From positions 1 to 64,000 of the forward strand of contig CAIWMU010000141.1 in the NCBI GenBank assembly GCA_903913865.1: a DNA stretch of 64,000 bases, given 5' to 3'. Shown here one piece after another: positions 1 to 64,000 of this stretch (positions within the stretch are counted from its first letter, which is position 1; every line of letters starts with the position of its first letter). Position numbers and translations under genes: made by a program. The notes below the pieces were generated by a model. That model was not told the DNA's origin and made no database searches. It was given only the letters and a program-made list of their open reading frames with translations. The stretch is from an uncultured Verrucomicrobia subdivision 3 bacterium. GTDB taxonomy: Bacteria; Verrucomicrobiota; Verrucomicrobiia; Limisphaerales; UBA8199.

Positions 1-94
1 CCGGCCACCGCTGCTTGGCCATGTAGTCTCGGCACGCTTGTTCCGTCGCAAACCACTCGCGGAATTCGATAATCGTCTGCGGATATGCTTCCAC
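1..94 (-). mobile_element. IS1595-family transposase, N-terminal fragment cut by window edge
   Basis: Reading the minus strand from a GTG at 94-92 gives a start (VEAYPQTIIEFREWFATEQA) followed by a CRDYMAKQRWP segment, then leaves the window. A helical lead followed by a C-x-x-x-[LM]-x-x-x-R-W-P segment is the usual opening of IS1595-type transposases, ahead of their zinc ribbon. Only about 31 codons are visible, so I cannot tell whether the element is intact. No terminal inverted repeat could be identified between this start and the gene at 159. Confidence 0.65.
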
Positions 95-158
95 AGCCGA
101 ATTCTGTCGAAAAAACAACAAGCGTCAAGTGCATAGCCCTAAAACAATATTATCCATT

Positions 159-431
159 ATGAAAAAAGTTCTTATTGCAGCGATCTGTATGTGCGGAGCA
201 CTGGCCATCTCAGTCAGTGCCCAGGATGCCCCCAAAAAAGGCGCGAAGAGGACCGATGAGCAGAAGGCTCTCTGGAAGACCATGGTCACCAAGTACGACA
301 CCAACAACGACAAGAAGTTGGACAAGGAAGAGCGCGCCAAGATCAGTGCCGAAGACCAGACCAAGCTGGACAAAGCCGGGCTGGGCAAGGCTGCACAAGG
401 CAAGGGCCACGGGAAAAAGGGCAAGAAGTAA
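159..431 (+). CDS. Small secreted EF-hand-like protein
   Basis: A protein of 90 residues begins at the ATG at 159. The open frame extends 10 codons further upstream, but this ATG opens a clean signal peptide (MKKVLIAAICMCGALAISVSAQ). The mature part is short, highly charged and lysine-rich, and ends in a GKGHGKKGKK tail. Around residue 46 it carries one canonical EF-hand loop, DTNNDKKLDKEE, with D, N, D, D and E at positions 1, 3, 5, 9 and 12, so calcium binding in the periplasm or outside the cell is likely. Single EF-hand secreted peptides of this kind are common in Verrucomicrobiota and Planctomycetes; their roles are mostly unknown. It is monocistronic, with its own terminator just downstream. 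Confidence 0.75.
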   Translation: MKKVLIAAICMCGALAISVSAQDAPKKGAKRTDEQKALWKTMVTKYDTNNDKKLDKEERAKISAEDQTKLDKAGLGKAAQGKGHGKKGKK

Positions 432-452
432 CCCGGCCCCGTTTTTCTCCAC

Positions 453-485
453 ACCGCCGCCCCGCCAGGGTCCGGCGGTTTTTTT
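453..485 (+). terminator. Intrinsic terminator of the EF-hand gene
   Basis: The arms ACCGCC (453-458) and GGCGGT (474-479) form a GC-rich hairpin followed directly by a run of T residues to 485, about 20 bases after the stop codon of the EF-hand gene. Confidence 0.75.
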
Positions 486-617
486 GTCCCCGCATCCCCT
501 CCCCCGATCCTTTCAAATCTGTAATGTTCCGGAAAGCTTCCTGTCATCCAGCTGTGGTCTATTCATTCAGAACGGAAACAAAAACTGAGAACGATTTAGA
601 CAAACACAAAAACGAAT

Positions 618-2123
618 ATGAAACAGATTCTATCAAACTCGAGAAATCGCCTTGCCCTGATCATTCTGGCCGGGGTTGTCGCCATCGCTGGCACAAGCAT
701 GGCCCAAAAGCCCAGAACTGTAAAATCCACAGCCAACGCCCCGGAGGTCCCGGTGGACACCCGCCCCATAGATCGTGAGAACAACCGCAGGGGCAGTTTC
801 TCCCCGGTGGTGAAGAAGGTCGCCCCGGGAGTGGTGAAGGTCTTCACATCAAGCCGGGTCCAGCCCGCCTCATTCCCGGGCGGCGGCCAGGCGGATGAAT
901 TCTTCAGGCACTTCTTCGGGGACCCCAATATGAGGCCGGGACAACGCCAGCCTGGCGCTCCCCGCCAGCAGGGGGTTGGCTCCGGTGTCATTACAACCAC
1001 CGATGGCTACATCCTCACCAACAACCATGTGGTCGATGGTGCCGATGAGGTGAAGGTGGCGCTGCAGGATGGCCGGGAGTTCACGGCAAAGGTCGTCGGC
1101 ACAGACCCCAAAACCGACATTGCTGTGATCAAGGTGGATGCGAAAAACCTCCCGGTGGTCCCCATGGCCGACAGTGACATGGTGGAAGTGGGGGATGTCG
1201 TGCTGGCAGTCGGGAACCCCTTCGGAATCGGCCAGACTGTGACCACCGGAATCGTGAGTGCCACAGGTCGGGGCAACATGGGCCTGGATTATGAGGATTT
1301 TATACAGACGGATGCCGCGATAAACCCCGGCAATTCCGGCGGCGCCCTCGTGGATAGCGAAGGCCGCCTCATCGGCATCAACACCGCCATCCTGAGCCGG
1401 AGCGGCGGCAATCAGGGGATTGGTTTCGCCATCCCATCGAACATGACCCGCGATGTGATGCAGGATCTGATCCGCGACGGACATGTCACACGGGGGTATC
1501 TCGGAATCCTTATTCAGGATATCACCCCTGCCCTGGCGAAGCAGTTTGAATTGAAGGACAGTTCCGGGGCCCTTGTCGGGGATGTGACCCCCCGCAGCCC
1601 TGCTGAAAAGGGCGGCGTCAAGAGTGGTGATGTGATCGTCGAGGTGAATGATCGCAAGATCCCGAACAGCCGCCAGCTCATGCTCGAGATTGCCAGAAGC
1701 AAGCCCGATGATACCATCTCCATCAAGATCCTAAGGGACGGCAAAACCCGCACTCTCGAGGTCACGCCCAAAGCACTGCCCGGAACGGAGACCATTGCTA
1801 AAAATGGCGGACCCGCCGCCGAAGATACCGGCACATTGAACGGCGTTGCGGTGGATGACTTGAACAACATGGCCCGCAACCAGATGCGGCTCCCTCCCTC
1901 GCTCAAGGGCGCGGTCGTTACAGATGTGCAGCAGGGAACTCCCGCAGCCGAGGCCGGTCTGCGTCCCGGGGATGTAATCATTGAAATCAACCGCAAGCAG
2001 GTCCGTAACGCGCAGGATGCGGTCGAAATGACGAAAAATGCCGATGACAAGACCACCCTGCTCCGGGTCTGGCGCGACGGCAACAGCCGGTTCGTGGTGG
2101 TCGATGAGGGCAAGGCGGGCTGA
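618..2123 (+). CDS. HtrA/DegP-type periplasmic serine protease (Do family)
   Basis: A protein of 501 residues, the usual length for DegP/DegQ proteins. It has an N-terminal signal peptide (about residues 1-29, ending near TSMAQ), a trypsin-like domain, and two PDZ domains at about 285-380 and 405-495. The catalytic triad is visible: His137 in TNNHVV, Asp167 in DPKTDIAVIK and Ser240 in NPGNSGGALV. The family degrades or refolds misfolded envelope proteins in the periplasm. A linker rich in Gly, Pro and Gln (about 85-118) corresponds to the LA-loop region. No Shine-Dalgarno sequence is seen before the ATG. The gene ends in its own terminator. The two-component pair 116 bases downstream on the same strand makes an envelope-stress regulatory link plausible but unproven. 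Confidence 0.95.
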   Translation: MKQILSNSRNRLALIILAGVVAIAGTSMAQKPRTVKSTANAPEVPVDTRPIDRENNRRGSFSPVVKKVAPGVVKVFTSSRVQPASFPGGGQADEFFRHFFGDPNMRPGQRQPGAPRQQGVGSGVITTTDGYILTNNHVVDGADEVKVALQDGREFTAKVVGTDPKTDIAVIKVDAKNLPVVPMADSDMVEVGDVVLAVGNPFGIGQTVTTGIVSATGRGNMGLDYEDFIQTDAAINPGNSGGALVDSEGRLIGINTAILSRSGGNQGIGFAIPSNMTRDVMQDLIRDGHVTRGYLGILIQDITPALAKQFELKDSSGALVGDVTPRSPAEKGGVKSGDVIVEVNDRKIPNSRQLMLEIARSKPDDTISIKILRDGKTRTLEVTPKALPGTETIAKNGGPAAEDTGTLNGVAVDDLNNMARNQMRLPPSLKGAVVTDVQQGTPAAEAGLRPGDVIIEINRKQVRNAQDAVEMTKNADDKTTLLRVWRDGNSRFVVVDEGKAG

Positions 2124-2153
2124 TCAGGACCGTGTAACGGAAACGATCGTCGA

Positions 2154-2192
2154 GCCTCCCGCGTGCGGTTCCCGGCGCGGGAGGCTTCATTT
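2154..2192 (+). terminator. Intrinsic terminator after htrA-like gene
   Basis: Perfect 10-bp arms GCCTCCCGCG (2154-2163) and CGCGGGAGGC (2176-2185), with a 12-base loop, are followed by TTCATTTT. It separates the protease from the response regulator. Confidence 0.8.
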
Positions 2193-2238
2193 TGTCCTAC
2201 ACAAACCCCTATTCACCCCGGCCGGATTCTTCTAGACT

Positions 2239-2913
2239 ATGACAATGCGTATTCTGGTGGTGGAAGACGACAGCAAGATCGCCTCTTTCGTGGTCAATGG
2301 CCTGAAGCAATCGGGCTATGCCGTGGATCATGCCGTGGATGGCGATGACGGTCTGGCCCGCTCTCAAACAATCGCCTATGACCTGCTCGTGGTGGATGTC
2401 ATGCTGCCAAAACTGGATGGCTTGAGCCTTGTTCGACAACTGCGATCTTCCGGTGTGCCAGTCCCGGTTCTTATTCTCAGCGCAAAGGCAACGGTCGATG
2501 ATCGCGTGAAAGGACTTCAGAGCGGCGGCGATGACTACCTGACGAAACCGTTTGCCTTTTCCGAACTCCTCGCCCGGATTCAAGCCCTGATCCGGCGCGC
2601 CACCCAGGCACCGGAACCCACCCGGATTGCCATCGGTGACCTGAAACTGGACCTGCTCACCCGGGAGGTCCACCGTGGCGCGGAGCTTGTCGAACTGCAA
2701 CCGCGCGAGTTCGGCCTGCTCGAATACATGATGCGCCACCCGAACCGGCCCGTGACAAAAACCATGATTCTGGAGCATATCTTCGATTACAGTTTTGATC
2801 CGCAAACAAATGTGGTCGATGTGCTGGTCCACCGGCTGAGGGCCAAGGTGGACAAGGATCACACCCTGATTCATACCATCCGAGGAGTGGGCTATGTTCT
2901 CCGACCCGCTTAA
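2239..2913 (+). CDS. OmpR/PhoB-family response regulator
   Basis: A protein of 224 residues, normal for the family. The receiver domain occupies about 1-118, with acidic residues VVEDD at 7-11, phosphoacceptor Asp53 ([11 protein letters not shown]) and the conserved Lys in ILSAKA. A winged-helix DNA-binding domain follows at about 128-222, including [13 protein letters not shown] and the wing ending in [11 protein letters not shown] second in-frame ATG two codons later (2245) is equally possible as start. The 3' end overlaps the kinase gene by 20 bases, so the two are translationally coupled. Its placement directly after an HtrA-type protease resembles envelope-stress systems such as CpxRA, but the signal cannot be read from sequence. 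Confidence 0.95.
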
Positions 2914-4372
2914 GCGCCTCACGCGTAACATCGGACTCCGGCTGAGCCTCTGGTATGCGGCCGTGTTCGCCCTCTCCTCCGTGGGTCTCCTGGCCCTCGC
3001 CTATTACCTGCTGGTCGTGGCAATCGGACGAAAGGACCGTGAAGTGCTGGAGGCCCGGCTGAAGGAGGCCGCCGTAGTTTATCAGTCCGGCGGAAATCCC
3101 GGCTTGCGCAGGTGGGTGGAGACCCAGCCGGATGCGGTCCAGCGTCGCCTGTTCGTCCGTGTGGTCAACGCCTTCAACTCAGTGGTCTTTTTGAGCGCGC
3201 CAGAGGATTGGGTCACTTTCCATGATGTTCCCGTTCTCCAAAACTACCGGCAGGAGGTTGAACTTGTGCGGATCCCCCAAAATGCGGAACGGGATTTCAC
3301 CCTTGCCTCCGCTGTGCTTGGGAATCGCTCCCTGCTACAGGTGGGGAGGATCACGGACAGCCGCCAGGCGCTGCTTGAGCCGGTGCGCCGCAACTTCCTG
3401 ATCGCCGGATCGGTCACGCTTCTGGTGGGATTTCTTGCGGGGATCTTTTTTGCCAACCGGGCCATGTCCCCGATCCGGCAGATCGTCACCACTGTGAAAT
3501 CGATCCTCCGCACCGGGCAACTCGGTTCCAGAGTCCCCGTCCGGGCCTCTGACGACGAATTGGATGAACTCGTGCGGCTGTTCAACACGCTGCTCGACAG
3601 GAACCAGGCGCTGATCAAAGCGATGCGGGAGGCGCTCGACAACGTCGCACACGATCTCCGCACCCCCCTCTCCCGGCTCCGGGCCACAGCGGAACAGGCC
3701 CTTCAGGCAGAGCCCAACTCCGAAACCCCGAGGGAGGCCCTCTCTGATTGCATGGAGGAATCGGAACGGCTTCTCAACATGCTCAACACGCTGACCGATA
3801 TCACCGAGGCGGAAACGGGCATGATGCGGCTGGACCGCCAACCCACCGATCTGGCCCGGCTCGCCACGGAGGTTGTCGAACTTTACGAATACGTTGCCGA
3901 GGAAAAGCGCATCCAGATCCAGACGGATCTCCCGCCCCCATCCGATGCGCCGGTGGACCCCACCCGGATCCGGCAGGTGTTTGCGAACCTTCTCGACAAC
4001 GCCATCAAATATACTCCAGAAGGTGGCCGGGTATGCATCAGCCTTCGACAGGAGCCCGGCTTTCTGGCGGTTTCCTTCCAGGATAACGGGATGGGCATCC
4101 CCCTTGAGGAGCAGGAGAAGATATGGACCCGCCTTTACCGTGGGGACAAGAGCCGTTCAAAACGGGGGCTTGGGCTTGGCTTGAGCCTCGTCAAAGCGGT
4201 GGTTGAAGCCCACGGGGGAGCCGTCACTGTCTCCAGCCTCCCCGATCAGGGAGCAGCATTCAAAGTAACCCTGCCCACTTCAATTCCCGCCCTGGAAAAG
4301 GGCAATTCCCCCTCCGGACCGGTTACACCCTTGTCACCAGTTCTGGTGACTGGCAAGAATCCGGCTTCGTGA
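2894..4372 (+). CDS. Membrane sensor histidine kinase, partner of the upstream regulator
   Basis: A protein of 492 residues. Transmembrane helices at about 17-45 and 168-187 flank a periplasmic sensor region of about 120 residues with no recognised fold. A HAMP linker follows (about 188-240), then a HisKA dimerisation domain with phospho-acceptor His253 in [12 protein letters not shown], then a HATPase_c domain with N-box [15 protein letters not shown]1 DNGMGIP and G2 [18 protein letters not shown]. It autophosphorylates and passes phosphate to the OmpR-type regulator encoded just upstream, whose gene it overlaps. The tail after the ATPase domain (about 35 residues, rich in Pro, Ser and Thr) is unremarkable. 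A strong terminator follows. Confidence 0.95.
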
Positions 4373-4491
4373 GAAGATGTATGTGTAGTTGGGATGCAAA
4401 AACGCAGTAGCCGAACCGTGTGTGGTCGGCAGGCGCGTGTCTGCGGCGCCGCATTTGCAACGGATTTAAAGTTCTCAAAGTGTAGAGTGTG

Positions 4492-4529
4492 CATCAAGGC
4501 CGGGCCAAAATCCCGGCCTTGATGTTTTT
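4492..4529 (+). terminator. Strong intrinsic terminator after the two-component operon
   Basis: Perfect 13-bp arms CATCAAGGCCGGG (4492-4504) and CCCGGCCTTGATG (4512-4524), with a 7-base loop, are followed by five T residues. It lies between the kinase and the convergent decarboxylase gene. The minus side has no long T run, so it acts mainly on the plus strand. A separate 12-bp palindrome TGCGGCGCCGCA lies at 4442-4453; its role is unclear. Confidence 0.85.
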
Positions 4530-4581
4530 AGACCCGGCCACCCTCCCACACCCCGGGCTGCGCAAACCAGACGGCACAGTG

Positions 4582-6039
4582 CTACGATCCCGACTTCATC
4601 TGCCGGGCGGTCTCGCAGATCAACTCCCAGGCAGCACGCACATGCTCCAACCGGGTGTGCGTCTGCCCGACACAGAACCGGATCGCATGCCGCCCTCCAA
4701 GGATCGTGTGCGTGAGATAGGCCCGCCCGCTGGAATTGATCCTCCGCAACAACTCCTCGCTGAACGCGTTCCCCTGTCTTGGCGCAAAGCAGACCAGATT
4801 CAGCGGCACGGGTGCCAGAATCTCAAAGTCCTCCGAATCCCTCACCCACCCCGCGAACTTCTGCGTCAACTCCACATGCTCCCGGATGTGGTGCCGCAAG
4901 CCCTCCACCCCGTAGTGGCGGATCACAAACCAGAGCTTCAGCGAGCGGAACCGCCGTCCCAGGGGCACCTGCCAATCGCGATAATCAATCACCGCCCCCG
5001 ACTCCGTCGCCCGGTTTCTCAAATACTCAGGCAGTACGCTCAGGGACTTGATCAGGGCGGCACGATCCGCCACATAGAAACAGTCGCAGTCGAAATTCGT
5101 GAACATCCACTTGTGCGGGTTGAACGCGTAGGAATCCGCCAGGTGCAACCCCTCCTGATGCACCCGGAATTCGGGACAGATCCCGGCTGTCCCGGCCATG
5201 GCCGCATCCACATGCAGCCACAGCCCCTCCCGCTTGCAGAGGGCAGCGATCGCTCCGAGCGGATCCATCGCGTTGGAGGATGTGCTTCCGAGGGTGGCAC
5301 ACACGAAGAACGGCTTCCGGCCTGCCTCACGATCGGCAGCGATCATCTCGGCCAGTCGCGATGGGTCCATCGCAAACTGCTGATCCACCTCCACAGACCG
5401 CAGGTTCGATCGCCCAATGCCTGCAATCTTGACCGCCTTTTCTATCGAGGAATGCGCCTGGGTGGAGGCGTAGGCCACCAGATTACCGGTGCAACCCGTT
5501 TCATTCGTCTGCAGGCCGGTGGCCCTTTCCCTCGCAGCCAGCAGTGCGCACAAAACCGCGCTGGATGCCGAATCCTGTATCACCCCTCCCCCGGATCCGG
5601 AAGACTTGAACGTATCCGGCAGCCCTGCCATCTCTGCCATCCAATCCAGCACGTGGGTTTCAAGTTCCGTGCACGCCGGGCTCGTCGCCCAAAGCATCCC
5701 CTGCACACCCAGCCCGGCGGATACGAGTTCACCCAATACCGAGGGCCCTGAGATGTTGGCCGGGAAGAATCCGAAAAAGTTCGGGGATTGCCAGTGGGTC
5801 AATCCCGGAACAATCACACGGTCCAGATCGACCGCAATTGCCGCAAAGTCCTCCCCCTTCTCCGGCGGTGAGGCAGGCAGCATGGCGCGCAGGTCCCCGG
5901 GCTTCACCTGAGAAAGCACCGGCAGTTCCCCTACCCGCTTCTGGTAATCAACGATCCAATCCACCATCGCATGGCCCCACTTCCGGAATTGCTCCGGATC
6001 CTGATGGAAACCACCACCCCTCTCAGCTGTTTCACTCAT
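4582..6039 (-). CDS. PLP-dependent aromatic L-amino-acid decarboxylase-like enzyme (group II)
   Basis: A protein of 485 residues, the normal length for the aromatic amino acid / tyrosine / histidine decarboxylase family. The start at 6039 (MSETAER) is favoured because a good Shine-Dalgarno GGGAGG lies seven bases upstream; the open frame begins 24 bases earlier at a TTG. Family motifs are present: PNFFGFFPAN near the N-terminus, HVDAAMAG with the PLP-pyridine Asp near residue 278, and FNPHKWMF with the Schiff-base Lys at about 310. It decarboxylates an aromatic or related amino acid to an amine in the cytosol; substrate specificity cannot be assigned from sequence. It sits 20 bases after the DUF5069 gene and is probably co-transcribed with it. 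Confidence 0.9.
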   Translation of the reverse strand: MSETAERGGGFHQDPEQFRKWGHAMVDWIVDYQKRVGELPVLSQVKPGDLRAMLPASPPEKGEDFAAIAVDLDRVIVPGLTHWQSPNFFGFFPANISGPSVLGELVSAGLGVQGMLWATSPACTELETHVLDWMAEMAGLPDTFKSSGSGGGVIQDSASSAVLCALLAARERATGLQTNETGCTGNLVAYASTQAHSSIEKAVKIAGIGRSNLRSVEVDQQFAMDPSRLAEMIAADREAGRKPFFVCATLGSTSSNAMDPLGAIAALCKREGLWLHVDAAMAGTAGICPEFRVHQEGLHLADSYAFNPHKWMFTNFDCDCFYVADRAALIKSLSVLPEYLRNRATESGAVIDYRDWQVPLGRRFRSLKLWFVIRHYGVEGLRHHIREHVELTQKFAGWVRDSEDFEILAPVPLNLVCFAPRQGNAFSEELLRRINSSGRAYLTHTILGGRHAIRFCVGQTHTRLEHVRAAWELICETARQMKSGS

Positions 6040-6059
6040 GAAAAAACCTCCCTGGAATA

Positions 6060-6485
6060 TCAAATCCGTTTTTCGTCGGCATCGATGTAGTCAAAGAAGC
6101 TCTTGATGTCATCCCTGTGTCCAAACCCGGATTGTTCCTTCCGCATTTTCAAACGGTCCTGCATCACGGCGTCATCCGCCCGGGGGTGGTTCAGGACCCG
6201 TTCCCGGTGGGCGGTTTTTACGCTCTCCGACTGGTTTGCATTCAACCGCACCCAGTCGCAGACCTCCCCGTCAGTCGTGCTCCGGCGCACCACCTCGATG
6301 AATTCCTGCGCGTTGACTCCGGCCATTTCCAGCCAGGTCCCATCCATGGCCTTGCAAAAATTTTCGGTGTAATCGGAATGCAACTTGCCCGCCAGATGCA
6401 GGCGTATTTTGTCCACAAACCGGGGCAGATATACCCATCCGCACATGGTTTCACGCGGACTCCGGGGATAAATTAATTCGCTCAT
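6060..6485 (-). CDS. DUF5069-family protein
   Basis: A protein of 141 residues with the start MSELIYPRSPRETMCGWVYL. It matches what I know of DUF5069: a short soluble protein with an opening RSPRE-x-x-GG/CGWV-x-LPR segment, a LAG-x-L-x-x-DY stretch, and a middle DG-x-W-L-E-x-A-G motif. No signal peptide or membrane segment is seen. Function is unknown. The family is frequent in Verrucomicrobiota, which supports the taxonomic guess. It directly precedes the decarboxylase, with the decarboxylase ribosome-binding site starting right after its stop codon, suggesting joint expression. Confidence 0.75.
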   Translation of the reverse strand: MSELIYPRSPRETMCGWVYLPRFVDKIRLHLAGKLHSDYTENFCKAMDGTWLEMAGVNAQEFIEVVRRSTTDGEVCDWVRLNANQSESVKTAHRERVLNHPRADDAVMQDRLKMRKEQSGFGHRDDIKSFFDYIDADEKRI

Positions 6486-6574
6486 CCCGAAATCCTACCC
6501 CGCCCGGATCAAATGCCAAGAATGAACCCCTCCCGGTGAAGGGTGTCGGTCTCGGGATCGCCCGGTTGGCCACT

Positions 6575-7990
6575 TTACCCCGGTAAAAACCTGCAATCTG
6601 CCGCAGCCGGGCCAAAAAAGCGCGGCCAGGATTTGCCCTCGGACTCCCGCAGGATCATCAGTGCCAGTTCCCGGGCGTGATAATCGCCCCACATCGAGCT
6701 TTCGCCATTGGGGACGGCCTGACCGGCATGCACATGGTCCCACCCGTTTGGACGGTGATATACAGAATGCACAATCAACCCTTGATGTGAGGGATCAGCG
6801 GAAAGGTAGGGATCGCTGAACAGTGTTTCCGCAACCGTCAACCCCGCCTGTCGATACATCACGGAGACTTCCGGCATGCCGATGCGGTCCATATGGGCCC
6901 CCAGCCGGAGAAATCCCTGGGCTGCGATGGCCGCCGCCGAACTGTCCACCGGTTCATGGGGGTTGCAGGGATCCGATCGCCGATCCAAATAATCGCCGAG
7001 CATCACCAATCCCGGTGCCCCTGTGTCCCAGGCCGGGATCCCGTCGTGGCAGCTGTTCTTAACGTAAAAATCAGCCGTCACCCGGGCAGCCCGGAGAAAC
7101 GGCTCAAGATGCGCTGACACCACCTCCTGCTCCGCCACCGGGAGTCCGTCCTTGATCGAGCACAAAAACTCCAACTGCTCCGAAAAGCCGAGAATGGCCC
7201 AGGCCAGGCCCCGCGTCCAGGTGCTGAACGGGGAATAACCCTGCTGGGAACTCGGGCAGCGGAAACTGCCATCGTTGCAATTGAAAATGCTCTCGTGGGA
7301 GGTGCGACCCGGCACATCGTAGGAGTCCCTGCCCTCTCCATAAAAGAGGTTGTATCGGGCGGTGGTCCGGGCATGGGTCAGCAACCGTTCCAGAAGGGAG
7401 ATCCGGCGGTCCCGCTCCCCCATCAACGCGTGCCCAAGCTGATGCGCCACCGCAAGCGAGCGCAGGGATCGCACCGTGTCCACAAACAGCGAATGCGGCC
7501 CGTTGAAGGAATAAATGTAGCCGTCCCCCTTCTCAGCATCACTCCACCGGGCCGCCTGGACAGCCCCGGAGACTTTCAACGCCAGCTCCAGAAAATCGTT
7601 TTCCTGCTCGTTTGGAGGGGTCCGCCCCTCCCTCATCAGCCGCCAGAGGTTGCCATAGGTGGAGATGTTGTTGAAGCCGTGGTCATGCACTCCCATGTGG
7701 GAAACGTGGCGGGCCATCACCCGGCGGGTGCCCCCCCGGCCAATCTCCAGAAACTGCGCATCCCCGGTCGCGTCATATTGGAGCAGGGCCGATCCATACT
7801 GGAACCCCTGCGTCCACTCGGTCCAACCCCGTGAGGTGTATTCCCCTTGGATAGTGAAAACAGGTGAACCCCGCCGGGGATCCCACCTTTTTTCCAGATC
7901 GGCAATCTTGGATGCCGAAAGGTCAAACACCCTCCGGACCCGCCCCGCAAGAGTTGCCGCAGTCAGTTCTGGATTGATCTTTAGAGCCAT
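6575..7990 (-). CDS. GH88/GH105-like unsaturated glucuronyl hydrolase
   Basis: A protein of 471 residues without signal peptide, expected to form an (alpha/alpha)6 barrel. Two acidic positions match the catalytic aspartates of unsaturated glucuronyl hydrolases: Asp103 in MGVHDHGFNN and Asp171 in SLFVDTVRSLRSLA. The family removes the unsaturated uronic acid left at the end of oligosaccharides by polysaccharide lyases, by hydrating the double bond. Here it is probably cytoplasmic. The length exceeds the usual 370-400 residues because of an extended N-terminal region and a longer C-terminus. It lies 27 bases after the SDR gene on the same strand; together they could process an uronic acid derivative. 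Family assignment is fairly sure; the substrate is not. Confidence 0.75.
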   Translation of the reverse strand: MALKINPELTAATLAGRVRRVFDLSASKIADLEKRWDPRRGSPVFTIQGEYTSRGWTEWTQGFQYGSALLQYDATGDAQFLEIGRGGTRRVMARHVSHMGVHDHGFNNISTYGNLWRLMREGRTPPNEQENDFLELALKVSGAVQAARWSDAEKGDGYIYSFNGPHSLFVDTVRSLRSLAVAHQLGHALMGERDRRISLLERLLTHARTTARYNLFYGEGRDSYDVPGRTSHESIFNCNDGSFRCPSSQQGYSPFSTWTRGLAWAILGFSEQLEFLCSIKDGLPVAEQEVVSAHLEPFLRAARVTADFYVKNSCHDGIPAWDTGAPGLVMLGDYLDRRSDPCNPHEPVDSSAAAIAAQGFLRLGAHMDRIGMPEVSVMYRQAGLTVAETLFSDPYLSADPSHQGLIVHSVYHRPNGWDHVHAGQAVPNGESSMWGDYHARELALMILRESEGKSWPRFFGPAAADCRFLPG

Positions 7991-8017
7991 GATGTTGGTT
8001 GGTTCAAGGTTGCCGGA

Positions 8018-8845
8018 TCAAAGCCGCCTCAAATGAAATCCGCCGTCCACGTTGATCACCTCCCCCGTGCTGAATGGAAGCATGTCACACGCGATCCCAG
8101 CCACGGCCTTCCCGATGTCGGCAGGTGTCCCCCACCTCTGGATGGGGGTGAGCCCTTCCGAGATGAGCCGGTCATATTTGTCCTTCACCGGGCCGGTCAT
8201 GTCCGTCGCGATGATCCCCGGCCTGATTTCGTAAACCCGAATTCCATGCGTGGCCAGACGGGCTGCAAAGAGGGGCGTCAACATCGAGAGGGCCGCCTTG
8301 GAGATGCAGTAATCCCCCCGGTTGGGTGAGGCTGTGTAGGCACTGATGGAGGAGATGGTGATGATCTTGGGGCTGAATCCATCCGGCGATGGAGCCCGCC
8401 GATCTCCCTCCCCCGGCGGGTTTCCATTCCCGGCCAGCTCAATCATCCACCTGGCCGCAAGTTGGGTGAGGAAGTAAGGCCCCTTCACATTGATCCGCAT
8501 CAGACGGTCAAAGCTCTCTTCGGTAGCCTCCAGCAAATCCAGCCGTGCCTCCGGGGCCACACCGGCATTGTTCACCAGCACATCCAACCGCCCAAACTGC
8601 TCCCGAACCGCCCCGATCAACCGCTCACGATCGGCACCCACCGAAATGTCTGCACGATGGGTGCCCCCACGAATCGACCTGCCCGATTCACAGGCAACCG
8701 CCAGGCAATCCGCAAGAGTCTCTTGCGCGGCCTCCTCGTTGGCGGCAAAATTGATCATCAGATCATGGCCGCACCGCGCCAGCTCAAGCGCGATGCCACG
8801 CCCGATCCCCCGCGAAGCGCCAGTGATCAATGCAACAGGATTCAT
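8018..8845 (-). CDS. SDR-family oxidoreductase (FabG-like)
   Basis: The start at 8845 ([15 protein letters not shown]) gives 275 residues; the open frame extends about 66 codons further upstream into the repeat region, which is not credible as protein. Motifs of classical short-chain dehydrogenases are clear: the TGASRGIG nucleotide-binding loop, DVLVNNAG, catalytic Ser in ITISSISAY, and YCISK as the Tyr-x-x-x-Lys pair. It ends with a typical [14 protein letters not shown] close. An insertion of about 20 residues rich in Gly, Pro and Asp sits before the catalytic Ser. It catalyses NAD(P)-dependent oxidation or reduction of an unknown substrate. It is encoded just ahead of the GH88-like hydrolase, which hints at a sugar or uronate derivative. 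Confidence 0.88.
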
Positions 8846-8916
8846 GTGCCACCATCTTTCCCGACCGGGACCCGCTTGAAAAGACTTTTGCGATCCGGCC
8901 CCCACACCACGACCAT

Positions 8917-9044
8917 GCCCCCAATATCCCACGCACCGACACGAACCTCTTCCAACTTCCGCCAGATCCACCTTTCTTCCCCCTTCGTGGCTTCGTGGCT
9001 TCGTGTGATCCAAAAATGTCCCCAACCTCCGCCTGCGCCTCAAA
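8917..9044 (+). repeat. Dispersed repeat, copy A
   Basis: Shares with copy B (9398-9560) the blocks CCAATATCCCACGC, CTTTCTTCCCCCTTCGTGGC, the doubled TTCGTGGC unit ending in TTCGTGTGATCC, then TGTCCCCAAC and CCGCCTGCGCCTCAAA. It also shares its central part with copy C at 19506-19631. It is noncoding and probably a genome-wide repeat family. Confidence 0.75.
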
Positions 9045-9133
9045 CTTAGCGTCTTCGCGCCTTTGCGTGACCCAATTCAGCCTCACGCGAAGACGCCAAG
9101 GCGCGAAGAAGACAACCCCTGCTTTTTGAGACC

Positions 9134-9206
9134 ATGAACGAGCTAGAAATCGGAAAACACATCGTGGATACCGCAGTCAACGTGCACACCACGCTTGGCC
9201 CACCCC
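9134..9206 (+). pseudogene. GxxExxY-family gene stump 1
   Basis: ATG at 9134 gives MNELEIGKHIVDTAVNVHTT followed by LGP, which matches the N-terminal helix of GxxExxY proteins. The frame then runs into the repeat block, where the family would continue toward its GLLESVYE-like segment. Only the first 23 codons survive. Confidence 0.65.
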
Positions 9207-9294
9207 TTAGCGTCTTCGCGTCTTTGCGTGACCCATAACAGTCTCACGCGAAGACGCCAAGGCGCGAAGAAGACAAACCCTGTTTTTTGTGTCA

Positions 9295-9367
9295 ATGAAC
9301 GAGGAAGAAATCGGAAAACACATCGTGGATGCCGCAGTGAACGTGCACACCACGCTTGGCCCACCCC
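9295..9367 (+). pseudogene. GxxExxY-family gene stump 2
   Basis: ATG at 9295 gives MNEEEIGKHIVDAAVNVHTT then LGP, the same truncated start as stump 1, ending at the same base of the repeat unit. Identical truncation points show that truncation came before the tandem duplication. Confidence 0.65.
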
Positions 9368-9397
9368 TTAGCGTCTTCGCGTCTTCGCGTGACCCAT

Positions 9398-9560
9398 ACT
9401 CGGCCTGCCCCATTGCCCCGACCGGAGCCCAATCCCAATATCCCACGCGACGACACAAATCCCCCCGAACTATTGGCAAATCCCCCTTTCTTCCCCCCTT
9501 CGTGGCTTCGTGGCTTCGTGTGATCCAAAAAATGTCCCCAACCCCCGCCTGCGCCTCAAA
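9398..9560 (+). repeat. Dispersed repeat, copy B (left bracket of the restriction island)
   Basis: Opens with ACTCGGCCTGCCCCATTGCC and CCGACCGGAGCCCAATCCCA, nearly identical to the last codons of hsdM and the sequence just after it (copy C, 19506-19631). It continues with the doubled TTCGTGGC block and the TGTCCCCAAC...CTCAAA tail shared with copy A. Confidence 0.8.
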
Positions 9561-9817
9561 AACCGGTCTTGATGCAGCCCTGCAAACCCGCCCCTTTTTT
9601 ACTTTTTTTGCTGCAAAGCATTCCCACCCAGTCCATTTTATGCCCCAGGTGGCTGTCGCGCTACTCGGTTCATGAAGTTGCTGTCATCAGTCTCGAAACG
9701 TGTCGCGGCCTCACAGGGGAATCTCCTGCCAGGTCCACGCTCACACGCGCCCAGGCCCAGTGGCGCAAGCCATGCCGACCCCGACGCAACTCCACCCGTG
9801 AGCCGCCACCACATCCA

Positions 9818-12800
9818 ATGAGTGCACTCGAAGCCCAACTTGAAGCACAGTTCATCGAGAAGCTTCGCAGCCTCAAATACGAATACCGCCAGGACATCCG
9901 CGACCGCGCCGCGCTGGAGAACAATTTCCGCGAAAAATTCGAGGCCCTTAACCACGTCCGCCTCACCGATGGCGAGTTCGCCCGCCTGCTCGACGAAATC
10001 ATCACCCCCGATGTCTTCACCGCCGCCAAGACCCTCCGCCAGATCAATGCCTTCACCCGCGATGACGGCACGCCGCTGAACTACACCCTGGTCAACATCC
10101 GGGACTGGTGCAAAAACACCTTCGAGGTCGTCAACCAGCTCCGCATCAACACCGACAACAGCCACCACCGTTACGACGTCCTCCTGCTCATCAACGGCGT
10201 CCCGTGCGTCCAGATCGAACTCAAAGCCCTCGGCATCAGCCCGCGCCGGGCCATGGAGCAAATCGTTGAATACAAGAACGACCCCGGCAACGGCTACACC
10301 CGGACGCTGCTTTGCTTCATGCAGCTCTTCATCGTCAGCAACCGCACGGAGACCTGGTATTTCGCCAACAACAACAGCCGCCACTTCAGCTTCAACGCCG
10401 ACGAACGCTTCCTGCCCATCTATCAGTTTGCCTCCGAGGATAACAAAAAAATCACACACCTCGACAGCTTCGCCGAAACCTTCCTCGTCAAATGCACGCT
10501 GGGCCACGCCATCAGCCGCTACATGGTGCTCATCGCCAGTGAGCAAAAGCTGATGATGATGCGCCCATATCAGACCTATGCGGTCAAGGGCATCGTCGCT
10601 TTCATCCACCAGGACTGCGGCAACGGCTTCATCTGGCACACCACCGGCAGCGGCAAGACTCTCACCTCCTTCAAGGCCTCCACCCTGCTCAAGGACAATC
10701 CCGACATCCATAAATGCGTCTTCGTCGTGGACCGCAAGGACCTCGACCGCCAGACGCGTGAGGAGTTCAACCGCTTCCAGGAGGGCTGCGTCGAGGAAAA
10801 CACCAACACCGCCGCCCTCGTGCGCCGCCTGCTCTCCGAGGACTACGCCGACAAGGTCATCGTCACCACCATCCAAAAACTCGGCCTGGCTCTGGATGAA
10901 AGCAGCAGGCGCAACAAACAGAAAAAAAAGAACGACCAGCCGACCTACAAGGAGCAGTTGGCGCCGCTCCGCGACAAGCGCATCGTCTTCATCTTTGACG
11001 AGTGCCACCGCTCCCAGTTCGGGGAGAACCACAAGGCCATCAAGGAATTCTTCCCCAAAGCCCAGCTCTTCGGCTTCACCGGCACCCCCATCTTCGAGGA
11101 AAACGCCACCACCCAGAAGATCGAGGACCAGCAGGCCTCCATGCGGACCACCGAGGACCTCTTCCAGGAGCAGCTCCACGCCTACACCATCACCCACGCC
11201 ATTGAGGACGAAAACGTCCTCCGCTTCCACGTGGACTATTACAAGCCGGAGGAGGATGGGGCCCTGAGGGAAGGAGCAGTTTATACCAAACCGGCAATCA
11301 TCGAAGCCATTCTGAGCAAGCACGATGCCGCCACCGGGGGCCGCAAGTTCAATGCCCTCCTTGCCACGGCCTCCATCAATGATGCCATTGGCTATTATGA
11401 ACAGTTCAAGACGCATCAAGTCGCGAAGCAACTGGATGACCCGTCCTTTCAGCCCCTGAATATCGCCTGCGTCTTTTCCCCCCCGGCTCAACTTGCCGAA
11501 ACTCCGGAGAGCAGGAGGGACATCGAGCAACTCGCGGCCGACCTCGAACAGGAGAAGGCCGACAACGAAATCGAGCCGGAAAAGAAAATGGCCGCGCTCA
11601 GGGTCATCATTGCTGAATACAACCAGAGGTTCGGAACCAACCACACCCCCGGCGAGTTCGACCTCTACTATCAGGATGTGCAAAAGCGCATCAAGGATCA
11701 GCAGTGGCCCAACGCCGATTTCCCCCACGCCCAAAAAATCGACATCACCATCGTGGTGGACATGCTCCTCACCGGTTTCGATTCCAAATACCTCAACACG
11801 CTCTACGTCGATAAGAATCTCAAGCACCACGGCTTGATTCAGGCCTTCTCCCGCACCAACCGCATCCTGAATGGCACCAAACCCTACGGCAACATCCTCG
11901 ACTTCCGCCAGCAGCAGGAGGCCGTCAATGCCGCCATCGCCCTGTTCTCCGGCGAGAAAACCGCCGAACAGGCCCGCGAAATCTGGCTCGTGGACCAGGC
12001 TCCCGTCGTCATCCAGAAACTCGAGACTGCCATGCGGAAGCTGGGCGGCTTCTTGAAATCCCAGGGCCTCGACTGCGCCCCCTCCGCCGTCCCCAATCTC
12101 AAGGGGGACGATGCCCGCGCTGCCTTCATCAACCACTTCAAGGAGGTCCAGCGCCTCAAAACCCAGCTCGACCAATACACCGACCTCACCGGGGAGAACA
12201 AACAGGCCATCGAACAGGTCCTCCCACGGGAAAACCACCTCGGCTTCCGCAGTGCCTACCTCGAGACCGCCAAACGCCTCAAAGCCAGGCAGGCCCGGAC
12301 CGGCGACCAGCCGGACCCCGGCGTGGATCAGGTCGATTTCGAGTTCGTCCTCTTTGCCTCCGCCGTCATCGATTACGACTACATCATGGGCCTCATCACC
12401 CGCTTCTCCCAGCAGAAGCCCGGCAAACAGAAGATGACCCGCGACCAGCTCATCGGCCTCATCCAGTCCGATGCCAAGTTCATGGAGGACCGCGACGACA
12501 TCGCCGCCTACATCAACACCCTCAAAGCGGGCGAAGGCCTCAGCGAAACCGCCATCCGCGATGGCTTCACCCGCTTCCGGGCGGAAAAAGATGCCGCCGA
12601 ACTCGCCGCCATCGCCTCCAGACACAGGCTGACCACCGCCGCCCTCCAAACCTTCGTGGAGGACATCCTGCTCCGCATGATCTTCGATGGAGACAAGCTC
12701 AGCGACCTCTTCTCCCCGCTCGATCTGGGCTGGAAAGCCCGCACCGGGATGGAACTCGCCCTGATGAAAGACCTCCACCCCCTCCTCACCAAACGCGCCC

Positions 12801-12841
12801 AGGGGCGTGAAATCTCTGGTCTGAGCGCCTATGAGCAGTAA
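9818..12841 (+). CDS. hsdR: Type I restriction endonuclease subunit R (HsdR)
   Basis: The ATG at 9818 (MSALEAQLEAQFIEKLRSLK) gives 1007 residues, typical for HsdR. The open frame extends 83 codons upstream, but that part lies in repeat-derived sequence. The N-terminal PD-(D/E)XK nuclease core is visible near residue 125-140 (DVLLLINGVPCVQIELKALG). The superfamily 2 motor follows: Walker A TTGSGKT near 276, DECHRSQFG box near 394, and GFTGTP near 418. A coiled C-terminal region contacts HsdM. HsdR translocates unmethylated DNA and cuts it when HsdR2M2S complexes stall. It is the first gene of a five-gene operon and overlaps hsdS by 11 bases. Confidence 0.95.
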   Translation: MSALEAQLEAQFIEKLRSLKYEYRQDIRDRAALENNFREKFEALNHVRLTDGEFARLLDEIITPDVFTAAKTLRQINAFTRDDGTPLNYTLVNIRDWCKNTFEVVNQLRINTDNSHHRYDVLLLINGVPCVQIELKALGISPRRAMEQIVEYKNDPGNGYTRTLLCFMQLFIVSNRTETWYFANNNSRHFSFNADERFLPIYQFASEDNKKITHLDSFAETFLVKCTLGHAISRYMVLIASEQKLMMMRPYQTYAVKGIVAFIHQDCGNGFIWHTTGSGKTLTSFKASTLLKDNPDIHKCVFVVDRKDLDRQTREEFNRFQEGCVEENTNTAALVRRLLSEDYADKVIVTTIQKLGLALDESSRRNKQKKKNDQPTYKEQLAPLRDKRIVFIFDECHRSQFGENHKAIKEFFPKAQLFGFTGTPIFEENATTQKIEDQQASMRTTEDLFQEQLHAYTITHAIEDENVLRFHVDYYKPEEDGALREGAVYTKPAIIEAILSKHDAATGGRKFNALLATASINDAIGYYEQFKTHQVAKQLDDPSFQPLNIACVFSPPAQLAETPESRRDIEQLAADLEQEKADNEIEPEKKMAALRVIIAEYNQRFGTNHTPGEFDLYYQDVQKRIKDQQWPNADFPHAQKIDITIVVDMLLTGFDSKYLNTLYVDKNLKHHGLIQAFSRTNRILNGTKPYGNILDFRQQQEAVNAAIALFSGEKTAEQAREIWLVDQAPVVIQKLETAMRKLGGFLKSQGLDCAPSAVPNLKGDDARAAFINHFKEVQRLKTQLDQYTDLTGENKQAIEQVLPRENHLGFRSAYLETAKRLKARQARTGDQPDPGVDQVDFEFVLFASAVIDYDYIMGLITRFSQQKPGKQKMTRDQLIGLIQSDAKFMEDRDDIAAYINTLKAGEGLSETAIRDGFTRFRAEKDAAELAAIASRHRLTTAALQTFVEDILLRMIFDGDKLSDLFSPLDLGWKARTGMELALMKDLHPLLTKRAQGREISGLSAYEQ

Positions 12842-14105
12842 ACCCAAAACAACTGGAAAAATGGAAGCCGGCAAAAACGCGCTGGTGCCGAAACTGCGGT
12901 TTCCGGAGTTTCGGGGGACGGAAGGGTGGAAAGAGGAGCCCCTTAAAGCGGCAGCCGAAATCAATCCGGCAAACAGTGGGCTGCCGGAATCATTCGTCTA
13001 TATCGACCTTGAGTCAGTTGATGCAGGGGCGTTGAAAGCAAAGGAACGTATTTCCCGAGTCGGTGCTCCAAGCCGTGCTCAAAGGCTCGTTGAACTCGGT
13101 GACATTATTTACCAAGTCGTCCGCCCCTACCAACGCAACAATCTGCTTTGCGAGTTCGATGACGATGAAAACTACGTTGCATCCACGGGCTATGCCCAAC
13201 TGAGGGCAAAAGGCAGCAATCGGTTTTTGTATCAGAGCATCCACACCGATTCCTTTGTCGGAAGGGTCACCGCGAATTGCACGGGCTCCAACTATCCAGC
13301 AATCAATTCATCGGACTTGGCGGAGATACATCTGCCGGTTCCACCTACCCTGCCCGAACAACAGAAAATCGCCGAATGCCTGAGTTCGGTGGACGAGCTG
13401 ATCGCGGCGCACGCCCGGAGACTGGACGCGCTAAAGACCCATAAAAAAGGGCTGATGCAGCAGCTTTTCCCCCGCGAAGGCGAAACCCAACCCCTCCTCC
13501 GCTTCCCCGAATTCCAAAACGCCGGGGAGTGGGAGGTTCGGACGATTGGCAAGATGTTTAGCCTCATTAACGGGTGCGCCTTCAAGCCTGAAGATTGGCA
13601 ACCAAGCGGGACTCCAATCATCCGCATTCAGAATCTGAACGATCCGTCCGCTGAGTTCAATTACTCCCAAGAACCAGTGCCAGAACGAAACCGCGTTGAA
13701 CCAGGAGATTTACTCTTTGCTTGGTCTGGAACGTTGGGTTCGTCTTTCGGCGCTCGTATTTGGAATGGACCGTCTGGTGTCTTGAATCAGCATATTTTCA
13801 AGGTTCTGATGGATGAGCAGCATATCACATTGCAGTTCGCGTTACTGGTCCTTGCGAGGGTTGAAGAAGAAATTGCGAGACGGACGCATGGATTCAAAGC
13901 CTCGTTTGTTCACGTCAAGAAGTCGGACCTGGTTAAAGTTGAGATGCTACTGCCATCCGTCCCCGAACAACAACGCATCGCCGGGTGCCTGAGCAGCCTC
14001 GACGCCCTAATCACCGCCGAGACGCAAAAGCTCAAAGCCCTCAAGACACACAAGAAAGGGCTGATGCAACAGCTTTTCCCATCCCCGGAGGCGAATGAAG
14101 GATAG
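12831..14105 (+). CDS. hsdS: Type I restriction specificity subunit S (HsdS)
   Basis: A protein of 424 residues with the standard two-part build. Target recognition domain 1 covers about 15-170 and domain 2 about 222-372. Each is followed by a near-duplicate conserved helix region, LPEQQKIAECLSSVDELI...LMQQLFP (about 174-217) and VPEQQRIAGCLSSLDALI...LMQQLFP (about 375-417). The two domains read the two halves of a bipartite DNA target. They are unlike each other, so an asymmetric target is expected. The start overlaps the end of hsdR, and the next gene begins 24 bases after its stop. The conserved regions' close match to each other is normal for the family. Confidence 0.93.
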   Translation: MSSKPKTTGKMEAGKNALVPKLRFPEFRGTEGWKEEPLKAAAEINPANSGLPESFVYIDLESVDAGALKAKERISRVGAPSRAQRLVELGDIIYQVVRPYQRNNLLCEFDDDENYVASTGYAQLRAKGSNRFLYQSIHTDSFVGRVTANCTGSNYPAINSSDLAEIHLPVPPTLPEQQKIAECLSSVDELIAAHARRLDALKTHKKGLMQQLFPREGETQPLLRFPEFQNAGEWEVRTIGKMFSLINGCAFKPEDWQPSGTPIIRIQNLNDPSAEFNYSQEPVPERNRVEPGDLLFAWSGTLGSSFGARIWNGPSGVLNQHIFKVLMDEQHITLQFALLVLARVEEEIARRTHGFKASFVHVKKSDLVKVEMLLPSVPEQQRIAGCLSSLDALITAETQKLKALKTHKKGLMQQLFPSPEANEG

Positions 14106-14129
14106 AAGTTTCCACAACCTGAACTTACG

Positions 14130-16757
14130 ATGAGCAAGATGACTTCAACCAATGACAAACAGTTCCCTCGAGGCGCGGAATGGGTCCGCGTGGACTTCCA
14201 TCTGCACACCAAGGCAGACAAGGAGTTCAAATACAGCCTGGACGAAAACTACTACAACAGCGCCTACGTCGATGCGCTGGAGAAGGCGGGCATCCGTTTG
14301 GGCGTCATCACCAACCACAACAAGTTCGATTTCGACGAGTTCAAATCCCTCCGCGCCACCGCCCGGAAGAAGAAAATCGGGCTTTTACCCGGTGTGGAGC
14401 TTTCCGTGAATGATGGGGCAAACGGGATTCATACGCTTGTAGTGTTCTCCGATGCCTGGCTGGAGAATGGGCAGGACAACATCAATCCATTCCTCACGGT
14501 GGCATTCGAAGGAAAAACCCCGAGCCAATATGAGCAGGAGAATGGTCAGTCATCTCTCAGTCTCATTGATACGATCAAGAAACTCGAAGGTTACCACAGA
14601 GACTTTTTCCTCGTCTTTGCCCATGTGGAGCAGTCCAGCGGGATATGGATCGAACTTGATGGAGGGCGCATTACCGATCTCGGGGAGAACGAGTTCTTCC
14701 GTCAGAGGACGCTTGGTTTCCAGAAAGTCCGCACCCACGACGGCGCAGGCAAAGGCAAACCTTGCCGCGCGCTAGTCCAGCAGTGGCTGAATGGCTGGTA
14801 TCCCGCCGAAGTCGAGGGAAGCGATCCGAAAGCCATCGAAGAGATCGGAAAGGGCAAGTCCAGTTATCTCAAGCTCGGAGAGCTTTCGTTCGAGGCGGCG
14901 AAGTTTGCGCTCTTCGATTACGCCCACCGAGTTCGCTCTGAACTGCCGGAACCCCGAAAGGCGGTTCTATTACGCCAGGTGCGTTTCAATGGAGGAGCCT
15001 TGGATGGATTGGCCGTGCCATTTTCCCCGTCCCTGAACTGCCTGATCGGCCCGAGAGGGAATGGCAAGTCGGCGGTAATCGAGTGCCTGCGTCATGCCTT
15101 GGGCTTCCGCGAGGTGTCGGATGAGCGATACAAGTCCGGGCTCGTCGAGCGGATGCTGTCTCCAGCTGGCAAGGTGGTGGTGGATACTGTGGATGAGTTC
15201 GGGCGCGAAGTCCGGATCGAACGCGAAGGCACTGGTCAGCCTTCGGTGTATTTGGATGGCGTCTATCGCGACATCTCTCCCGGCTCAATCCTGAAAGATA
15301 TCCTCTACTTCGGTCAGAAGGACCTTTCGACCCGCTCGGAGTCGTTCGACGAGAGCTTTCTCGACAAGCTGCTGGCGGATCGACTCCATCCCAAGCCGCA
15401 GGAAGAGGCGGCGCTCATCGAAGGCGTGCGCCAGGCGGCCCGACAACTGAAGGAGACGCTGGAGGCCACTGAGAAGATCGCCGCATTGCAAAAGGAGAAG
15501 AACGAAATGGACGCACAGCTTCAGGTCTTCACGGACAAGGGCGTGGACAAGAAGCTCGCTGACATGACCCTCTTTGATGGGGACCGCCAGGCGATTGTCG
15601 CATGGCAGCAGGCATTGAAGGAACTGGGCACGACTCTCAAGGAGTCAGCGGACTGGGGCGATGCGGATGCGGCATTCCCCGTGCTGAAATCCAAGCGGAG
15701 CGAACCGATTGCCGCCGACCTTACCGCAGCCAAGGCAAAGTCCGACGAGGCCAAAATAACTGCTCAGGCAGCGCTCCAAACCCTCCGGGATGCATTTGCC
15801 CCTGTGGGCGAGGCTCTTCAAAAGCTGGCACCGGTGCAGGACGAGATGAAACAGGAGGTGGCCGAACTTCAGAAGACTCTGAATGAACCCCAGCTCGATC
15901 TCGAGCTGTTCCGCAAGAAGAAGTCCCGGCTTGATCAGCTGGTGAAGCTGCTGGCTGCAGGTGCGCAACGCGCCAAAACCGAGCAGGCGGCGCGTGACCT
16001 GCTCGGCGCGGCAGTCAACAAGCTGCACGATTTCTGGAGGGAAAGGTTCACGGAGCGTGAAGCCGAAGTGCGTCGTCTCGAATCGGAACTTCCACAGGAA
16101 ATCCGTCTTCAGACAGCCTTCAAAGGCAAGCGTAGCGCGTTCGGTGAGTTCCTGCGCTCGAAGTTCCGGGGAAGCGGTTTGCAGGGACCATCCTACGACA
16201 CGATGCAGGACGCGTTTGTGGATGGCCGAGAGCTGTATCAAGCGCGCACAGACCTGGAGAAGCATCTGAGCGAAACCGCTGCTGTGAAGGTGCGCTCCAC
16301 GTTGCTGGAGCATCTGTCGGACTTTCTGAGTTTCCGCGCACCAGATGAAACGGTTATCCTTTTCCATCAGAAGCCGCTGGGTGAATATTCCCTCGGGCAG
16401 CGGGCCACCGTGATTCTGCATATTCTCATGCACCTTCAGCGTCATCCTGTCATCTTGATCGACCAGCCGGAAGACGATCTGGACAACGAGACCCTTTACA
16501 GCCACTTCATCCGCCAACTGCTTGAGCGCAAGGAGCTGACGCAGTTTGTTTTCGCCACCCACAACCCAAACATCCCGGTGCTCGGCGATGCGGAGCAGGC
16601 CATCGTCTGCCGGAAGGACGGCGAGAAGTTTTCGTTCGACCACGGGAGCATCGACGACAAAGTCATTCAACAACGCATCGTCACCGTGATGGAAGGTGGT
16701 GAGGACGCATTCCGGCGCAGAAAGGAAATTTATCAATTATGGAAGAGTTCGAACTAA
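14130..16757 (+). CDS. TrlF-like PHP-domain / SMC-type AAA ATPase inside the Type I operon
   Basis: A protein of 875 residues. The N-terminal PHP domain shows metal-ligand motifs HLH (24-26), TNHN (61-64), GVE (88-90) and FAHVE (163-167). It is followed by an ABC/SMC-like ATPase with Walker A GPRGNGKS (307-314), a long coiled-coil middle (about 415-690), Walker B VILIDQPEDDLDNE (about 771-785) and FATHNPN switch. PHP domains are phosphoesterases or nucleases; the ATPase part resembles RecN/SMC proteins. This matches the TrlF family of AAA-like ATPases, which I recall as frequent partners of Type I restriction genes. Role is inferred as accessory defence or control of restriction. It overlaps the next gene by 19 bases. 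A second ATG at 14139 is a possible start. Confidence 0.85.
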   Translation: MSKMTSTNDKQFPRGAEWVRVDFHLHTKADKEFKYSLDENYYNSAYVDALEKAGIRLGVITNHNKFDFDEFKSLRATARKKKIGLLPGVELSVNDGANGIHTLVVFSDAWLENGQDNINPFLTVAFEGKTPSQYEQENGQSSLSLIDTIKKLEGYHRDFFLVFAHVEQSSGIWIELDGGRITDLGENEFFRQRTLGFQKVRTHDGAGKGKPCRALVQQWLNGWYPAEVEGSDPKAIEEIGKGKSSYLKLGELSFEAAKFALFDYAHRVRSELPEPRKAVLLRQVRFNGGALDGLAVPFSPSLNCLIGPRGNGKSAVIECLRHALGFREVSDERYKSGLVERMLSPAGKVVVDTVDEFGREVRIEREGTGQPSVYLDGVYRDISPGSILKDILYFGQKDLSTRSESFDESFLDKLLADRLHPKPQEEAALIEGVRQAARQLKETLEATEKIAALQKEKNEMDAQLQVFTDKGVDKKLADMTLFDGDRQAIVAWQQALKELGTTLKESADWGDADAAFPVLKSKRSEPIAADLTAAKAKSDEAKITAQAALQTLRDAFAPVGEALQKLAPVQDEMKQEVAELQKTLNEPQLDLELFRKKKSRLDQLVKLLAAGAQRAKTEQAARDLLGAAVNKLHDFWRERFTEREAEVRRLESELPQEIRLQTAFKGKRSAFGEFLRSKFRGSGLQGPSYDTMQDAFVDGRELYQARTDLEKHLSETAAVKVRSTLLEHLSDFLSFRAPDETVILFHQKPLGEYSLGQRATVILHILMHLQRHPVILIDQPEDDLDNETLYSHFIRQLLERKELTQFVFATHNPNIPVLGDAEQAIVCRKDGEKFSFDHGSIDDKVIQQRIVTVMEGGEDAFRRRKEIYQLWKSSN

Positions 16758-17920
16758 GAAACCAAATCCTCCTTGGAGAAGACAGCACGCGGCAGTTCAA
16801 GCGCGAACCGTCGGCTGATGCCAAAATGGCGGGCGAAATCGTCGCCTTCGCCAACAGCGGCGGAGGGCGCATTTTCGTCGGGGTTGAGAAAGATGGCTCC
16901 ATCGCCGGACTAACTGGCGAAGAGGCAGAGAAGGTCGGCGAAGATATGGCAAAAATTGCTTGGGACAGTGTTCGTCCGCCCTTTTCCATTCTATCGAAAT
17001 CTGTTCCAACAGGTGATGGCATCGTTGTTGTTATCGAGATTTCCGAAGGAGCATCCAAACCCTATTGCGACAGCAAGGGCGTCTATTGGGTGAAGAATGG
17101 GCCGGACAAACGCCGGGTGCAGAGCCCCGAAGAGCTGGCGCGATTGTTTCAATCAGGCGAAAAACTGTATGCGGAAAGCCAAGTCGTCGCTGCTTCAACT
17201 CTGGAGGACTTCGACCATGAACGTTTCGAGCGTTTCTATGAGGCCAAATACTCTGAGACTCCGCCAAGTCGAAGCGAGGAGGGCGAGGCTTACCAGAGGA
17301 CCTTGGAAAATCTGGAGTTGGTGGATTCAGGCCGTGTGACGGTGGCTGGTTTGCTTCTGTTCGGAGAACGCAAGCGTTTGCCCGTTCTGCTACCGGAAAT
17401 GAAAATCGATGCGATTTGGTTCAAAGGCACCGAACGTGCATCTACCGAATGGCACGATCAGCGCACCATCTCCGGCACCTTGGCTGAGCAATACGATGAG
17501 GGCATGGGATTCTTGAAGCGATGGAACGTCCGAATCCAAGGCGAGGGATCATTCAACCAAACAGGGACACTTGAGATTCCTGAAACCGTATTCGAGGAGC
17601 TTCTGGTGAATGCTCTGATTCACCGCGACTACTTCATCAAGGATTCCATCAAGCTGTTTATCTTTGATGATCGAATCGAAATCCGCAGTCCTGGCAAACT
17701 GCCGAATAGTCTGACCGTCGATCAGATTCGCCGAGGCGTTCGGCGGAGTCGCAATGTGTTACTGGCGTCGTTTGCCCCTGATGTCCTCAACTTCCGTGGC
17801 GTAGGCAGCGGGATTGTTCGCGCACTGAAAGCCTGGCATTCCATTTCCTGGGTGAATGACACCGAAAGCGAAGAGGTTCTCGCTACGATCCAGTTGAATC
17901 CAAGCGCGCCAACCGCATGA
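16739..17920 (+). CDS. AlbA_2 (Schlafen-type) / HATPase_c_4 protein in the restriction operon
   Basis: A protein of 393 residues. The N-terminal AlbA_2 domain shows the sequence around TRQFKREPS, then IVAFANSGGGRIFVGVEKDG (about 36-55) and a later KPYCDSKGVYWVKNGPDKR segment. Near residue 287 the ATPase-like motif FEELLVNALIHRDYF identifies the HATPase_c_4 half. Such proteins are annotated as putative RecG-related or RNA-binding regulators; some Schlafen-type relatives act in defence. Its ATG lies inside the end of the TrlF-like gene, and its stop overlaps hsdM by four bases (ATGA), so expression is tied to the restriction operon. Whether it controls restriction or is a separate effector cannot be read from the sequence. 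Confidence 0.85.
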   Translation: MEEFELRNQILLGEDSTRQFKREPSADAKMAGEIVAFANSGGGRIFVGVEKDGSIAGLTGEEAEKVGEDMAKIAWDSVRPPFSILSKSVPTGDGIVVVIEISEGASKPYCDSKGVYWVKNGPDKRRVQSPEELARLFQSGEKLYAESQVVAASTLEDFDHERFERFYEAKYSETPPSRSEEGEAYQRTLENLELVDSGRVTVAGLLLFGERKRLPVLLPEMKIDAIWFKGTERASTEWHDQRTISGTLAEQYDEGMGFLKRWNVRIQGEGSFNQTGTLEIPETVFEELLVNALIHRDYFIKDSIKLFIFDDRIEIRSPGKLPNSLTVDQIRRGVRRSRNVLLASFAPDVLNFRGVGSGIVRALKAWHSISWVNDTESEEVLATIQLNPSAPTA

Positions 17921-19530
17921 CCACATCCAACCAACAACAACTGGGCAGCACCCTCTGGGATATCGCCGACAAACTCCGTGGGTCGATGAACGCGGACGAT
18001 TTCCGCGACTACATGCTCTCCTTCCTCTTCCTGCGCTACCTCTCCGATAACTACGAGACGGCCACCAGGAAGGAACTGGGCAAAGATTACCCCGCCATTC
18101 CTGCGGGCGACTCCCGCGTGCCCTTGGCTCTCTGGTATGCCAAAAACCAGGCCGACATTCCGGAATTCGAAAAGCAGATGCGCCGCAAGGTGCACTACGT
18201 CATCCAGCCCCAGCACCTCTGGAGCAGCATCGCCAGTCTGGCCCGGACCCAAAGCGGCGACCTCCTCAGCACCCTCCAGGACGGCTTCAAATACATCGAA
18301 ACCGAATCCTTCGAAAGCACCTTCCAGGGGCTCTTCTCCGAGATCAACCTCGGCTCGGACAAGCTCGGAAGAACTTACACCGACCGCAACACCAAGCTCT
18401 GCGGCATCATCCAGAAGATCGCCGAGGGTTTGGCCGAGTTTTCCACCGACATTGACGCCCTGGGCGACGCCTATGAATACCTGATCGGCCAGTTCGCCGC
18501 CGGGTCTGGCAAGAAGGCGGGGGAGTTCTACACCCCGCAACAGATTTCCGACATCCTCTCCGCCATCGTCACCCTCGACAGCCAGGAACCCAAAACCGGC
18601 CCCCGGAAGCGCCTCGATAGCGTTCTGGACTTCGCCTGCGGCTCCGGCTCCCTCCTCCTGAACATCCGCAAGCGGATCAACAAGGCAGGTGGAACCATCG
18701 GCAAAATTTTCGGCCAGGAAAACAACATCACCACCTACAACCTCGCCCGCATGAACATGCTCCTGCACGGGGTGAAGGATTCCGAGTTCGAGATTTACCA
18801 CGGCGACACCCTGCTCAACGAATGGGACATCCTTCGCGAGTTGAACCCCGCGAAGAAACCCACCTTCGACGCCGTCGTCGCAAATCCCCCCTTCAGCCTC
18901 CGCTGGGAGCCCACCGACGCCCTGGCCGACGACGTGCGCTTCAAAAGCCACGGCCTCGCCCCCAAATCCGCCGCCGATTTCGCCTTCCTGCTGCACGGCT
19001 TCCACTTCCTCAAGGAACAAGGCGTCATGGCCATCATTCTGCCCCACGGCGTTCTCTTTCGAGGCGGCGCCGAGGAACGCATCCGCACCAAGTTGCTCAA
19101 AGATGGTCACATTGACACCGTGATCGGCCTGCCCGCGAACCTCTTCTACTCCACCGGCATCCCCGTCTGCATTCTCGTGCTCAAGAAGTGCAAGAAGCCC
19201 GACGACGTCCTCTTCATCAACGCCGCCGAGCACTTCGAGAAGGGCAAACGCCAGAACCGCCTTCTCGACGCGCACATCGCCAAAATCGTCGAGACCTACC
19301 AGTTCCGGAAAGAGGAGGAACGATACTCCAGGCGCGTCTCCATGGACGAAATCGCCAGGAACGACTTCAACCTCAACATCTCCCGCTACATCAGCACCGC
19401 TCAGGATGAGGCAGAGATCGACCTGTCGGCGACTCACGGCCAGTTGGGGCAAATAGAGAGCGCGATCCAGAAGGCAAAGACCAAACACAACGAATTCCTG
19501 AAAGAACTCGGCCTGCCCCCATTGCCCTGA
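17917..19530 (+). CDS. hsdM: Type I restriction-modification DNA methyltransferase (HsdM)
   Basis: A protein of 537 residues. The N-terminal HsdM helical domain (about 10-150) precedes an adenine N6-methyltransferase core with S-adenosylmethionine motif DFACGSGSLLL (238-248) and catalytic motif IV NPPF (323-326, in VVANPPFSLRW). HsdM with HsdS methylates the target on both strands and protects host DNA. It is the last gene of the operon, which is unusual since hsdM often leads; here hsdS, the TrlF-like and the AlbA_2 genes separate it from hsdR. Its final codons and the following bases are part of a repeat also found upstream of hsdR (copy B). Confidence 0.95.
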   Translation: MTTSNQQQLGSTLWDIADKLRGSMNADDFRDYMLSFLFLRYLSDNYETATRKELGKDYPAIPAGDSRVPLALWYAKNQADIPEFEKQMRRKVHYVIQPQHLWSSIASLARTQSGDLLSTLQDGFKYIETESFESTFQGLFSEINLGSDKLGRTYTDRNTKLCGIIQKIAEGLAEFSTDIDALGDAYEYLIGQFAAGSGKKAGEFYTPQQISDILSAIVTLDSQEPKTGPRKRLDSVLDFACGSGSLLLNIRKRINKAGGTIGKIFGQENNITTYNLARMNMLLHGVKDSEFEIYHGDTLLNEWDILRELNPAKKPTFDAVVANPPFSLRWEPTDALADDVRFKSHGLAPKSAADFAFLLHGFHFLKEQGVMAIILPHGVLFRGGAEERIRTKLLKDGHIDTVIGLPANLFYSTGIPVCILVLKKCKKPDDVLFINAAEHFEKGKRQNRLLDAHIAKIVETYQFRKEEERYSRRVSMDEIARNDFNLNISRYISTAQDEAEIDLSATHGQLGQIESAIQKAKTKHNEFLKELGLPPLP

Positions 19531-19631
19531 CCGGAGCCCAATCCCAATATCCCACGCGACGACACGAATCTCCTCGAACTTGTGACGGATCCACCTTTCT
19601 TCCCCCTTCGTGGCTTCGTGGCTTCGTGTGA
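19506..19631 (+). repeat. Dispersed repeat, copy C (right bracket of the restriction island)
   Basis: Begins inside hsdM at CTCGGCCTGCCCCCATTGCC, runs through the hsdM stop, and ends with the doubled TTCGTGGC unit and TTCGTGTGAG. It is nearly identical to copy B over about 60 bases (ACCGGAGCCCAATCCCAATA then TCCCACGCGACGACAC) and again over the TTCGTGGC part. The rest of the gap to the ThrH gene holds only a weak hairpin around 19650-19676. Confidence 0.8.
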
Positions 19632-19707
19632 GCGAACTCCGCAGCAAAGACCCGGGAACCCTTATTATGGGTTGCCCAAAGTCAATCGATTTGTCAAAGT
19701 GGTCGCA

Positions 19708-20310
19708 GTGAAACAATCAATTGTAACGCTCGACATGGAAGGGGTTTTGACCCCGGAAATCTGGATTGCAGTGGCGGAGAAAACCGGCATTCCCGAACTC
19801 CGGCGCACGACCCGCGATGAACCGGATTACGACAAGCTGATGACGGGCCGACTCAAGATCCTTGACCAGCATGGCCTCAAGCTGAGCGATATCCAGGCAG
19901 TGATCGGATCCCTCAGCCCGCTCGAGGGGGCCCGCGAGTTTCTTGATGAACTCCGCTCCATGACACAACTGCTGATTCTCTCGGACACTTTCGAGCAGTT
20001 TGCGGTTCCATTCCTGCGCCAGCTCGCGTGGCCCACCCTGCTCTGCCACCGTTTGATCGTCGAAAACGACCGCATCACCGGCTATCAACTGCGGATTTCC
20101 GACCAGAAGAAAAAAACCGTCGCCGCCCTGAAATCGCTAAACTACAACGTGATCGCCGCCGGGGACTCCTTTAACGACACCACCATGCTCTGCGAGGCGC
20201 AGACAGGCATCCTCTTCTGCGCACCGCAAAACGTCCGGGAGCAATTCCCACAGCTTCCCGCAGTGGATGAATACGCCGACCTGATGCGGCTGATCCGGAA
20301 CGCGATGTAG
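19708..20310 (+). CDS. thrH: ThrH-like phosphoserine phosphatase / homoserine phosphotransferase (HAD family)
   Basis: A GTG start at 19708 (VKQSIVTLDMEGVLTPEIWI) gives 200 residues, close to the about 205 of Pseudomonas ThrH. The open frame runs further upstream into repeat copy C, but the match to ThrH begins here. HAD motifs are present: nucleophile Asp9 and Glu11 in LDMEGVLTPE, motif II Ser in LILSDTFEQF, Lys in the SDQKKKTV segment, and GDSFNDTTML as motif IV. ThrH removes phosphate from phosphoserine and can transfer it to homoserine, linking serine and threonine synthesis. It is cytoplasmic. It stands alone between the restriction island and a convergent secreted-protein gene. Confidence 0.88.
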   Translation: MKQSIVTLDMEGVLTPEIWIAVAEKTGIPELRRTTRDEPDYDKLMTGRLKILDQHGLKLSDIQAVIGSLSPLEGAREFLDELRSMTQLLILSDTFEQFAVPFLRQLAWPTLLCHRLIVENDRITGYQLRISDQKKKTVAALKSLNYNVIAAGDSFNDTTMLCEAQTGILFCAPQNVREQFPQLPAVDEYADLMRLIRNAM

Positions 20311-20372
20311 TGGGCGGTTTGATCGGCCGCCGCCGGATGCCCCGGACTTGAAACCCGGCCCCTGCAAGCGAA

Positions 20373-20400
20373 AGGGCCGGGAAGTTGCCCTCCCGGCCCT
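20373..20400. terminator. Hairpin between the convergent thrH and LamG genes
   Basis: Perfect 10-bp arms AGGGCCGGGA (20373-20382) and TCCCGGCCCT (20391-20400) enclose an 8-base loop. No long T run follows on the plus side; on the minus side the hairpin is followed by TTTCG. It is probably a shared terminator for the two converging genes. Confidence 0.65.
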
Positions 20401-20425
20401 GTGTTCGAATTGATCGATCAGGTGC

Positions 20426-23104
20426 TCAATACTTCACCCGGTAGAACTTCCTGGAAACTCCGCCGGGGATCGGGTACGGGGAAGGGGCACCGGCGATGTC
20501 GGAGTAGGTGCCATTCACGGCATCCGCCTGCTGCAACGTTCCACCCGCCCAATTGACCAGGTAGGTGCTGCCGGACTTGGTCACGGTCAAACGGGGTCCT
20601 GTCAACCCGACCGAGTAGTGACCCTGCACCGAAGCCGCACTCAAAGCCTTGTTGTAGATCGCAGCCTCGTCGATCTGTCCAACAAAGTTGTTTGCCCAAC
20701 CGTTGCCCGCCGCACCCAACGCCCAGCCCGCGCCGGGAATGGAAACCGCCCCGGTGGCACTCGTGGTGCTGGCCACCTGGGTGCCGTTTCTATACAGGCG
20801 CCAGGCGGTGCCATCATAGGTGCCGAGCAGGTGGATCCAGGCAGATCCACCCATGTCACCCGCAGGAACCGGGAACGATGCGCCCACAAAGGATCCGCCC
20901 GGGTTTGACTGCCCCACACCCACGACATAGTTGGTGGTTGCCCCGGTGCCATCGATAGAGAGAGCCACATCAGAGCTTGCCGTCACACCGTTCGAGGAAA
21001 CGATTCCGGAGTCATATTGGCTCAGAGTCAACGGGCCATGGGAGATGATCCGTTCCACGTTGCCACCGTTCACGCCCGGCTTGATCCAGGCCTCAAGGGT
21101 TATGTTGCCCACGATATCCATCGCGGTGGAACTGTTGATCTTCACCCAGCTCTTGCTCCCATCCAGGCTGACAGCGCTGTTCGGAGCCTCAAACCCGGGT
21201 GTGGAGGGACCCGCTGATGCGGTGGTCAAAACCCGTGAACCATCAGCCCCATCACCCAGGGATCCACTGTTCGCAACCGGGTTGAAGGAAGGATCTCCCA
21301 TCCGCAGGTATGTGGCCGGCTGGGAGCCCTGAACCCCGAACAGAAACTGGGAGGCGGCATACTCATAACCCGCATTCAGAACAAGGGTCGCATAGTTGGT
21401 GGCCGGACTACGGTTGGTACCTGCCATGTAGTGCGCAAGAATCTGGTCGGCAGTGAGAACCATGTTCGTGTAAATCACGAACTCATCCACATCTCCTTCG
21501 AACGGATTGCTCCCCAGCCCGGATGCCTTGTTGTAGGCGCCAATCGCGAGATCGGCTCCCGTAAGCGCATCATCCGGGGGTTGCGGCGGGTTGCTGTTCG
21601 CCGTGTAAAAGGCAAACTCGTTGGTGGCGGCGGGCTGGCCATCCACATAGATCGTCGCGGTGCTTTGGCCGTCCCATGTGCAGGCAACATGCTGCCACTT
21701 CCCAACCGTATAGGGAACCTGACTGACCACATCGCTCGATGCGCTGCCTGCCCCCTGATACATCCGGAAGTCCCAACCAACCCCCTCATATCCGCTCACC
21801 CCGGCATAGGTGTCATTGGGCGCGCGCTGGAAAACAACCCACCCCGTCCGATTTTGCGCTCCGGACGAAAGCCGGTTGTTGATCACGCAGGCTCCGGGAC
21901 TTTGGCGGTCGGAGGTGGGGCGCACCCAGAATTCAACCGCGAACGGCATGAACGATTCCGGGTTGTTCTCGCCCAGCCACGGCATCGTGGTGACGGAATT
22001 TCCATTGCGCCAATGGTAGCTCTGAGCTCCATCCATGCTCCCGGCAAGGGCGCTGGCCACAGGATGAACCACTTCGGCAGAGTTTGTGGCCACACCCGCA
22101 TTTTGGAGAGAACCCACGTTCACCACAGTGTCGTCCGTTGGGGTGGCGTCATCAAACCTCCAATAACCCACCGGGCCGTCTGTTTTAATCAATGAGTCGT
22201 AGCTTACGCTCCTGTTCGCATTTGTGGCATTCTGGTAGTGTGCCAGAATCTGCGCAGGGGTCAGCGCCTTGGAATAGAAGGCAACCTCGTCCTCACCTCC
22301 GCGGAACGGATTGGAGCCTGTCTCGGTGTTGTTATAGGATCCAACGCAGAGGCCTGCGGAACCGTTCGGCGCCTCAGACGCAGGATGATCTCCCGTATTG
22401 GCGACGTAACCAACGCCAGCCGTATATTGATTTGTGCCAGCGGGCTGTCCATCCACGTAGATGACGGCCGTTTGCGTCGATGCTTCCCAGACCGTGACCA
22501 CATGCTGCCACGCACCGAGCCGGTATGGCTTCTGGCTGGTCACGTTGATGCCGGTCGAGGAACCGGAACCGCGGTAGGTGCGGAAATTCCAACCCACATC
22601 ACTCTGGTGCCCCGGCACTGAATAGGAGCTATCCGGATTGCGTTGGAAGTAGGCCCACCCCTGCCGGTTCACGCCGGAATAGGAGTAGCGGTTCATGATC
22701 GGTGCCGGTCCGACGAAACTGCCATCGACCTTGTCCGAGGTCGGATAGAACCAGGCCTCAATGGTGAAGGAGGTTGTGGCAGCCGGATTCAGATCCGCCG
22801 TCCAGGGTATGATCGTCCGTGCACTGGAGTCAAAGTAGGCCGCAGGATTTGCGCTGCCAACAATCGCCCCGGGGATTCGCCGGACGTTGATATTGGTGGC
22901 GTTGGCGGAGGAACCCGCGCTGCCGATGTTCGCATTGATGTTCGTCCGAAGCGACGAATCACCAAATTGGTAATAAGCCAGGGGGCCATCGCTTTTGATG
23001 GCAGAGGAATAGCCTGCCGCCAAAGCGGTGGCCGCTGAAATTCCGAATACGAGCCCGGTCAGGCTCGCGGCTTTTGTTTCACGTTTGGAACGAGGGGTTT
23101 TCAT
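20426..23104 (-). CDS. Large secreted protein with three LamG (concanavalin-like) domains
   Basis: A protein of 892 residues with a signal peptide (about 1-30, ending ATALAAG). Three LamG/concanavalin-like jelly rolls are visible by repeated signatures: openings SDGPLAYYQFGD, TDGPVGYWRFDD and GSQPATYLRMGD, and closings EVAFYSKALTPAQILAHY, EFVIYTNMVLTADQILAHY and EAAIYNKALSAASVQGHY. They lie at about 35-265, 305-560 and 620-835. The last 50 residues (GTLQQADAVNGTYSDIAGA through SRKFYRVKY) form a small beta module common at the ends of secreted verrucomicrobial proteins. LamG domains bind carbohydrate or protein ligands, so a role in adhesion or the cell surface is likely; no enzyme motif is present. 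Confidence 0.85.
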   Translation of the reverse strand: MKTPRSKRETKAASLTGLVFGISAATALAAGYSSAIKSDGPLAYYQFGDSSLRTNINANIGSAGSSANATNINVRRIPGAIVGSANPAAYFDSSARTIIPWTADLNPAATTSFTIEAWFYPTSDKVDGSFVGPAPIMNRYSYSGVNRQGWAYFQRNPDSSYSVPGHQSDVGWNFRTYRGSGSSTGINVTSQKPYRLGAWQHVVTVWEASTQTAVIYVDGQPAGTNQYTAGVGYVANTGDHPASEAPNGSAGLCVGSYNNTETGSNPFRGGEDEVAFYSKALTPAQILAHYQNATNANRSVSYDSLIKTDGPVGYWRFDDATPTDDTVVNVGSLQNAGVATNSAEVVHPVASALAGSMDGAQSYHWRNGNSVTTMPWLGENNPESFMPFAVEFWVRPTSDRQSPGACVINNRLSSGAQNRTGWVVFQRAPNDTYAGVSGYEGVGWDFRMYQGAGSASSDVVSQVPYTVGKWQHVACTWDGQSTATIYVDGQPAATNEFAFYTANSNPPQPPDDALTGADLAIGAYNKASGLGSNPFEGDVDEFVIYTNMVLTADQILAHYMAGTNRSPATNYATLVLNAGYEYAASQFLFGVQGSQPATYLRMGDPSFNPVANSGSLGDGADGSRVLTTASAGPSTPGFEAPNSAVSLDGSKSWVKINSSTAMDIVGNITLEAWIKPGVNGGNVERIISHGPLTLSQYDSGIVSSNGVTASSDVALSIDGTGATTNYVVGVGQSNPGGSFVGASFPVPAGDMGGSAWIHLLGTYDGTAWRLYRNGTQVASTTSATGAVSIPGAGWALGAAGNGWANNFVGQIDEAAIYNKALSAASVQGHYSVGLTGPRLTVTKSGSTYLVNWAGGTLQQADAVNGTYSDIAGAPSPYPIPGGVSRKFYRVKY

Positions 23105-23398
23105 GAGGGTTTGAGTTCATCGGTGTGGCGGAAAGGATCCCGCCACACTCGCGTTTGTTGTTTGTTTGACTAACAGCCTTCTCCATCCGAAATGATCGCA
23201 GTCGGCATCATTCTTCCAAGAACGAGCCTCAGGATCATCCCCATTCGGGGGATTGAATCGGTGAATGATACAACACTGTCCCGAAAAAACCTGACTGTCA
23301 ACCGACATCCGTCCGTTCCCGGGAGGTTCGTTCCGGACCGAAATCGGCGGCACCTCGGGCTTTCCATCAGGGACCCAATGTGGGACAATCGCTGAACG
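23105..23398. other. Divergent promoter region between LamG and endonuclease-like genes
   Basis: The 294-base gap between two outward-facing genes must hold both promoters. No convincing -35/-10 pair, operator palindrome or small RNA could be recognised, and the open frames across it have no protein-like features. Confidence 0.4.
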
Positions 23399-24319
23399 AT
23401 GCGCCAAAACAAACTCTCAGCAATCCTCCTTGGGGCATGCCTCCTTCTGGCACCCCGCATGTGCCAATCCGCCTCCTTTCGCGTGGCAACCTACAACCTT
23501 GAGTCCTACCTCGATCAGGCAACAGAGACACGTCGTCCCAAAACATCCGAATCCCGCGCAAAAAACCAGGAGAGCATTCTGGCCCTGAAGCCGGATGTGC
23601 TGGCCCTTCAGGAAATGGGATCCCCTTCGGCTCTGGCGGAACTCCAAGCATCCCTCAAGGCTGCCGGGCTCGACCTTCCATTCTCGGCGCATGTCACGGG
23701 GTTCGACACCAACATCTTCGTTGCCGTTCTCAGCCGATTTCCCATCCTGCAGAACCACTCCCATACAAATGCAGATTTTCTGCTCAACGGCCGCAGGCAC
23801 CGGGTCAGCCGGGGATTCGCAGAACTCGATCTTCAGGTGTCCTCAAATCTGGTCGTCACCCTGTTCTCCGCCCACCTGAAGTCCAAGCGTGCAGTGGCGA
23901 TCGCGGATGAGGCTGAACTCCGTATTGAAGAGGCAAAGCTGTTGCGGGAAAAAATCGATGCCAGGCTCGCTACCGATCCAGCAGCGAACATTGTCGTCGT
24001 GGGGGACTTCAACGACACCAAGGACTCCCCATCCACCCGGGCGATCGTTGGCCGGGGGAAAACGAAACTCGTGGACACCCGCCCCGCCGAGCGGAACGGG
24101 GACAACCAGCCCAACCCCAACCCGGCCTGGGAACCTAAAAGCATCACGTGGACTCATTACTTCGGTAAGGAGGACTCTTACTCCAGGATTGATTACATTC
24201 TCGCCAGCCCCGCACTGGCACGGCGCTGGGTCACAAACGACACCTGCGTGCTCACCCTGCCCAATTGGGCGGTGGGATCGGATCACCGACCCATTCTCGC
24301 CACTTTTCAGGCTGATTGA
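23399..24319 (+). CDS. Secreted endonuclease/exonuclease/phosphatase-family protein
   Basis: A protein of 306 residues with a signal peptide (about 1-25, ending CQSASF). The fold's catalytic signatures are present: FRVATYNLESYL at the start of the mature part, the metal-binding Glu in LALQEMG, DFN in VVVGDFNDTKDSPSTRAI, and the terminal GSDHRPI. The family hydrolyses phosphodiester bonds in DNA, RNA or phospholipid/inositol phosphates with Mg2+. Export suggests a nuclease used to scavenge phosphate or nucleotides, or a phosphodiesterase acting on lipids; the sequence does not decide. It is followed by a clear terminator. Confidence 0.88.
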   Translation: MRQNKLSAILLGACLLLAPRMCQSASFRVATYNLESYLDQATETRRPKTSESRAKNQESILALKPDVLALQEMGSPSALAELQASLKAAGLDLPFSAHVTGFDTNIFVAVLSRFPILQNHSHTNADFLLNGRRHRVSRGFAELDLQVSSNLVVTLFSAHLKSKRAVAIADEAELRIEEAKLLREKIDARLATDPAANIVVVGDFNDTKDSPSTRAIVGRGKTKLVDTRPAERNGDNQPNPNPAWEPKSITWTHYFGKEDSYSRIDYILASPALARRWVTNDTCVLTLPNWAVGSDHRPILATFQAD

Positions 24320-24357
24320 CCGGGGCGACAGTCGTTCATCGACTCCCTGATGGTGAG

Positions 24358-24392
24358 CGGAACACCCCAATGGTGTTCCGGATGGTTTTTTT
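24358..24392 (+). terminator. Intrinsic terminator after the secreted endonuclease-like gene
   Basis: Perfect 9-bp arms CGGAACACC (24358-24366) and GGTGTTCCG (24372-24380) with a 5-base loop are followed by GATGG and seven T residues. Confidence 0.8.
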
Positions 24393-24472
24393 GGGGAAAT
24401 TTCTTTCGCTTTCGTGGAAATTGTCTTGAACAACACATGCTTCGGGATTCAACCTGATTGAATCAGCACACA

Positions 24473-25816
24473 ATGCGATTACCGACAAAAATGAAAAAAT
24501 CAATTCGCAGTTCATCGGGCGCAACCCCCTGCCCCGAAACCACCACCCCTTCAAAATTCACCCGTAGAAGTTTCCTGAGCACCGCAGCCAAGGCGAGTGC
24601 GGTGATCATGGCACCGATGATCGTTCCCGGCAGGGTGCTGGGTCGTGACGGCGGCGTTGCCCCGAGCAACCGGATCGTCATGGGCGGCATCGGGATCGGA
24701 AACCGGGGCGGCTATGTGCTGAGCTGCTTTCTCCCACTGCCGGATGTTCAGTTCGTTGCCATTTGCGACATCAAGGCCAAGAGACGGGAATCCGTCAAAA
24801 AGATGGCCGATGGCCAGTATAATAACAACGACTGCATGATGTATCGGGATCTGCATGAACTGCTCGCCCGCACTGACATCGATGCGGTGCTGATCGCCAC
24901 AGGCCCCAACTGGCACGCCACAGCTTCCACCCTGGCCGCAAAGGCCGGCAAGGATGTGTATTGCGAAAAGCCCTGCACCAAGAACATAGCCCAGAGCCTC
25001 GCGTTGCGGGATGTTTTCCGCCGCACCGGCAGGGTATTCCAGGCAGGCACACAGCGCCGCAGCCTTCCCAACTTCATGTATGCGATCGACCTGGCCCGCT
25101 TCGGAAAGCTGGGGCGCCTGACAACCCTGCACGCCCACCCGGGCGGCCTCGGAACCACCACGAGTGGATGGCTGCCGGAGCAGGAGGCGCCCAATGTCGA
25201 GGATGTTGATTGGGATCGCTACCTCGGACCGGCCGCCTGGAGGCCGTTCAACCAGAAGCTTCTGGATGGTTTCAACTTCGAAAAGGGAGGCGGTCTCACC
25301 GGCGGTGGATGTCTTGAATGGGGTTCCCATTGCGTTGACCTTTGCCAATGGGCCAACAACGCCGACGACACCGCACCCATCGAATACGAACCCAAAAACG
25401 GTCAGCTGCACGCCCTCTATCCCAACGGTGCCAAGCTCGTTCTCCGGAACGAAGGTTGGCTGCCGCTGGGCTCCTGCCCTGTCCGTTTCGAAGGTGAAAA
25501 TGGCTGGGTCGAGACCGGCGATGATGGCGAACTGGTGGCCAGTTCGGAAACCCTCCTCGCCGGAAAGGGCGCGAAAGTGTCCGGATATCCTGCCAACTTC
25601 CATGTCCGCAATTTCCTTGATTGCGTCAAGTCCCGCGCCCAAACCCGGGCCAACGCCGATGTCGCCTGCCAGGCTCACATCGCCTGTCACGCAGCCAACA
25701 TCTCCCTGCACCTCAACCGCAAAATGAAGTTTGACCCCATCAAAAACGAGTTCCTTGGGGATGAGGAGGCCAACCGCCTGCGATCCGAAGCTCTACGTGA
25801 ACCCTGGCGCATTTGA
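24473..25816 (+). CDS. Tat-exported Gfo/Idh/MocA-family oxidoreductase
   Basis: A protein of 447 residues from the ATG at 24473; a second ATG at 24491 (MKKSIRSS) is about as likely, and neither has a visible Shine-Dalgarno. A twin-arginine signal TRRSFLSTAAKASAVIMAPM identifies export of a folded, cofactor-loaded protein. The Rossmann domain begins at IVMGGIGIGNRGG, with the conserved CEKPCTKN (EKP) motif typical of the family and a C-terminal alpha/beta substrate domain (about 190-440). The family oxidises or reduces sugars and related polyols with NAD(P). Exported members are very common in Verrucomicrobiota and Planctomycetes, and some act as glycoside hydrolase-like enzymes. It shares a unit with the HEAT-repeat gene 34 bases downstream. 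Confidence 0.9.
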   Translation: MRLPTKMKKSIRSSSGATPCPETTTPSKFTRRSFLSTAAKASAVIMAPMIVPGRVLGRDGGVAPSNRIVMGGIGIGNRGGYVLSCFLPLPDVQFVAICDIKAKRRESVKKMADGQYNNNDCMMYRDLHELLARTDIDAVLIATGPNWHATASTLAAKAGKDVYCEKPCTKNIAQSLALRDVFRRTGRVFQAGTQRRSLPNFMYAIDLARFGKLGRLTTLHAHPGGLGTTTSGWLPEQEAPNVEDVDWDRYLGPAAWRPFNQKLLDGFNFEKGGGLTGGGCLEWGSHCVDLCQWANNADDTAPIEYEPKNGQLHALYPNGAKLVLRNEGWLPLGSCPVRFEGENGWVETGDDGELVASSETLLAGKGAKVSGYPANFHVRNFLDCVKSRAQTRANADVACQAHIACHAANISLHLNRKMKFDPIKNEFLGDEEANRLRSEALREPWRI

Positions 25817-25850
25817 TTTCAACCCCAATTACACAGACTTGCAAAAGCCT

Positions 25851-27794
25851 ATGAATCCTTTCAAATCATCCATCTGCCTCCTGCTGCTCGCAGGAGCCAT
25901 CAGTTCCTTCGCCCAGACCGATCCCTCGTCCGCTGAAAAGCAGCGGCAGTTGATCGCCGTCCTCCAGTCCGATGCCGCTCCCGCCGAAAAAGCAATCACC
26001 TGCAAACGGCTGGTCACATGCGGCACCAGGGATGCCATCCCCGCCCTGGCCCCCCTGCTTCAGGATCCCAAACTGACATCCTGGGCGAGAATCGCGCTTG
26101 AGGCGATTCCCGGACCGGAAGCCGATGCGGCCCTCCGCGCGGCTCTCGACAAAACACAGGGCAACGTCCTCGTCGGCGTGATCAACTCCATCGGCGTTCG
26201 GCGGGATACCAAGGCCATCCCCGGCCTCATCGCCAAACTGAAGGAGGGGGATGCGAACGTGGCCTCCGCAGCGGCGGAATCACTTGGAAAAATCGGCGGC
26301 AGTGAAGCCTCCAAAGCCCTGACCCAGGCCCTCACGGGTCCGGCAGCAATCCGGTCCTCGGTTGCCTACGGCTGCGTGCTGTCAGCTGAAAACGAATTGA
26401 AGCTGGGACATTCCGGCCCCGCAACAAAACTGTATGATACCGTGCGCAAGGCTTCGGTGCCCCGCCAGCGTGTGTTGGAAGCCACCCGGGGTGCCATCCT
26501 CGCACGTGGTGCATCCGGCATCCCCCTGCTGCTTGAGAACCTCCGTTCCAGTGACTGGGCCTTTATCGGAATCGCCCTCCGGACAGCCCGTGAGCTGCCA
26601 GGAGCGAAGGTGACCGCCGCGCTGGCAAAAGAGCTGGAGACGGCGGCCGCTGATCGCCAGCAGCCCCTGTTCCTCGCGTTATCCGACCGGCAGGATGTCG
26701 CAGTTCTTCCGAAGATTCTCGACATCGCCCGGAGCGGCCCCTCGAACCTCAAGGTCCTTGCTCTGGGAATGCTGGACCGGTTCCGCGACCCCGCCGCAGT
26801 GGGCATCCTGCTTGATGCGACGGCTGGAGCAGATGCCCCCGCAGCAGCCGCTGCGAAGGCCACGCTGAACCGCCTTGGGGGCAAGGATGTCGATCACGAA
26901 CTGGCCGCCCGCCTGCCGAAAGCTGCAGGCGTCACGGCCCAGGCTCTTCTGGATCTTTGCAAGCAACGGAACATTCTGGAAGCCCTCCCGGCAGTTGTAA
27001 AACGCCTCGATGACCCAAGCGCCCCGGTGCGCCGGGCAGCGGTGGAAACGGTCGGGGCCTTGGGCTCTACTCCGGAAGCTGCGGATCTGGCAGTCAGGTT
27101 GTCCAAGACCACAGCCGCGAAGGACCGGGCCGAAATTGAGCAGGCCCTCCTCACCATCTGCGGACGGGCCGGAGCCGCCTGTGTTCCCCATGTTCTGCCT
27201 CTTGCGAAAAACCCGGATGCCTCGCTGCGGATCTCGGGAATCAATGCACTGGCGGCCATCGGCGGGAACGAAGCCGTCGCCGCGGTGGCAGCTGCCGCAC
27301 AGGATGCGGATGCCTCTGTTCAGGATGAAGCGGTCCGCGCCCTCTCAGAATGGCCGGGCAACTGGCCCAAAGACAGCTCAGTAGCCGCCCCGCTTTTGAG
27401 CCTCGCCAAGTCTGGAGGCAAGCCCGCCCATCAGGTTCAGGGTCTTCGCGGCTATCTGAAATTCATCCAGGAAACGAAGGATGTCCAGCCTGCCGACAAG
27501 ATCTCGAAAATCAATGAAGCCCTTCCCCTCATGCAGCGTTCCGAGGAGAAGCAGTTGGCCATCTCGGTGATGGGGTCAATCCCCACCGCAACGGCTCTGG
27601 AAGCACTCACCACCTTCGCGAACGACCCGGCATTGGCGGAAACCGCTTGCATGTCCATCACCCACCTCGCCAAGAGTGCCCAAGCCGCAGAGCTTCCCAA
27701 GGACGCTCTCCGTCAGGCCCTGCAACTCGCCGCCAAATCCCAGAACGAATCCACTCGAAAAGAGGCGGAGGCGGCCCTGAAGAAATTGAACTGA
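25851..27794 (+). CDS. Secreted HEAT-repeat protein
   Basis: The ATG at 25851 gives 647 residues with a signal peptide (MNPFKSSICLLLLAGAISSFAQ). A longer frame begins at 25731 inside the previous gene, but that part is not protein-like. The whole mature part is helical and alanine/leucine-rich with repeating units such as AIPALAPLLQDPKLTSWARI, AAESLGKIGGSEASKALTQA and AVVKRLDDPSAPVRRAAVET, i.e. PBS-lyase-type HEAT repeats from end to end. No catalytic motif is seen; these solenoids bind partners. The gene follows the exported oxidoreductase by 34 bases, a pairing often seen in Verrucomicrobiota, which suggests they work on the same process. Confidence 0.85.
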   Translation: MNPFKSSICLLLLAGAISSFAQTDPSSAEKQRQLIAVLQSDAAPAEKAITCKRLVTCGTRDAIPALAPLLQDPKLTSWARIALEAIPGPEADAALRAALDKTQGNVLVGVINSIGVRRDTKAIPGLIAKLKEGDANVASAAAESLGKIGGSEASKALTQALTGPAAIRSSVAYGCVLSAENELKLGHSGPATKLYDTVRKASVPRQRVLEATRGAILARGASGIPLLLENLRSSDWAFIGIALRTARELPGAKVTAALAKELETAAADRQQPLFLALSDRQDVAVLPKILDIARSGPSNLKVLALGMLDRFRDPAAVGILLDATAGADAPAAAAAKATLNRLGGKDVDHELAARLPKAAGVTAQALLDLCKQRNILEALPAVVKRLDDPSAPVRRAAVETVGALGSTPEAADLAVRLSKTTAAKDRAEIEQALLTICGRAGAACVPHVLPLAKNPDASLRISGINALAAIGGNEAVAAVAAAAQDADASVQDEAVRALSEWPGNWPKDSSVAAPLLSLAKSGGKPAHQVQGLRGYLKFIQETKDVQPADKISKINEALPLMQRSEEKQLAISVMGSIPTATALEALTTFANDPALAETACMSITHLAKSAQAAELPKDALRQALQLAAKSQNESTRKEAEAALKKLN

Positions 27795-27816
27795 TCAGCG
27801 AATACAAAACTTCCAG

Positions 27817-27850
27817 GCGGGGACTGGCAAAAACCGGTCTCCGCTTTTTT
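27817..27850 (+). terminator. Intrinsic terminator after the HEAT-repeat gene
   Basis: Arms GCGGGGACTGG (27817-27827) and CCGGTCTCCGC (27834-27844) pair over 11 bp with two G-U wobbles, with loop CAAAAA, and are followed by six T residues. Confidence 0.8.
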
Positions 27851-27889
27851 GTTTCCAGACTCTACCTGAAAGCCGGTCTCCGCTTCGCC

Positions 27890-28054
27890 TCAATGCTGTT
27901 TCTGAACGGTGCATCCGATCCTCCAAAGCATGAGGCTGTAGAGTGCCACCCCGGCGGCCAACAATCCCCAGCTCTTTTGCACGGCAAGGAGAATGCCGCA
28001 CCCAAGGAGGACGCCGAATCCGAGAAAAACAAGTGCTGCAAGAGCCAGTTTCAT
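27890..28054 (-). CDS. Possible small two-helix membrane protein
   Basis: The ATG at 28054 gives 54 residues (MKLALAALVFLGFGVLLGCG as first helix, SWGLLAAGVALYSLMLWRIG as second). Two hydrophobic helices with a short polar turn and a small charged tail look like a genuine integral membrane peptide. No family is recognised and no Shine-Dalgarno is seen. The frame lies just downstream of the radical SAM gene on the same strand, so it could be the last cistron of that unit. Confidence 0.4.
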   Translation of the reverse strand: MKLALAALVFLGFGVLLGCGILLAVQKSWGLLAAGVALYSLMLWRIGCTVQKQH

Positions 28055-28101
28055 GGGTTGAACCGTAGTCGAAGATCTCCGAATAGTCAAAATGACGATC
28101 C

Positions 28102-29664
28102 TCAACCGTGCCGGGCCTGGCGCTTTAAGGACCCCGCATGCCCACGGTGGGGCTCCGGCCCCTCATCCAGCAGGAAGTCCTTTAGAAGCGACGGTTTGTC
28201 CTGACGCCCACCCCGCTTGTAATCAATCCACAAAGCCCGGGCGGCAACCGTGGGCTCAACCCCCACCTCCTGCCTCAGGTATTCAAAGATCAACTCCATC
28301 AACCGGGCGAGTGCGATGCTGTCCGTCCTCCTGGTTTTCGCATACAACCAATCGCTCCATTTCATGAAGGCGGCGAACGGGGATGACTGCCCGCTCCACA
28401 ACAAGGGGGTGGTTTCGACAAAATTCCCACTATTCCCGACGAGATCCCAATATCGGGCAAACCGCTTCACCCGCTGCATGAGGGGAAAATTTATCAGGCG
28501 GTTCTCGAGAATCTCATACGGGGGATGGGGGTTGTAGATCATTCCAAACGCCGCATCATGTCTCGAAAGGGTCGTCCCCCGCAGCCGTTTCAGGATTCCC
28601 ACCTGGATTTCGTGCGGCTGCAAGGCGATCAGTTGATCAAAACCGGAACCGAAACTCTCCAACGATTCCCCAGGCAATCCAGCGATCAGGTCGGCATGGA
28701 TATGGGCATGGGTCCGGGACCGCAGAAATGCAAGATTCTCCCGCAGCCTGCCGTAATCCTGCCGACGCTCGATCAACCCACCCACTTCCGGGTTGAAGGT
28801 CTGAACACCCACCTCCAGTTGGATCGAACCTGCCGGAAACTTGCAGATCATCTCCCGCAATTCTGTGGGAAGACGGTCAGGAACCATCTCAAAATGAAAC
28901 AACATCCCCGGTTGCCATCGTTCCAACAGGAAACCGAGAATTTCCAGGCTGACCCCGACGTTCAAATTGAAGGTCCGGTCCACAAACTTCAGGTGCCGCG
29001 CGCCCCGGGAAATAAGGCCGTCCAGATGCTCAAGAAAACCCTGCCCTGCCCCTGATTCCCGGCGAGCCAAAGGTGATGACTTCAGCGGGGACTGCCGCAC
29101 AGGAATATCGAGGGAAGAAAGGCAGAATTCGCACTTGAACGGGCACCCGCGCGAGGCTTCAACATAGATGATACGATGGGCAATATCGTCGGCACTGTAG
29201 AGGTCATAAGGCAGCACAAGCCGCGAAAACTCCGGAACTGGCGGGCGAATGATCTTTTGGCCGGGGACCTGACCGTTCAACAACTGGCAACACAACTCGG
29301 GAAATGCCAGATCCGCCTCACCGGCGATCACGTAGTCGGCCAGCGCAACGACCGCCTGCCCCTCCGTCTCATAACTCACCTCCGGCCCGCCAAGAACAAT
29401 CGACACATCCGGCGCAAGCCGCTTGAGCAAGCACACCACCTCCGTCGTCTGGGTCACGTTCCAGATGTAAACACCCAGCCCGATGATCCGTGGTCTTTCC
29501 CTCAGCAGGTTCTCCACCACATCGATAGGCCGCTGGCTGATCTCGAACTCCCTGATCTCAGCACGGGTCCGCAGGTCTCCAAGATTTGCCAGCAGGTAGC
29601 GTAACCCGAACGCCGCATGAATATACTTGGCGTTCAGAGTCGCGAGAAGAATGTCCGGAACCAT
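28102..29664 (-). CDS. B12-binding-domain radical SAM protein (DUF4080 type)
   Basis: A protein of 520 residues. The N-terminal cobalamin-binding-like Rossmann domain (about 1-135) contains IIGLGVYIWNV and SIVLGGPEVSYE. The radical SAM core follows with the cluster motif CPFKCEFC (Cys174, Cys178, Cys181) in VEASRGCPFKCEFCLSS, and the C-terminal third fits DUF4080. Such proteins use a 4Fe-4S cluster and S-adenosylmethionine, often with cobalamin, for methylation or rearrangement; the substrate for this subgroup is not known. The first 265 bases of this gene region are duplicated in decayed form at 33188-33398, on the far side of the two-component/SGNH segment. Confidence 0.9.
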   Translation of the reverse strand: MVPDILLATLNAKYIHAAFGLRYLLANLGDLRTRAEIREFEISQRPIDVVENLLRERPRIIGLGVYIWNVTQTTEVVCLLKRLAPDVSIVLGGPEVSYETEGQAVVALADYVIAGEADLAFPELCCQLLNGQVPGQKIIRPPVPEFSRLVLPYDLYSADDIAHRIIYVEASRGCPFKCEFCLSSLDIPVRQSPLKSSPLARRESGAGQGFLEHLDGLISRGARHLKFVDRTFNLNVGVSLEILGFLLERWQPGMLFHFEMVPDRLPTELREMICKFPAGSIQLEVGVQTFNPEVGGLIERRQDYGRLRENLAFLRSRTHAHIHADLIAGLPGESLESFGSGFDQLIALQPHEIQVGILKRLRGTTLSRHDAAFGMIYNPHPPYEILENRLINFPLMQRVKRFARYWDLVGNSGNFVETTPLLWSGQSSPFAAFMKWSDWLYAKTRRTDSIALARLMELIFEYLRQEVGVEPTVAARALWIDYKRGGRQDKPSLLKDFLLDEGPEPHRGHAGSLKRQARHG

Positions 29665-29699
29665 GGCAAAAATTAACCCAAATATCGGCCTTGAATAGC
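29433..29699 (+). repeat. Radical SAM gene start, intact copy of a direct duplication
   Basis: This stretch covers the first about 77 codons of the radical SAM gene and 35 bases before it. It is repeated in the same orientation at 33188-33398. The second copy is 56 bases shorter owing to one internal deletion and otherwise aligns without net length change up to TTGAATAGC. Confidence 0.9.
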
Positions 29700-29748
29700 C
29701 GAAGTTTCGGAATTACCCCGCTTTTCAAGCTTCATCTCCAACATCCTC

Positions 29749-30405
29749 TCAAATCCTGCGGTTCTCTCCACTATCCTTGCAGTAGGCAATGATTTCACGG
29801 CGGCTGCCGACGTGGAGTTTCTCGTAAATGCGCCGGACGTAGGTCGCCACGGTATTGCTTGTGATGCCGAGTTCGGCGGCGATCTCCTTGTAGGAGAGCC
29901 CGTCGACCACGAATTTCAGGACTTGATGCTCTCTCGGACCCAGGCGGACATCCTCCAGATCCGCACCGGTCGCCGGTGGATTCCGTTTGAGACGAAAGAA
30001 ATCGACGACCTCACGTGCGATGCCCGGACTCATGGGCACCCCACCGGCCCGAATCTCACGGATCGCTGTGATCAGTTTTCTGGGCATGACCGGTTTGACC
30101 AGGTATCCGTGAGCTCCGGCAGCTAGCGCCCGGAAGATCGTCACAGGATCCTGATAAACGGTCAGCATGATGATCTCAACGCCAGACAGTTGCGTAGAGA
30201 TTCGGGCCACGCACTCCACGCCGCTGAGGTCTGGCAGGTTGATGTCCATGAGGATGACGTCCGGGGCGAGCAGCGGCAGGTTGGCCACCGCAGTGGTGCC
30301 GTCCGCAAAGGCGCCGACGCATTGGCAGTCCTTCGCGCTGGCGAGCACATCACCCACCACTTTCCGGATGCGCTCATCATCCTCGACAATGGCCACTCTG
30401 ATCAT
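29749..30405 (-). CDS. NarL/LuxR-type response regulator
   Basis: A protein of 218 residues. The receiver domain (1-120) has acidic pocket VEDDE, phosphoacceptor Asp54 in ILMDINLPDLSG and conserved Lys in GYLVKPVMPRKL. A LuxR-type helix-turn-helix follows at about 148-205 (LGPREHQVLKFVVDGLSYKE, then IAAELGITSNTVATYVRRIY). It is the output protein of the kinase encoded upstream, whose stop it overlaps by four bases (ATGA). It probably regulates the divergent SGNH hydrolase gene beyond the kinase and perhaps its own operon, given the palindrome at 32198-32220. Confidence 0.93.
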   Translation of the reverse strand: MIRVAIVEDDERIRKVVGDVLASAKDCQCVGAFADGTTAVANLPLLAPDVILMDINLPDLSGVECVARISTQLSGVEIIMLTVYQDPVTIFRALAAGAHGYLVKPVMPRKLITAIREIRAGGVPMSPGIAREVVDFFRLKRNPPATGADLEDVRLGPREHQVLKFVVDGLSYKEIAAELGITSNTVATYVRRIYEKLHVGSRREIIAYCKDSGENRRI

Positions 30406-32126
30406 GGGAATTTCCTGGTTGGCGCTGGATTTTCGACTGTCAACGGTGCCACAAATTCGACACGGGTTCCCCCGCCAGAGCGGTTGGCGAGCTCGAAACG
30501 GCCGCCAATTTCTTCCATCCGCCGACGCATGTTTGTCAACCCTTCATGGGTGCCAGCGACGGTCGTCTGTTCGTGTGCAAAACCGCAACCATTGTCCTCG
30601 ATGCCGATTCGCAGGTTGGTGCTCTCAGCTCGTATTTCGACGCGGATCAAATCGGCCCGGGCGTGTCTGACGGCGTTGTTCAGCGCCTCGCGCACGGCCA
30701 GGAACAAATAGTGCCGGACTTTACCAGCCAGGGCTGTATCAGGCATATCCTGCGGGATGTCAAAGCGAACTCGCAGACCGGCCGCCTCGAGGAAGTGCGA
30801 ATTACATTCCGTCAGATAATTAACGAACCCCCTGACGGTGTCGTTGGCGGGATTGATGGCCCATACGATCTCGTCCACGCTGCGCGTCAATTCAGTCGCC
30901 GATTGGCTGATGCGCTTGACCCGCTTCAGAGTATCGGCAGTCGGGCCTTGCTCCAGATCGTTGTGGACCCAATCACTCTGCATCGCGATTTCAACCAACC
31001 CCGCACCGATGTTGTCATGCAGATCTCGGGCGATCCGGGCGCGCTCACATTCCATCGCGTGCTCCTGCTCCAACCCCGCGACCTGACGCTGCATCCGTTG
31101 CTGGACCGCAAGGCGACCGATCAAGGCGGTGGCGGCAGCCGCTAATGCGCCCGTGACCAGCCAAAACTCCCACCGTTGATACAGGGGGGCAACCACCATC
31201 AATGGCAGCGACACCTCCTGACCGGTCAACTCACCATTCGCTTTGGCTGCAGCCACGCGAAACCAATAGCGCCCGGGTTTCAACCACGAGTATTCCACCT
31301 GTCCGCGGCCGCTGCCGCCGATGCTGTGAGCCGTCTTCCACTCCAGAGTCAAATGGTTGCTCGGAGCTACGGGAATAAAGACGTTCAAGGCCCAGTTGCC
31401 AAAAAAGTAAGGACTGTCATCCTGAATCGCCAGAATGGGGTGCCGCACTGGCGTCATCCGCGTCAGCAAGACGGCCAGTTCCGCGCGCGACCCTTCGCGC
31501 ACCCAATTGAGCGGTGAGCCCAACGGATGAATCAGGTCTGATCCGGAAGTGATGCTCAAATCATGGACCATGGGCGGTCTACCCTTTGCCTGTTCAACCA
31601 GCAAACGCACACCATCCACTCCAAGCATGCCGATGGCTGAATCGCTGCCGTGGGAGATAAAGGAGATCCTCGCGGAAGCCGTTCGCGCGGGCGCGGTGGC
31701 AATTTCACGTCGTGCTGCGAACTCCGATGTTTCGACATCACCCCGCCAACCTGGTGTTTCCCCTTCCATGTAGAATTCACTGCTGCCCACCACCTGTCCG
31801 TGCCGGTCCCGGAAGTAAATGATCGCTCGCATCTTCACCGGGATGTCCTGCCATGTATCATCGTGACCCTCCAGCTTGTAGCGCAGGCGCATCTTGCGCG
31901 TGCTGTTGCTGTCGCCCTCCGTAAAGTGAAAACGCACCGAGCGGACGGTGGAGTGAATGGTCAACGGCGTGGAATTTCCGACATCACTCGCCGAAATATC
32001 CTGCACTCGACCATCCGTCTCGATCTGCGAGATCCGGATGTCGGCCCAAGCGTCCAGACTAAACAACCAAAGACCGAAGGCGAGCAGACCCGTAGTCATC
32101 ATTGTTCTGAACAGTGCGTTTTGCAT
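30402..32126 (-). CDS. NarX/DesK-type sensor histidine kinase with extracellular sensor
   Basis: The start at 32126 (MQNALFRTMMTTGLLAFGLW) gives 574 residues and a signal-anchor helix; the frame extends 20 codons upstream without support. A large periplasmic region of beta-rich sequence (about 30-315) ends in a Y_Y_Y-like segment (YSWLKPGRYWFRVAA). A transmembrane helix near 325-350 follows, then a HisKA_3 domain with His370 in RIARDLHDNIGAGL, and a HATPase_c domain with DNGCGFAHE and GTHEGLTNMRRRMEEIGG. It pairs with the NarL-type regulator downstream. The kinase type and periplasmic propeller-end module are common in sugar sensing by Verrucomicrobiota, but the ligand is unknown. Confidence 0.9.
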   Translation of the reverse strand: MQNALFRTMMTTGLLAFGLWLFSLDAWADIRISQIETDGRVQDISASDVGNSTPLTIHSTVRSVRFHFTEGDSNSTRKMRLRYKLEGHDDTWQDIPVKMRAIIYFRDRHGQVVGSSEFYMEGETPGWRGDVETSEFAARREIATAPARTASARISFISHGSDSAIGMLGVDGVRLLVEQAKGRPPMVHDLSITSGSDLIHPLGSPLNWVREGSRAELAVLLTRMTPVRHPILAIQDDSPYFFGNWALNVFIPVAPSNHLTLEWKTAHSIGGSGRGQVEYSWLKPGRYWFRVAAAKANGELTGQEVSLPLMVVAPLYQRWEFWLVTGALAAAATALIGRLAVQQRMQRQVAGLEQEHAMECERARIARDLHDNIGAGLVEIAMQSDWVHNDLEQGPTADTLKRVKRISQSATELTRSVDEIVWAINPANDTVRGFVNYLTECNSHFLEAAGLRVRFDIPQDMPDTALAGKVRHYLFLAVREALNNAVRHARADLIRVEIRAESTNLRIGIEDNGCGFAHEQTTVAGTHEGLTNMRRRMEEIGGRFELANRSGGGTRVEFVAPLTVENPAPTRKFP

Positions 32127-32197
32127 CACGGCGCTTCGTTTGCCGCACCGAAGATACCAACTCCTTGTGGACCCGACAACGGCCAACCCCGTCCAGC

Positions 32198-32220
32198 CAT
32201 GTCACAATCTCTGTGACATG
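32198..32220. promoter_or_regulatory. Perfect palindrome, candidate operator between the kinase and SGNH genes
   Basis: CATGTCACA (32198-32206), spacer ATCTC, TGTGACATG (32212-32220): 9-bp perfect arms in the 130-base gap between two divergent genes. The spacing and orientation differ from the CRP consensus (TGTGA-N6-TCACA). A binding site for the adjacent NarL-type regulator is the simplest reading. Confidence 0.5.
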
Positions 32221-32256
32221 ACGCACGCAGAAAATCCAGCCACAATGGCTTCCGTT

Positions 32257-33159
32257 ATGAAGACATTATTTGCAATGTTTGGTTGCCTCGCATCCCTCTC
32301 GGTGCAGGCCCTCAACTATCCCTACGCACCTTACAACGAAGGCAAAATGGACCCGCAGAAGTCCGGTTGGCCGTTGACGGAAGATGAGCGAAATTATGTC
32401 CTGCTTCCAGAGCATGACCGGCGTCCTGGCCGGGAAAGCCTCCAGCACAGGCCAACTATGTGGCCTGTGGTGCCCTCCGCAGGATACTGGGGGGGCACAA
32501 GTTGGCTGGATGCCCACATGAGCCTGGTCAAGACCGTCCAAGCCAGTAAAGGGCCAACCGACGTTCTGCTGGTTGGCGATAGTATCACGATGCAGTGGGG
32601 CGCAGCGTGGACAAAATATTTTCCGTCGCTGAGAGCAGTCAACATCGGCATCGGTGGCGACAAGACCCAGAATGTCCTGTGGAGACTTGACCACGGAGGC
32701 GTGGAAGGCCTGAATCCGCGGATTGTCTTACTACTCATCGGCAACAACAACATGTTCTTCGCACCGGAGACAGGTATTGATCCAGCCGCACAAGGCATCA
32801 AGCTCTGCGTGGACAACCTGTGCGACAAGTTTCCAAAAGCATCCGTCATCGTGGTAAAGATGTTCCCGGCATACGAACCCCGCAACCCGTTCTACGAAAA
32901 CATCAAGAAGGTGAACGCAGCGTTGGACACATTGAACCTGGAGGCCAACCCAAAAATCCGACTGTTAGACATTTGGGAAGACATGGTGAACACCGACGGC
33001 ACCTTGAAAAAGGAGTTGTTTACTCCCGACAACATTCATCTTTCTCAGGATGGAGGCTACCGGCTCTATGCGGAAAAACTGAAACCCCTGCTCGAGGCTT
33101 TTCTAGCCGGAAAGGACGTGCCAAAGTCAGCTCCGAAAGCACATATCATTTCGCGGTAA
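32257..33159 (+). CDS. Secreted SGNH/GDSL hydrolase (platelet-activating factor acetylhydrolase-like)
   Basis: The ATG at 32257 gives 300 residues with a signal peptide ([18 protein letters not shown]); ATGs at 32218 and 32245 precede it in frame, and the first overlaps the palindrome. The catalytic blocks are clear: [14 protein letters not shown] (Ser), [11 protein letters not shown] (Gly block), [10 protein letters not shown] (Asn) and [10 protein letters not shown] (Asp-x-x-His). This set matches GDSL-like lipases/acylhydrolases of the PAF-acetylhydrolase type, which deacylate lipids or remove acetyl groups from glycans. Being exported and divergent from a sensor kinase gene, it may act on the signal molecule or on the same glycan that is sensed. 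It lies within the segment bracketed by the radical SAM duplication. Confidence 0.88.
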
Positions 33160-33187
33160 CAATCGATAGGATGAGACCATCGCAACG

Positions 33188-33398
33188 ACACCGCCTCCGT
33201 CGTCCGGGTCACGTTCCAGATGTAAAAGCCCAGCCCGATGATCCGTGGCTTTTCCCTCAGCACGGGTCCGGAGGACTACGAGATTTGCCAGCAGGTAGCG
33301 TAACCCGAACGCCGCATGAATATACTTGGCGTTCAGAGTCGCGAGAAGAATGTCCGGAACCATGGCAAAAATTAACCCAAATATCGGCCTTGAATAGC
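33188..33398 (-). pseudogene. Decayed copy of the radical SAM gene start
   Basis: The minus strand reads [20 protein letters not shown] and LRYLLANL as in the intact gene at 29664. It then shifts frame, because 56 bases present in the intact copy are missing here. The deletion lies exactly between two CTCAGCA heptamers of the intact sequence, leaving one. The remaining part reads [14 protein letters not shown] in another frame, where the intact gene has GLGVYIWNVTQTTE. About 210 bases remain and homology stops at both ends. It cannot encode a working protein. Confidence 0.9.
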
Positions 33399-33506
33399 GA
33401 AAATTCGACGCACCACATGATGCCTGTGGTGCCCCGTCAACCCAGCAGGGCTGACCTCAACGCCTGCTTCAAGATTCAGAAATACTGGAACCGGGATTGG
33501 ACACCC

Positions 33507-36500
33507 TCAGGCCCGACCGGAACCTGTCGCCGGTGTTGATGGTCCACCTTTGTTGCGTGATTTGCCAAAGAAGAACTTTCCTGCGCCCCAATCATCAAAC
33601 AACGAATAACTGATCGGGGTCACAAGCAGGGTGAGAAGCAGGCACAGCATCTGCCCACCGATGATCACCTTGGCCATGGATGCGCGGCCACCCGATCCTG
33701 GGCCCGTGCCCAGTGCAATCGGGATCATGGAGGAGACCAGCATCATCGTGGTCATCAGGATGGGACGCAGCCGGACGCGGTTTGCCTGCAAAATCGCAGA
33801 CTCCCGGTCCATGCCGCGCGCCCGGAGTGTGTTCGTGTAATCCACCTGCAGAATCCCGTTCTTCTTCACAATGCCAAACAGCATGAACAGGCCGAAAATG
33901 GCGTAAATATTGAAGGATTCGCCGAGAAATACCATCGTGAGCAACGCGAATGGCAGCGAGAGAGGCACAGCCAGCATGATGGAGATGGGATGGACAAAGT
34001 GCTCAAACTGGGCCGCAAGGATCATATACATGAACACCATCGCGAGGCCGAATGCCATGGTGAAGCTCTGAAACGTCTCCTGCATGGTCTTTGCGCGGCC
34101 GGTGAACACAACATCGTAACCAGCCGGCAGATTCAGGGATGTCACAGCCTCCCGGACGTTTTCCATGGCCTGACTCAACGGATAGTCTGCGAGGTTTCCA
34201 ATGACGGTCACCTTGCGCTGGCGCTGGTAGCGGTCGATCTGGTTCGGGCCCCGCGCCTCCTTGAACGAAACCAGGTTGGACAGATGAACCATGGAGGATT
34301 CCGTTGAGTTGGTCCCGGCCTTGGCAGGGCTGAGCCGGAGCATGATCTGCTCCAGAGCCTCAGCAGCCCCACGCCCCTCCGGATTGGCCCGCAACCATAC
34401 GTCATACTGATCATCCGCCTCCTTGTAAGTCCCCACCACCTCTCCACCCACCAGAGTGCGGAGCGCACTCGCCACATCAGAGACCGGCAATCCGAACTGG
34501 CTGGCCTTTGCGCGGTCGATCGTTGCCTGCAATTCCGGCTTGCGGGTGGACAAAGTTGTGTCCAGATCCACAATTCCCGGCCGCGAGCGCAGCTTTTCTA
34601 TGATCTGGTCGGCATAAGTCGTCAACTGGCGCAGATCCGGCCCGACCAGGTTGAACTGCAAATCCGCGTTGCGCCCGCCGCTGCTGATGCCACCAATCAA
34701 CTGAACCCCGGCTCTTAGGTCGGGATAATCAGTCAAAATCTGCCGGGCTTGGCGCATGACATCAAACTGCGACCATCGCCTGCTATGACCCAGGAAAGCG
34801 GAGATCCGCCCCTCCAGCGGAGGAAGGCGGCAGTAGATGGTTGCCTTTGTCACATCCCCCTCAGCCTTTCCCACCCGTCCTGATGTTTCACCAATGGTAA
34901 CCAGAGCGTTGATGATCGCCGGCTGACCCTCCATCTTGATATCCTTCAAACGGCGGACGACCTGACTCACAATGTCGGCCGTCCGGCTCAGGGTCGATCC
35001 CTCCGGAGTCTGGATGATCACTTCAAACTCGCTCGCATCATCCTGGGGCATGAAATTGAAGGTGGTCATTTTCGCCAACGGCACGAGGGATACCATGCAC
35101 AAACCGGCACCGAGCAAAACGGCCCAACGGTGATGAAGAGACCATTCAAGGACCCGTATGTAGTGCCCCCCAAGCCATCTCATCAATGGTCCCCCGTGCG
35201 CCTTCTTCTCCCTTGCCTTCTCATCATCCGAATGCTTCAAAAACCGGGAGGCAAGCATCGGAGTCAGAGTGAAGGAGATGAACAGGGAGACCATGATTGA
35301 AAACGCCACCGTCACCCCATAGCTGGAAAAGAACTTACCCACCCGCCCCTGCATAAACGCGAGCGGGAGGAAAATGATCACCAGGGACAAGGTTGTCGCC
35401 ATTACCGCCAGCGCGATTTCGCTGGTGGCGAGACTTGCAGCCTTCATCCCGCTCCACCCCTTCTCCTCCATCGTCCGATGAATGTTCTCCAGGACGACGA
35501 TTGCATCATCAATGACAATTCCAACGGCGAAAACCATCCCCAGCATCGTGAAGTTGTTCAGGGTGTAGCCCATTGCCCGCATCAGCGTGAACGTGGCTAT
35601 AAGGGAGGCCGGGATCGCAATGGTCGCAATCACAGTGCCTCGCCAGTCGTGGAGGAAGAAGAACACGGTCAAAGCCACAAGCACCGCCCCGAACAGCAGG
35701 TGAAAACTCAACTCGTCCAAAGACCGGTTGATGAAGATGGACTGGTCCCTTACAACGCTGAGCTTGAAGTCCGGCGGCACCACACTCCTGAGTTCATCAA
35801 GACGCCGTTTCACAGCGTCAATCAGCTTCACGGTATTGCTCCCTGATTGCTTCCGCACCACCAGAGTCACGGCATTTTCCCCATTCAACTGGGCCATGGA
35901 CCTTGGCTCCTCAACCGAGTCCGCCACGGAGGCGATATCCTTAAGGTAAACCGGCTGACCGAGGAAATTTGCCACGATCAGCTCGTTGAAATCCCTGACC
36001 TCCCGCATGCGCCCCAGGGTCCGCACCACCATCTCCCGCCTGCCCTGATCGACCCGCCCACCTGGCACCTCAAGATTCTGCTGCCTGAGTGCCGTCCGAA
36101 CGTCATCAATCGTCAATCCCCGCGCTCGCAACCGCGCCAGATCCACCTCGATCTGAACCGCCCGGCGCCGCGCACCCACCATGCTGATGGCACCCACATC
36201 CTGCACCGTCTCGAGATTTTGCTTCAGCTGCTTGTCCGCAACAAAAGTGATCTCCTTCAAATCCCGTGGCGCGCTGACGCCGATCGTCACCACTGGCGAG
36301 GCATCCACATCGAACTTGTCAATGATCGGCGCATCTGTTCCCTCCGGCAATCTCGCCAGAATCGTGTTCACCTTGTCCCGCACATCCTGGGCCGCTGAAT
36401 CACGATTGCGATCCATCAGGAACTGAACAGTGATTGAAGACACACCCTCCAGGGAAACGCTCGACAGCTCATCGATCCCCTGCACCGTGTTGATGATCTC

Positions 36501-36767
36501 CTCCAGGGGCTTGGTGACGCTCGTCTCAATCTCCTCAGGCGAGGCACCGCGCAGAGTGGTCGAAACAGTGATGATTGGAAGATCCACGTTGGGCATCTGA
36601 TCCACGCCTATGTTCTGGAACGAGAACCATCCCAGCACCACAAGCAGGAGGTTCATCATCGTCGCGAAGACGGGACGCCGGATGCAAAGGTCGGCCAGAG
36701 CCAAACCACGGGATTCCCCCTCCCTGCCCCCATCGGCGGGTCCCCCGGTTTGCTTCGGGTCGCTCAT
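33507..36767 (-). CDS. RND efflux transporter permease (second pump of the operon)
   Basis: A protein of 1086 residues with the 12-helix RND layout and two large periplasmic loops. It starts LADLCIRRPVFATMMNLLLV, typical of AcrB-like hydrophobe/amphiphile pumps. Proton-relay residues are present: the Asp pair in TM4 (GIVIDDAIVVLENIHR) and the Lys in TM10 (GIVKKNGILQVDY). The N-terminal extension of about 25 residues is rich in Gly and polar residues. It exports drugs, detergents or metabolites across both membranes with an adaptor and an outer membrane channel. Its start overlaps the stop of the adaptor gene (ATGA). No outer-membrane factor gene is present nearby. Confidence 0.93.
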   Translation of the reverse strand: MSDPKQTGGPADGGREGESRGLALADLCIRRPVFATMMNLLLVVLGWFSFQNIGVDQMPNVDLPIITVSTTLRGASPEEIETSVTKPLEEIINTVQGIDELSSVSLEGVSSITVQFLMDRNRDSAAQDVRDKVNTILARLPEGTDAPIIDKFDVDASPVVTIGVSAPRDLKEITFVADKQLKQNLETVQDVGAISMVGARRRAVQIEVDLARLRARGLTIDDVRTALRQQNLEVPGGRVDQGRREMVVRTLGRMREVRDFNELIVANFLGQPVYLKDIASVADSVEEPRSMAQLNGENAVTLVVRKQSGSNTVKLIDAVKRRLDELRSVVPPDFKLSVVRDQSIFINRSLDELSFHLLFGAVLVALTVFFFLHDWRGTVIATIAIPASLIATFTLMRAMGYTLNNFTMLGMVFAVGIVIDDAIVVLENIHRTMEEKGWSGMKAASLATSEIALAVMATTLSLVIIFLPLAFMQGRVGKFFSSYGVTVAFSIMVSLFISFTLTPMLASRFLKHSDDEKAREKKAHGGPLMRWLGGHYIRVLEWSLHHRWAVLLGAGLCMVSLVPLAKMTTFNFMPQDDASEFEVIIQTPEGSTLSRTADIVSQVVRRLKDIKMEGQPAIINALVTIGETSGRVGKAEGDVTKATIYCRLPPLEGRISAFLGHSRRWSQFDVMRQARQILTDYPDLRAGVQLIGGISSGGRNADLQFNLVGPDLRQLTTYADQIIEKLRSRPGIVDLDTTLSTRKPELQATIDRAKASQFGLPVSDVASALRTLVGGEVVGTYKEADDQYDVWLRANPEGRGAAEALEQIMLRLSPAKAGTNSTESSMVHLSNLVSFKEARGPNQIDRYQRQRKVTVIGNLADYPLSQAMENVREAVTSLNLPAGYDVVFTGRAKTMQETFQSFTMAFGLAMVFMYMILAAQFEHFVHPISIMLAVPLSLPFALLTMVFLGESFNIYAIFGLFMLFGIVKKNGILQVDYTNTLRARGMDRESAILQANRVRLRPILMTTMMLVSSMIPIALGTGPGSGGRASMAKVIIGGQMLCLLLTLLVTPISYSLFDDWGAGKFFFGKSRNKGGPSTPATGSGRA

Positions 36768-37900
36768 GGGGCCTCCTGAGAAGTTACACCAGCGGCTTTT
36801 GCAGGAACAGTGACCGCAGGTTCCGGTGCCAGCAGGCGCACCTTGGCACCCTCGAACAGCCGGGTCGTGCCGGTCACGGCAACTTTCTCGCCTGAATTGA
36901 GCCCGGAAAGAATCTCCTGACGCCCCCCAAGGATACGACCGGTCTTGACCTCGCGGCTATGGGCGCCATCCCCTTCAATGACAAACACCTTGGTAACACC
37001 CGCAAAATTGATGACTGCCTCCATCGGAATCATCGGCGTCGGAACCGCTTTCTCAATCAGCAACTCACCCCGGGCAAAACTGCTGGCCTTGAGTTTCCGG
37101 CTGGTATTCGAAACGAGCGCTGCCACATTGAACGACCGTGTCGAGGCGCTCACCGCAGGACTGACGAGATAAACGGTTCCCTCAAAATTCTCCCCCGGAA
37201 ACGCATCGACACTGAATCGCACCATCTGCCCCAATTTCACCTGTCCGGCATACCTTTCAGGTGCCTGCATCATGTAGCGCAACTCGGTATCGTTCACCAT
37301 CCGGAAGAGGGGTGAGCCGACTCTCATGAAGTCCCCCATGGTCACAAGGCGTTCGGAGACACTCCCCGGAAATGCCGCGACCACACGGGATCGACGCAGG
37401 TTCAATTCCGCCACCGCCCCGGTCGCCTCCGCTGCCTTGATCTCCGCTCTCGCCAGCTCGGCCTGTGCTGTCGCATCGTCCATCTGGCTGACGGATGAAA
37501 TCTTGTCCGCCTGCAGTTCAATGACCCGCTTCAGGTTGCGCTCCGCGTTTTTCTCGTTGGCCCGCGCTTTTGCAAGCACTGCGGCAGCCTGCGCCGCCTG
37601 CACCTGGTAGGCGGCTGTATCAATCAACGCCAGTTCCTGTCCCGCCTCCACCCGTGCGCCAAAATCGACCATGGTTTTCTCCACCTGTCCTTCCACCTGC
37701 GCGGAGATCGTCGCCTCGTCCTTCGCCAAGAGGGTGCCAACCACCGGCAGAACCTTGTCCACAGGTTCTGACACCACCTCCGCGATGGTCACAGCCACAG
37801 CAGCATTGCCTCCCTTTTTCTTGGAGGTGCCATCAGTTTTGCCGCAACCAGCCGTCAAAAGGAGGGCTGCGGACAGAAGGACTAGCAATCGATCATGCAT
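36764..37900 (-). CDS. RND efflux periplasmic adaptor, lipoprotein (second pump)
   Basis: A start at 37900 (MHDRLLVLLSAALLLTAGCG) gives 378 residues and a lipoprotein signal with lipobox LTAGC, so Cys19 is the expected lipid anchor. The open frame extends 20 codons upstream without support. The membrane-fusion-protein fold is visible: lipoyl halves around AQVEGQVEKTMVDFGARVEAG and RVVAAFPGSVSERLVTMGDF, a coiled-coil hairpin between (about 105-170), and a beta-barrel and membrane-proximal part (AGQVKLGQMVRFSVDAFPGE). It bridges the RND pump and an outer membrane channel. It overlaps the upstream permease gene by eight bases. Confidence 0.92.
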   Translation of the reverse strand: MHDRLLVLLSAALLLTAGCGKTDGTSKKKGGNAAVAVTIAEVVSEPVDKVLPVVGTLLAKDEATISAQVEGQVEKTMVDFGARVEAGQELALIDTAAYQVQAAQAAAVLAKARANEKNAERNLKRVIELQADKISSVSQMDDATAQAELARAEIKAAEATGAVAELNLRRSRVVAAFPGSVSERLVTMGDFMRVGSPLFRMVNDTELRYMMQAPERYAGQVKLGQMVRFSVDAFPGENFEGTVYLVSPAVSASTRSFNVAALVSNTSRKLKASSFARGELLIEKAVPTPMIPMEAVINFAGVTKVFVIEGDGAHSREVKTGRILGGRQEILSGLNSGEKVAVTGTTRLFEGAKVRLLAPEPAVTVPAKAAGVTSQEAP

Positions 37901-40900
37901 GGGAGTTCTCGGGAACGGGGGCGAAATCTGACGCGATTTGGTCCTGATCCTCGCCCACATGTTGTTTCGCGATCAGGACATAGAGTGAAGGAATGACGAG
38001 GAGCGTGAAAATGGTCCCCAGTGCCATGCCCGCAACAATCGTGATGCCGATGGAATTCCGCGCTGCCGCACCGGCCCCTGAGACCAGTGTCAGGGGGAAA
38101 TGGCCGCAGATGGTGGCCGCACTTGTCATCAGCACGGGCCGCAAACGGACCAGAGCGGCCTCACGGACCGCCTGCAACTTGCTCAATCCATGACGCTGCT
38201 GCTCGTTGGCAAATTCCACAATCAGAATTCCGTTTTTCGCAACCAGTCCCACAAGAGTCACCAGACCCACTTGTGAATAGATGTTCAACGTCGTGGTCCA
38301 CCCCGTCGTGAAAAATGCAGTGTTGGGATCCGGCATCTTCAAAAAGCTGAATAAAAGCGCCCCGAACATCGCCAGGGGAACCGACCCCAGCAGGATGATC
38401 AGCGGATCCCGAAAGCTGTTAAACTGCGCCGCCAGAACCAGGAAGATCAATATCAACGCAAGGCAGAATGCGGGTATGAACTTGCTCGCTTCCGTCCTCA
38501 ACTGACGGGACTCCCCGGTATAATCCAACTTGTATCCCTCGGGCAGTATCTTGTGCGCCTCATCCTCCAAGAACTTCAGGGCATCGTTCAGTGGACGGAT
38601 GGCCACACCACTGATTTTGACCGCATTGAACTGCTGGAACCGGTTGAGCGCCCTCGGCCCGGTCTTTTTCTTCAGCGTGGCAAAGGTGCTCACGGGGACC
38701 AGTTGACCCGCCGTGCCCCTGACATAGGTCTCCTCCAGCTGAGCGGCATTCAGCCGCTCAACGCGCTTGAGTTGCGGAATCACCTTGTAACTGCGCCCCT
38801 GAAGGTTGAACCGGTTCACGAACCCGCCCCCCATCAGCACACCCAGGTCGGCACCCACTGACCGCATATCCAAACCCAGAGCTGCCACCTTGTCACGATC
38901 CATGACCAATTCCACCTCCGGCTGATCGATCTTGGTGTCGATCATCGGCGGGAATGCAAACATCTTGCTTGCCGTGGCAGCCTGCTGCAACTGCTCGGCA
39001 TAACGCATGATAACCTCGGGCTCGGCGGTGGACCCGATGACAAACTCAACCGGAAACTGCCCTCCACCAGGCAAGGGGGACGGCGTCGCCCCAAAGGCCC
39101 TAACTCCCGGAACCTTGCCCATCTTCGCCTGCACTTCGGGAAGAACCTGGAAGACGGTGCGCTTGCGCTCCGCCCACGGCTTTAAAACCAGCCCGCCAAA
39201 ACCGCTGCTCGGCATCGTCATCTGGAAGGAATGGTGCGACTCCGGGGTGCTCATCATCTGGCGGTTCACCTCCTCTGTATAGAATGTTGTCTGCTCAATG
39301 CTGGCATCAGCCGGTGCCTCGACGATGCCGAAGATGATGCTCTGATCCTCCATTGGCGCCAGCTCCTTCGGGGCAAACATGAACATCGGGATGGTCATCA
39401 GGCTCAGGCAAATCCAGATGGTGTAAACAGCCGGGCGGGCATTCAACGTGCCGTCCAGCACCCGGGCATAGACCGATCTGATCCGGTCAAAACCACGGTT
39501 GATGCGCCCGGTCAAACCATGTTCCTCACGCCCCGCGTCCAGCAGCCATGAGGACATCACCGGGGAAAGTGTCAATGCCACCACTCCGGATACAAAAACC
39601 GCCCCGGCAAGGGTGAAGGCGAACTCCCGGAACAGTGACCCCGTCAATCCCCCCTGCAGCCCAATCGGGGCATAGACGGCAGCCAATGTGATCGTCATCG
39701 CAATCACCGGCCCAACCAGTTCGCGGGCCCCGAGCAGAGCCGCCCTGCGGGGCGTCTGCCCCAGGCGTATGTGCCGCTCCACATTTTCCACGATTACAAT
39801 CGCATCATCCACCACCAGCCCGACGGAGAGCACAACCGCCAGCAGGGTGAGCAGATTCAGCGTGAATCCAAGAACCTGCATCAAAAATATCGCGCCAATC
39901 AGCGAAATCGGGATCGCCACAAGTGGAACAAGCACCGACCTCAGGGATCCCAGAAAGAGGAAGATCACGATCGCCACAATCATCAGCGTTTCAGTCAGGG
40001 TCTTGAGCACCTCGCTGATGGCCTCATCAATATACTTTGTCGCATCATAGGCGATCCTCCCCTTTAAACCGCTTGGCAGTTCCTTCGAGATCAAGTCAAC
40101 CTCGGCCCGCACCCGCTTGATCACATCCAGCGAGTTGGCATTCGGCAGCACCCAAACCCCCATGAACACGGCCCGTTCCCCTGTGAACCGCACCTCGACA
40201 TCATAATTCTCGGCCCCCAGCACCACATCCGCCACATCCCGCAACCGCACCAGATGATCCCCCTTCTGCTGTACCACCAGATTGCGAAATTCCTCCACGG
40301 TCCTGACGTCCGTGTTGGCCGTCAGGTTCACCTGCACCAGCGAACCTCGCGTCCGCCCCACGGCTGAGAGAAAATTGTTGGCCGCCAGAACATCCCGCAC
40401 CTGGGAAGGACTCAAATTGTAGGCGGCCAAACGATCTGACTTGAGCCAGATTCTCATCGCAAAGGTGCGGCCGCCGAGAATATCCGCCCTTTGGACCCCC
40501 TCCAGCGCCGTCAGCCGGGGTTGGATGATTCGCACCAGATAGTCAGTGATCTGGTTTGCCTCAAGAATGTCCGATGTGAAGCTCAGGTAGGCTGAGGCAA
40601 ACTTCGAGTCGGCCGACTCAATGTTGATGATCGGCACCTCCGCCTCGGGCGGCAGGTCGCCACGCACCTGATCCACCTTGGAACTGATTTCCGCGAGTGC
40701 CCTCGTGGGATCATAATTCAACCTCAGCCGGATGGTGATGGTCGAGATGCCCAGTGAACTGGACGATTCGATGTAATCAATCCCATCCGCCGCGGCGAGC
40801 GCCCGCTCAAGCGGGGTGGTGATGAATCCCCTCACCAGATCCGCGCTGGCTCCGACATAAACCGTCGTCACCGTCACCGCCGCATTGTCACTGCGCGGAT

Positions 40901-41012
40901 ACTGCCGCACGTTAAGCGATCGAATCGCCTGCATCCCGACGATCAGGATCACCAGGTTCACCACCAGCGCCAGCACCGGCCGGCGAATAAATAGGTCCGT
41001 AAAGGATTTCAT
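37893..41012 (-). CDS. RND efflux transporter permease (first pump of the operon)
   Basis: A protein of 1039 residues. The start MKSFTDLFIRRPVLALVVNL is a canonical RND opening. Proton-relay residues lie in GLVVDDAIVIVENVERH (TM4) and GLVAKNGILIVEFANEQ (TM10). The periplasmic loops contain the usual porter-domain motifs (for example ADILGGRTFAMRIWL). It is only distantly similar to the second permease in this operon (33507-36767), so the two are not a recent duplication. It follows its adaptor gene by 14 bases. Substrate is unknown; control by the TetR-type gene at the head of the operon suggests induction by an exported compound. Confidence 0.93.
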   Translation of the reverse strand: MKSFTDLFIRRPVLALVVNLVILIVGMQAIRSLNVRQYPRSDNAAVTVTTVYVGASADLVRGFITTPLERALAAADGIDYIESSSSLGISTITIRLRLNYDPTRALAEISSKVDQVRGDLPPEAEVPIINIESADSKFASAYLSFTSDILEANQITDYLVRIIQPRLTALEGVQRADILGGRTFAMRIWLKSDRLAAYNLSPSQVRDVLAANNFLSAVGRTRGSLVQVNLTANTDVRTVEEFRNLVVQQKGDHLVRLRDVADVVLGAENYDVEVRFTGERAVFMGVWVLPNANSLDVIKRVRAEVDLISKELPSGLKGRIAYDATKYIDEAISEVLKTLTETLMIVAIVIFLFLGSLRSVLVPLVAIPISLIGAIFLMQVLGFTLNLLTLLAVVLSVGLVVDDAIVIVENVERHIRLGQTPRRAALLGARELVGPVIAMTITLAAVYAPIGLQGGLTGSLFREFAFTLAGAVFVSGVVALTLSPVMSSWLLDAGREEHGLTGRINRGFDRIRSVYARVLDGTLNARPAVYTIWICLSLMTIPMFMFAPKELAPMEDQSIIFGIVEAPADASIEQTTFYTEEVNRQMMSTPESHHSFQMTMPSSGFGGLVLKPWAERKRTVFQVLPEVQAKMGKVPGVRAFGATPSPLPGGGQFPVEFVIGSTAEPEVIMRYAEQLQQAATASKMFAFPPMIDTKIDQPEVELVMDRDKVAALGLDMRSVGADLGVLMGGGFVNRFNLQGRSYKVIPQLKRVERLNAAQLEETYVRGTAGQLVPVSTFATLKKKTGPRALNRFQQFNAVKISGVAIRPLNDALKFLEDEAHKILPEGYKLDYTGESRQLRTEASKFIPAFCLALILIFLVLAAQFNSFRDPLIILLGSVPLAMFGALLFSFLKMPDPNTAFFTTGWTTTLNIYSQVGLVTLVGLVAKNGILIVEFANEQQRHGLSKLQAVREAALVRLRPVLMTSAATICGHFPLTLVSGAGAAARNSIGITIVAGMALGTIFTLLVIPSLYVLIAKQHVGEDQDQIASDFAPVPENSHA

Positions 41013-41026
41013 TCAGCGCCAGGGGA

Positions 41027-42157
41027 TCAGGTGTCAGACGGATGCGGTGTGAGGGAGGCCTTCGGTGCCATCTGATTGTTCTCCTCAACAGTCGCGCCAT
41101 TCCGCAACTTGAACAATCCCGCACTGGCAACCTTTTCGCCGACCTTCAAACCCGTTTCCACACTCACATAATCCCCCCTGGGCCGGCCGGCCCGGATGAA
41201 CTGCTGGCGCACAACCGTGCGGGCGGGACCGTTCGTATCCGCCGCCCTGGCCTCGATCACAAAGACCGAATCGCCGTATGGGGCGCTGAACACCGCCGTG
41301 GAGGGAATCGCCAGCACAGGCTGCTCACCGGCCAGAACCACCTCCGCACGTCCAAACATGCCGGGCCTCAACAGTCCCTCAGCATTCGCAAAGGTGCTCT
41401 GGAGAAGAACGCTCCGGGTTGAGGAGTTCAGGTCCGGGTTGATCGCCGTCAGGCGACCTTCGAACACCTTTCCCGGGTGGGCATCCGTGGTCAGATTCAC
41501 AACCATTCCGACTTTAACCTTCTCCACTTCCTGCTGAGGCAGGGTGAATTCAGCAAAAATCGGTGCCAGGGCTTGAAGGGATACGATCGGTCGCCCCCCC
41601 TCAAGATACTGCCCCAGATTAATCTGGCGGATGCCAAGCCTGCCATCAAACGGGGCCTTGATGGTTTTCTTTGCAATGGTGGCCGCAATTTCATCGGCAT
41701 TCGCCTCATGCTGCTTCACCGTCGCCTCTGCGAGATCCAGATCCGCCTCCGCGACCATGTTATCCTTCCGCAACGTAACCATCCGTTCCAGATTCAGCTT
41801 CGCAAGCTTCAGTTGCGCCTTTACGGACCGCAGCTGAGCTTCCTCCGAGGATGTGTCCAGACGCACCAGGATATCCCCCCCTTTCACCACCGCTCCCGAT
41901 TCAAACGGAATCTCCCGCACCGACCCGGGCAGGTCGGGGGTGATCGTGACTCCCTGAGCGGCAGTCACCGAGGCGATCGCTGTGAGCGTGCTCGGCCACT
42001 TCTCCTCAGAAACCACTGCCGAAGAGATCGTTTCCGGCGGAAGCACCATCTTCTTGGACGCCGTGATCATCTTGTCGAACTGCAACGCCTTTATTCCCAC
42101 CAGTCCGCCCAATACGGCGGCCACCAGAACCACTGCCAAAGTTAACTTTAATTTCAT
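41027..42157 (-). CDS. RND efflux periplasmic adaptor (first pump)
   Basis: A protein of 376 residues with an N-terminal signal-anchor (MKLKLTLAVVLVAAVLGGLV) and no lipobox, unlike the second adaptor. Lipoyl halves occur around TPDLPGSVREIPFESGAVVK and TIKAPFDGRLGIRQINLGQY, flanking a coiled-coil hairpin (about 100-165). The barrel part includes VEKVKVGMVVNLTTDAHPGK. The length and order fit the MexA/AcrA-like family. It starts nine bases after the TetR-type gene's stop and precedes its RND permease by 14 bases. Confidence 0.92.
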   Translation of the reverse strand: MKLKLTLAVVLVAAVLGGLVGIKALQFDKMITASKKMVLPPETISSAVVSEEKWPSTLTAIASVTAAQGVTITPDLPGSVREIPFESGAVVKGGDILVRLDTSSEEAQLRSVKAQLKLAKLNLERMVTLRKDNMVAEADLDLAEATVKQHEANADEIAATIAKKTIKAPFDGRLGIRQINLGQYLEGGRPIVSLQALAPIFAEFTLPQQEVEKVKVGMVVNLTTDAHPGKVFEGRLTAINPDLNSSTRSVLLQSTFANAEGLLRPGMFGRAEVVLAGEQPVLAIPSTAVFSAPYGDSVFVIEARAADTNGPARTVVRQQFIRAGRPRGDYVSVETGLKVGEKVASAGLFKLRNGATVEENNQMAPKASLTPHPSDT

Positions 42158-42166
42158 GTTTTCTTT

Positions 42167-42820
42167 TTACTCACCTGCTACCTGCCTTGTGCCGGAACAC
42201 CCTCCCCGCCCCCCGGAGCCAGACCCGGCCCCTGCCAGAAAAAGGTCCACAATCCGCGCTGCCGTCTGCCGGTCCAGCGCACATTCCGGCATGAGCAATC
42301 GAACCATCACATACATGTTCAACTGCCCGTAAATCCCCATCGTCAACGTGTCCAGATCATAGTGCACCCCAATCTCCCCGCTCCTCTGGGCCTCAGCCAT
42401 GAGACCCCGCACCCACTCATAGTTCCTGCGCCCCTTCTGCAGGCAATGTGCATGACCCGGAGTATCTGTGGAACCGGTGAACGCCGTCGCAAATGCCAGT
42501 CTCATCAGTTCCTGGTTGCGCACCGAAAATTCGAACAGCGCCACTACAATCTCCTCCAACTTTTCGGAAATTGTGCCTCCCCTCTCCGCTGCCTCCCGCA
42601 TCAACCGGTATCGCTCCTCATGAGCATGATCCACCAACGCCTGAAACAACCCCGCCTTGTCTCTGAAATAATAGTATAGGGTCGGCTTGGAAACCTTCGC
42701 CTCACTCACGATCCGCTGCACCGACGTCGCCACATAACCCCTTTCCGCAAAGCTCCGCAGTGCGGCATGTAGAATCAGTTGCCGAGTGTCGGAATCCGGT
42801 TGGAGAAGGGTCTTGGACAC
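42167..42820 (-). CDS. TetR-family repressor of the RND operon
   Basis: A protein of 217 residues from a GTG at 42820. The N-terminal helix-turn-helix (about 12-58) reads RQLILHAALRSFAERGYVAT, then IVSEAKVSKPTLYYYFRDK, typical of TetR. The C-terminal ligand domain has no diagnostic motif. It heads the operon of two RND pumps. A perfect 20-bp palindrome lies two bases before the start codon, so the repressor probably controls itself and the pumps; there is no room for a normal Shine-Dalgarno downstream of that site, which suggests a leaderless or very short leader transcript, or a start further in. Confidence 0.92.
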   Translation of the reverse strand: MSKTLLQPDSDTRQLILHAALRSFAERGYVATSVQRIVSEAKVSKPTLYYYFRDKAGLFQALVDHAHEERYRLMREAAERGGTISEKLEEIVVALFEFSVRNQELMRLAFATAFTGSTDTPGHAHCLQKGRRNYEWVRGLMAEAQRSGEIGVHYDLDTLTMGIYGQLNMYVMVRLLMPECALDRQTAARIVDLFLAGAGSGSGGRGGCSGTRQVAGE

Positions 42821-42822
42821 AA

Positions 42823-42842
42823 AACCTACCGAACGGTAGGTT
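42823..42842. promoter_or_regulatory. TetR-type operator of the RND efflux operon
   Basis: AACCTACCG (42823-42831), AA, CGGTAGGTT (42834-42842): a perfect 9-bp inverted repeat with a 2-base centre, of the CCTACCG-NN-CGGTAGG type known for TetR-family repressors. It sits directly upstream of the GTG start of the tetR-like gene. Confidence 0.85.
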
Positions 42843-42990
42843 CATATGCCCTCCGAGTCAAATGATTTGAGTTGCCGAAAAGCCCGCGCAAATCCCGCTC
42901 ACCAACCGAACTTTGAAAAGCCGCCCCCGGCTATGGCCGCATGCTTCTGTCAATCCGGTTGCCCACAGTTGCCGGAAGAACCATCAAACT

Positions 42991-43215
42991 ATGGCCACGG
43001 CAAGAATGGCATGGTTGGACGTCATCCAAAAAGAGGTGGTTCCTCAGTTCATCCAACCCACACCCTGCAGGGCGCCACTCAAGAAGCGGTTCAAGAACCT
43101 GCCACGATTTAAATCCAACCCCTGCGCCAAACGCGGTGGCGGCACACTGTTTTACAACGTTGCTGGAGTTGAGCGCTTCCTGAAGCAACGCACCCTGCCA
43201 GGTGCAGGACAATAA
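42991..43215 (+). CDS. Small excisionase-like (HTH_17 type) protein, possible mobile-element remnant
   Basis: ATG at 42991 gives 74 residues; ATGs at 43006 and 43011 follow, of which 43006 is in frame. The C-terminal half (RGGGTLFYNVAGVERFLKQR) resembles the end of excisionase/MerR-like DNA-binding proteins, in which a beta-hairpin FY-x-x-x-DVE-x-FL closes the winged helix. The rest is basic. No integrase or phage gene adjoins it. It reads as a plausible but lone DNA-binding protein; the assignment is from pattern only. Confidence 0.4.
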   Translation: MATARMAWLDVIQKEVVPQFIQPTPCRAPLKKRFKNLPRFKSNPCAKRGGGTLFYNVAGVERFLKQRTLPGAGQ

Positions 43216-43403
43216 AAAACCCCAGCTTTGAGGACGGGGATGAAAGTTAGAAACTTCACGCTCCCCAATTACACTCGACGCCCAACCAATTCGGCGAAGT
43301 AACGCTCGCCGGCTGGAGTCGGCGATCCCGGAGAGAATGCCATCAAAGCGATCCGCAACATGAAAAGCGTCGGGCATCTGGCGTCCCCCATTTTCCGCAA
43401 AGG

Positions 43404-46400
43404 TCACTTGTTGTTGGAAGGCACTTTTGGCCCTTGATCCGATAAAGAGGGTGCAAAGATTGCCACGATGGTCAGCGCACCGGTCTTACCCGACACGTCC
43501 ACATCGCCCTTGACCGGATCGAAGGCAGTGTGCTCGACGCCGTTGACGCGCACGGACTGGATGGGCTTTTTCTCTGGATGGCGAAACCGGACCAGTGTTC
43601 GTGCCGGTGCAGTTTTGATCGCAAGGTCGGCTTTGCAGGTGATCCGGCTCTGCGAAGAGTCCGTTTCATATTCGACAGAAACGACCCCGAAGCACGTGTG
43701 GACACTTTTGAGGTAAATGGATTCTCCGCGTCCCAGCCATTCACGCGGCAGCGCACGCCCCAGATGCAAAGTGTCGCCTCTGCCATAGACGAACATGTAG
43801 CGCAGCCACTTGATCGAGTTGGATTCGTCAGATGTCTTGAAAGGCTCCGCGTTCGAAAAGCCCAGAACCGGGCGGGGATGTTCAACCATCCCTTGAATGT
43901 TGGGGCTGTAGGCGGCAGTGAAGGCGTTGAAAAACATCCAAATATAGACCTCGATTTCGTCGCGATCGAGATAAGGCATCAGTCCGGCAAGGAGGTTGGG
44001 TTGGCACGAGAAGCCCGCCCAGTCGTACCACATTTCGTGGAAATCCGGAATCGGGTAGCCGAATTCGCCCCCGGTGTAGAGGTTGTCCTGGTAGTCGTCC
44101 AGGATCCACGGTGCCTCCGGGCCGTGGGGATCGAGAATGCCGCACAGAAGCAGATTCACGGAGCCTTCGAGGGTCTCACGAATCCAACCGAGATCCCGGC
44201 CTCGCCGGTATACATGCGTCGGATAATGCGGCACCCACCGACCGTCGCGCAGGCGCACCAATGGATTGTGCTGCCGGGCGATGGTGAGGCTCCGCAAGAT
44301 GTCCGCCCGGTAGGCATCGGCCTCGGCGCGCAGACGGCTCGCTTCGGGATGCCCGACCGCCTCGAGCGCAGCCGCCACGTGATCCATGCCACGCCAGTTC
44401 CAGGTGTTGCTCGGAACCCAATAAAAGAAGCTGTTGACGTCTTCCAGTCCGCCCGCTGGCAGAAGCCCGCGTTCCCACCCCCGTGAGAGGGGCTGCTGCC
44501 CCATGGTAAGCCGGCGCTGACGCACGATCCATTCCGCACCGCGAATCAGGTTCGGCGCGATTCCTTCCACCCAGGCCTTGTCACGTGTCATGAAGTAATG
44601 TTCGGCGAGTGCCCACATGATCCAACCGTGGCTCTGGACATAGGATTCGCCAGCCTCGCTGCCTCCCGATCCATAGAACACTCCCTCCTGTTCGCTGAAC
44701 CGACCGGCGAGCCTGGCCGTGCTTTGATACTTGATCCAGAGAGCCAGCCGCTTGCGCGCGTCCTCATGCAAGCCACGCTCTTCGAGTTCCTGGATGACCA
44801 TCGTGGACTCGTTCCCGAAATTTCCGTAGGCGTCAGCTCCGACCGATGTGCTGATGAGGCCATCATCCCCCGGCATACGGTGATCCGAGATCATCTGATG
44901 GACCAGGTGGGCCTTGTGAAAAGCATTGAGTTCCGGCTCCGGGGTCTTGATTTCGGCCCATGGCGAAACTTGATCGTTCCAGAAACGGGCGGTCTGTTCA
45001 CGCAGTGGTTCAAATTGCAGCCGCGCCAGCGACACGCGCTCCTGCCCGGAAGAAACAGCTTTGCGGGCAATTTTCATCAACGCTTCACAACTCTCGCCCG
45101 GGGCCAATTCACGATGCAGGAGGAGGCCCTCACTCCTGGCGGTGACGGACATGCTGGTGCGAATCGCACCGCGCACTTCGGGTTTTCCTTCCGGGGCTAC
45201 CACCAACAGGCGTTCACCATTCACATCGCCGTTGGTCAAAGTCAGCGCGTCACGCGGGCCAACGGGGACTCCGCTTCGCGCACCGTCCTGGTATGGATGC
45301 CGGGTGTGTTGGGAGCGGGAAGAGAATTCGATGGGCAACGTTGCGGTGATCGGCAGGCGTCCTTCGTTCTGGAGCGTGAACCGCACCATGCATACAGTGG
45401 GATCGTCGGCGCTCAAGTCCTCGCCGACGGGCTTGATCAGGGACACCGCAAAACTTTCCTGATGAACTCGCAGGTCGCCGCTTCGTCGCTCCACGTGATA
45501 AATCAGTGCCGGTGCGGGATCGGCGTAGTTCGCCACACGGCTCCAGCGACCCATGCCAAAGAAGAACCGATGCGCCTGCTCGCTGCCGTAACCGTTCTCC
45601 ATGGTGATGTCGCCGTCGGTTTCAATCCGGAACCGGTTTTGGTTGTATTTGCATCCGAGCATCATCGCCACCGGATGCCGCTCGGGTTGGCCGAGCCGGG
45701 CACCGCTGAGGCTTTGCTCGGGCATCTGGCTCACCATGCTGGCGATGCTGCCCTCGGCAGAAGGCACACCGGAAGCCTCACCGCGTCGTCCCGGGCCACC
45801 GCGCCGCCGCACTTCACGCTGATAGGCCTCGAAGGAGTTGGGGTCGGAGGCAAGGGTTACGAAGACACCTCCGTCCTCATACCAGACAGGACCTTGAGCC
45901 AGTAACGCATCCATGGAGATGGTGAAGGTCTGGTCCGCCATGCCAAACGTGACCAGTCCCTCGTCATGCGCAAACCGATGGGGGGATACCAAATGCTGGA
46001 CGTCCACGAGGAAATTCCGTGGGCCGAGCGATCCTTCCAGCAGACCGACGCGACACCGCTCCTGCGGTTTGGTCCCTCGCCCCGATTCCAGATTGGCGAT
46101 TTCGCAATTGTAGACGGAAAGTTTCACATCTTTCCCATTCACCGGCTTTCCCGCATCCAGCATGACGCGAAATTTGGTCAGGGTCGGCTTCGATGCTGTG
46201 TAGACCTCGATGCGCTCAATCGAGTCCGGTGTCACGCCCTCCACGCGAATGCCCAGGGTATAGCGGTAATCGACGTCGCCCCCGTTGAAGGAAACTCCTT
46301 CCCGGCTCAACGGATCAAACCTCAGGACGGCTCGATGCTGTCCGCTTTTCACGACGCGCACCGCCCCCTTGTCCCACGAGACGTCGAACCAGTCGTCCAC

Positions 46401-46700
46401 CACCTTCCAACCCAATTGGAACGAGCCGATTTTCGGATCGAGCAACTCCTGCCGCTTGCGTCGCCATGTCTTGTGCAGGTAGGACAAGCCGATGTCACTC
46501 GGCACACCAGATTTGAGTGTGACAACCACTTCGCGAATTTCGCGCGGCTCTTCAAAACGCACCACATTCGCCGGAGTGCCGGGCAACGCGAACGGCGCGA
46601 TGTCGAGGCTGTGCTGCCCTGCCGCGCCGACCCCTGCGGTCGTCGACAGCAACATGCAGGTTACCAAACCAACCAGCAGGAAAACCCACGGTTTTTTCAT
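43404..46700 (-). CDS. Large secreted six-hairpin glycosidase-like protein
   Basis: A protein of 1098 residues with a signal peptide (about 1-27, ending AGVGAAG). The start is supported by AAGGAG nine bases upstream. The N-terminal 600 residues are beta-rich without a recognised family. From about 600 to 980 the sequence has features of (alpha/alpha)6 six-hairpin glycosidases: LNAFHKAHLVHQMISDHRMP, YGNFGNESTMVIQELEERG, ESYVQSHGWIMWALAEHYFM and VPSNTWNWRGMDHVAAALEA. A short C-terminal beta sandwich follows. It could resemble rhamnosidase or glucuronidase relatives; the family and substrate cannot be fixed. It stands 192 bases downstream of the SGNH-sialidase fusion gene, possibly as a separate transcript. 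Confidence 0.75.
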   Translation of the reverse strand: MKKPWVFLLVGLVTCMLLSTTAGVGAAGQHSLDIAPFALPGTPANVVRFEEPREIREVVVTLKSGVPSDIGLSYLHKTWRRKRQELLDPKIGSFQLGWKVVDDWFDVSWDKGAVRVVKSGQHRAVLRFDPLSREGVSFNGGDVDYRYTLGIRVEGVTPDSIERIEVYTASKPTLTKFRVMLDAGKPVNGKDVKLSVYNCEIANLESGRGTKPQERCRVGLLEGSLGPRNFLVDVQHLVSPHRFAHDEGLVTFGMADQTFTISMDALLAQGPVWYEDGGVFVTLASDPNSFEAYQREVRRRGGPGRRGEASGVPSAEGSIASMVSQMPEQSLSGARLGQPERHPVAMMLGCKYNQNRFRIETDGDITMENGYGSEQAHRFFFGMGRWSRVANYADPAPALIYHVERRSGDLRVHQESFAVSLIKPVGEDLSADDPTVCMVRFTLQNEGRLPITATLPIEFSSRSQHTRHPYQDGARSGVPVGPRDALTLTNGDVNGERLLVVAPEGKPEVRGAIRTSMSVTARSEGLLLHRELAPGESCEALMKIARKAVSSGQERVSLARLQFEPLREQTARFWNDQVSPWAEIKTPEPELNAFHKAHLVHQMISDHRMPGDDGLISTSVGADAYGNFGNESTMVIQELEERGLHEDARKRLALWIKYQSTARLAGRFSEQEGVFYGSGGSEAGESYVQSHGWIMWALAEHYFMTRDKAWVEGIAPNLIRGAEWIVRQRRLTMGQQPLSRGWERGLLPAGGLEDVNSFFYWVPSNTWNWRGMDHVAAALEAVGHPEASRLRAEADAYRADILRSLTIARQHNPLVRLRDGRWVPHYPTHVYRRGRDLGWIRETLEGSVNLLLCGILDPHGPEAPWILDDYQDNLYTGGEFGYPIPDFHEMWYDWAGFSCQPNLLAGLMPYLDRDEIEVYIWMFFNAFTAAYSPNIQGMVEHPRPVLGFSNAEPFKTSDESNSIKWLRYMFVYGRGDTLHLGRALPREWLGRGESIYLKSVHTCFGVVSVEYETDSSQSRITCKADLAIKTAPARTLVRFRHPEKKPIQSVRVNGVEHTAFDPVKGDVDVSGKTGALTIVAIFAPSLSDQGPKVPSNNK

Positions 46701-46892
46701 TTACATTTCTCCTTCGGTTTCGCCGATTCTCTTGCTGTGTTCGGCCAATATGGCCACTCCGGGCGAGCAATCCTGTGGTAGGAGCCCTCTCAACCTTGTC
46801 AACAGAACTCTGGCTTTCATGACTCACTTAGCCGAACGGCAGGTTATTGCATTGGGTTGCAGAGTCAGTAGTGCATCCATGGGGGGCCTCCA

Positions 46893-49259
46893 TCAAGGAT
46901 GGCTCATTGTGGGTTTGCCCGTCGTGCTTCGGATTCCGGCACCCCGCAGGTCATCCGGGTTCCAGATCGTAGCTGCGATGTGCTGCTCGATGCGCTCGGG
47001 AGTGCTGTAGTAGTAAATGGTCACGAGCCTGCCATCCGGTCGCTCGACCATTCGGCTATACCCCATGTCCCAAGTTCCGGCATCGTCACGCAGATGAATG
47101 ACACGCCCCCAAGTCGTTCCATTGTCATTACTTATACGCGCACGAATGCCATAAGGGACACCCCGGTAGGCATAGGCCGCGACGATCCGCCCATCCCGCA
47201 AGCGCACGAGAGAGGCCGGATTTCCGTTGTGCTTGCCACGGTCGGTGTCGTCCACCTTGCTCAGAAACCGCCAGGTCGTTCCGTTATCCATGGATTCGTA
47301 AGCGTCGATCCAGTTCGCAGTAATCGGCGGTCGTTCTCCACCCAAACCGTAATCAATGCGCCGACGCAACACGGAAACCAGGTGCATATCCGACACCCGC
47401 ACCGTCGCCGGCATCACCGATCGCACCTCAGTCGGCTGACCTGTCATCCGACCTAGGAAGTGCCAGTTTAGGCCACCATCAGTCGTGCGGGCGCAGAACG
47501 CACGGTCGGAATACTCATCCACCTGAACGTCCTTTTCCTCTGAAGACAAAAAGACCGTACAAGTGTTCGATCCACCGATCAGGTAATCCGTTCGGCTGGT
47601 AAGCCGCCCGGTCGGGAACTTCGTAAAGCGGTAGGGCCCCTCCCAGCTCCTGCCCCTGTCATACGAAATGATGTAGCTGGAATCAAAGCAGCGCATCGCA
47701 AAATCAGGATGCCCGAAATTGATCGGCCGCGTGAGTGAAACCTCACGAATCACCCCGCTCATGGGAAGTTCGGGCTGCTCAAGGTGCCAGGTCTCGCCCC
47801 CATCGAGACTGCGGGAAAGCACCGGGACCTGGGGTTTGGAGGAATCAATTGAATGCCCACCGCCCGAGTTGCTTTTGTGATATCCCAGCCTGAATCCTAC
47901 GAGGATCTCATTACCCCAGCTCCAGATACCGTTGTTTGCTGGCCATCCCGTGAAGCGACCAGGCGCTCCATAAACCAGCACATGCTTGCCGGCAACCCTT
48001 GCGAAGGAATTGCGATCAATTGTGTCCGGATCAGGTTCTGGATGCCAGTTCCAATATTCCTCCTGTGCGGTGGTGTGGCGGATCCGGTTCGCGGGAATAA
48101 GTTCCGGCTCGTGCCCCGACCAGCTCCACTCTACGCGGAAGTTTCCTTTTCCCTCATGCTGGTGCGAATAGTAGACTTGTATCGGATATCCCCGGTCCCG
48201 AGTCATTTCCAAGGCTCCATCCCCCACTCCATCCTTCGTCTCGAGCACCTTCATGTTGGCGATTTTTAGGGTCACCCGTGATTTTGTTTTCACGTGGAAC
48301 GTGATTTTGGTCGATACGGGTGGAATCAAATCTCCCTCCCACATGGCCGACCAGGAAGAACCAAAGCCCGTCTCCGAATCAAATTCCGCGGCCATCGTGG
48401 GCAGAAGAACTCCACCCTTGGCTCGCGTGAAATCCGCATTGCCATACCATGGACCAACCAAACCTGGGCGCTGCTGTCCAGCGGCAGTGATATTTTTCAG
48501 ACAAGCCAGGATAGCTTCTGCGACGGGTTTGGCTAGAACTGCGGAGCCCTCTCTGGTGAAATGCACGTTGTTCGTGATTTGAACCTTTGAAAGCTGAGGC
48601 AGCGCAAAGGCATAAAGATCATTAACCAGAACCCCGCGCTTCGCCGTGACCCTGCGGGCCGCCTCATTGTATAGGGGGACATCCTTCGAACTGCGCGCCG
48701 TAGCGAGTTTTCCTTCCGGCACGGGCGTGGTGGAAGCCCATATCAGTTGGGCGCCGGTCTGTTTGAGGCGTTCTACCAGATGGTCGAGGTTTCGCTCGTA
48801 GTCCGGCAAGGCTACCTGTTGCTGGCCGTTGCCCATCAGCTTCAGATCGTGCAAGCCCCAATTGAAATGAATGACATCCCAACGCTGATTTCCCAGCCAG
48901 GCATCCAGCTTGGCCAGCCCATTGGTGGTGGGTCCGCCATTCTCGGGGATGCGATGCACATTGGCCTTGCCCGCCAACTGTTCCCGCACGGGCAATGTGT
49001 AGCCAATCGAGATCGAATCACCCATCAACAGGACTCGCGGTAATCCAGGAACATCCTGGATGGGGCGCATGGCAGGATTTGCCGGGTCGTTGCTGTAATC
49101 GGACGCTGAATTGGTGAAATCCCCGGCAGGCAGGGCGGAGTTGAAACTGGTGAACACTACCCCGCTCAGTAGCAAGAAGCTGCAATGGAGCCTCAACGAG
49201 GCCTTGGCGGCAGAGAAGATCGAGACGGTTGTGGAATTCAGCTCTTGCTTCTGTTTCAT
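46893..49259 (-). CDS. Secreted SGNH hydrolase - PA14 - sialidase-like fusion
   Basis: A protein of 788 residues with a signal peptide. An SGNH-type esterase lies at about 70-270, with RVLLMGDSISIGYT (Ser), the Gly/Asn blocks RIPENGGPTT and FNWGLHDLK, and a likely Asp-x-x-His as NNVHF. A PA14-like carbohydrate-binding segment follows (about 290-410). The C-terminal 370 residues form a sialidase-type propeller with repeated Asp-box motifs: SLDGGETW, SYDRGRSW, TTDGGLNW, SMDNGTTW and SNDNGTTW. The propeller shares FTGWPANNGIWSWGNEILVG with the sialidase lipoprotein at 51116-52339. Combining deacylation with exo-glycosidase action on one polypeptide suggests a substrate with O-acyl groups that block cleavage. 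It begins three bases after the stop of its upstream neighbour. Confidence 0.85.
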   Translation of the reverse strand: MKQKQELNSTTVSIFSAAKASLRLHCSFLLLSGVVFTSFNSALPAGDFTNSASDYSNDPANPAMRPIQDVPGLPRVLLMGDSISIGYTLPVREQLAGKANVHRIPENGGPTTNGLAKLDAWLGNQRWDVIHFNWGLHDLKLMGNGQQQVALPDYERNLDHLVERLKQTGAQLIWASTTPVPEGKLATARSSKDVPLYNEAARRVTAKRGVLVNDLYAFALPQLSKVQITNNVHFTREGSAVLAKPVAEAILACLKNITAAGQQRPGLVGPWYGNADFTRAKGGVLLPTMAAEFDSETGFGSSWSAMWEGDLIPPVSTKITFHVKTKSRVTLKIANMKVLETKDGVGDGALEMTRDRGYPIQVYYSHQHEGKGNFRVEWSWSGHEPELIPANRIRHTTAQEEYWNWHPEPDPDTIDRNSFARVAGKHVLVYGAPGRFTGWPANNGIWSWGNEILVGFRLGYHKSNSGGGHSIDSSKPQVPVLSRSLDGGETWHLEQPELPMSGVIREVSLTRPINFGHPDFAMRCFDSSYIISYDRGRSWEGPYRFTKFPTGRLTSRTDYLIGGSNTCTVFLSSEEKDVQVDEYSDRAFCARTTDGGLNWHFLGRMTGQPTEVRSVMPATVRVSDMHLVSVLRRRIDYGLGGERPPITANWIDAYESMDNGTTWRFLSKVDDTDRGKHNGNPASLVRLRDGRIVAAYAYRGVPYGIRARISNDNGTTWGRVIHLRDDAGTWDMGYSRMVERPDGRLVTIYYYSTPERIEQHIAATIWNPDDLRGAGIRSTTGKPTMSHP

Positions 49260-49262
49260 AAT

Positions 49263-51113
49263 CTAAGGTCGCCGTGTGCTCTTGCTGCCAGTCGACAGCC
49301 TGACGTTGTCCAGATCATAGCGGCTGGTCGGTTGCACGACATCGGCATTCGGGATGCGGTTTGTGAGCCAGGTCCCGTCCACCTGGGGACGCCGGGTGAA
49401 ATCGCGCAGCCGGAACTCGCCGGTGCGGAACACAATGCGCTCAACACTTCCTGAGTTCTCAAGAAATGCCGCGTTGGTGAGCACCAGGCTTCCGTCCACG
49501 ATCATTGAGTAGCACTGCGCCTCCGCATCCACCGCCAACTCGACGCTCATCCAACGGTTGGTCGCGTAGCCTTTGACGCTTTGCAGCGTGCCACCATTCC
49601 AGGCCATGATGTTGCTGTTCGTAGGATTGAAAGAGAGCGCCACCGCACGGGTGCCGTTGCCCGATACGACGTCAATTTCCATGGGCGCACTTGTGGCGTT
49701 GGACTGGTGCGCGCGAAGCTGGAAAGCCAGGCGCGCGTGAGCGCCCTGCCTGAAGACGCGCGTCACGCTCGCGTAGTCGCAGGGGTCCCTGTCCTCCAGC
49801 CGCACAAATCGGTTCGTCCCCTCCGCGACAATCGCCACCGGCGACCACTGGGGACTGTAGATGTTCCACCCGGCGACCCGGCGACCCGGTGGTTGTGCCT
49901 GGAAATCGTCATGCACGTCATTGGTCACCTGTCCTACAATCGGTGTTGGCACGCAGGCCACCCAGATATCCTCTTTGTTCATGCTGTAGGTCACCCACAG
50001 GTCTGTGCCAGGCGGGTCACCGTTACCGGGGCTGATCCCGCGCACATACTGTGGGCCGGAGTTCTTGTCGTCGCCAGTGCAATTCTCGTATCGCTGGGGC
50101 GGCATATCACCGGCTATGACGAGGTAAGGGGTATCGAAAGTCAGGCCGTCGCTGGAAGTCGTCACCGAGAGCGGCCAGCGCCGATGCAAGTCTCCGCGTG
50201 GTTTCCCGGGAGTGCAGCCGACAAACGCGTAGCGTCCATCCTTGTTGCGAGTCCCCCACACCTTGGCACTGGGATTGAAACCAAATGAAGTGACCTCAAA
50301 GGGAGCAGGAACGCTGTTGCGGTTCCAGTTTGGCCCTGTGCTCACCACCATGTAGTGCCTCTTCCATGCGCCGACGATCCGATTGTCGGGCAGCCGATAC
50401 CAATTGAATGCCTTCCATTCACGCACTCCAGAAATGGTGTCGGTGCTGATGGTGTAAAAGATGGGATCCTGATCCTCCTCCTGCCATTGCTGGCAAAAGA
50501 GAGGGTCAGCGAGCAATGAGTTACATGCAGCCCTGAAGCCTGGATCACTCGAGCTCGTGTAGTAGGGAGCCACTCGCGGGAGCGCCCCGGCAAAGTTGGT
50601 TTTCACATTGTACGTCTCGGGGCCGTAAGACTTCGGGCCAAGAATCTCCCTGACCAATCGCTCGCCCGGCCCACCAGAACGCCCTGCATTTGCCTGACTG
50701 ACGAGGAAACGACCGTTCGGCGCGACATAGAAAGCCATTCTCGAAGCGCCGCCACGAATGACATCGGAAGAATCCGCGTCGGGGTGCCAATCCAGCCCGT
50801 TCGTGGACCAGCACAACTGAACGCCCCCGGAATGGAACGACCAGAATCGCCCGCCCCAGTAGGCGAGCATCTGGTGATGTCGGTAGATGGTTGTACTACC
50901 ATCCGTCGCGCCTGGGTTTTCCGGGGCCGAGCGGGACACTTGGATATTTTGGACGCCGACCGCCCAGCGCAGCTTCCCGTCGTGGGCGGAAAGGGCATCG
51001 CCATAGATGCCGCCCGTGTAGGTTGGCAGTTGGACTGAAGAGACGCTGGCTGCCAGCGCAAGCCAGGCACAGAACGTGGCACAGCTCCGGGGATTGACAG
51101 TGTCGTGTAGCAT
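49263..51113 (-). CDS. Secreted beta-propeller protein with C-terminal jelly roll (paralogue of 53320-55392)
   Basis: The ATG at 51113 (MLHDTVNPRSCATFCAWLAL) gives 616 residues and a signal peptide; an in-frame GTG start nine codons earlier overlaps the previous gene. The first about 400 residues look like a bladed propeller, with AYWGGRFWSFHSGG, WSTNGLDWHPDAD and GPQYVRGISPGNGDPPGTDL followed by WVTYSMNKEDIWV. The C-terminal about 200 residues form a concanavalin-like jelly roll (ARLAFQLRAHQS, RWMSVELAVDAEAQCYSMIV). It shares most of these landmarks with the 690-residue protein in the same cluster. A hydrolytic role on polysaccharide is inferred from context; no family-specific active site is recognised. 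Two bases separate it from the upstream sialidase gene. Confidence 0.78.
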   Translation of the reverse strand: MLHDTVNPRSCATFCAWLALAASVSSVQLPTYTGGIYGDALSAHDGKLRWAVGVQNIQVSRSAPENPGATDGSTTIYRHHQMLAYWGGRFWSFHSGGVQLCWSTNGLDWHPDADSSDVIRGGASRMAFYVAPNGRFLVSQANAGRSGGPGERLVREILGPKSYGPETYNVKTNFAGALPRVAPYYTSSSDPGFRAACNSLLADPLFCQQWQEEDQDPIFYTISTDTISGVREWKAFNWYRLPDNRIVGAWKRHYMVVSTGPNWNRNSVPAPFEVTSFGFNPSAKVWGTRNKDGRYAFVGCTPGKPRGDLHRRWPLSVTTSSDGLTFDTPYLVIAGDMPPQRYENCTGDDKNSGPQYVRGISPGNGDPPGTDLWVTYSMNKEDIWVACVPTPIVGQVTNDVHDDFQAQPPGRRVAGWNIYSPQWSPVAIVAEGTNRFVRLEDRDPCDYASVTRVFRQGAHARLAFQLRAHQSNATSAPMEIDVVSGNGTRAVALSFNPTNSNIMAWNGGTLQSVKGYATNRWMSVELAVDAEAQCYSMIVDGSLVLTNAAFLENSGSVERIVFRTGEFRLRDFTRRPQVDGTWLTNRIPNADVVQPTSRYDLDNVRLSTGSKSTRRP

Positions 51114-51115
51114 CT

Positions 51116-52339
51116 TCACTTTTGATTCCCCAGGTTCCACACCGTGGCCGCGATGTGTTGTTGCGGCAGGTCCTTTGTGGCCCAGTAATACAGCGCCACC
51201 AGGTCACTCCGTTCGTTCGTGGTCAGTTGGGGATAGCCGAAATCATGGTCGCCGAACTTGTCTGGTTGAAAATCCGTACGCAGCACGATCTCCGCACCCC
51301 AGGATTTGCCACCATCGGCGCTCACCCGGGCGACGATTCTGTCGCGCGAGCGGTCGCCATAGGCGCAGACCAGCCGCCCGTCCCTGAGCACCGTCAGTGC
51401 CGGGGGGTTGCCATTCTCCAAGCCGGTTTGGCCGACCCGGCTTGAAAAGTTCCAGGAACGCCCATTGTCGCGCGAGCCGTAACAATCCACCCAACAGGGG
51501 ACCTGCGCGTTCGCAACGTCACGCCGACGCAGCGAGGCGATGATCGTTCCGTCAGCCAGTCGCGCCACGGCCGGCATCACCGCCCGGTAAGGATCCTGGA
51601 GCGGCACTATCCAGGCCACGAAGTGGAAGCTCCTACCTCCGTCGGTGGTCTCAGCCACAAAGCTCTTGTCGGTCGCGATCTGACCCGGGATGCTTCGCGT
51701 GGGTCGCGCCGACATGAACAACAGACAGGAATTGGGGCCGGTCGTCAGGTAGCGCGTGCGCGCGGTCAATTCCATCCCTTGGAGGTTGGCGTCCTTCCTG
51801 AGCGCGCCGAACCGATAAGGGCCTCGCCACGTCCGTCCCCGGTCACCGGAGACAAAAAACGAGCCCGCCGCGTCCTGTGATCCGTGATAGCCCACGCCCA
51901 CGACACGCAAGGCGAAGCCGGGAGACTGAAAGTCGAAGCCACCGGGGGAATCTGTCGCCACTCCCCCGTCGCCTACGAAGTTCTCGGGATCCTCGACCGT
52001 CCAGCTCCGGCCGCCGTCGCGACTGCGAGCCAGACGGCTCACGACACCCAAAGTGGCATCACTCCCGCCCTTGAGGTTGTGGCCCTGCTGTTCGACGTAA
52101 TCTCCGAAGGACAATCCCACCAGAATCTCGCGCCCGCCGTCCCAGCGCCACAGACCGTTATTGGCGGGCCAGCCGCAGAACTTGCCGGCCTCGCTGGCGA
52201 CGATGACATTCCTCATCGACCCTGTCGCATTACTGGTTGCGGGGTGCTTGCAGCCACCGATCGCGAGGGCTGAGAAAAGACCAACCATCAGGGCAATCTT
52301 GGTGTGCAGTTGCTTAATAATTATCGATTTTGATGTCAT
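51116..52339 (-). CDS. Sialidase-family lipoprotein
   Basis: A protein of 407 residues with an N-terminal lipoprotein signal (lipobox LAIGGC), so it is probably anchored in the outer membrane. Five Asp-box motifs mark a six-bladed sialidase fold: SRDGGRSW, SGDRGRTW, TTDGGRSF, SRDNGRSW and SADGGKSW. The first blade reads FCGWPANNGLWRWDGGREIL, nearly the same as in the SGNH-PA14-sialidase fusion, so the two catalytic parts are paralogous. Sialidases and many relatives release a terminal acidic or neutral sugar from glycan chains; the true substrate cannot be read here. The gene lies 20 bases downstream of the cupin gene. Confidence 0.85.
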   Translation of the reverse strand: MTSKSIIIKQLHTKIALMVGLFSALAIGGCKHPATSNATGSMRNVIVASEAGKFCGWPANNGLWRWDGGREILVGLSFGDYVEQQGHNLKGGSDATLGVVSRLARSRDGGRSWTVEDPENFVGDGGVATDSPGGFDFQSPGFALRVVGVGYHGSQDAAGSFFVSGDRGRTWRGPYRFGALRKDANLQGMELTARTRYLTTGPNSCLLFMSARPTRSIPGQIATDKSFVAETTDGGRSFHFVAWIVPLQDPYRAVMPAVARLADGTIIASLRRRDVANAQVPCWVDCYGSRDNGRSWNFSSRVGQTGLENGNPPALTVLRDGRLVCAYGDRSRDRIVARVSADGGKSWGAEIVLRTDFQPDKFGDHDFGYPQLTTNERSDLVALYYWATKDLPQQHIAATVWNLGNQK

Positions 52340-52359
52340 GGTTCATCTTGTTGGCGGGT

Positions 52360-53289
52360 CTATTTTCCCGCCGTTGCATCTCCGGACTTCCATCGCGCGA
52401 TTCGACCGGGGGCGACACGGTTGTACATTTGCTCGAAAGTCTTCTCTTTGGTTTCGATCACGTGCGTGTTTAGGCAGAGATAGGTCAGCGTTTCGTCACC
52501 TGCTTCGGTCGTGTGTGGGGCCTTCCAGGGCACAAAAACGACATCGCCAACGGTGACCGGACGGGTTTCATCACCGATTGTCACAGTGCCATGTCCCGCG
52601 AGCACGAAGAATGTCTGCTCTTTCTCCGGATGGGAAACCACCGCGCCTTTGCTGCCCTTGGGCCAACTTACCAAAGTTACCTCAGCACGAACCGCCTCGT
52701 TGCGCTCGAGGATCAGCCGCGTCGTGTTTGACCCGAAGTCGAACAATCGTCCAGCATGAATGTCGGCGACCCATTTACCGGGCCGGTCGAATACCGCACG
52801 AACTTCGGCGCCTGCCACCGCAGATTGCTGAGACTCGGCTTGCTGCCGGCGAACCTGTTTGACATTCGCGATGTGTTCGGCAAAGGACGCGTGGCCTTCC
52901 TTGCTGTCATCCAGAAACGCGTTGAAGAGGATGTAGCCCAACGGCGCATCGCCCGTCACTATGGTTTGATGCACCACCATCGGCGGCACATAGATCAGGC
53001 TGCCGGGCTTGACCGCGTAGCGCGCCGGTCCCACCACGATGATCCCCTCGCCATCTGTTACATGAAAAATCTGCTCCTTGGCCTCGTGGCTATGGGGCGG
53101 CCCTTCCAGCCCCTTGCGCCAGCAATTCCAGCCGACTTCGGTGAGCTGTGTTTCGCTACGGTCCACCAGCACGGTGACGACGTTGAGTCCGGCAACATCA
53201 AGTTGCTGACCATTTTGATAGTGGCGACAGATCATGGTGGTTGGCTGGTGTTGTGCCTGATTTGGAGCCTTCGAATTCTGGATAACCAT
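52360..53289 (-). CDS. Double-cupin (bicupin) protein
   Basis: A protein of 309 residues without signal peptide. Two cupin barrels are visible, each with the metal-binding pattern: first GPPHSHEAKEQIFHVTDGEG and PPMVVHQTI, then VSHPEKEQTFFVLAGHGTVT and VPWKAPHTTEAG. Cupins of this kind bind a metal and act as isomerases, dioxygenases or sugar epimerases, or sense sugars. In this cluster the simplest guess is a sugar isomerase or lactone-handling step, but the family is too broad to say. It lies between the two propeller-type genes, 30 bases after the 690-residue protein's gene. A second start (MICRHY) at 53235 is possible. Confidence 0.85.
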   Translation of the reverse strand: MVIQNSKAPNQAQHQPTTMICRHYQNGQQLDVAGLNVVTVLVDRSETQLTEVGWNCWRKGLEGPPHSHEAKEQIFHVTDGEGIIVVGPARYAVKPGSLIYVPPMVVHQTIVTGDAPLGYILFNAFLDDSKEGHASFAEHIANVKQVRRQQAESQQSAVAGAEVRAVFDRPGKWVADIHAGRLFDFGSNTTRLILERNEAVRAEVTLVSWPKGSKGAVVSHPEKEQTFFVLAGHGTVTIGDETRPVTVGDVVFVPWKAPHTTEAGDETLTYLCLNTHVIETKEKTFEQMYNRVAPGRIARWKSGDATAGK

Positions 53290-53319
53290 TCTGTTGCGCT
53301 GGGAGTAGCTGAGGTCGCG

Positions 53320-55392
53320 CTATTGCACTGGGCTGGTGCGCAAGTCATCCACCAAATAGACACTCAGCGGCACGCGCTGGTCTGCTCCGGGCAGGTCTTC
53401 GCTGGTGAAACCCAGGGTGGCATGTTCACCCTCCACATAGATCGCGCGCACATCACCGCGATATGGTCCAGTGCGGAAGACCAGGCGCTCGACGGTTTCA
53501 ACTTTTTCCGCAAACTTCACGCCCTTTCCAACAGTCTTCCCATCCAGGGCAATGTCGTAACTTCCCGCAGCGCAATTGATCACCAGCTGAACCGCAAGCC
53601 ACCCATTCGCGGGGGCCGGGATGGAAGTGACCCAACGGTCCATCTGGTCCTGGGCCAGCCATTTCTCGTCCAGCCGAATCTTCAGCGGGCGATGTCCATA
53701 ACGATCTTGCACCTCGGCTTCCAGCACTCCGTGGCCAACTTTCTCTGCCAGCACGCGGAACTCAATTCGGACCCGCGAGCTTTCAGGAAACGCACGTTCA
53801 GCCAACGCATAGTCGTAGGGGGCTTCGTCACGCAGTTCGAGGCACTTGTTGCCGCTCTGATGTGGGTCATTGACGATGCCGATTGTCGCCCACTGAGGTT
53901 CATACAAATTCCACAATTCCAGTTGAGCCATGGACTCCACCCTGTCGAAGGTTTCCTCAACTTGTTGGGTGACAGTTCCGGTCACCGGCACGTGGGTGCG
54001 TGTCACCCAAATATCCTCCTTGTTCATACTGTAGGTGTTCCAGAGATAAGAACCGGGCGGCTTGCCGTTGCCTTCCTCGATGCCGCGGACGTATTGCGGG
54101 CCGGCATTCTTGTACAGGCCGGCAAAACGCCGTGGCGGCACCTCCCCGTGGAGGCAGAGCATGTTGGCGAAATCCCGGCAATCGTCACTGCTCATGACAA
54201 CCAGGGGAAACCGGTTGTTGCGCGTCACTGAGTGGTTATAGACCAGCGCGTAGCGGCCATCGTCTGTCCCCTGCACCCAGGTCTTGGCGCCGCACGGTAT
54301 CAGGGAGGGCGCTCCCACGAGCTTCGTCCACGACTTTCCTTCATCAGGGCTGAGCGCGTAATGTGCCTTCCACACGCCGAGCACCGTGCCATCCGGTCTG
54401 TGGGCGTAGCTTGGTGCCTTTGGCTCAGCCTTCTCAGGCTGGATGGTGTAGAAACCGTCCGTGGCGCGATCCTCCTCCCACCATTGCAGGGTCATCAACT
54501 TGTCAGCGAGCAAGGCATCACACGCCGTAACGAATCCCACGTCAGGACTGGTTTTGTAAAAGGAGTAACTGGTGTTGGTTTCGTTCCACCCGGCATGGCG
54601 GTTGTAACGGATGAAGTAAATCGGGCCGACCGTGTTGTCGGCATGAATCTCGCAGACAACGCGGCCCAAACCCTGACCCTTGTTCGGGCCTTTTTGGGGG
54701 AGCGGATCAATGCAGAAGCTGTAAAAGCCCAATGTGAGCAGCCGCCCGTTTGGCGCGGTGTAGAAGCCCATCCGCTGGTGCATTACCGCCGGCGTTCCGG
54801 CTGGAAGAGAGCTGTCGGCATTCTTGATCTCCGGCAAAGCGTATTCCGGGAAGACCACATGCGGATTCGACCAATGCTGACCGTCGACGGACGTCATCAG
54901 CAACGTCCTTCCGGGTGGAACGTGCTCCGACTTGGGGGTGCTGAGATATTGGAGATAAAACTGACCGCGCCAATAGGCCAGATACGGCTGGTGATTATAG
55001 GTCCAGCCGATCGCCCCACCCTCGGACGGACAAGTGCGATTGGCGCGGAGAGCCTGGTAATAATGGACGCCAACCGCGTGACGGAGTGCGCCGTCGTAGA
55101 GTCGTTTGTCGGGCTGTTCCTTGCCGACATAACGGATGGGTTCCGAAGCAGACTCCGCGACAGTCGGCGGCATCGTGGCAGTTGCCGCGCCGCGAGCTGC
55201 GCTGGTGAGCAACAAGCATGCGGCTGTGAGAATGCCAGGACAACGCAGCAGTGTAATCGGTGCGACCCGGCGCAAGCCCAGGATTAAAATGCGACCCCTG
55301 CGAACCGTCATATCAATTGGAAGCCGACGGTAATTCATAGGGGTCACTCCCTTTGGGAGCGAACGTTTCAACGCAATAAGAAGGCTTCTCAT
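53320..55392 (-). CDS. Secreted beta-propeller protein with C-terminal jelly roll (paralogue of 49263-51113)
   Basis: A protein of 690 residues. The start at 55392 overlaps the stop of the preceding open frame (ATGA). An in-frame ATG at 55338 (MNYRRLPIDM) is an alternative. A hydrophobic region near residues 36-68 probably serves as export signal. Bladed propeller landmarks match the paralogue: LAYWRGQFYLQYLSTP, GPQYVRGIEEGNGKPPGSYL then WNTYSMNKEDIWV. The C-terminal half carries a concanavalin-like domain (RVRIEFRVLAEKVGHGVLEA, VQLVINCAAGSYDIALDGKT). It is presumed to act on a polysaccharide outside the cell. No catalytic residues can be assigned with confidence. Confidence 0.78.
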   Translation of the reverse strand: MRSLLIALKRSLPKGVTPMNYRRLPIDMTVRRGRILILGLRRVAPITLLRCPGILTAACLLLTSAARGAATATMPPTVAESASEPIRYVGKEQPDKRLYDGALRHAVGVHYYQALRANRTCPSEGGAIGWTYNHQPYLAYWRGQFYLQYLSTPKSEHVPPGRTLLMTSVDGQHWSNPHVVFPEYALPEIKNADSSLPAGTPAVMHQRMGFYTAPNGRLLTLGFYSFCIDPLPQKGPNKGQGLGRVVCEIHADNTVGPIYFIRYNRHAGWNETNTSYSFYKTSPDVGFVTACDALLADKLMTLQWWEEDRATDGFYTIQPEKAEPKAPSYAHRPDGTVLGVWKAHYALSPDEGKSWTKLVGAPSLIPCGAKTWVQGTDDGRYALVYNHSVTRNNRFPLVVMSSDDCRDFANMLCLHGEVPPRRFAGLYKNAGPQYVRGIEEGNGKPPGSYLWNTYSMNKEDIWVTRTHVPVTGTVTQQVEETFDRVESMAQLELWNLYEPQWATIGIVNDPHQSGNKCLELRDEAPYDYALAERAFPESSRVRIEFRVLAEKVGHGVLEAEVQDRYGHRPLKIRLDEKWLAQDQMDRWVTSIPAPANGWLAVQLVINCAAGSYDIALDGKTVGKGVKFAEKVETVERLVFRTGPYRGDVRAIYVEGEHATLGFTSEDLPGADQRVPLSVYLVDDLRTSPVQ

Positions 55393-55811
55393 AAATTGTT
55401 ACCGGCAGTCACGGCGTAATTGTTGGCACTGCGCAGGAAGAATCCGAGTCGGACGCCCTTCCCGGCGAGTTGGCACAGAGCAACATCGCCCCGTTTCAGG
55501 AGGATGTCACGCCGGTCCTCGTTCCGGATTACGCACCGCTCTGCCTCGAGTCCGGGAATGCCCCTCCCCTGCTCATCTTGAACGGCCACCATCACATAAC
55601 CCTGCCCGCTGGGGAAATAGGACTGGGCGTTCACACCCCGTCCCGGTGACAGCGTGACAGAACGGATGGACTTCCACGAGTTGGTCTCTTGGAAGGATTC
55701 CGTTCCCCGCCCGACCTCCGTCAGTTGCTGCCCGAATACTTCCCATTTGCCATCCAAAAGTGGAAAACAGCCAGCCACAGTGAGGGGGGAAGGCTCGCAC
55801 TCGAGAATCAA
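55389..55811 (-). pseudogene. C-terminal domain remnant of a glycoside-hydrolase-like gene
   Basis: The minus strand codes for a stretch ending ...GRDVALCQLAGKG-type then VRLGFFLRSANNYAV. A closing beta domain with a KxVRLxFFLRxADLYAF-like end is typical of large sialidase-type or glycoside hydrolase proteins. The only start is a TTG at 55811; the frame stays open without a better start up to a TAG at 55943-55941, and the extra part (QDAGLTVRFWRLLF) also looks protein-like. It overlaps the start of the 690-residue gene by four bases. I read it as the 3' end of a gene whose front was lost, though a small stand-alone protein is not excluded. Confidence 0.5.
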
Positions 55812-55950
55812 CCATACAGGAGTTACCGCGAATTGTAATCTACCCCAAGTGACCGTGATGGTCTGACTGCTGGAAAACAGAAGTCTCCAGAAGCGAACGG
55901 TCAGTCCGGCATCCTGTGTGGGGATTGAGAGCGGCGACTGCTATGGCCAG

Positions 55951-56784
55951 TTACCTGCGCCGCCGACTCAGGGCCACAGCCAAGCCACCCAGACCCAAGA
56001 TGCTCAACGTTGAAGGTTCAGGAATAAGCGAGACCACCACGCCGTCCAACATGGTTCGAGATCCGTTCAACACCGTATTGACTGCGCCTTCGCCCACATA
56101 GAGTTTGATTTGTCCACTGCCATCGGCGGTCCAGTCACCGATGCCACATGCATACGACCCTGTGTAGTAAAAATAGCCTGCGATCGCAGAACTCGCCTTC
56201 GATTCCCATAGCAGGGTCCCGGCCGCCGTGTCGGAGAATGTGGTCAACGATCCGGCACTAGCGCCGTATGAGAAATCATAGCTGTTGATACCAACGTCGG
56301 TTCTTAGTCCATGCAGCAGGCCACTCGGATCGCTAACGGGATCAGAACGACGGCCCTCAGCCACAATTCTCAACCCATAAGAGCTCCCGGGAATCAATCC
56401 GCTGAGTGTCACGAAGAATGGGTTGTAGCTGGTGCCCAACACCGGTTGGATCGGAACGTTATTGGCATCCAAACCCGTTCGGCGATTGTTGTCTTCCACC
56501 ATCTGACCGCCTACTTGCAAAGTGCTGTCAGAGGTGTCGTTTACGCTCCAGTTTACCATCGTACCTGCGACTTTCGTGACGTCCTGCACAGTAATCCCCA
56601 AAGTGAGTGGAGAAATCGTGATGCTGTTGCGAGCTTCGCCCGTCGTGGTATCTCTGAAATTTAGAAATGTCCCTCCGGTTATCGCCTCAAGATCAGCGGC
56701 CGTATAGGCGAACGCAGGAGTTGATACCAGACAAACCAGAATGCCCAGACTTGTTTGGTTGAAACAACGTATTAAATGTTGCAT
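55951..56784 (-). CDS. PEP-CTERM sorted secreted protein
   Basis: The ATG at 56784 (MQHLIRCFNQTSLGILVCLV) gives 277 residues; the frame extends seven codons upstream. A signal peptide is present, and the C-terminus shows the PEP-CTERM sorting tripartite tail: PEPSTLSILGLGGLAVALSRRRR in sequence, i.e. a Pro-Glu-Pro motif, a hydrophobic segment and an arginine cluster. The middle is beta-rich and of no known family. Such proteins are processed by exosortase and usually end at the cell surface or in exopolysaccharide. Exosortase is not encoded in this window. Confidence 0.88.
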   Translation of the reverse strand: MQHLIRCFNQTSLGILVCLVSTPAFAYTAADLEAITGGTFLNFRDTTTGEARNSITISPLTLGITVQDVTKVAGTMVNWSVNDTSDSTLQVGGQMVEDNNRRTGLDANNVPIQPVLGTSYNPFFVTLSGLIPGSSYGLRIVAEGRRSDPVSDPSGLLHGLRTDVGINSYDFSYGASAGSLTTFSDTAAGTLLWESKASSAIAGYFYYTGSYACGIGDWTADGSGQIKLYVGEGAVNTVLNGSRTMLDGVVVSLIPEPSTLSILGLGGLAVALSRRRR

Positions 56785-57087
56785 ATTAGCATGCTTGCTT
56801 TCCAAGTGTTAGTTTTTGCGTGCTATCTCACGCTTCCGGTTGAGCAACAGCTCAGCATGGAGGTAAGGTTAGCAGGAGTCAGGAAGGGTGGACATGCGAA
56901 CATCTGCAGAAAACTTGCGAAAAGAAACAAATCCTGCGGCACTCTTTAAAGCTTTCGGCTCAATCACAGTGCCAATGGTGAGCGCCGCCTCGTCCCGCCA
57001 ATCTATGAATAGCGTCGGGCGGAATCGAGCACAGATGTGAGCAACAGGGAGCCTGGTCCGTAGCGTGTGGATGCGTTCATAAGCCCT
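56785..57087. other. Gap between the PEP-CTERM gene and the kinase gene
   Basis: About 300 bases without a credible gene. It holds the upstream region of the PEP-CTERM gene. No terminator hairpin, promoter pair or repeat could be singled out. Confidence 0.35.
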
Positions 57088-58227
57088 TCATCTTGTGATC
57101 AGGTGCTCCGGCCAGCAGTAACTCCCTGGCTTGATGGTCAGCAGCGGAGATCCGCCGCCAATCACCGACAAAGTCACCACTCCGGGCGTTACTTCGGCCT
57201 TCACCGCCAGCCGGTGCCAACCCATACAACGCGCCAACGCGACAGCTGTCGCTCCCCCCTCAGCAAAAACATGCCCTACGTCAGCTTTCCCCAGCACTGC
57301 TTTCGCCACACAGACTAGATGCGTTGCCAGCAGTTCGGCAAGCGAAGGGTCGCTCACCTGGGGCAGCCCAACGTGGAGGATTACGCGGGATTCCTGCTCC
57401 AAAGCAGCAACCACTCCTGACACAAGATCGGCAACGTCGGCCGCGTCAAATTCGCCAACATTCGCCAGTTTATCCGGTAGAGAAAACACCGGCACTCCGT
57501 GCTGGGCCTGGCCGGCCACGAAATTCCTCGTGGCTTCGCTTGCGCTGCCGCAGACGAACAACTCCCGCCCCCGTGTGTAATGACTTTGCGGAGCAGTTGC
57601 TGACGGCTTCAACAGCGCTCCAAAAAAATCCGCGCCACCAGCCATAAGCCACTGTTGGCTTCGTAGCTGGGCCCAAGCGAAAATATCGTCCGCCCTGGCA
57701 ACCTCACCAATAACAATCCCGCATTCTGGCAAAAGATCCCCGGGCTTGCCGAAGGAAATCGGCAGCCCCAATGGACTGGCGAGCAGTTCCAGCACGTTCG
57801 GAGACATGCGCGGGTGCTTCGGATCCCGGGCAAACTCCGTTTGGTGAATCAACTGACCGCGCACAAAGTATTGACCATTTACGATCGTCCGTTCGCGTGA
57901 GGGATTGGCCGGAACCAGTAGTGCACCAAACAGGCCCAGTCGCTTGACGATAGCTTCGATCTCCTGAGTCACGTTGCCGCGCAGAATCGAATCCGTCTTT
58001 TTGAAAATCCAATCTGCGCCGCAGTCCTGGAGCATGCCAGCGGCTTTGGCGGCCCGTTTCCCGGCTTCGAGCGGATCGCAAGAACGCGAGTCGGTGTCCA
58101 CACAGATAAGGTCCGCATCGCTGTCTTGTGCATTCCCGAGAGTAATCTCGGCACGCAACCCATGCCGCCACCCCACGGCACCAATCTCAGCCGCACCGGT
58201 CAAATCGTCTGCTATAACGCCGAGCAT
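57088..58227 (-). CDS. DUF1537 four-carbon acid sugar kinase
   Basis: The ATG at 58227 (MLGVIADDLTGAAEIGAVGW) gives 379 residues; it overlaps the stop of the upstream fusion gene by one base (TAATG), showing translational coupling. The N-terminal domain has the family signature IADDLTGAAE and FKKTDSILRGN, and the C-terminal nucleotide-binding domain is also present. DUF1537 proteins are shown to phosphorylate acid sugars such as D-threonate, D-erythronate and 3-oxo-tetronate. Companion genes for PdxA-like dehydrogenase and a DapA-family aldolase sit in the same unit, as in known threonate/erythronate pathways. The precise acid is unknown. Confidence 0.9.
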   Translation of the reverse strand: MLGVIADDLTGAAEIGAVGWRHGLRAEITLGNAQDSDADLICVDTDSRSCDPLEAGKRAAKAAGMLQDCGADWIFKKTDSILRGNVTQEIEAIVKRLGLFGALLVPANPSRERTIVNGQYFVRGQLIHQTEFARDPKHPRMSPNVLELLASPLGLPISFGKPGDLLPECGIVIGEVARADDIFAWAQLRSQQWLMAGGADFFGALLKPSATAPQSHYTRGRELFVCGSASEATRNFVAGQAQHGVPVFSLPDKLANVGEFDAADVADLVSGVVAALEQESRVILHVGLPQVSDPSLAELLATHLVCVAKAVLGKADVGHVFAEGGATAVALARCMGWHRLAVKAEVTPGVVTLSVIGGGSPLLTIKPGSYCWPEHLITR

Positions 58228-61034
58228 TATTTGATGATTCCCCTGGAAAATGTCACCTGGCTGATTTGCTTGCCGGAGGGATCCCAGCACGTGGCTACCC
58301 CGTCACACATGGAATTGCGCCAGCTCGAGACAGACTTTCTTTGGCCGTTGGACCAGAATTGGATCCAGACCGCGCTACCGTCAGGACGGTGATCCCACGT
58401 CCATTCCACCTTGCCCGCGCGCGACCAATAGGTCTCCTTGCCCGTCTTGAAGCCCTTTCCGTAATTGGCCTCGCGCTGCTTCTGGCCGTTGTCATAATGC
58501 CACACCTCGGTGCCCTCCAGCAGGTAACGGCCATCAGAACCTTTGCCGGCCATCCAGGTCAACCTCGCCTCTCCGTTGGGGTGTTTTTCTATATGCGTTT
58601 GAACGTTGGCCAGTGCCCCGCCGGGGGTCGGTGCCATCGGGTCTGCGCACGTGGCGTGCGGGTCCAGAATCCAAGCCTCGTTCAGTTCGAAGTGCAGATT
58701 GGGACGGTTCATCGTGGTGACCAGGTGGATGACGCCGTTGGGGGCCTGTCGCGCGGCCGAATAGCCGAGGGTCGCGGATTCCAGTTTGCCGTCCTCATGC
58801 GACTGAGCGCCGAGCAACGGTTTGATCGCCCAAGTCTGGCCGTCGTCATTGGACAGGGCAACGTAGGATCCCCGCTCCCTGATCGTGCCCGGCTGCTTAC
58901 CTTCCCGATCCTGGAAATCACCGGCGAAAAACAGCCGACCGCTGCCCAGCCGGAGCAGGCTCGGCCGCTGGTTGCTGGACAGGGCCGCGAATGGAGTCCT
59001 GCTCTTTTCCCAAGTCTTGCCGCCGTCATGAGAGATGACCTTGGGCATGTAACCTTCGATGTTGCTGCTCTTGCCCCCCATGCCGAGAATCGAGCCGTCC
59101 TTCAGCAGCGCATAGGTGGTATGGCGACCCGCGCTGCGCCCCCCTGTATCGTACCAGGTCTTGCCATCGTCGCGGCTTGCCCACAGCACCGAAGAGGCCC
59201 CGGCAGCATCACTGCCCACGTATATCGTCCCGTCCAGTCCCCGGAACGTGGTGTTGATCGGTTGCTTGGAATGCGGCCCGATGGGGCTTGTAAATGCGGG
59301 AAAATGCACAGGCCCAAGCGTCGCGCCATTATCGGTGGACTCAACCCACTGGAATGGGAACGCCGAAGCGAGCCTTGGATTACCCCAGAAGAGCCGCAGG
59401 ACCCCCTTTTCAACCCAGAGCAGTGGAGCATGGTCGTTGACCATTGCGAAATCCATCCACGGGCTTGGCATGTCCCACTCCTCTGTGCCGAATCGCAGCC
59501 TCGCAGCGATCAGTGACACGCCCGGCTCGTATTCGCTGTAGGAAGTGTAAATCACCAGCAGCACATCTCCGTTCGGCAGAACTTCCACCGCCGGGCTGTG
59601 GTTATGCTCGCGAAACGAGGGGTGCAGTCCTGCATCGTCCACAACCTTGCGGTCGCTGTTTTCGAGCGGCGTCGGCATCATGTAGCGTTTGCGGAAGTAG
59701 GGCTTGGCCGGGTCGGGCCCTTGGTTGGCCATGCTGTTGTCTTGCCGCACGCCCTGCCGTGCGTAAGGAACTTCAATGTGCCGGAAGCGGGTCGCTGGCG
59801 CCGCCTGGACCACGCGGAAACCGATCAAGTGCTGGCCAGGGACTTCGGACGTTGCGCCCGTGCCCATGGCCACAACTCTCATTTCCTGAAACCGGTCGTA
59901 AGAAATCGCTGAAGGCGCTACGATCTTCTTCTCCTGTCCGGCCCAGCTCCAGAAAAGGCGCATGAAAGCGTCCCCACCGTTCTGGGTGAACGTGATCTCC
60001 ATTTCGTATTTGCGACCTCCCACCATGTCCACCGTGCCCACCGATGGTGTGCTTTTTTTGCTCCAGGCGCTAATAATCTTCTTCCCATCCACAATGACTT
60101 CCATGCCGTCATCGGCAATTGCCTCGAAGGTCACCAAACCGCTAACCGGGGCCTCAATGAACCCAAGAAAGCGGGCGGACCACTGGCTGCCCTTGTCGAA
60201 CTCGCTGTCCATTTTGCTGAGGTCGAGTTTGTTGATGACGAACTTGTCATGGGGTTTAGTGAGGTTGGGCTCGCCGAAAAAGCGCCCGATCATGCCTTGC
60301 GAGACAGTCTCCGCCGCGGGCTTAACGACCGCCGAACTTTTCCTCGCTCCGCTCTCGGCCGGATAGGCGGTGAAGTCGTCGCCCATCGAGCCGCGCGCAC
60401 CGGAGCGGGCATATTCCGGTTTGTTCTCATCCAATCCCCCACCGCGGAAAACACGGGTGTTGCCCTGGTCTGCCCCAGCCGGATCTCTCTGGTCCTCAAG
60501 GGGGTATTCGCCATAGCGATCAAAGCACCATTCGCGCACGCCGGTGTGCATGTTCTTCAGCCCCCACGCATTGGCGGTCTCCGGCGCAGGTGGTTGATCC
60601 CCCGAGGAAAATTGAGTCACCGTGCCCGCCCGGCACGCATACTCCCACTCGGCCTCTGTAGGCAGGCGATAGGGCTTGCTTTCCTTCTGGCTGAGCCAAT
60701 CGCAAAAGTTCATGGCATCCTTCCAACTGACGCCCGCCACGTAGGGATCGCAACCCGGCGTGCCCTCAAAACCCGGGCGGAACTTCTGGAATTGTTCCAG
60801 CGTCACTTCCGTTTCGGACATACGGAATCCTTCACCGATCGTAACCTTGTGGGCTGGGCGCTCATTCCAGTTGTCATCGCTCGTCTCCGACCCCATCGTG
60901 AAGCTGCCCGCCTGAACAAAAACCAACTTCATGCCGATCGAGTTGATTTTGGGATCGCTGGCAGCATGCGCTAGAACTACAGAAGCCATCAGAACGGCCA
61001 TGATTTCATTGACCACACTCTTAAACGAAAACAT
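58227..61034 (-). CDS. SUMF1-PA14-sialidase-MORN fusion protein, secreted
   Basis: The ATG at 61034 (MFSFKSVVNEIMAVLMASVV) gives 935 residues and a signal peptide; the frame extends 46 codons upstream into pdxA. Four modules follow in order. (1) A SUMF1/FGE-type C-lectin-like domain (about 30-245; NSIGMKLVFVQAGSFTMGSE, YRLPTEAEWEYACRAG). Its RGGGLDENKPEYARSGARG segment lacks both cysteines used by formylglycine-generating enzymes, so it is probably not a sulfatase activator. (2) A PA14-like domain (about 250-395). (3) A sialidase-like propeller with degenerate Asp boxes (STDNGATL, SRDDGKTW, SHDGGKTW, SNDDGQTW). (4) MORN-type repeats (NGEARLTWMAGKG, YDNGQKQREANYGKGFKTGK). It starts 16 bases after pdxA. 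Confidence 0.85.
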   Translation of the reverse strand: MFSFKSVVNEIMAVLMASVVLAHAASDPKINSIGMKLVFVQAGSFTMGSETSDDNWNERPAHKVTIGEGFRMSETEVTLEQFQKFRPGFEGTPGCDPYVAGVSWKDAMNFCDWLSQKESKPYRLPTEAEWEYACRAGTVTQFSSGDQPPAPETANAWGLKNMHTGVREWCFDRYGEYPLEDQRDPAGADQGNTRVFRGGGLDENKPEYARSGARGSMGDDFTAYPAESGARKSSAVVKPAAETVSQGMIGRFFGEPNLTKPHDKFVINKLDLSKMDSEFDKGSQWSARFLGFIEAPVSGLVTFEAIADDGMEVIVDGKKIISAWSKKSTPSVGTVDMVGGRKYEMEITFTQNGGDAFMRLFWSWAGQEKKIVAPSAISYDRFQEMRVVAMGTGATSEVPGQHLIGFRVVQAAPATRFRHIEVPYARQGVRQDNSMANQGPDPAKPYFRKRYMMPTPLENSDRKVVDDAGLHPSFREHNHSPAVEVLPNGDVLLVIYTSYSEYEPGVSLIAARLRFGTEEWDMPSPWMDFAMVNDHAPLLWVEKGVLRLFWGNPRLASAFPFQWVESTDNGATLGPVHFPAFTSPIGPHSKQPINTTFRGLDGTIYVGSDAAGASSVLWASRDDGKTWYDTGGRSAGRHTTYALLKDGSILGMGGKSSNIEGYMPKVISHDGGKTWEKSRTPFAALSSNQRPSLLRLGSGRLFFAGDFQDREGKQPGTIRERGSYVALSNDDGQTWAIKPLLGAQSHEDGKLESATLGYSAARQAPNGVIHLVTTMNRPNLHFELNEAWILDPHATCADPMAPTPGGALANVQTHIEKHPNGEARLTWMAGKGSDGRYLLEGTEVWHYDNGQKQREANYGKGFKTGKETYWSRAGKVEWTWDHRPDGSAVWIQFWSNGQRKSVSSWRNSMCDGVATCWDPSGKQISQVTFSRGIIK

Positions 61035-61050
61035 GTTTGCCTTACTTAAG

Positions 61051-62070
61051 TTAAAAAGTTGCGTTTTTGGCGCGACCCGCTGCGAGCCGGGCGGCGAAAT
61101 GAATCGCGGAGTAAAGGCTCGCAGGATCGGCCTTGCCCTGCCAGGCAATGTCGAACGCCGTGCCGTGATCAACTGATGTGCGAATGATGGGCAACCCGAG
61201 CGTGGTGTTAACGCCTGTGTCGAACGCCAGCATCTTGAATGGAATATGGCCCTGGTCGTGGTAGAGACAAACGAACGCGTCGAACTTTTGGCGAACGCCG
61301 GTGGTGAACGCCGCGTCCGGCACCAGGGGCCCGGTCGCGTTAATCCCGCGTCGTTTTGCCTCGATCACCGCTGGTGCGATGAACTCCTCCTCCTCACTCT
61401 GGCCGAACAAACCGTGTTCGCCCGCATGAGGATTCAAGCCACACACCCCGATGCGAGGCACGCGGCACAACATCGATTGCATGGCTTCGGCCGTGAGTTC
61501 AATGGTGTTCAAAATCCGTTCAACGGACAGTTGGCCTGGCACCTCGTGGTAGCCGATGTGGGTGGTGACCATGCTGACGGTAATTTTGTCCGAGTAGAGC
61601 ATCATGCAACTGCGCTTCGCGCCAGTAAGCTCGCTGAAAATCTCGGTGTGTCCGGGAAAATTCACACCAGCCAGGCGCAAAGCCTCCTTGTGGATCGGGC
61701 CGGTAACGACGCCGTCAACCTTCCTGGCGATGGCAGCCCGGATGGAGTGCTCGATGTAGCTGTAAGCCGCCCGGCCACAGGCGGGGGAAACTTTGCCAGG
61801 TTCGATCTTGTCCACGTCAAGATCGGTGCAATCGACGACAACGGGGGGGGGCGGAGTAGTAAATGAGTTGAATTCCGCCAGCGAGACAACCCGCTCGACT
61901 TTCGCGGCAAGGCCCTTTTCTACCATTCGCCGCAGTAGGCCGGCATCACCGAAGAGCACTGGCACACACTCGTCCAGCACGCCTCGATCGCCCATTGCGC
62001 GCATGCAGATTTCCGGGCCGATGCCCGCTGGATCGCCCATCGTGAGTGCGAGAATAGGCTTGGCGTTCAT
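61051..62070 (-). CDS. PdxA-family 4-hydroxythreonine-4-phosphate dehydrogenase-like enzyme
   Basis: A protein of 339 residues, the usual PdxA length. The start MNAKPILALTMGDPAGIGPE is diagnostic (GDPAGIGPE), followed by FPGHTEIFSELTG, GLNPHAGEHGLFGQSEEEEF and FVCLYHDQGHIPFKMLAF, the metal- and substrate-binding segments. PdxA proper makes part of vitamin B6; PdxA2-type relatives oxidise 4-phospho-D-threonate or -erythronate to dihydroxyacetone phosphate. Placement between a DapA-family gene and a DUF1537 kinase favours the catabolic role. Its ATG overlaps the stop of the DapA-like gene (ATGA). Confidence 0.92.
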   Translation of the reverse strand: MNAKPILALTMGDPAGIGPEICMRAMGDRGVLDECVPVLFGDAGLLRRMVEKGLAAKVERVVSLAEFNSFTTPPPPVVVDCTDLDVDKIEPGKVSPACGRAAYSYIEHSIRAAIARKVDGVVTGPIHKEALRLAGVNFPGHTEIFSELTGAKRSCMMLYSDKITVSMVTTHIGYHEVPGQLSVERILNTIELTAEAMQSMLCRVPRIGVCGLNPHAGEHGLFGQSEEEEFIAPAVIEAKRRGINATGPLVPDAAFTTGVRQKFDAFVCLYHDQGHIPFKMLAFDTGVNTTLGLPIIRTSVDHGTAFDIAWQGKADPASLYSAIHFAARLAAGRAKNATF

Positions 62071-62975
62071 GGCAGATGCAGTTTCTCCAACTCACCGCGC
62101 AACACCTCGACTTCAGTCGCCGCCATAGGTAAAAGTGGCAAAAAGACTTCCGAAGAGCAGATACCACGAATCTGGAGCATGGCCTTCAATGCGGAGATCG
62201 ATTGGGCGAGCGTCCGACCCTTCTGATACACCGCCGCGACCTCGGCCTGGCGTGCGGCGATGGCATCCACTGCGGCCCAGTCGTGGCGACGAGCGGCGGT
62301 GACTTGCTGCTGGCAGGCCTGGGGAATTAGATTCCCAACACTCGGCACAATGCCGTCCGCGCCGGACCTCAACCCTTGCGCCATGAGCGCACCGACACCT
62401 ATGAAAATCGAAAAATCCGGACGTCCCCCGAAGCGCCGGAGCAGCTCCTCATGACGCTTGGGATCATTTTCAGAATCCTTGATACCGACCAGACTTGGGT
62501 GGCCGACCAATTCTCCGATAACCTCAAGCGGGATGGAGACGCGCGTGGTGAGTGGAATGTTGTAGAGTACCACCGGGCCGGGAGCGGCGTCGAGCAACGT
62601 GCGAAACCAGACCTCCAACTCCACCGGACGTGCCGGGAAATAAAAGGGTGGCAGCACGGCAATGACTTCAGCCCCCGCAGCAATGTATTCCCGGGCGCTC
62701 GCGATAGTGTCTGCCAGAGAATTCTCTGCAACATTGGCATAGATGACTAGGCGTCCGCGCGCCGTAAGAACGACGTGTTCAAGGAGCCGGAGTCGAAGCG
62801 TCCGTGGAATACACGGACCTTCGCCGGTGGTTCCAAGGATCAGCAATCCTTCCACACCACCACTAATCTGAGATTCGATCAGGCGATCGAGCGCGGCGAA
62901 ATCCAGCTGCCCGCCGGACGTAATAGGCGTAACAAGCGGCACGACCGCTCCACCGAGTTTGATGGGTTTGATCAT
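62067..62975 (-). CDS. DapA/NanA-family aldolase
   Basis: The ATG at 62975 (MIKPIKLGGAVVPLVTPITS) gives 302 residues, one base after the alcohol dehydrogenase stop; an earlier in-frame start at 63002 is possible. The family signatures are present: GLLILGTTGEGPCI, catalytic Tyr in VVLYNIPLTTRV and Schiff-base Lys in VGIKDSENDP. Members condense or cleave 2-oxo acids with an aldehyde: dihydrodipicolinate synthase, N-acetylneuraminate lyase and KDG aldolase. The surroundings (acid sugar kinase, PdxA, sialidase-like proteins) favour a sugar acid aldolase over lysine biosynthesis. Confidence 0.92.
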   Translation of the reverse strand: MIKPIKLGGAVVPLVTPITSGGQLDFAALDRLIESQISGGVEGLLILGTTGEGPCIPRTLRLRLLEHVVLTARGRLVIYANVAENSLADTIASAREYIAAGAEVIAVLPPFYFPARPVELEVWFRTLLDAAPGPVVLYNIPLTTRVSIPLEVIGELVGHPSLVGIKDSENDPKRHEELLRRFGGRPDFSIFIGVGALMAQGLRSGADGIVPSVGNLIPQACQQQVTAARRHDWAAVDAIAARQAEVAAVYQKGRTLAQSISALKAMLQIRGICSSEVFLPLLPMAATEVEVLRGELEKLHLP

Positions 62976-62976
62976 T

Positions 62977-64000
62977 TCAGTAGGCAGTCTCATAAATTGC
63001 AACCGCGTCAGCCTCAGTCACAGGGCGAACATTATTCTTTAGCAAACGGGTGACCTGCAGGGCGGCCTTGGCCATCTGCGGGATCGCGTCACGCGGGATG
63101 CTTAGCTCTGAAAGCGTTTGCGGCACTCCACAGTCGCGGGACAGTTGCGCCAAGCACTCCACACCACGTTCCGCAGTGACTACTGCATTCGCGCAGGGTG
63201 GCACGCCCAGTGACAGCGACACTTCCGCGTAACGTTCCGCCGCAGCAGGAGCGTTGAAGCGAATAACATGCGGCAACAGCAGGGAGTTGGCGACGCCGTG
63301 CGCAACATGAAACCGTCCACCGAGCGGGTAGGACAGCGCATGCACGGCACCAGTGTTCACCGGGCCGAGGCAAAGCCCGCCATAGAAACTGCCGAGCGCC
63401 AGGGCACCACGGGCTTCCAGATCATTTCCATCGCGCACTGCGCGCAGCAGATTCGCGGAGATGAGGCGGATGCCTTGCAGCGCATAAACATCCACCACTG
63501 GATGCGCGAACTTGTTGGCGTAGGCTTCGATGCAATGTGTGAGCGCATCGAGGCCCGTTGCCGCTGTGACGGCGGCCGGAACGGAGAGGGTGAGCCTCGG
63601 ATCTATGAACACCGCGTCCGGCACGAGATACGGGCTCACGACGCCCTTTTTCAATTCATCGCCTTCATCGAGGAGAATCGCGTTCGGCGAGACCTCCGCT
63701 CCCGTGCCGGCGGTTGTCGGCAGGCAGACGAGCGGGAGGACGCGGCTGGCGAGGAGATTGATGCCGAACACCTCAGAAGTGCTCTGCTTTCCGTATGTGA
63801 GCGCCGCGACGAGTTTGGCGACATCAATCGCGCTCCCGCCTCCAATTCCGAGGACTGCTTCGATGCTCTCATTTCGCCCAACGGCGAGAGCTTCCTCAAA
63901 CGTCTGGCGGGTCGGTTCTCGATCGATCATCAGCGATCGAACGACGGCAACTCCTACTTTCGCCAACGCCTCCAGCACACCAGTCAGCATTGGCAGAACG
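62977..64000 (-). CDS. Iron-containing alcohol dehydrogenase, N-terminus outside the window
   Basis: At least 337 residues are visible and the frame stays open to the window edge; family members are about 380 residues, so roughly 40 are missing. Nucleotide binding is shown by VLGIGGGSAIDVAKLVA and CLPTTAGTGAEVSPNAIL. Metal ligands occur in TGLDALTHCIEAYANKFAHP and FHVAHGVANSLLLPHVIRFN. The group oxidises alcohols or reduces aldehydes with NAD(P). As first gene of the acid-sugar unit it could oxidise or reduce a sugar-derived alcohol. It abuts the DapA-family gene with a single base between stop and start. Confidence 0.9.
   Translation of the reverse strand, partial: VLPMLTGVLEALAKVGVAVVRSLMIDREPTRQTFEEALAVGRNESIEAVLGIGGGSAIDVAKLVAALTYGKQSTSEVFGINLLASRVLPLVCLPTTAGTGAEVSPNAILLDEGDELKKGVVSPYLVPDAVFIDPRLTLSVPAAVTAATGLDALTHCIEAYANKFAHPVVDVYALQGIRLISANLLRAVRDGNDLEARGALALGSFYGGLCLGPVNTGAVHALSYPLGGRFHVAHGVANSLLLPHVIRFNAPAAAERYAEVSLSLGVPPCANAVVTAERGVECLAQLSRDCGVPQTLSELSIPRDAIPQMAKAALQVTRLLKNNVRPVTEADAVAIYETAY

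What the first reader, a model, noticed from the sequence alone, without database searches (positions are those of the whole stretch)
9818..19530. Type I restriction operon carrying a PHP-ATPase and an AlbA_2 protein between hsdS and hsdM
Seen: five genes in order R-S-(PHP+SMC-like ATPase)-(AlbA_2+HATPase)-M with overlaps of 11, 19 and 4 bases, so all are expressed as one unit. Known: HsdRMS needs none of the two extra genes; PHP domains are phosphoesterases/nucleases, SMC-like ATPases sense DNA ends, and some AlbA_2/Schlafen proteins act in defence or regulation. Inference: a combined system in which the pair either restrains or replaces restriction when HsdRMS is inhibited (for example by phage anti-restriction), or forms an independent second barrier. 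The unusual last position of hsdM would let restriction parts be made before methylase, so the pair may also protect the host.
Basis: partly seen in the sequence, partly recalled or inferred. Interest (0 to 1): 0.72.

Follow-up and report, generated by a model that had tools for sequence, protein, structure and literature searches.

The report
Plug-in TrlF–TrlG pair inside restriction operon
A bacterial DNA-restriction operon carries, between its own genes, a two-gene module (a DNA-clamp-like ATPase fused to a nuclease-like domain, plus a growth-arrest protein) that turns up repeatedly inside several unrelated kinds of anti-phage systems, probably as a second line of defence.

Summary
In detail: hsdR–hsdS–PHP/SMC gene–AlbA_2/HATPase gene–hsdM, one direction, overlaps as stated. 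The extra genes are a known pair. The first passes NCBIfam's TrlF cut-off. The second is TrlG, whose substitutions abolish growth arrest in the published Photorhabdus Temperature Restricting Locus (9 of 11 substituted sites identical here). In the best 80 TrlF loci, TrlG overlaps TrlF in at least 65. A restriction or BREX-type gene is the immediate co-directional neighbour in 28 (type I 17, PglX-type 6, type III 4, IIG-like 1), in differing orders; the tree needs at least 18 changes. So the pair is a recurrent plug-in of modification-based immunity, not a type I subunit. TrlF predicts as an Endonuclease-Q-like PHP domain on an SMC/Rad50 head. TrlG predicts as a Schlafen-like domain on a GHKL ATPase, but its second catalytic Glu is Gln in 53 of 53. 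TrlG divergence tracks the TrlF ATPase (rho 0.93), while the PHP domain has been swapped. Best reading: an autonomous DNA-sensing, growth-arresting second layer co-expressed with HsdRMS. A defence role is untested. New variant of a known kind.

The parts
9818..12841 (+). hsdR, type I restriction subunit, EcoR124 (type IC-like) architecture
   Evidence: HSDR_N, SWI2_SNF2/ResIII, T1R_D3-like, EcoR124_C; TIGR00348 380 bits over cut-off 284.55
12831..14105 (+). hsdS, specificity subunit with two target-recognition repeats
   Evidence: PF01420, 2 stretches; PADLOC Specificity_I E=4.1e-81
14130..16757 (+). trlF, PHP domain fused to SMC/Rad50-type ATPase
   Evidence: NF045780 TrlF family 468.9 bits over cut-off 350; AF2 model pLDDT 85.2
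14163..14945 (+). TrlF PHP domain (residues 12-272), Endonuclease Q-like fold; ligands H24 H26 D30 H63 E90 H101 H165 D232; last canonical His replaced by K234
   Evidence: VIA-align Z 17.9 to EndoQ 5zb8, 219 residues, rmsd 3.3; conservation in 45 TrlFs; assignment of the ligands to PHP motifs is recalled
14961..16745 (+). TrlF ATPase head split by a coiled coil (residues 278-400, 401-735, 736-872): Walker A, SLGQR signature, DQPEDDLD
   Evidence: Z 21.5 to SMC head 5xei, up to 19.9 to Rad50; motif conservation in 45 TrlFs
16739..17920 (+). trlG, Schlafen AlbA_2 + GHKL ATPase-like protein, growth-arrest effector candidate
   Evidence: PF04326 14-127, PF13749 303-366; same architecture and nearly the same residue numbering as Photorhabdus TrlG
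16778..17119 (+). TrlG AlbA_2 domain; E14 and Q19 (in place of the second Schlafen Glu) invariant in 53 sequences
   Evidence: Z about 10 to SLFN14/13/12/11/5, 9.7 to SAMD9
17396..17905 (+). TrlG GHKL (histidine-kinase/SpoIIAB-like) domain
   Evidence: VIA-align Z 9.7 to SpoIIAB
17917..19530 (+). hsdM, type I adenine methyltransferase, last gene of the operon
   Evidence: TIGR00497 391.5 bits over cut-off 242.75; HsdM_N + N6_Mtase
9398..9523 (+). left copy of a direct repeat that brackets the operon; resembles the hsdM 3' end
   Evidence: 90.6% identical to 19506-19631; among the matches scored in the own genome (40 of 59 candidates) none elsewhere exceeds about 60 bases
19506..19631 (+). right copy of the bracketing repeat; begins inside the last codons of hsdM

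Best explanation
The inserted pair is trlF-trlG, an autonomous mobile module that is recurrently co-expressed with modification-based defence systems. TrlF is a DNA-sensing clamp: an SMC/Rad50-type ATPase head with a short coiled coil, carrying an Endonuclease-Q/Ppl-like PHP phosphoesterase as a swappable nuclease. TrlG, a Schlafen-AlbA_2/GHKL protein, is the growth-arrest effector tied to the TrlF ATPase half. Most likely working: HsdRMS is the first barrier. DNA in an abnormal state (ends, replication or recombination intermediates, phage DNA that escaped or was cut by restriction) engages the TrlF head, its PHP domain processes that DNA, and the ATPase state releases TrlG, which halts growth, so the infected cell stops supporting the phage. 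Shown here: gene identity, operon geometry, recurrence beside type I, type III and BREX-type genes, predicted folds, TrlG-ATPase co-divergence. Shown by others: TrlG-dependent growth arrest in Photorhabdus. Inferred: the trigger, the PHP nuclease activity, that TrlF controls TrlG, and the anti-phage role.
For: TrlF is over its curated cut-off. Published TRL: TrlG has the same two domains at nearly the same positions, substitutions throughout it relieve arrest, and no trlF mutants were seen. All 13 published wild-type residues are found at those numbers in two Photorhabdus TrlGs, and 9 of 11 substituted sites are identical in the window. TrlG lies directly after TrlF in 65 of 80 loci with overlaps of 4-31 bases. 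A restriction or BREX-type gene is immediately adjacent in 28 of 80 loci (18 of 40 with both flanks) against 22 of 329 other ORFs in the same loci; 16 of 80 are flanked on both sides by parts of one system. Predicted folds: EndoQ PHP Z 17.9, SMC/Rad50 Z about 20; Schlafen about 10, GHKL 9.7. Ppl, a PHP exonuclease-NTPase that senses 3' ends and nucleotide depletion, is the closest characterised protein by layout (passage; partial model matches). TrlG tracks the ATPase (rho 0.928; partial 0.909, 0 of 500 permutations as high) and hardly the PHP domain (partial 0.198, 5 of 500).
Against: No defence assay for TrlFG was found in anything I could read; the only phenotype is heat-induced growth arrest. 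42 of 75 labelled TrlF rows in the tree have no restriction gene as immediate neighbour. The second Schlafen catalytic Glu is Gln in 53 of 53 TrlGs, so RNase activity is doubtful. The last PHP ligand His is Lys in 44 of 45. TrlF occurs without TrlG in several loci with ample downstream sequence, e.g. L082, L090, L103, L134, so TrlG is not always its output. Co-divergence of TrlG with the ATPase half may only reflect their being adjacent on the DNA with a recombination point upstream.
Confidence: 0.5

Rival explanations
1. Guard of the restriction system (PrrC/PARIS logic): TrlF senses that HsdRMS, a type III enzyme or BREX has been inhibited by a phage anti-restriction protein, and TrlG then arrests the cell. 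In this reading the trigger is loss or inhibition of the partner, not DNA state.
For: Insertion between subunits of unrelated systems; order M-S-F-G-R in L122 (and S-F-G-R in L124; L086 with wider gaps) puts the pair in the slot that prrC is recalled to hold, and prrC is embedded in a type IC locus (passage), the subtype of the window HsdR. Ocr fully suppressed BREX in one study (section 14 read) and inhibits type I. The PARIS AriA model matches the TrlF ATPase (E 8.3e-10). The E. coli operon also carries an AAA_13 ATPase.
Against: No single inhibitor reaches all three partners: neither ArdA, ArdB nor Ocr affected the type III system EcoPI, and ArdA and ArdB did not affect BREX. Stand-alone TrlFG (Photorhabdus L119/L133, Pseudomonas plasmid L051) has no system to guard nearby. 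Heat alone is reported to trigger arrest. No contact surface to Hsd proteins was tested.
Confidence: 0.22
2. General stress or addiction growth-arrest module (as the Temperature Restricting Locus suggests) that hitchhikes in defence operons and has no direct anti-phage role.
For: The published phenotype is growth arrest at 36 C with induction by temperature; TrlF relatives occur in 235 plasmid records, so the genes are mobile.
Against: 18 of 40 fully visible loci place the unit directly against restriction or BREX-type genes versus 22 of 329 neighbouring ORFs; a stress module would not need repeated insertion inside unrelated defence operons.
Confidence: 0.14
3. Regulator or extra subunit of HsdRMS that restrains restriction until methylation is complete (one of the first reader's options).
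For: Tight coupling with hsdM (4-base overlap) in the window.
Against: The same pair sits with type III and BREX-type enzymes of other make-up, and alone; HsdR needs M2S anyway (recalled); trlF is retained where hsdR and hsdS are reduced to a fused remnant (L062).
Confidence: 0.06
4. Ordinary defence-island clustering: co-location without functional link.
For: Other genes also neighbour the pair (a NACHT protein beside L064, DUF2397 beside L105, T5orf172 proteins beside L063 and L069).
Against: Same-strand insertion between parts of one system in 16 of 80 loci, in different orders and phyla; the labels need at least 18 changes on the tree, 14 forced by starred branches.
Confidence: 0.05

Closest known systems
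TrlF/TrlG of the Photorhabdus Temperature Restricting Locus (PMC7554251; abstract and 12 passages seen)
   Same: Same two proteins in the same order; TrlG AlbA_2 14-128 + HATPase_c_4 298-365; the same residues are kept (9 of 11 identical in the window)
   Different: There an operon with a small HTH gene trlR; here no trlR, and placed between hsdS and hsdM. In the passages seen, restriction genes are mentioned only for Y. ruckeri pYR3 (two small hsdM-annotated genes between trlR and trlF)
Ppl (PHP exonuclease + NTPase, single-gene defence; passage in PMC12904381)
   Same: PHP + ATPase layout; the TrlF C-terminal ATPase matches the Ppl models
   Different: 130.7 bits against a cut-off of 1000, so not a member; Ppl is single-gene, while TrlF is usually paired with TrlG
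prrC in the EcoprrI type IC locus; rloA-rloB in C. jejuni hsd loci (passages)
   Same: Extra genes lodged within a type I locus; rloAB are two slightly overlapping genes numbered between hsdR and hsdS
   Different: Different proteins; PrrC is an anticodon nuclease; rloAB have no inferred function in that paper
PARIS (AriA/AriB)
   Same: ABC-type ATPase paired with a growth-stopping effector; senses an anti-restriction protein (passages)
   Different: TrlG is not AriB-like: no AriB hit among its PADLOC matches and no Toprim hit in Pfam; only the ATPase resembles AriA
Schlafen-histidine-kinase-wHTH backup effectors of BREX (PMC12839542, part 1 of section 35 read)
   Same: Schlafen domain + minimal histidine-kinase fold next to BREX core genes
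   Different: No wHTH was found in TrlG (393 aa); the 573-aa L058 protein with a Fic-like C-terminal domain is a separate protein. TrlG comes with TrlF, which that paper does not name (0 hits for TrlF or PHP in its main text)
Endonuclease Q
   Same: The only PHP fold among the 50 entries listed for TrlF; lower-ranked PHP folds were not shown
   Different: No SMC-type ATPase (recalled); a DNA-repair enzyme described in Pyrococcus furiosus (search listing)

Membership tests
Type I R-M (type IC-like) | HsdR nuclease-helicase, HsdM methylase and two-TRD HsdS together | tested here: met
   TIGR00348 and TIGR00497 over cut-off, EcoR124_C 5e-65
Type I R-M (type IC-like) | Restriction and methylation activity | not testable with these tools
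   needs an assay
TrlF family (NF045780) | Score over curated cut-off 350 | tested here: met
   468.9 bits over positions 1-944 of 944
TrlG of the TRL | AlbA_2 + HATPase_c_4 at matching positions, directly after trlF | tested here: met
TrlG of the TRL | causes growth arrest | not testable with these tools
   published for Photorhabdus only
TRL operon (trlR-trlF-trlG) | small HTH gene trlR upstream of trlF | tested here: not met
   the gene upstream of trlF is hsdS; the small gene upstream in L119 is HTH_73
Schlafen-type RNase | Schlafen AlbA_2 fold | tested here: met
   predicted model, Z about 10 to five SLFN proteins and 9.7 to the SAMD9 tRNase domain
Schlafen-type RNase | Glu-Glu-Asp active site | tested here: not met
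   E14 53/53, but the second position is Gln 53/53; Asp at position 51 in 36/53 and at 52 in 39/53; triad as in PMC11221667 (passages)
Ppl | NF042955 cut-off 1000 bits | tested here: not met
   130.7 bits
PrrC/RloC | AAA_13-type ATPase with anticodon nuclease domain | tested here: not met
   no AAA_13 hit to TrlF or TrlG at E <= 0.01
PARIS | AriA plus AriB (Toprim) effector | tested here: not met
   AriA model matches the ATPase at 8.3e-10; no AriB hit among the three matches of TrlG
MADS | MAD2-type methylase over its cut-off within the mad operon | tested here: not met
   HsdM 57.3 bits against 720; mad3 matches the ATPase part of TrlF at 7.2e-16
PHP / Endonuclease Q nuclease | PHP fold with a full metal-ligand set | tested here: inconclusive
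   fold Z 17.9 to EndoQ; 8 ligands kept, ninth His is Lys in 44 of 45; no Pfam PHP hit

The most novel reading that the evidence does not exclude
TrlFG is a universal plug-in of modification-dependent immunity. One core (SMC-type ATPase sensor + TrlG arrest effector that evolve together) has been inserted many times between the subunits of type I, type III and BREX systems. It carries an exchangeable EndoQ-like PHP nuclease, so that host systems gain a second, differently triggered layer without sharing any protein part with it.
Probability: 0.33. Interest if true: 0.8.

Novelty: new variant of a known kind. Interest (0 to 1): 0.6.

Why it matters
If true, type I, type III and BREX operons share a common add-on layer that type I annotation treats as stray genes, and a locus published as a temperature switch is really (or also) an immunity effector. 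The E. coli version of the pair, present in 38 of 5426 complete genomes and seen in one of them beside Tn7-like transposition genes, makes this directly testable in a laboratory strain.

Tried and rejected
PADLOC listed no model named for TrlF or TrlG: the best 25 of 36 matches of TrlF and all 3 of TrlG were seen, and they were other families, mostly partial ATPase or domain matches.

Schlafen RNase as a firm assignment was rejected because of the invariant Gln at the second Glu. Two distant relatives, L034 and L043, read Glu at that column.

A shared DNA-mimic inhibitor as the common trigger was considered. A read section of PMC10149784 shows that Ocr blocks BREX but that ArdA, ArdB and Ocr do not affect the type III system EcoPI. 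I had first taken the abstract as more favourable. The guard rival was lowered from 0.27 to 0.22 for this, and the stress and clustering rivals were raised by 0.01 each.

Circular excised element: L057 is a 10.8-kb contig with the whole operon at 98.9% identity and repeats at both ends, but there is no exact terminal overlap, so a circle is not supported.

First tree labels misassigned L080, L089 and L127; they were corrected after PADLOC and recounted. Set aside there as unlabelled: 16 of 91 rows, namely those with under 1.5 kb upstream and no restriction neighbour, plus L054 and L108. Some 'none' rows have hsd genes further off (L083, L093; L088 has an hsdS 376 bases upstream), and my profiles may miss divergent systems.

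The 80 loci are the 80 best of at least 565 confirmed, so they lean towards the window's relatives. The phylum sample (387 genomes, 16 over cut-off including the window's own) gave, in the 15 other genomes, type I adjacency in 2 (L031, L044), a PglX gene in 1 (L039) and a type III Mod gene in 1 (L036); several of those contigs are short.

The 15 of 80 loci scored as without TrlG include contig ends (L059, L088, L089) and one start-call miss (L114, TrlG present), so 65 is a lower bound. In L073 the TrlG ORF is short. pYR3 (L055) was first taken as stand-alone; PMC7554251 reports two small hsdM-annotated genes there, which neither the PLSDB table nor my profiles showed, so it is not counted as stand-alone.

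'BREX' rests on PADLOC PglX/PglXI matches. A further BREX-type gene was confirmed only in L099 (PglZ, Pfam) and L104 and L078 (BrxHI). PglZ or BrxH was not checked in L080 and L089 (short contigs), and L091 shows only a helicase fragment.

Literature: in the listings I saw no paper on TrlFG as a restriction-operon module apart from the pYR3 remark in PMC7554251; several listings were capped. Not held, so not excluded: the 2020 NAR ABC-ATPase classification (title and DOI recalled), the Menshen paper, the bacterial Schlafen preprint (seen only as a reference).


Full report
What is there. The five genes are present as described: hsdR 9818-12841, hsdS 12831-14105, an 875-aa PHP/SMC gene 14130-16757, a 393-aa AlbA_2/HATPase gene 16739-17920 and hsdM 17917-19530, all on the + strand, with overlaps of 11, 19 and 4 bases and one 24-base gap after hsdS. 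The Hsd proteins carry the full type I set with an EcoR124-type (IC) C-terminus. ARAGORN found no tRNA in the window.

Who the two extra genes are. The first scores 468.9 bits against NCBIfam NF045780 (TrlF family, cut-off 350) over the whole model. The second has the architecture of TrlG, the protein encoded beside TrlF in the Photorhabdus Temperature Restricting Locus. In that paper (PMC7554251; abstract and 12 passages seen), spontaneous substitutions throughout TrlG, but none in the larger trlF, relieve growth arrest at 36 C; deletion of the locus does the same and the operon in trans restores arrest. Some isolates had no trlG change. Two Photorhabdus TrlGs fetched here (L119, L133) show the published wild-type residue at all 13 listed positions, and the window protein has the identical residue at 9 of the 11 substituted sites. 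A36, P322, N339 and G358 (window numbering) are invariant in 53 aligned TrlGs.

How often it sits in restriction operons. A genome-collection scan with an alignment of ten TrlFs kept the best 80 of at least 565 confirmed loci, so this sample leans towards near relatives. TrlG follows directly in 65 of 80, with overlaps of 19 (24 loci), 22 (18), 13 (16) or, in seven loci, 4, 10, 28 or 31 bases. In 17 of 80 a type I gene is the immediate co-directional neighbour; one of these, L062, is a remnant. Pfam and PADLOC scans of the other neighbours found a PglX/PglXI-type methylase directly upstream in six (L078, L080, L089, L091, L099, L104), a type III Mod gene in four (L095, L127, L130, L132) and a type IIG-like enzyme in one (L100), so 28 of 80 in all. 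Of the 40 loci with at least 1.5 kb on both sides, 18 have such a neighbour, against 22 of 329 other ORFs (at least 150 aa, at least 1.5 kb from both ends, neither TrlFG nor restriction genes) in the same loci. In 16 of 80 the unit is flanked on both sides by parts of one system; in three of these one side is a BREX-type helicase, and in L072 TrlG is missing. Orders differ: R-S-F-G-M (window, L057, L058), R-F-G-S-AAA-M (E. coli plasmid L052, Klebsiella plasmid L050, L065-L067, L098; L073 with a short TrlG ORF), M-S-F-G-R (L122; L086 with wider gaps; S-F-G-R in L124), Mod-F-G-Res (L095), PglXI-F-G-BrxH (L104, L078), PglX-F-G-PglZ (L099). On a TrlF tree of 91 rows, 75 could be labelled (42 with no restriction gene as immediate neighbour). 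The type I label needs at least 9 changes (6 forced by starred branches), and any restriction neighbour versus none at least 18 (14 forced). The tree was the quick kind, has long branches, and such counts cannot tell gains from losses.

A second sample. In 387 genomes of the window's phylum, 16 have a TrlF over the cut-off, the window's own among them. In the other 15, a type I gene adjoins TrlF in two (L031, L044), a PglX gene in one (L039) and a type III Mod gene in one (L036).

Standing alone and standing on after loss. The pair also occurs without any detected restriction gene beside it: Pseudomonas plasmid L051 and Photorhabdus L119 and L133. In Yersinia ruckeri pYR3 (L055) I detected none, but the paper reports two small hsdM-annotated genes upstream. 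TrlF occurs without TrlG in L053 and L056, and on a plasmid with brxL some 7 kb upstream (L054). In L062, a relative of the window operon, the start of hsdR runs in frame into the end of hsdS (a 190-aa remnant), followed by an open trlF and a trlG cut by the contig end. Together these argue that TrlFG does not need HsdRMS.

What the proteins look like. TrlG (model pLDDT 86.1) matches an uncharacterised Corynebacterium protein over its length (3lmm, Z 20.0, rmsd 14.7). Residues 1 to about 114 match the NMR domain 2kyy (Z 11.6) and human Schlafens 14, 13, 12, 11 and 5 at Z about 10; residues 1-143 match the SAMD9 tRNase domain at 9.7; residues about 220-389 match SpoIIAB and histidine kinases at Z about 8-10. 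Of the Schlafen Glu-Glu-Asp site the first Glu is kept in 53 of 53 but the second is Gln in 53 of 53, which counts against an ordinary Schlafen RNase. TrlF (pLDDT 85.2): residues 278-859 match SMC and Rad50 heads (Z up to 21.5), and residues 17-272 match the PHP domain of Endonuclease Q (5zb8 Z 17.9, rmsd 3.3, 219 aligned; 7k30 Z 17.7) (50 entries listed). Eight PHP ligands are kept in 44 or 45 of 45 TrlFs (one row is gapped at the first three), but the last PHP His is Lys in 44 of 45, and the residue after the Walker B Asp is Gln in 45 of 45. The naming of these motifs is recalled.

A chimeric gene. Against the E. coli-type TrlF (L065) the window protein is 76% identical in the PHP domain but 47% in the ATPase and 19% in the coil, with TrlG 40%. 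Against L062 it is 49% in PHP but 89% in the ATPase and 82% in the coil, with TrlG 85%. The switch falls roughly at residues 200-280. Across 67 TrlF-TrlG pairs (2211 comparisons) TrlG distance follows the ATPase (Spearman 0.928) and coil (0.912) far more than PHP (0.481). The partial correlation with the ATPase given PHP is 0.909 (0 of 500 permutations as high); with PHP given the ATPase it is 0.198 (5 of 500). I read this as a sensor-effector core (ATPase + TrlG) with an exchangeable nuclease domain. Genetic linkage of adjacent segments is a simpler partial cause and was not excluded.

Mechanism. The nearest characterised protein by layout is Ppl, described in a review passage as a single-stranded-DNA 3'-5' exonuclease with PHP and NTPase domains that responds to nucleotide depletion and 3' ends. 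TrlF matches its models but is far below the membership cut-off. Together with the published TrlG arrest this gives my preferred model: HsdRMS acts first, abnormal or surviving phage DNA engages TrlF, and TrlG stops growth. The main rival is a guard that senses inhibition of the partner system, as PrrC and PARIS do (passages). Against its simplest form, Ocr blocked BREX but did not affect the type III system EcoPI, nor did ArdA or ArdB (section 14 of PMC10149784), so no one of these inhibitors is a trigger common to all partners. A restraining or subunit role for HsdRMS fits poorly with a partner list that includes unrelated enzymes.

Prior work and novelty. RefSeq already annotates these genes as TrlF and 'RNA-binding domain-containing protein' beside type I genes in E. 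coli: the trlFG stretch is in 38 of 5426 E. coli genomes, and in all 10 rows listed the adjoining genes are annotated as type I R and S. Extra genes lodged in type I loci are a known kind (prrC, rloAB), and Schlafen-kinase proteins beside BREX have been published. What I did not see in the listings of ten paper searches is the pair as a recurrent insert of type I, type III and BREX-type operons, its swapped PHP domain, or its tie to the ATPase half. Relevant papers not held may contain parts of this.

Noticed in passing
window 9398-9523 and 19506-19631 (also 8920-9366): The operon lies between about 125-bp direct repeats, 90.6% identical; the left copy resembles the 3' end of hsdM. Elsewhere in the genome only short matches (up to about 60 bases) were scored (40 of 59 candidates). 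Possible trace of duplication or recombination-mediated gain.
   Followed up: partly
L057:1-10446: A contig binned as Candidatus Hydrogenedentes carries the whole operon at 98.9% DNA identity to the window: recent transfer or misbinning.
   Followed up: partly
L062:9397-13780: In-frame fusion of the start of hsdR to the end of hsdS, directly before an open trlF with a different PHP domain.
   Followed up: partly
L058:3991-5712: A second, different AlbA_2/HATPase protein with a Fic-like C-terminal domain sits between hsdR and hsdS of the same operon as trlFG. hsdM of L058 is split over two ORFs.
   Followed up: partly
L141:2724-19805: In E. coli JJ2434 the R-F-G-S-AAA-M operon lies beside TnsA-, TnsD- and other Tn7-like transposition genes, next to yhiN.
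   Followed up: partly
L052:14044-15159: The extra ATPase between hsdS and hsdM of the E. coli operon matches AAA_13 (the PrrC/RloC-type ATPase; that link is recalled), so two accessory modules share one hsd operon.
   Followed up: no
L035:7098-10890: A genome of the window's phylum carries a TrlF 87% identical to the best of two references (probably the E. coli plasmid version), with its TrlG split over two ORFs, suggesting recent transfer and decay.
   Followed up: no
L063, L069, L108 upstream of trlF: A T5orf172-domain protein is the upstream neighbour of some otherwise unlinked TrlFs: a different recurrent partner.
   Followed up: no
window 9638-12964 (-): A 1108-aa open frame runs antisense to hsdR, probably a composition effect.
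   Followed up: no

What the first reader, a model, noticed from the sequence alone, without database searches (positions are those of the whole stretch)
46893..49259. Esterase-PA14-sialidase fusion: deacylation and exo-cleavage on one chain
Seen: SGNH blocks, PA14-like region and five Asp boxes within 788 residues. Known: many sialic and uronic acid residues carry O-acetyl groups that block exo-glycosidases, and bacteria usually solve this with separate esterases. Inference: coupling both activities makes the enzyme suited to O-acylated terminal acidic sugars, perhaps in algal or mucin-like glycans.
Basis: partly seen in the sequence, partly recalled or inferred. Interest (0 to 1): 0.62.

Follow-up and report, generated by a model that had tools for sequence, protein, structure and literature searches.

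The report
Esterase-lectin-sialidase-fold protein in acid-sugar operon
A lake or soil Verrucomicrobium encodes one secreted protein that joins a predicted deacetylase, a predicted sugar-binding domain and a sialidase-shaped domain, and its operon looks built to release and eat Dha, a rare acid sugar of plant pectin and algal scales, rather than sialic acid.

Summary
ORF 46893-49259 (minus strand, 788 aa) holds an SGNH domain, a PA14 domain and a six-bladed sialidase-type propeller with five Asp boxes.

The SGNH Ser and His are conserved in all relatives compared, but the block-III Asn is His and the acid before the catalytic His is Asn. The module is a recurrent plug-in in this order, also fused to GH36-, GH88-, GH29- and sulfatase-type enzymes. 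The propeller belongs to a GWPANxG family (over 500 genome loci). It has the sialidase fold but lacks the GH33 RIP motif.

Two orthologues share the fusion, both Verrucomicrobia. PA14-propeller proteins without SGNH recur beside GH143 genes.

The operon carries a strong GH143 (Dha-hydrolase) homologue, a divergent GH143 relative, and a symporter, aldolase, Fe-alcohol dehydrogenase, DUF1537 kinase and PdxA. In 9 of 11 other verrucomicrobial GH143 loci the last four sit beside GH143. This predicts Dha -> pyruvate + D-threuronate -> D-threonate -> DHAP. NanE is absent, so sialic acid is unlikely.

Best reading: a deacylase/exo-ulosonidase for O-acylated Dha- or Kdo-like residues. An esterase-sialidase fusion is already known (B. 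bifidum SiaBb1), so this is a new variant. Substrate and activity are inferred.

The parts
46893..49259 (-). SGNH-PA14-propeller fusion, 788 aa, predicted secreted (N-terminal hydrophobic stretch about residues 26-36)
48498..49037 (-). SGNH hydrolase domain, residues about 75-254; Ser82 (codon 49014-49016), His137 (48849-48851), His233 (48561-48563)
   Evidence: PF13472 E 2.3e-9; alignment of 14 sequences; nearest solved structure 4h08/BT3161
48066..48473 (-). PA14 domain, residues about 263-398, predicted glycan-binding
   Evidence: PF07691 E 5.2e-7; pLDDT above 90
46953..48005 (-). Six-bladed sialidase-type propeller, residues 419-769, GWPANxG family
   Evidence: PF13088; VIA Z 31.4 to 5hx0, about 28 to Neu2; invariant or nearly invariant residues W439 P440 N442 H469 R483 R556 R632 R699 D731 Y734 Y749 Y750
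47787..47810 (-). Asp box 1 SLDGGETW (residue 484)
47643..47666 (-). Asp box 2 SYDRGRSW (residue 532)
47463..47486 (-). Asp box 3 TTDGGLNW (residue 592)
47271..47294 (-). Asp box 4 SMDNGTTW (residue 656)
47109..47132 (-). Asp box 5 SNDNGTTW (residue 710)
49263..51140 (-). Divergent GH143-like protein (GH143b), 3 bp upstream of the fusion gene
   Evidence: PF24067 E 1.5e-27 and PF22585 3.5e-27; 5mqr E 6.6e-75
51116..52339 (-). Stand-alone GWPANxG propeller, 407 aa, 42% identical to the fusion's propeller
52360..53289 (-). Two-cupin protein, recurrent neighbour of GH143 and PA14-propeller genes
   Evidence: PF07883
53320..55392 (-). GH143 homologue (predicted Dha hydrolase), lacks BT1020's C-terminal GH142 half
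   Evidence: PF24067 E 9.5e-98; 5mqr residues 21-611 E 1.5e-128
57088..58290 (-). DUF1537 kinase; best NCBIfam model D-threonate kinase (below cut-off)
58227..61172 (-). FGE-type domain + PA14 + BNR propeller protein
   Evidence: PF03781, PF07691, PF13088
61051..62070 (-). PdxA-family dehydrogenase (predicted PdxA2-type, 4-phospho-D-threonate)
   Evidence: PF04166 E 7e-103
62067..63002 (-). DHDPS/NanA-family aldolase (predicted to cleave Dha)
   Evidence: PF00701 E 4e-49
62977..63990 (-). Fe-containing alcohol dehydrogenase (predicted D-threuronate reductase); true start may lie beyond the window end
   Evidence: PF25137/PF00465
43404..46700 (-). 1098-aa protein downstream; weak profile link to alpha/alpha-toroid glycosidases; conserved next to the fusion in L092

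Best explanation
[quoted passage not shown] Steps: (1) PA14 holds the protein on the glycan (inferred). (2) The SGNH domain removes an O-acyl group, most likely acetyl, from or beside the terminal acid sugar (inferred; nucleophile and His conserved). (3) The propeller then cleaves the exposed terminal ulosonic acid, alongside GH143 (inferred from fold, conserved arginines and operon). (4) Released Dha is taken up by the Na+/solute symporter, split by the DHDPS-family aldolase to pyruvate and D-threuronate, reduced by the Fe-alcohol dehydrogenase to D-threonate, phosphorylated by the DUF1537 kinase and oxidised/decarboxylated by the PdxA-type enzyme to DHAP (gene linkage shown; reactions inferred).
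For: Domains and fold. SGNH Ser/His conserved. GH143 homologue in the same gene run at E 1.5e-128 to BT1020 (5mqr); second, divergent GH143 relative 3 bp upstream of the fusion. Catabolic genes. Largely the same operon in a related genus of the same family, including the 1098-aa neighbour at 84%. Across the class, 9 of 11 further GH143 loci carry PdxA, DUF1537, DHDPS and Fe-ADH side by side (8 also the symporter), in differing gene order. In five of those genomes an apiosidase-family gene lies 11-17 kb from GH143, as expected of an RG-II locus. PA14-propeller proteins stand near GH143, mostly with the cupin, in KSB1, Ignavibacteria and others. The D-lyxo configuration of Dha gives D-threonate after C3-C4 cleavage and reduction (own chemical reasoning); DUF1537 includes D-threonate kinases (PMC10971088). 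No NanE in nine genomes.
Against: No activity is known to me for any GWPANxG propeller; its nearest solved relative, 5hx0, is uncharacterised. Most relatives of the propeller are not near GH143 (about 10 of 99 loci have it), so the family need not be Dha-specific. GH143 loci in the family that holds eight of the nine linked cases manage without this propeller. The SGNH active site departs from the canonical motif in two positions. No O-acyl group on Dha is known to me. Kinase and PdxA scores fall below the NCBIfam equivalog cut-offs for the D-threonate enzymes.
Confidence: 0.45

Rival explanations
1. The propeller cleaves sialic acid or another nonulosonic acid and the SGNH domain is a sialate O-acetylesterase, as in SiaBb1.
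For: Sialidase fold, five Asp boxes, NanA-like aldolase and a YhcH-type protein with a match to the N-acetylneuraminate anomerase model in the operon, working precedent SiaBb1.
Against: NanE absent from this genome and eight relatives while the control search rings in 8 of 14 genomes (AGE-type epimerases were not tested); PdxA, DUF1537 and Fe-ADH have no known place in sialic acid catabolism; GH143 homologue in the same gene run; RIP motif replaced by GWPANxG in all 29 relatives compared.
Confidence: 0.12
2. The propeller is an exo-hydrolase for a different residue of the same polysaccharide (for example Kdo, 5-O-methyl-Kdo or an arabinose capping Dha), and SGNH strips acetyl groups elsewhere on the chain, independently of the cleavage.
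For: GH93 arabinanases share the fold; the operon already has GH143 proteins for Dha; the SGNH module is fused to unrelated glycosidases elsewhere; 5-O-methyl-Kdo and Dha occur together in prasinophyte scales (PMC10762512).
Against: Invariant arginines in the propeller suggest an acidic ligand; nothing in the operon points to Kdo catabolism.
Confidence: 0.28
3. One half is a non-catalytic or degenerate binding module: the propeller binds acid sugars without cleaving, or SGNH is an inactive or non-hydrolytic domain.
For: SGNH lacks canonical Asn and Asp; the propeller lacks the GH33 RIP motif.
Against: Ser and His are kept across 14 SGNH sequences; about 40 propeller positions are invariant in 25 sequences; NanS likewise works with no identified acidic residue (PMC10017367).
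Confidence: 0.15

Closest known systems
SiaBb1, O-acetylesterase/sialidase fusion of Bifidobacterium bifidum (PMC10298468, PMC10017367)
   Same: SGNH esterase and sialidase-fold domain on one extracellular chain; deacylation helps exo-cleavage
   Different: SiaBb1 has a true GH33 domain and acts on sialic acid; here the propeller lacks the RIP motif, a PA14 domain sits between, and the operon points to Dha
BT1020 / GH143 Dha hydrolase and GH142 (PDB 5mqr), RG-II degradation (enzyme activities from own knowledge)
   Same: Propeller hydrolases of the same operon are homologues of its N-terminal half (E 1.5e-128 and 6.6e-75)
   Different: The fusion's own propeller does not match PF24067; no GH142 homology was detected in the neighbouring 1098-aa protein
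Uncharacterised Dfer_1899 propeller (PDB 5hx0)
   Same: Nearest solved structure of the propeller, 21-23% identity, Z 31.4
   Different: No SGNH or PA14 part in the solved chain; function unknown
DUF1537/PdxA2 four-carbon acid-sugar pathways (D-threonate kinase DtnK; PMC10971088)
   Same: Kinase and PdxA-type genes in one cluster
   Different: Here linked to GH143, a DHDPS aldolase and an Fe-ADH, which suggests D-threonate arises inside the cell from Dha
BT3161 (PDB 4h08), putative SGNH hydrolase
   Same: About 30% identity, shares the GLH variant of block III
   Different: Keeps Asp before the catalytic His (DGTH); stand-alone; function unknown

Membership tests
GH33 sialidase | Six-bladed sialidase propeller with Asp boxes | tested here: met
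GH33 sialidase | RIP motif with first catalytic Arg in blade 1 | tested here: not met
   GWPANxG stands in blade 1 of all 29 relatives and the propeller contains no RIP; register taken from structure alignment ranges
GH33 sialidase | Full Arg triad, Tyr/Glu nucleophile pair, Asp acid/base in geometry | tested here: inconclusive
   Profile alignment pairs R632 and Y734 with GH33 Arg and Tyr segments; no coordinates were at hand for superposition
GH143 (Dha hydrolase) | PF24067 propeller match for the fusion protein | tested here: not met
   no match at E 0.1 or better; the neighbours 53320-55392 and 49263-51140 do match
SGNH hydrolase superfamily | Block I GDS serine and block V His | tested here: met
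   Ser82 and His233, conserved in 14 of 14 sequences
SGNH hydrolase superfamily | Block III GxND Asn and DxxH Asp | tested here: not met
   GLHD and NNVH here; the same or similar in most relatives
Esterase-sialidase fusions (SiaBb1 kind) | SGNH and sialidase-fold domains on one chain | tested here: met
Esterase-sialidase fusions (SiaBb1 kind) | Both activities on the same acid sugar | not testable with these tools
   needs enzyme assays
RG-II utilisation locus | Other RG-II enzymes (e.g. GH140 apiosidase) in the same locus | tested here: not met
   PF13204 genes of this genome lie on contigs C110, C44 and C11, not C141; they lie 11-17 kb from GH143 in five other genomes
D-threonate pathway (DtnK/PdxA2) | DUF1537 kinase and PdxA-family dehydrogenase together | tested here: met
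D-threonate pathway (DtnK/PdxA2) | NCBIfam equivalog cut-offs for the D-threonate enzymes | tested here: not met
   NF047819 142.8 of 450 bits; NF002891 289 of 583 bits

The most novel reading that the evidence does not exclude
The locus is a dedicated system for O-acylated, Dha/Kdo-rich polysaccharide (algal scales or thecae, or RG-II): a fused deacetylase-ulosonidase plus several ulosonidase propellers outside, and a complete, so far unreported route Dha -> pyruvate + D-threuronate -> D-threonate -> DHAP inside.
Probability: 0.35. Interest if true: 0.68.

Novelty: new variant of a known kind. Interest (0 to 1): 0.48.

Why it matters
I found no published bacterial route for Dha once GH143 has released it in the literature I could search. 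The conserved linkage of GH143 with an aldolase, Fe-ADH, DUF1537 kinase and PdxA gives a stereochemically consistent pathway that can be tested with a handful of purified proteins. The fusion would add a deacylase coupled to a sialidase-like enzyme of a family (over 500 genome loci) with no activity known to me, and points to Verrucomicrobia as consumers of algal-scale or pectin ulosonic acids.

Tried and rejected
Single-sequence scan of genome contigs found no relative; the alignment scan did. The 1098-aa neighbour as GH142 (beta-L-arabinofuranosidase on Dha): no hit to 5mqr by phmmer or profile (weak hits to YgjK and an exo-arabinofuranosidase), and its AlphaFold model failed (pLDDT 30, three sequences), so it stays unassigned. 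HpcH/HpaI-type gene in L110 as Dha aldolase: dropped, because it has a signal-like N-terminus. Rhizobium plasmid homologues of the propeller have no informative neighbours. Literature searches for Dha catabolism found nothing, but most subscription papers are not held. Enrichment of DHDPS near propeller genes in general is modest (13 of 99 loci against 1 of 12 controls) and is not used as evidence. A direct residue-by-residue superposition on GH33 was not possible.

Full report
Observation. The ORF at 46893-49259 (minus strand, 788 aa) carries the three domains claimed: Lipase_GDSL_2 (E 2.3e-9), PA14 (5.2e-7) and BNR_2 (4.6e-12), each over its Pfam cut-off. Five Asp boxes at residues 484, 532, 592, 656 and 710 are not chance (no shuffle of 20,000 gave more than one). 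The AlphaFold2 model is confident for PA14 and propeller and weak for the SGNH active-site loops. The propeller aligns with 5hx0 (Z 31.4) and, in the same order along the chain, with GH33 sialidases such as human Neu2 (Z about 28, residues 419-775).

SGNH half. Its nearest relatives are about 50-65% identical and come from the same bacterial order. Ser82 and His233 are kept in all 14 aligned sequences; the block-III Asn is His (GLHD) and the residue three before the catalytic His is usually not Asp. E. coli NanS is a working SGNH esterase whose acidic residue is likewise unidentified (PMC10017367), so this does not argue for inactivity. Pfam shows the same module joined to GH36-type, GH88, GH29 and sulfatase domains and to a 3-keto-disaccharide hydrolase domain in other genomes, so it behaves as a plug-in deacylase of wide use.

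Propeller half. It belongs to a family marked by GWPANxGxWxWG near its start; 536 loci in the GTDB-based collection match. Trp439, Pro440, Asn442, His469, Arg483, Arg556, Arg632, Arg699, Asp731, Tyr734, Tyr749 and Tyr750 are invariant or nearly so. The RIP motif of GH33 is absent. A profile search pairs Arg632 and Tyr734 with GH33 Arg and Tyr segments, which hints at an acidic substrate and a sialidase-like mechanism, but this is inference.

Architecture elsewhere. Two orthologues carry the same SGNH-PA14-propeller order: L092 (82% in the propeller) and L093 (76%), both Verrucomicrobia MAGs; L093 has a further C-terminal GH123 domain. No other such fusion was seen among 58 relatives searched with the whole protein, in the propeller hits from 384 class genomes that were examined, or among the best 80 genome-contig loci. 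PA14-propeller proteins without SGNH occur in KSB1, Ignavibacteria and other bacteria, several of them with GH143 and the cupin nearby (L094, L095, L097, L110, L115, L118). The simplest history is a GH143-linked PA14-propeller protein that gained an SGNH domain in Verrucomicrobia (inference).

Operon. Upstream of the fusion gene, 3 bp away, is a divergent GH143-like gene (5mqr E 6.6e-75), then a stand-alone GWPANxG propeller, a two-cupin gene and a GH143 homologue that matches BT1020 residues 21-611 at E 1.5e-128. Further upstream on the same strand come a PEP-CTERM protein, DUF1537 kinase, an FGE-PA14-BNR protein, PdxA, DHDPS aldolase and Fe-ADH and, past the window end on the same contig (L026), a sodium:solute symporter, a YhcH-type protein and a third GH143-like propeller. 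Gaps of 558 and 282 bp flank the PEP-CTERM gene, so more than one transcript is possible. In genome G009 most of these genes recur in one cluster, including the 1098-aa neighbour at 84% identity, without the SGNH fusion.

Catabolic logic. In 286 genomes of the class, GH143-type PF24067 matches (E below 1e-70) gave 11 loci besides the window; 9 of these carry PdxA, DUF1537, DHDPS and Fe-ADH next to GH143, and 8 also the symporter, in varying order. Eight of the nine come from one family, so they are not all independent, but three families are represented when the window and G009 are counted. In five of these genomes an apiosidase-family gene lies 11-17 kb from GH143, which fits RG-II, where Dha occurs (PMC12168206). 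Dha has the D-lyxo configuration; retro-aldol cleavage between C3 and C4 gives pyruvate and D-threuronate, whose reduction gives D-threonate (own chemical reasoning), a substrate of the DUF1537 kinase DtnK (PMC10971088); the PdxA2 step to DHAP and CO2 is from my own knowledge. NCBIfam's D-threonate kinase model is the best hit of the DUF1537 protein, but it and the D-threonate 4-phosphate dehydrogenase model score under their equivalog cut-offs.

Substrate. Sialic acid is disfavoured: NanE is absent from nine genomes tested, while the control rings in 8 of 14. Among plants Dha is found only in RG-II (PMC12168206); Dha and 5-O-methyl-Kdo also build prasinophyte scales and the Tetraselmis theca (PMC10762512). 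This contig has no apiosidase-family gene but the cluster has six sialidase-fold propellers, so an ulosonate-rich algal glycan is a reasonable guess; RG-II is not excluded.

Verdict. Real architecture, partly supported interpretation, new variant of the known esterase-sialidase fusion. The more valuable lead is the GH143-linked pathway.

Noticed in passing
L203, L205-L212 and window 53320-63990: GH143 is linked to Fe-ADH, DHDPS aldolase, DUF1537 and PdxA in 9 of 11 other verrucomicrobial GH143 loci: a predicted Dha catabolic pathway.
   Followed up: yes
window 58227-61172: FGE-sulfatase-type domain fused to PA14 and a BNR propeller; homologues recur beside GWPANxG propellers in 16 of 99 loci examined, role unknown.
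   Followed up: partly
L093:4006-8109: Orthologue with a fourth domain, GH123-type, at the C-terminus.
   Followed up: partly
L031, L037, L038, L044, L045: The same SGNH module is fused to GH36-, 3-keto-disaccharide-hydrolase-, sulfatase-, GH88- and GH29-type domains: a mix-and-match deacylase.
   Followed up: partly
window 52360-53289: Two-cupin protein that recurs next to GH143 genes in several phyla; possibly a ring-opening or isomerising step.
   Followed up: no
window 9569-19530: Type I restriction-modification system (HsdR, HsdS, HsdM) with an SMC/AAA-like gene between.
   Followed up: no
window 33507-42820: Two RND transporters, a membrane-fusion protein and a TetR regulator just downstream of the operon.
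   Followed up: no
window 55951-56805: PEP-CTERM-tagged protein of unknown function inside the operon.
   Followed up: no
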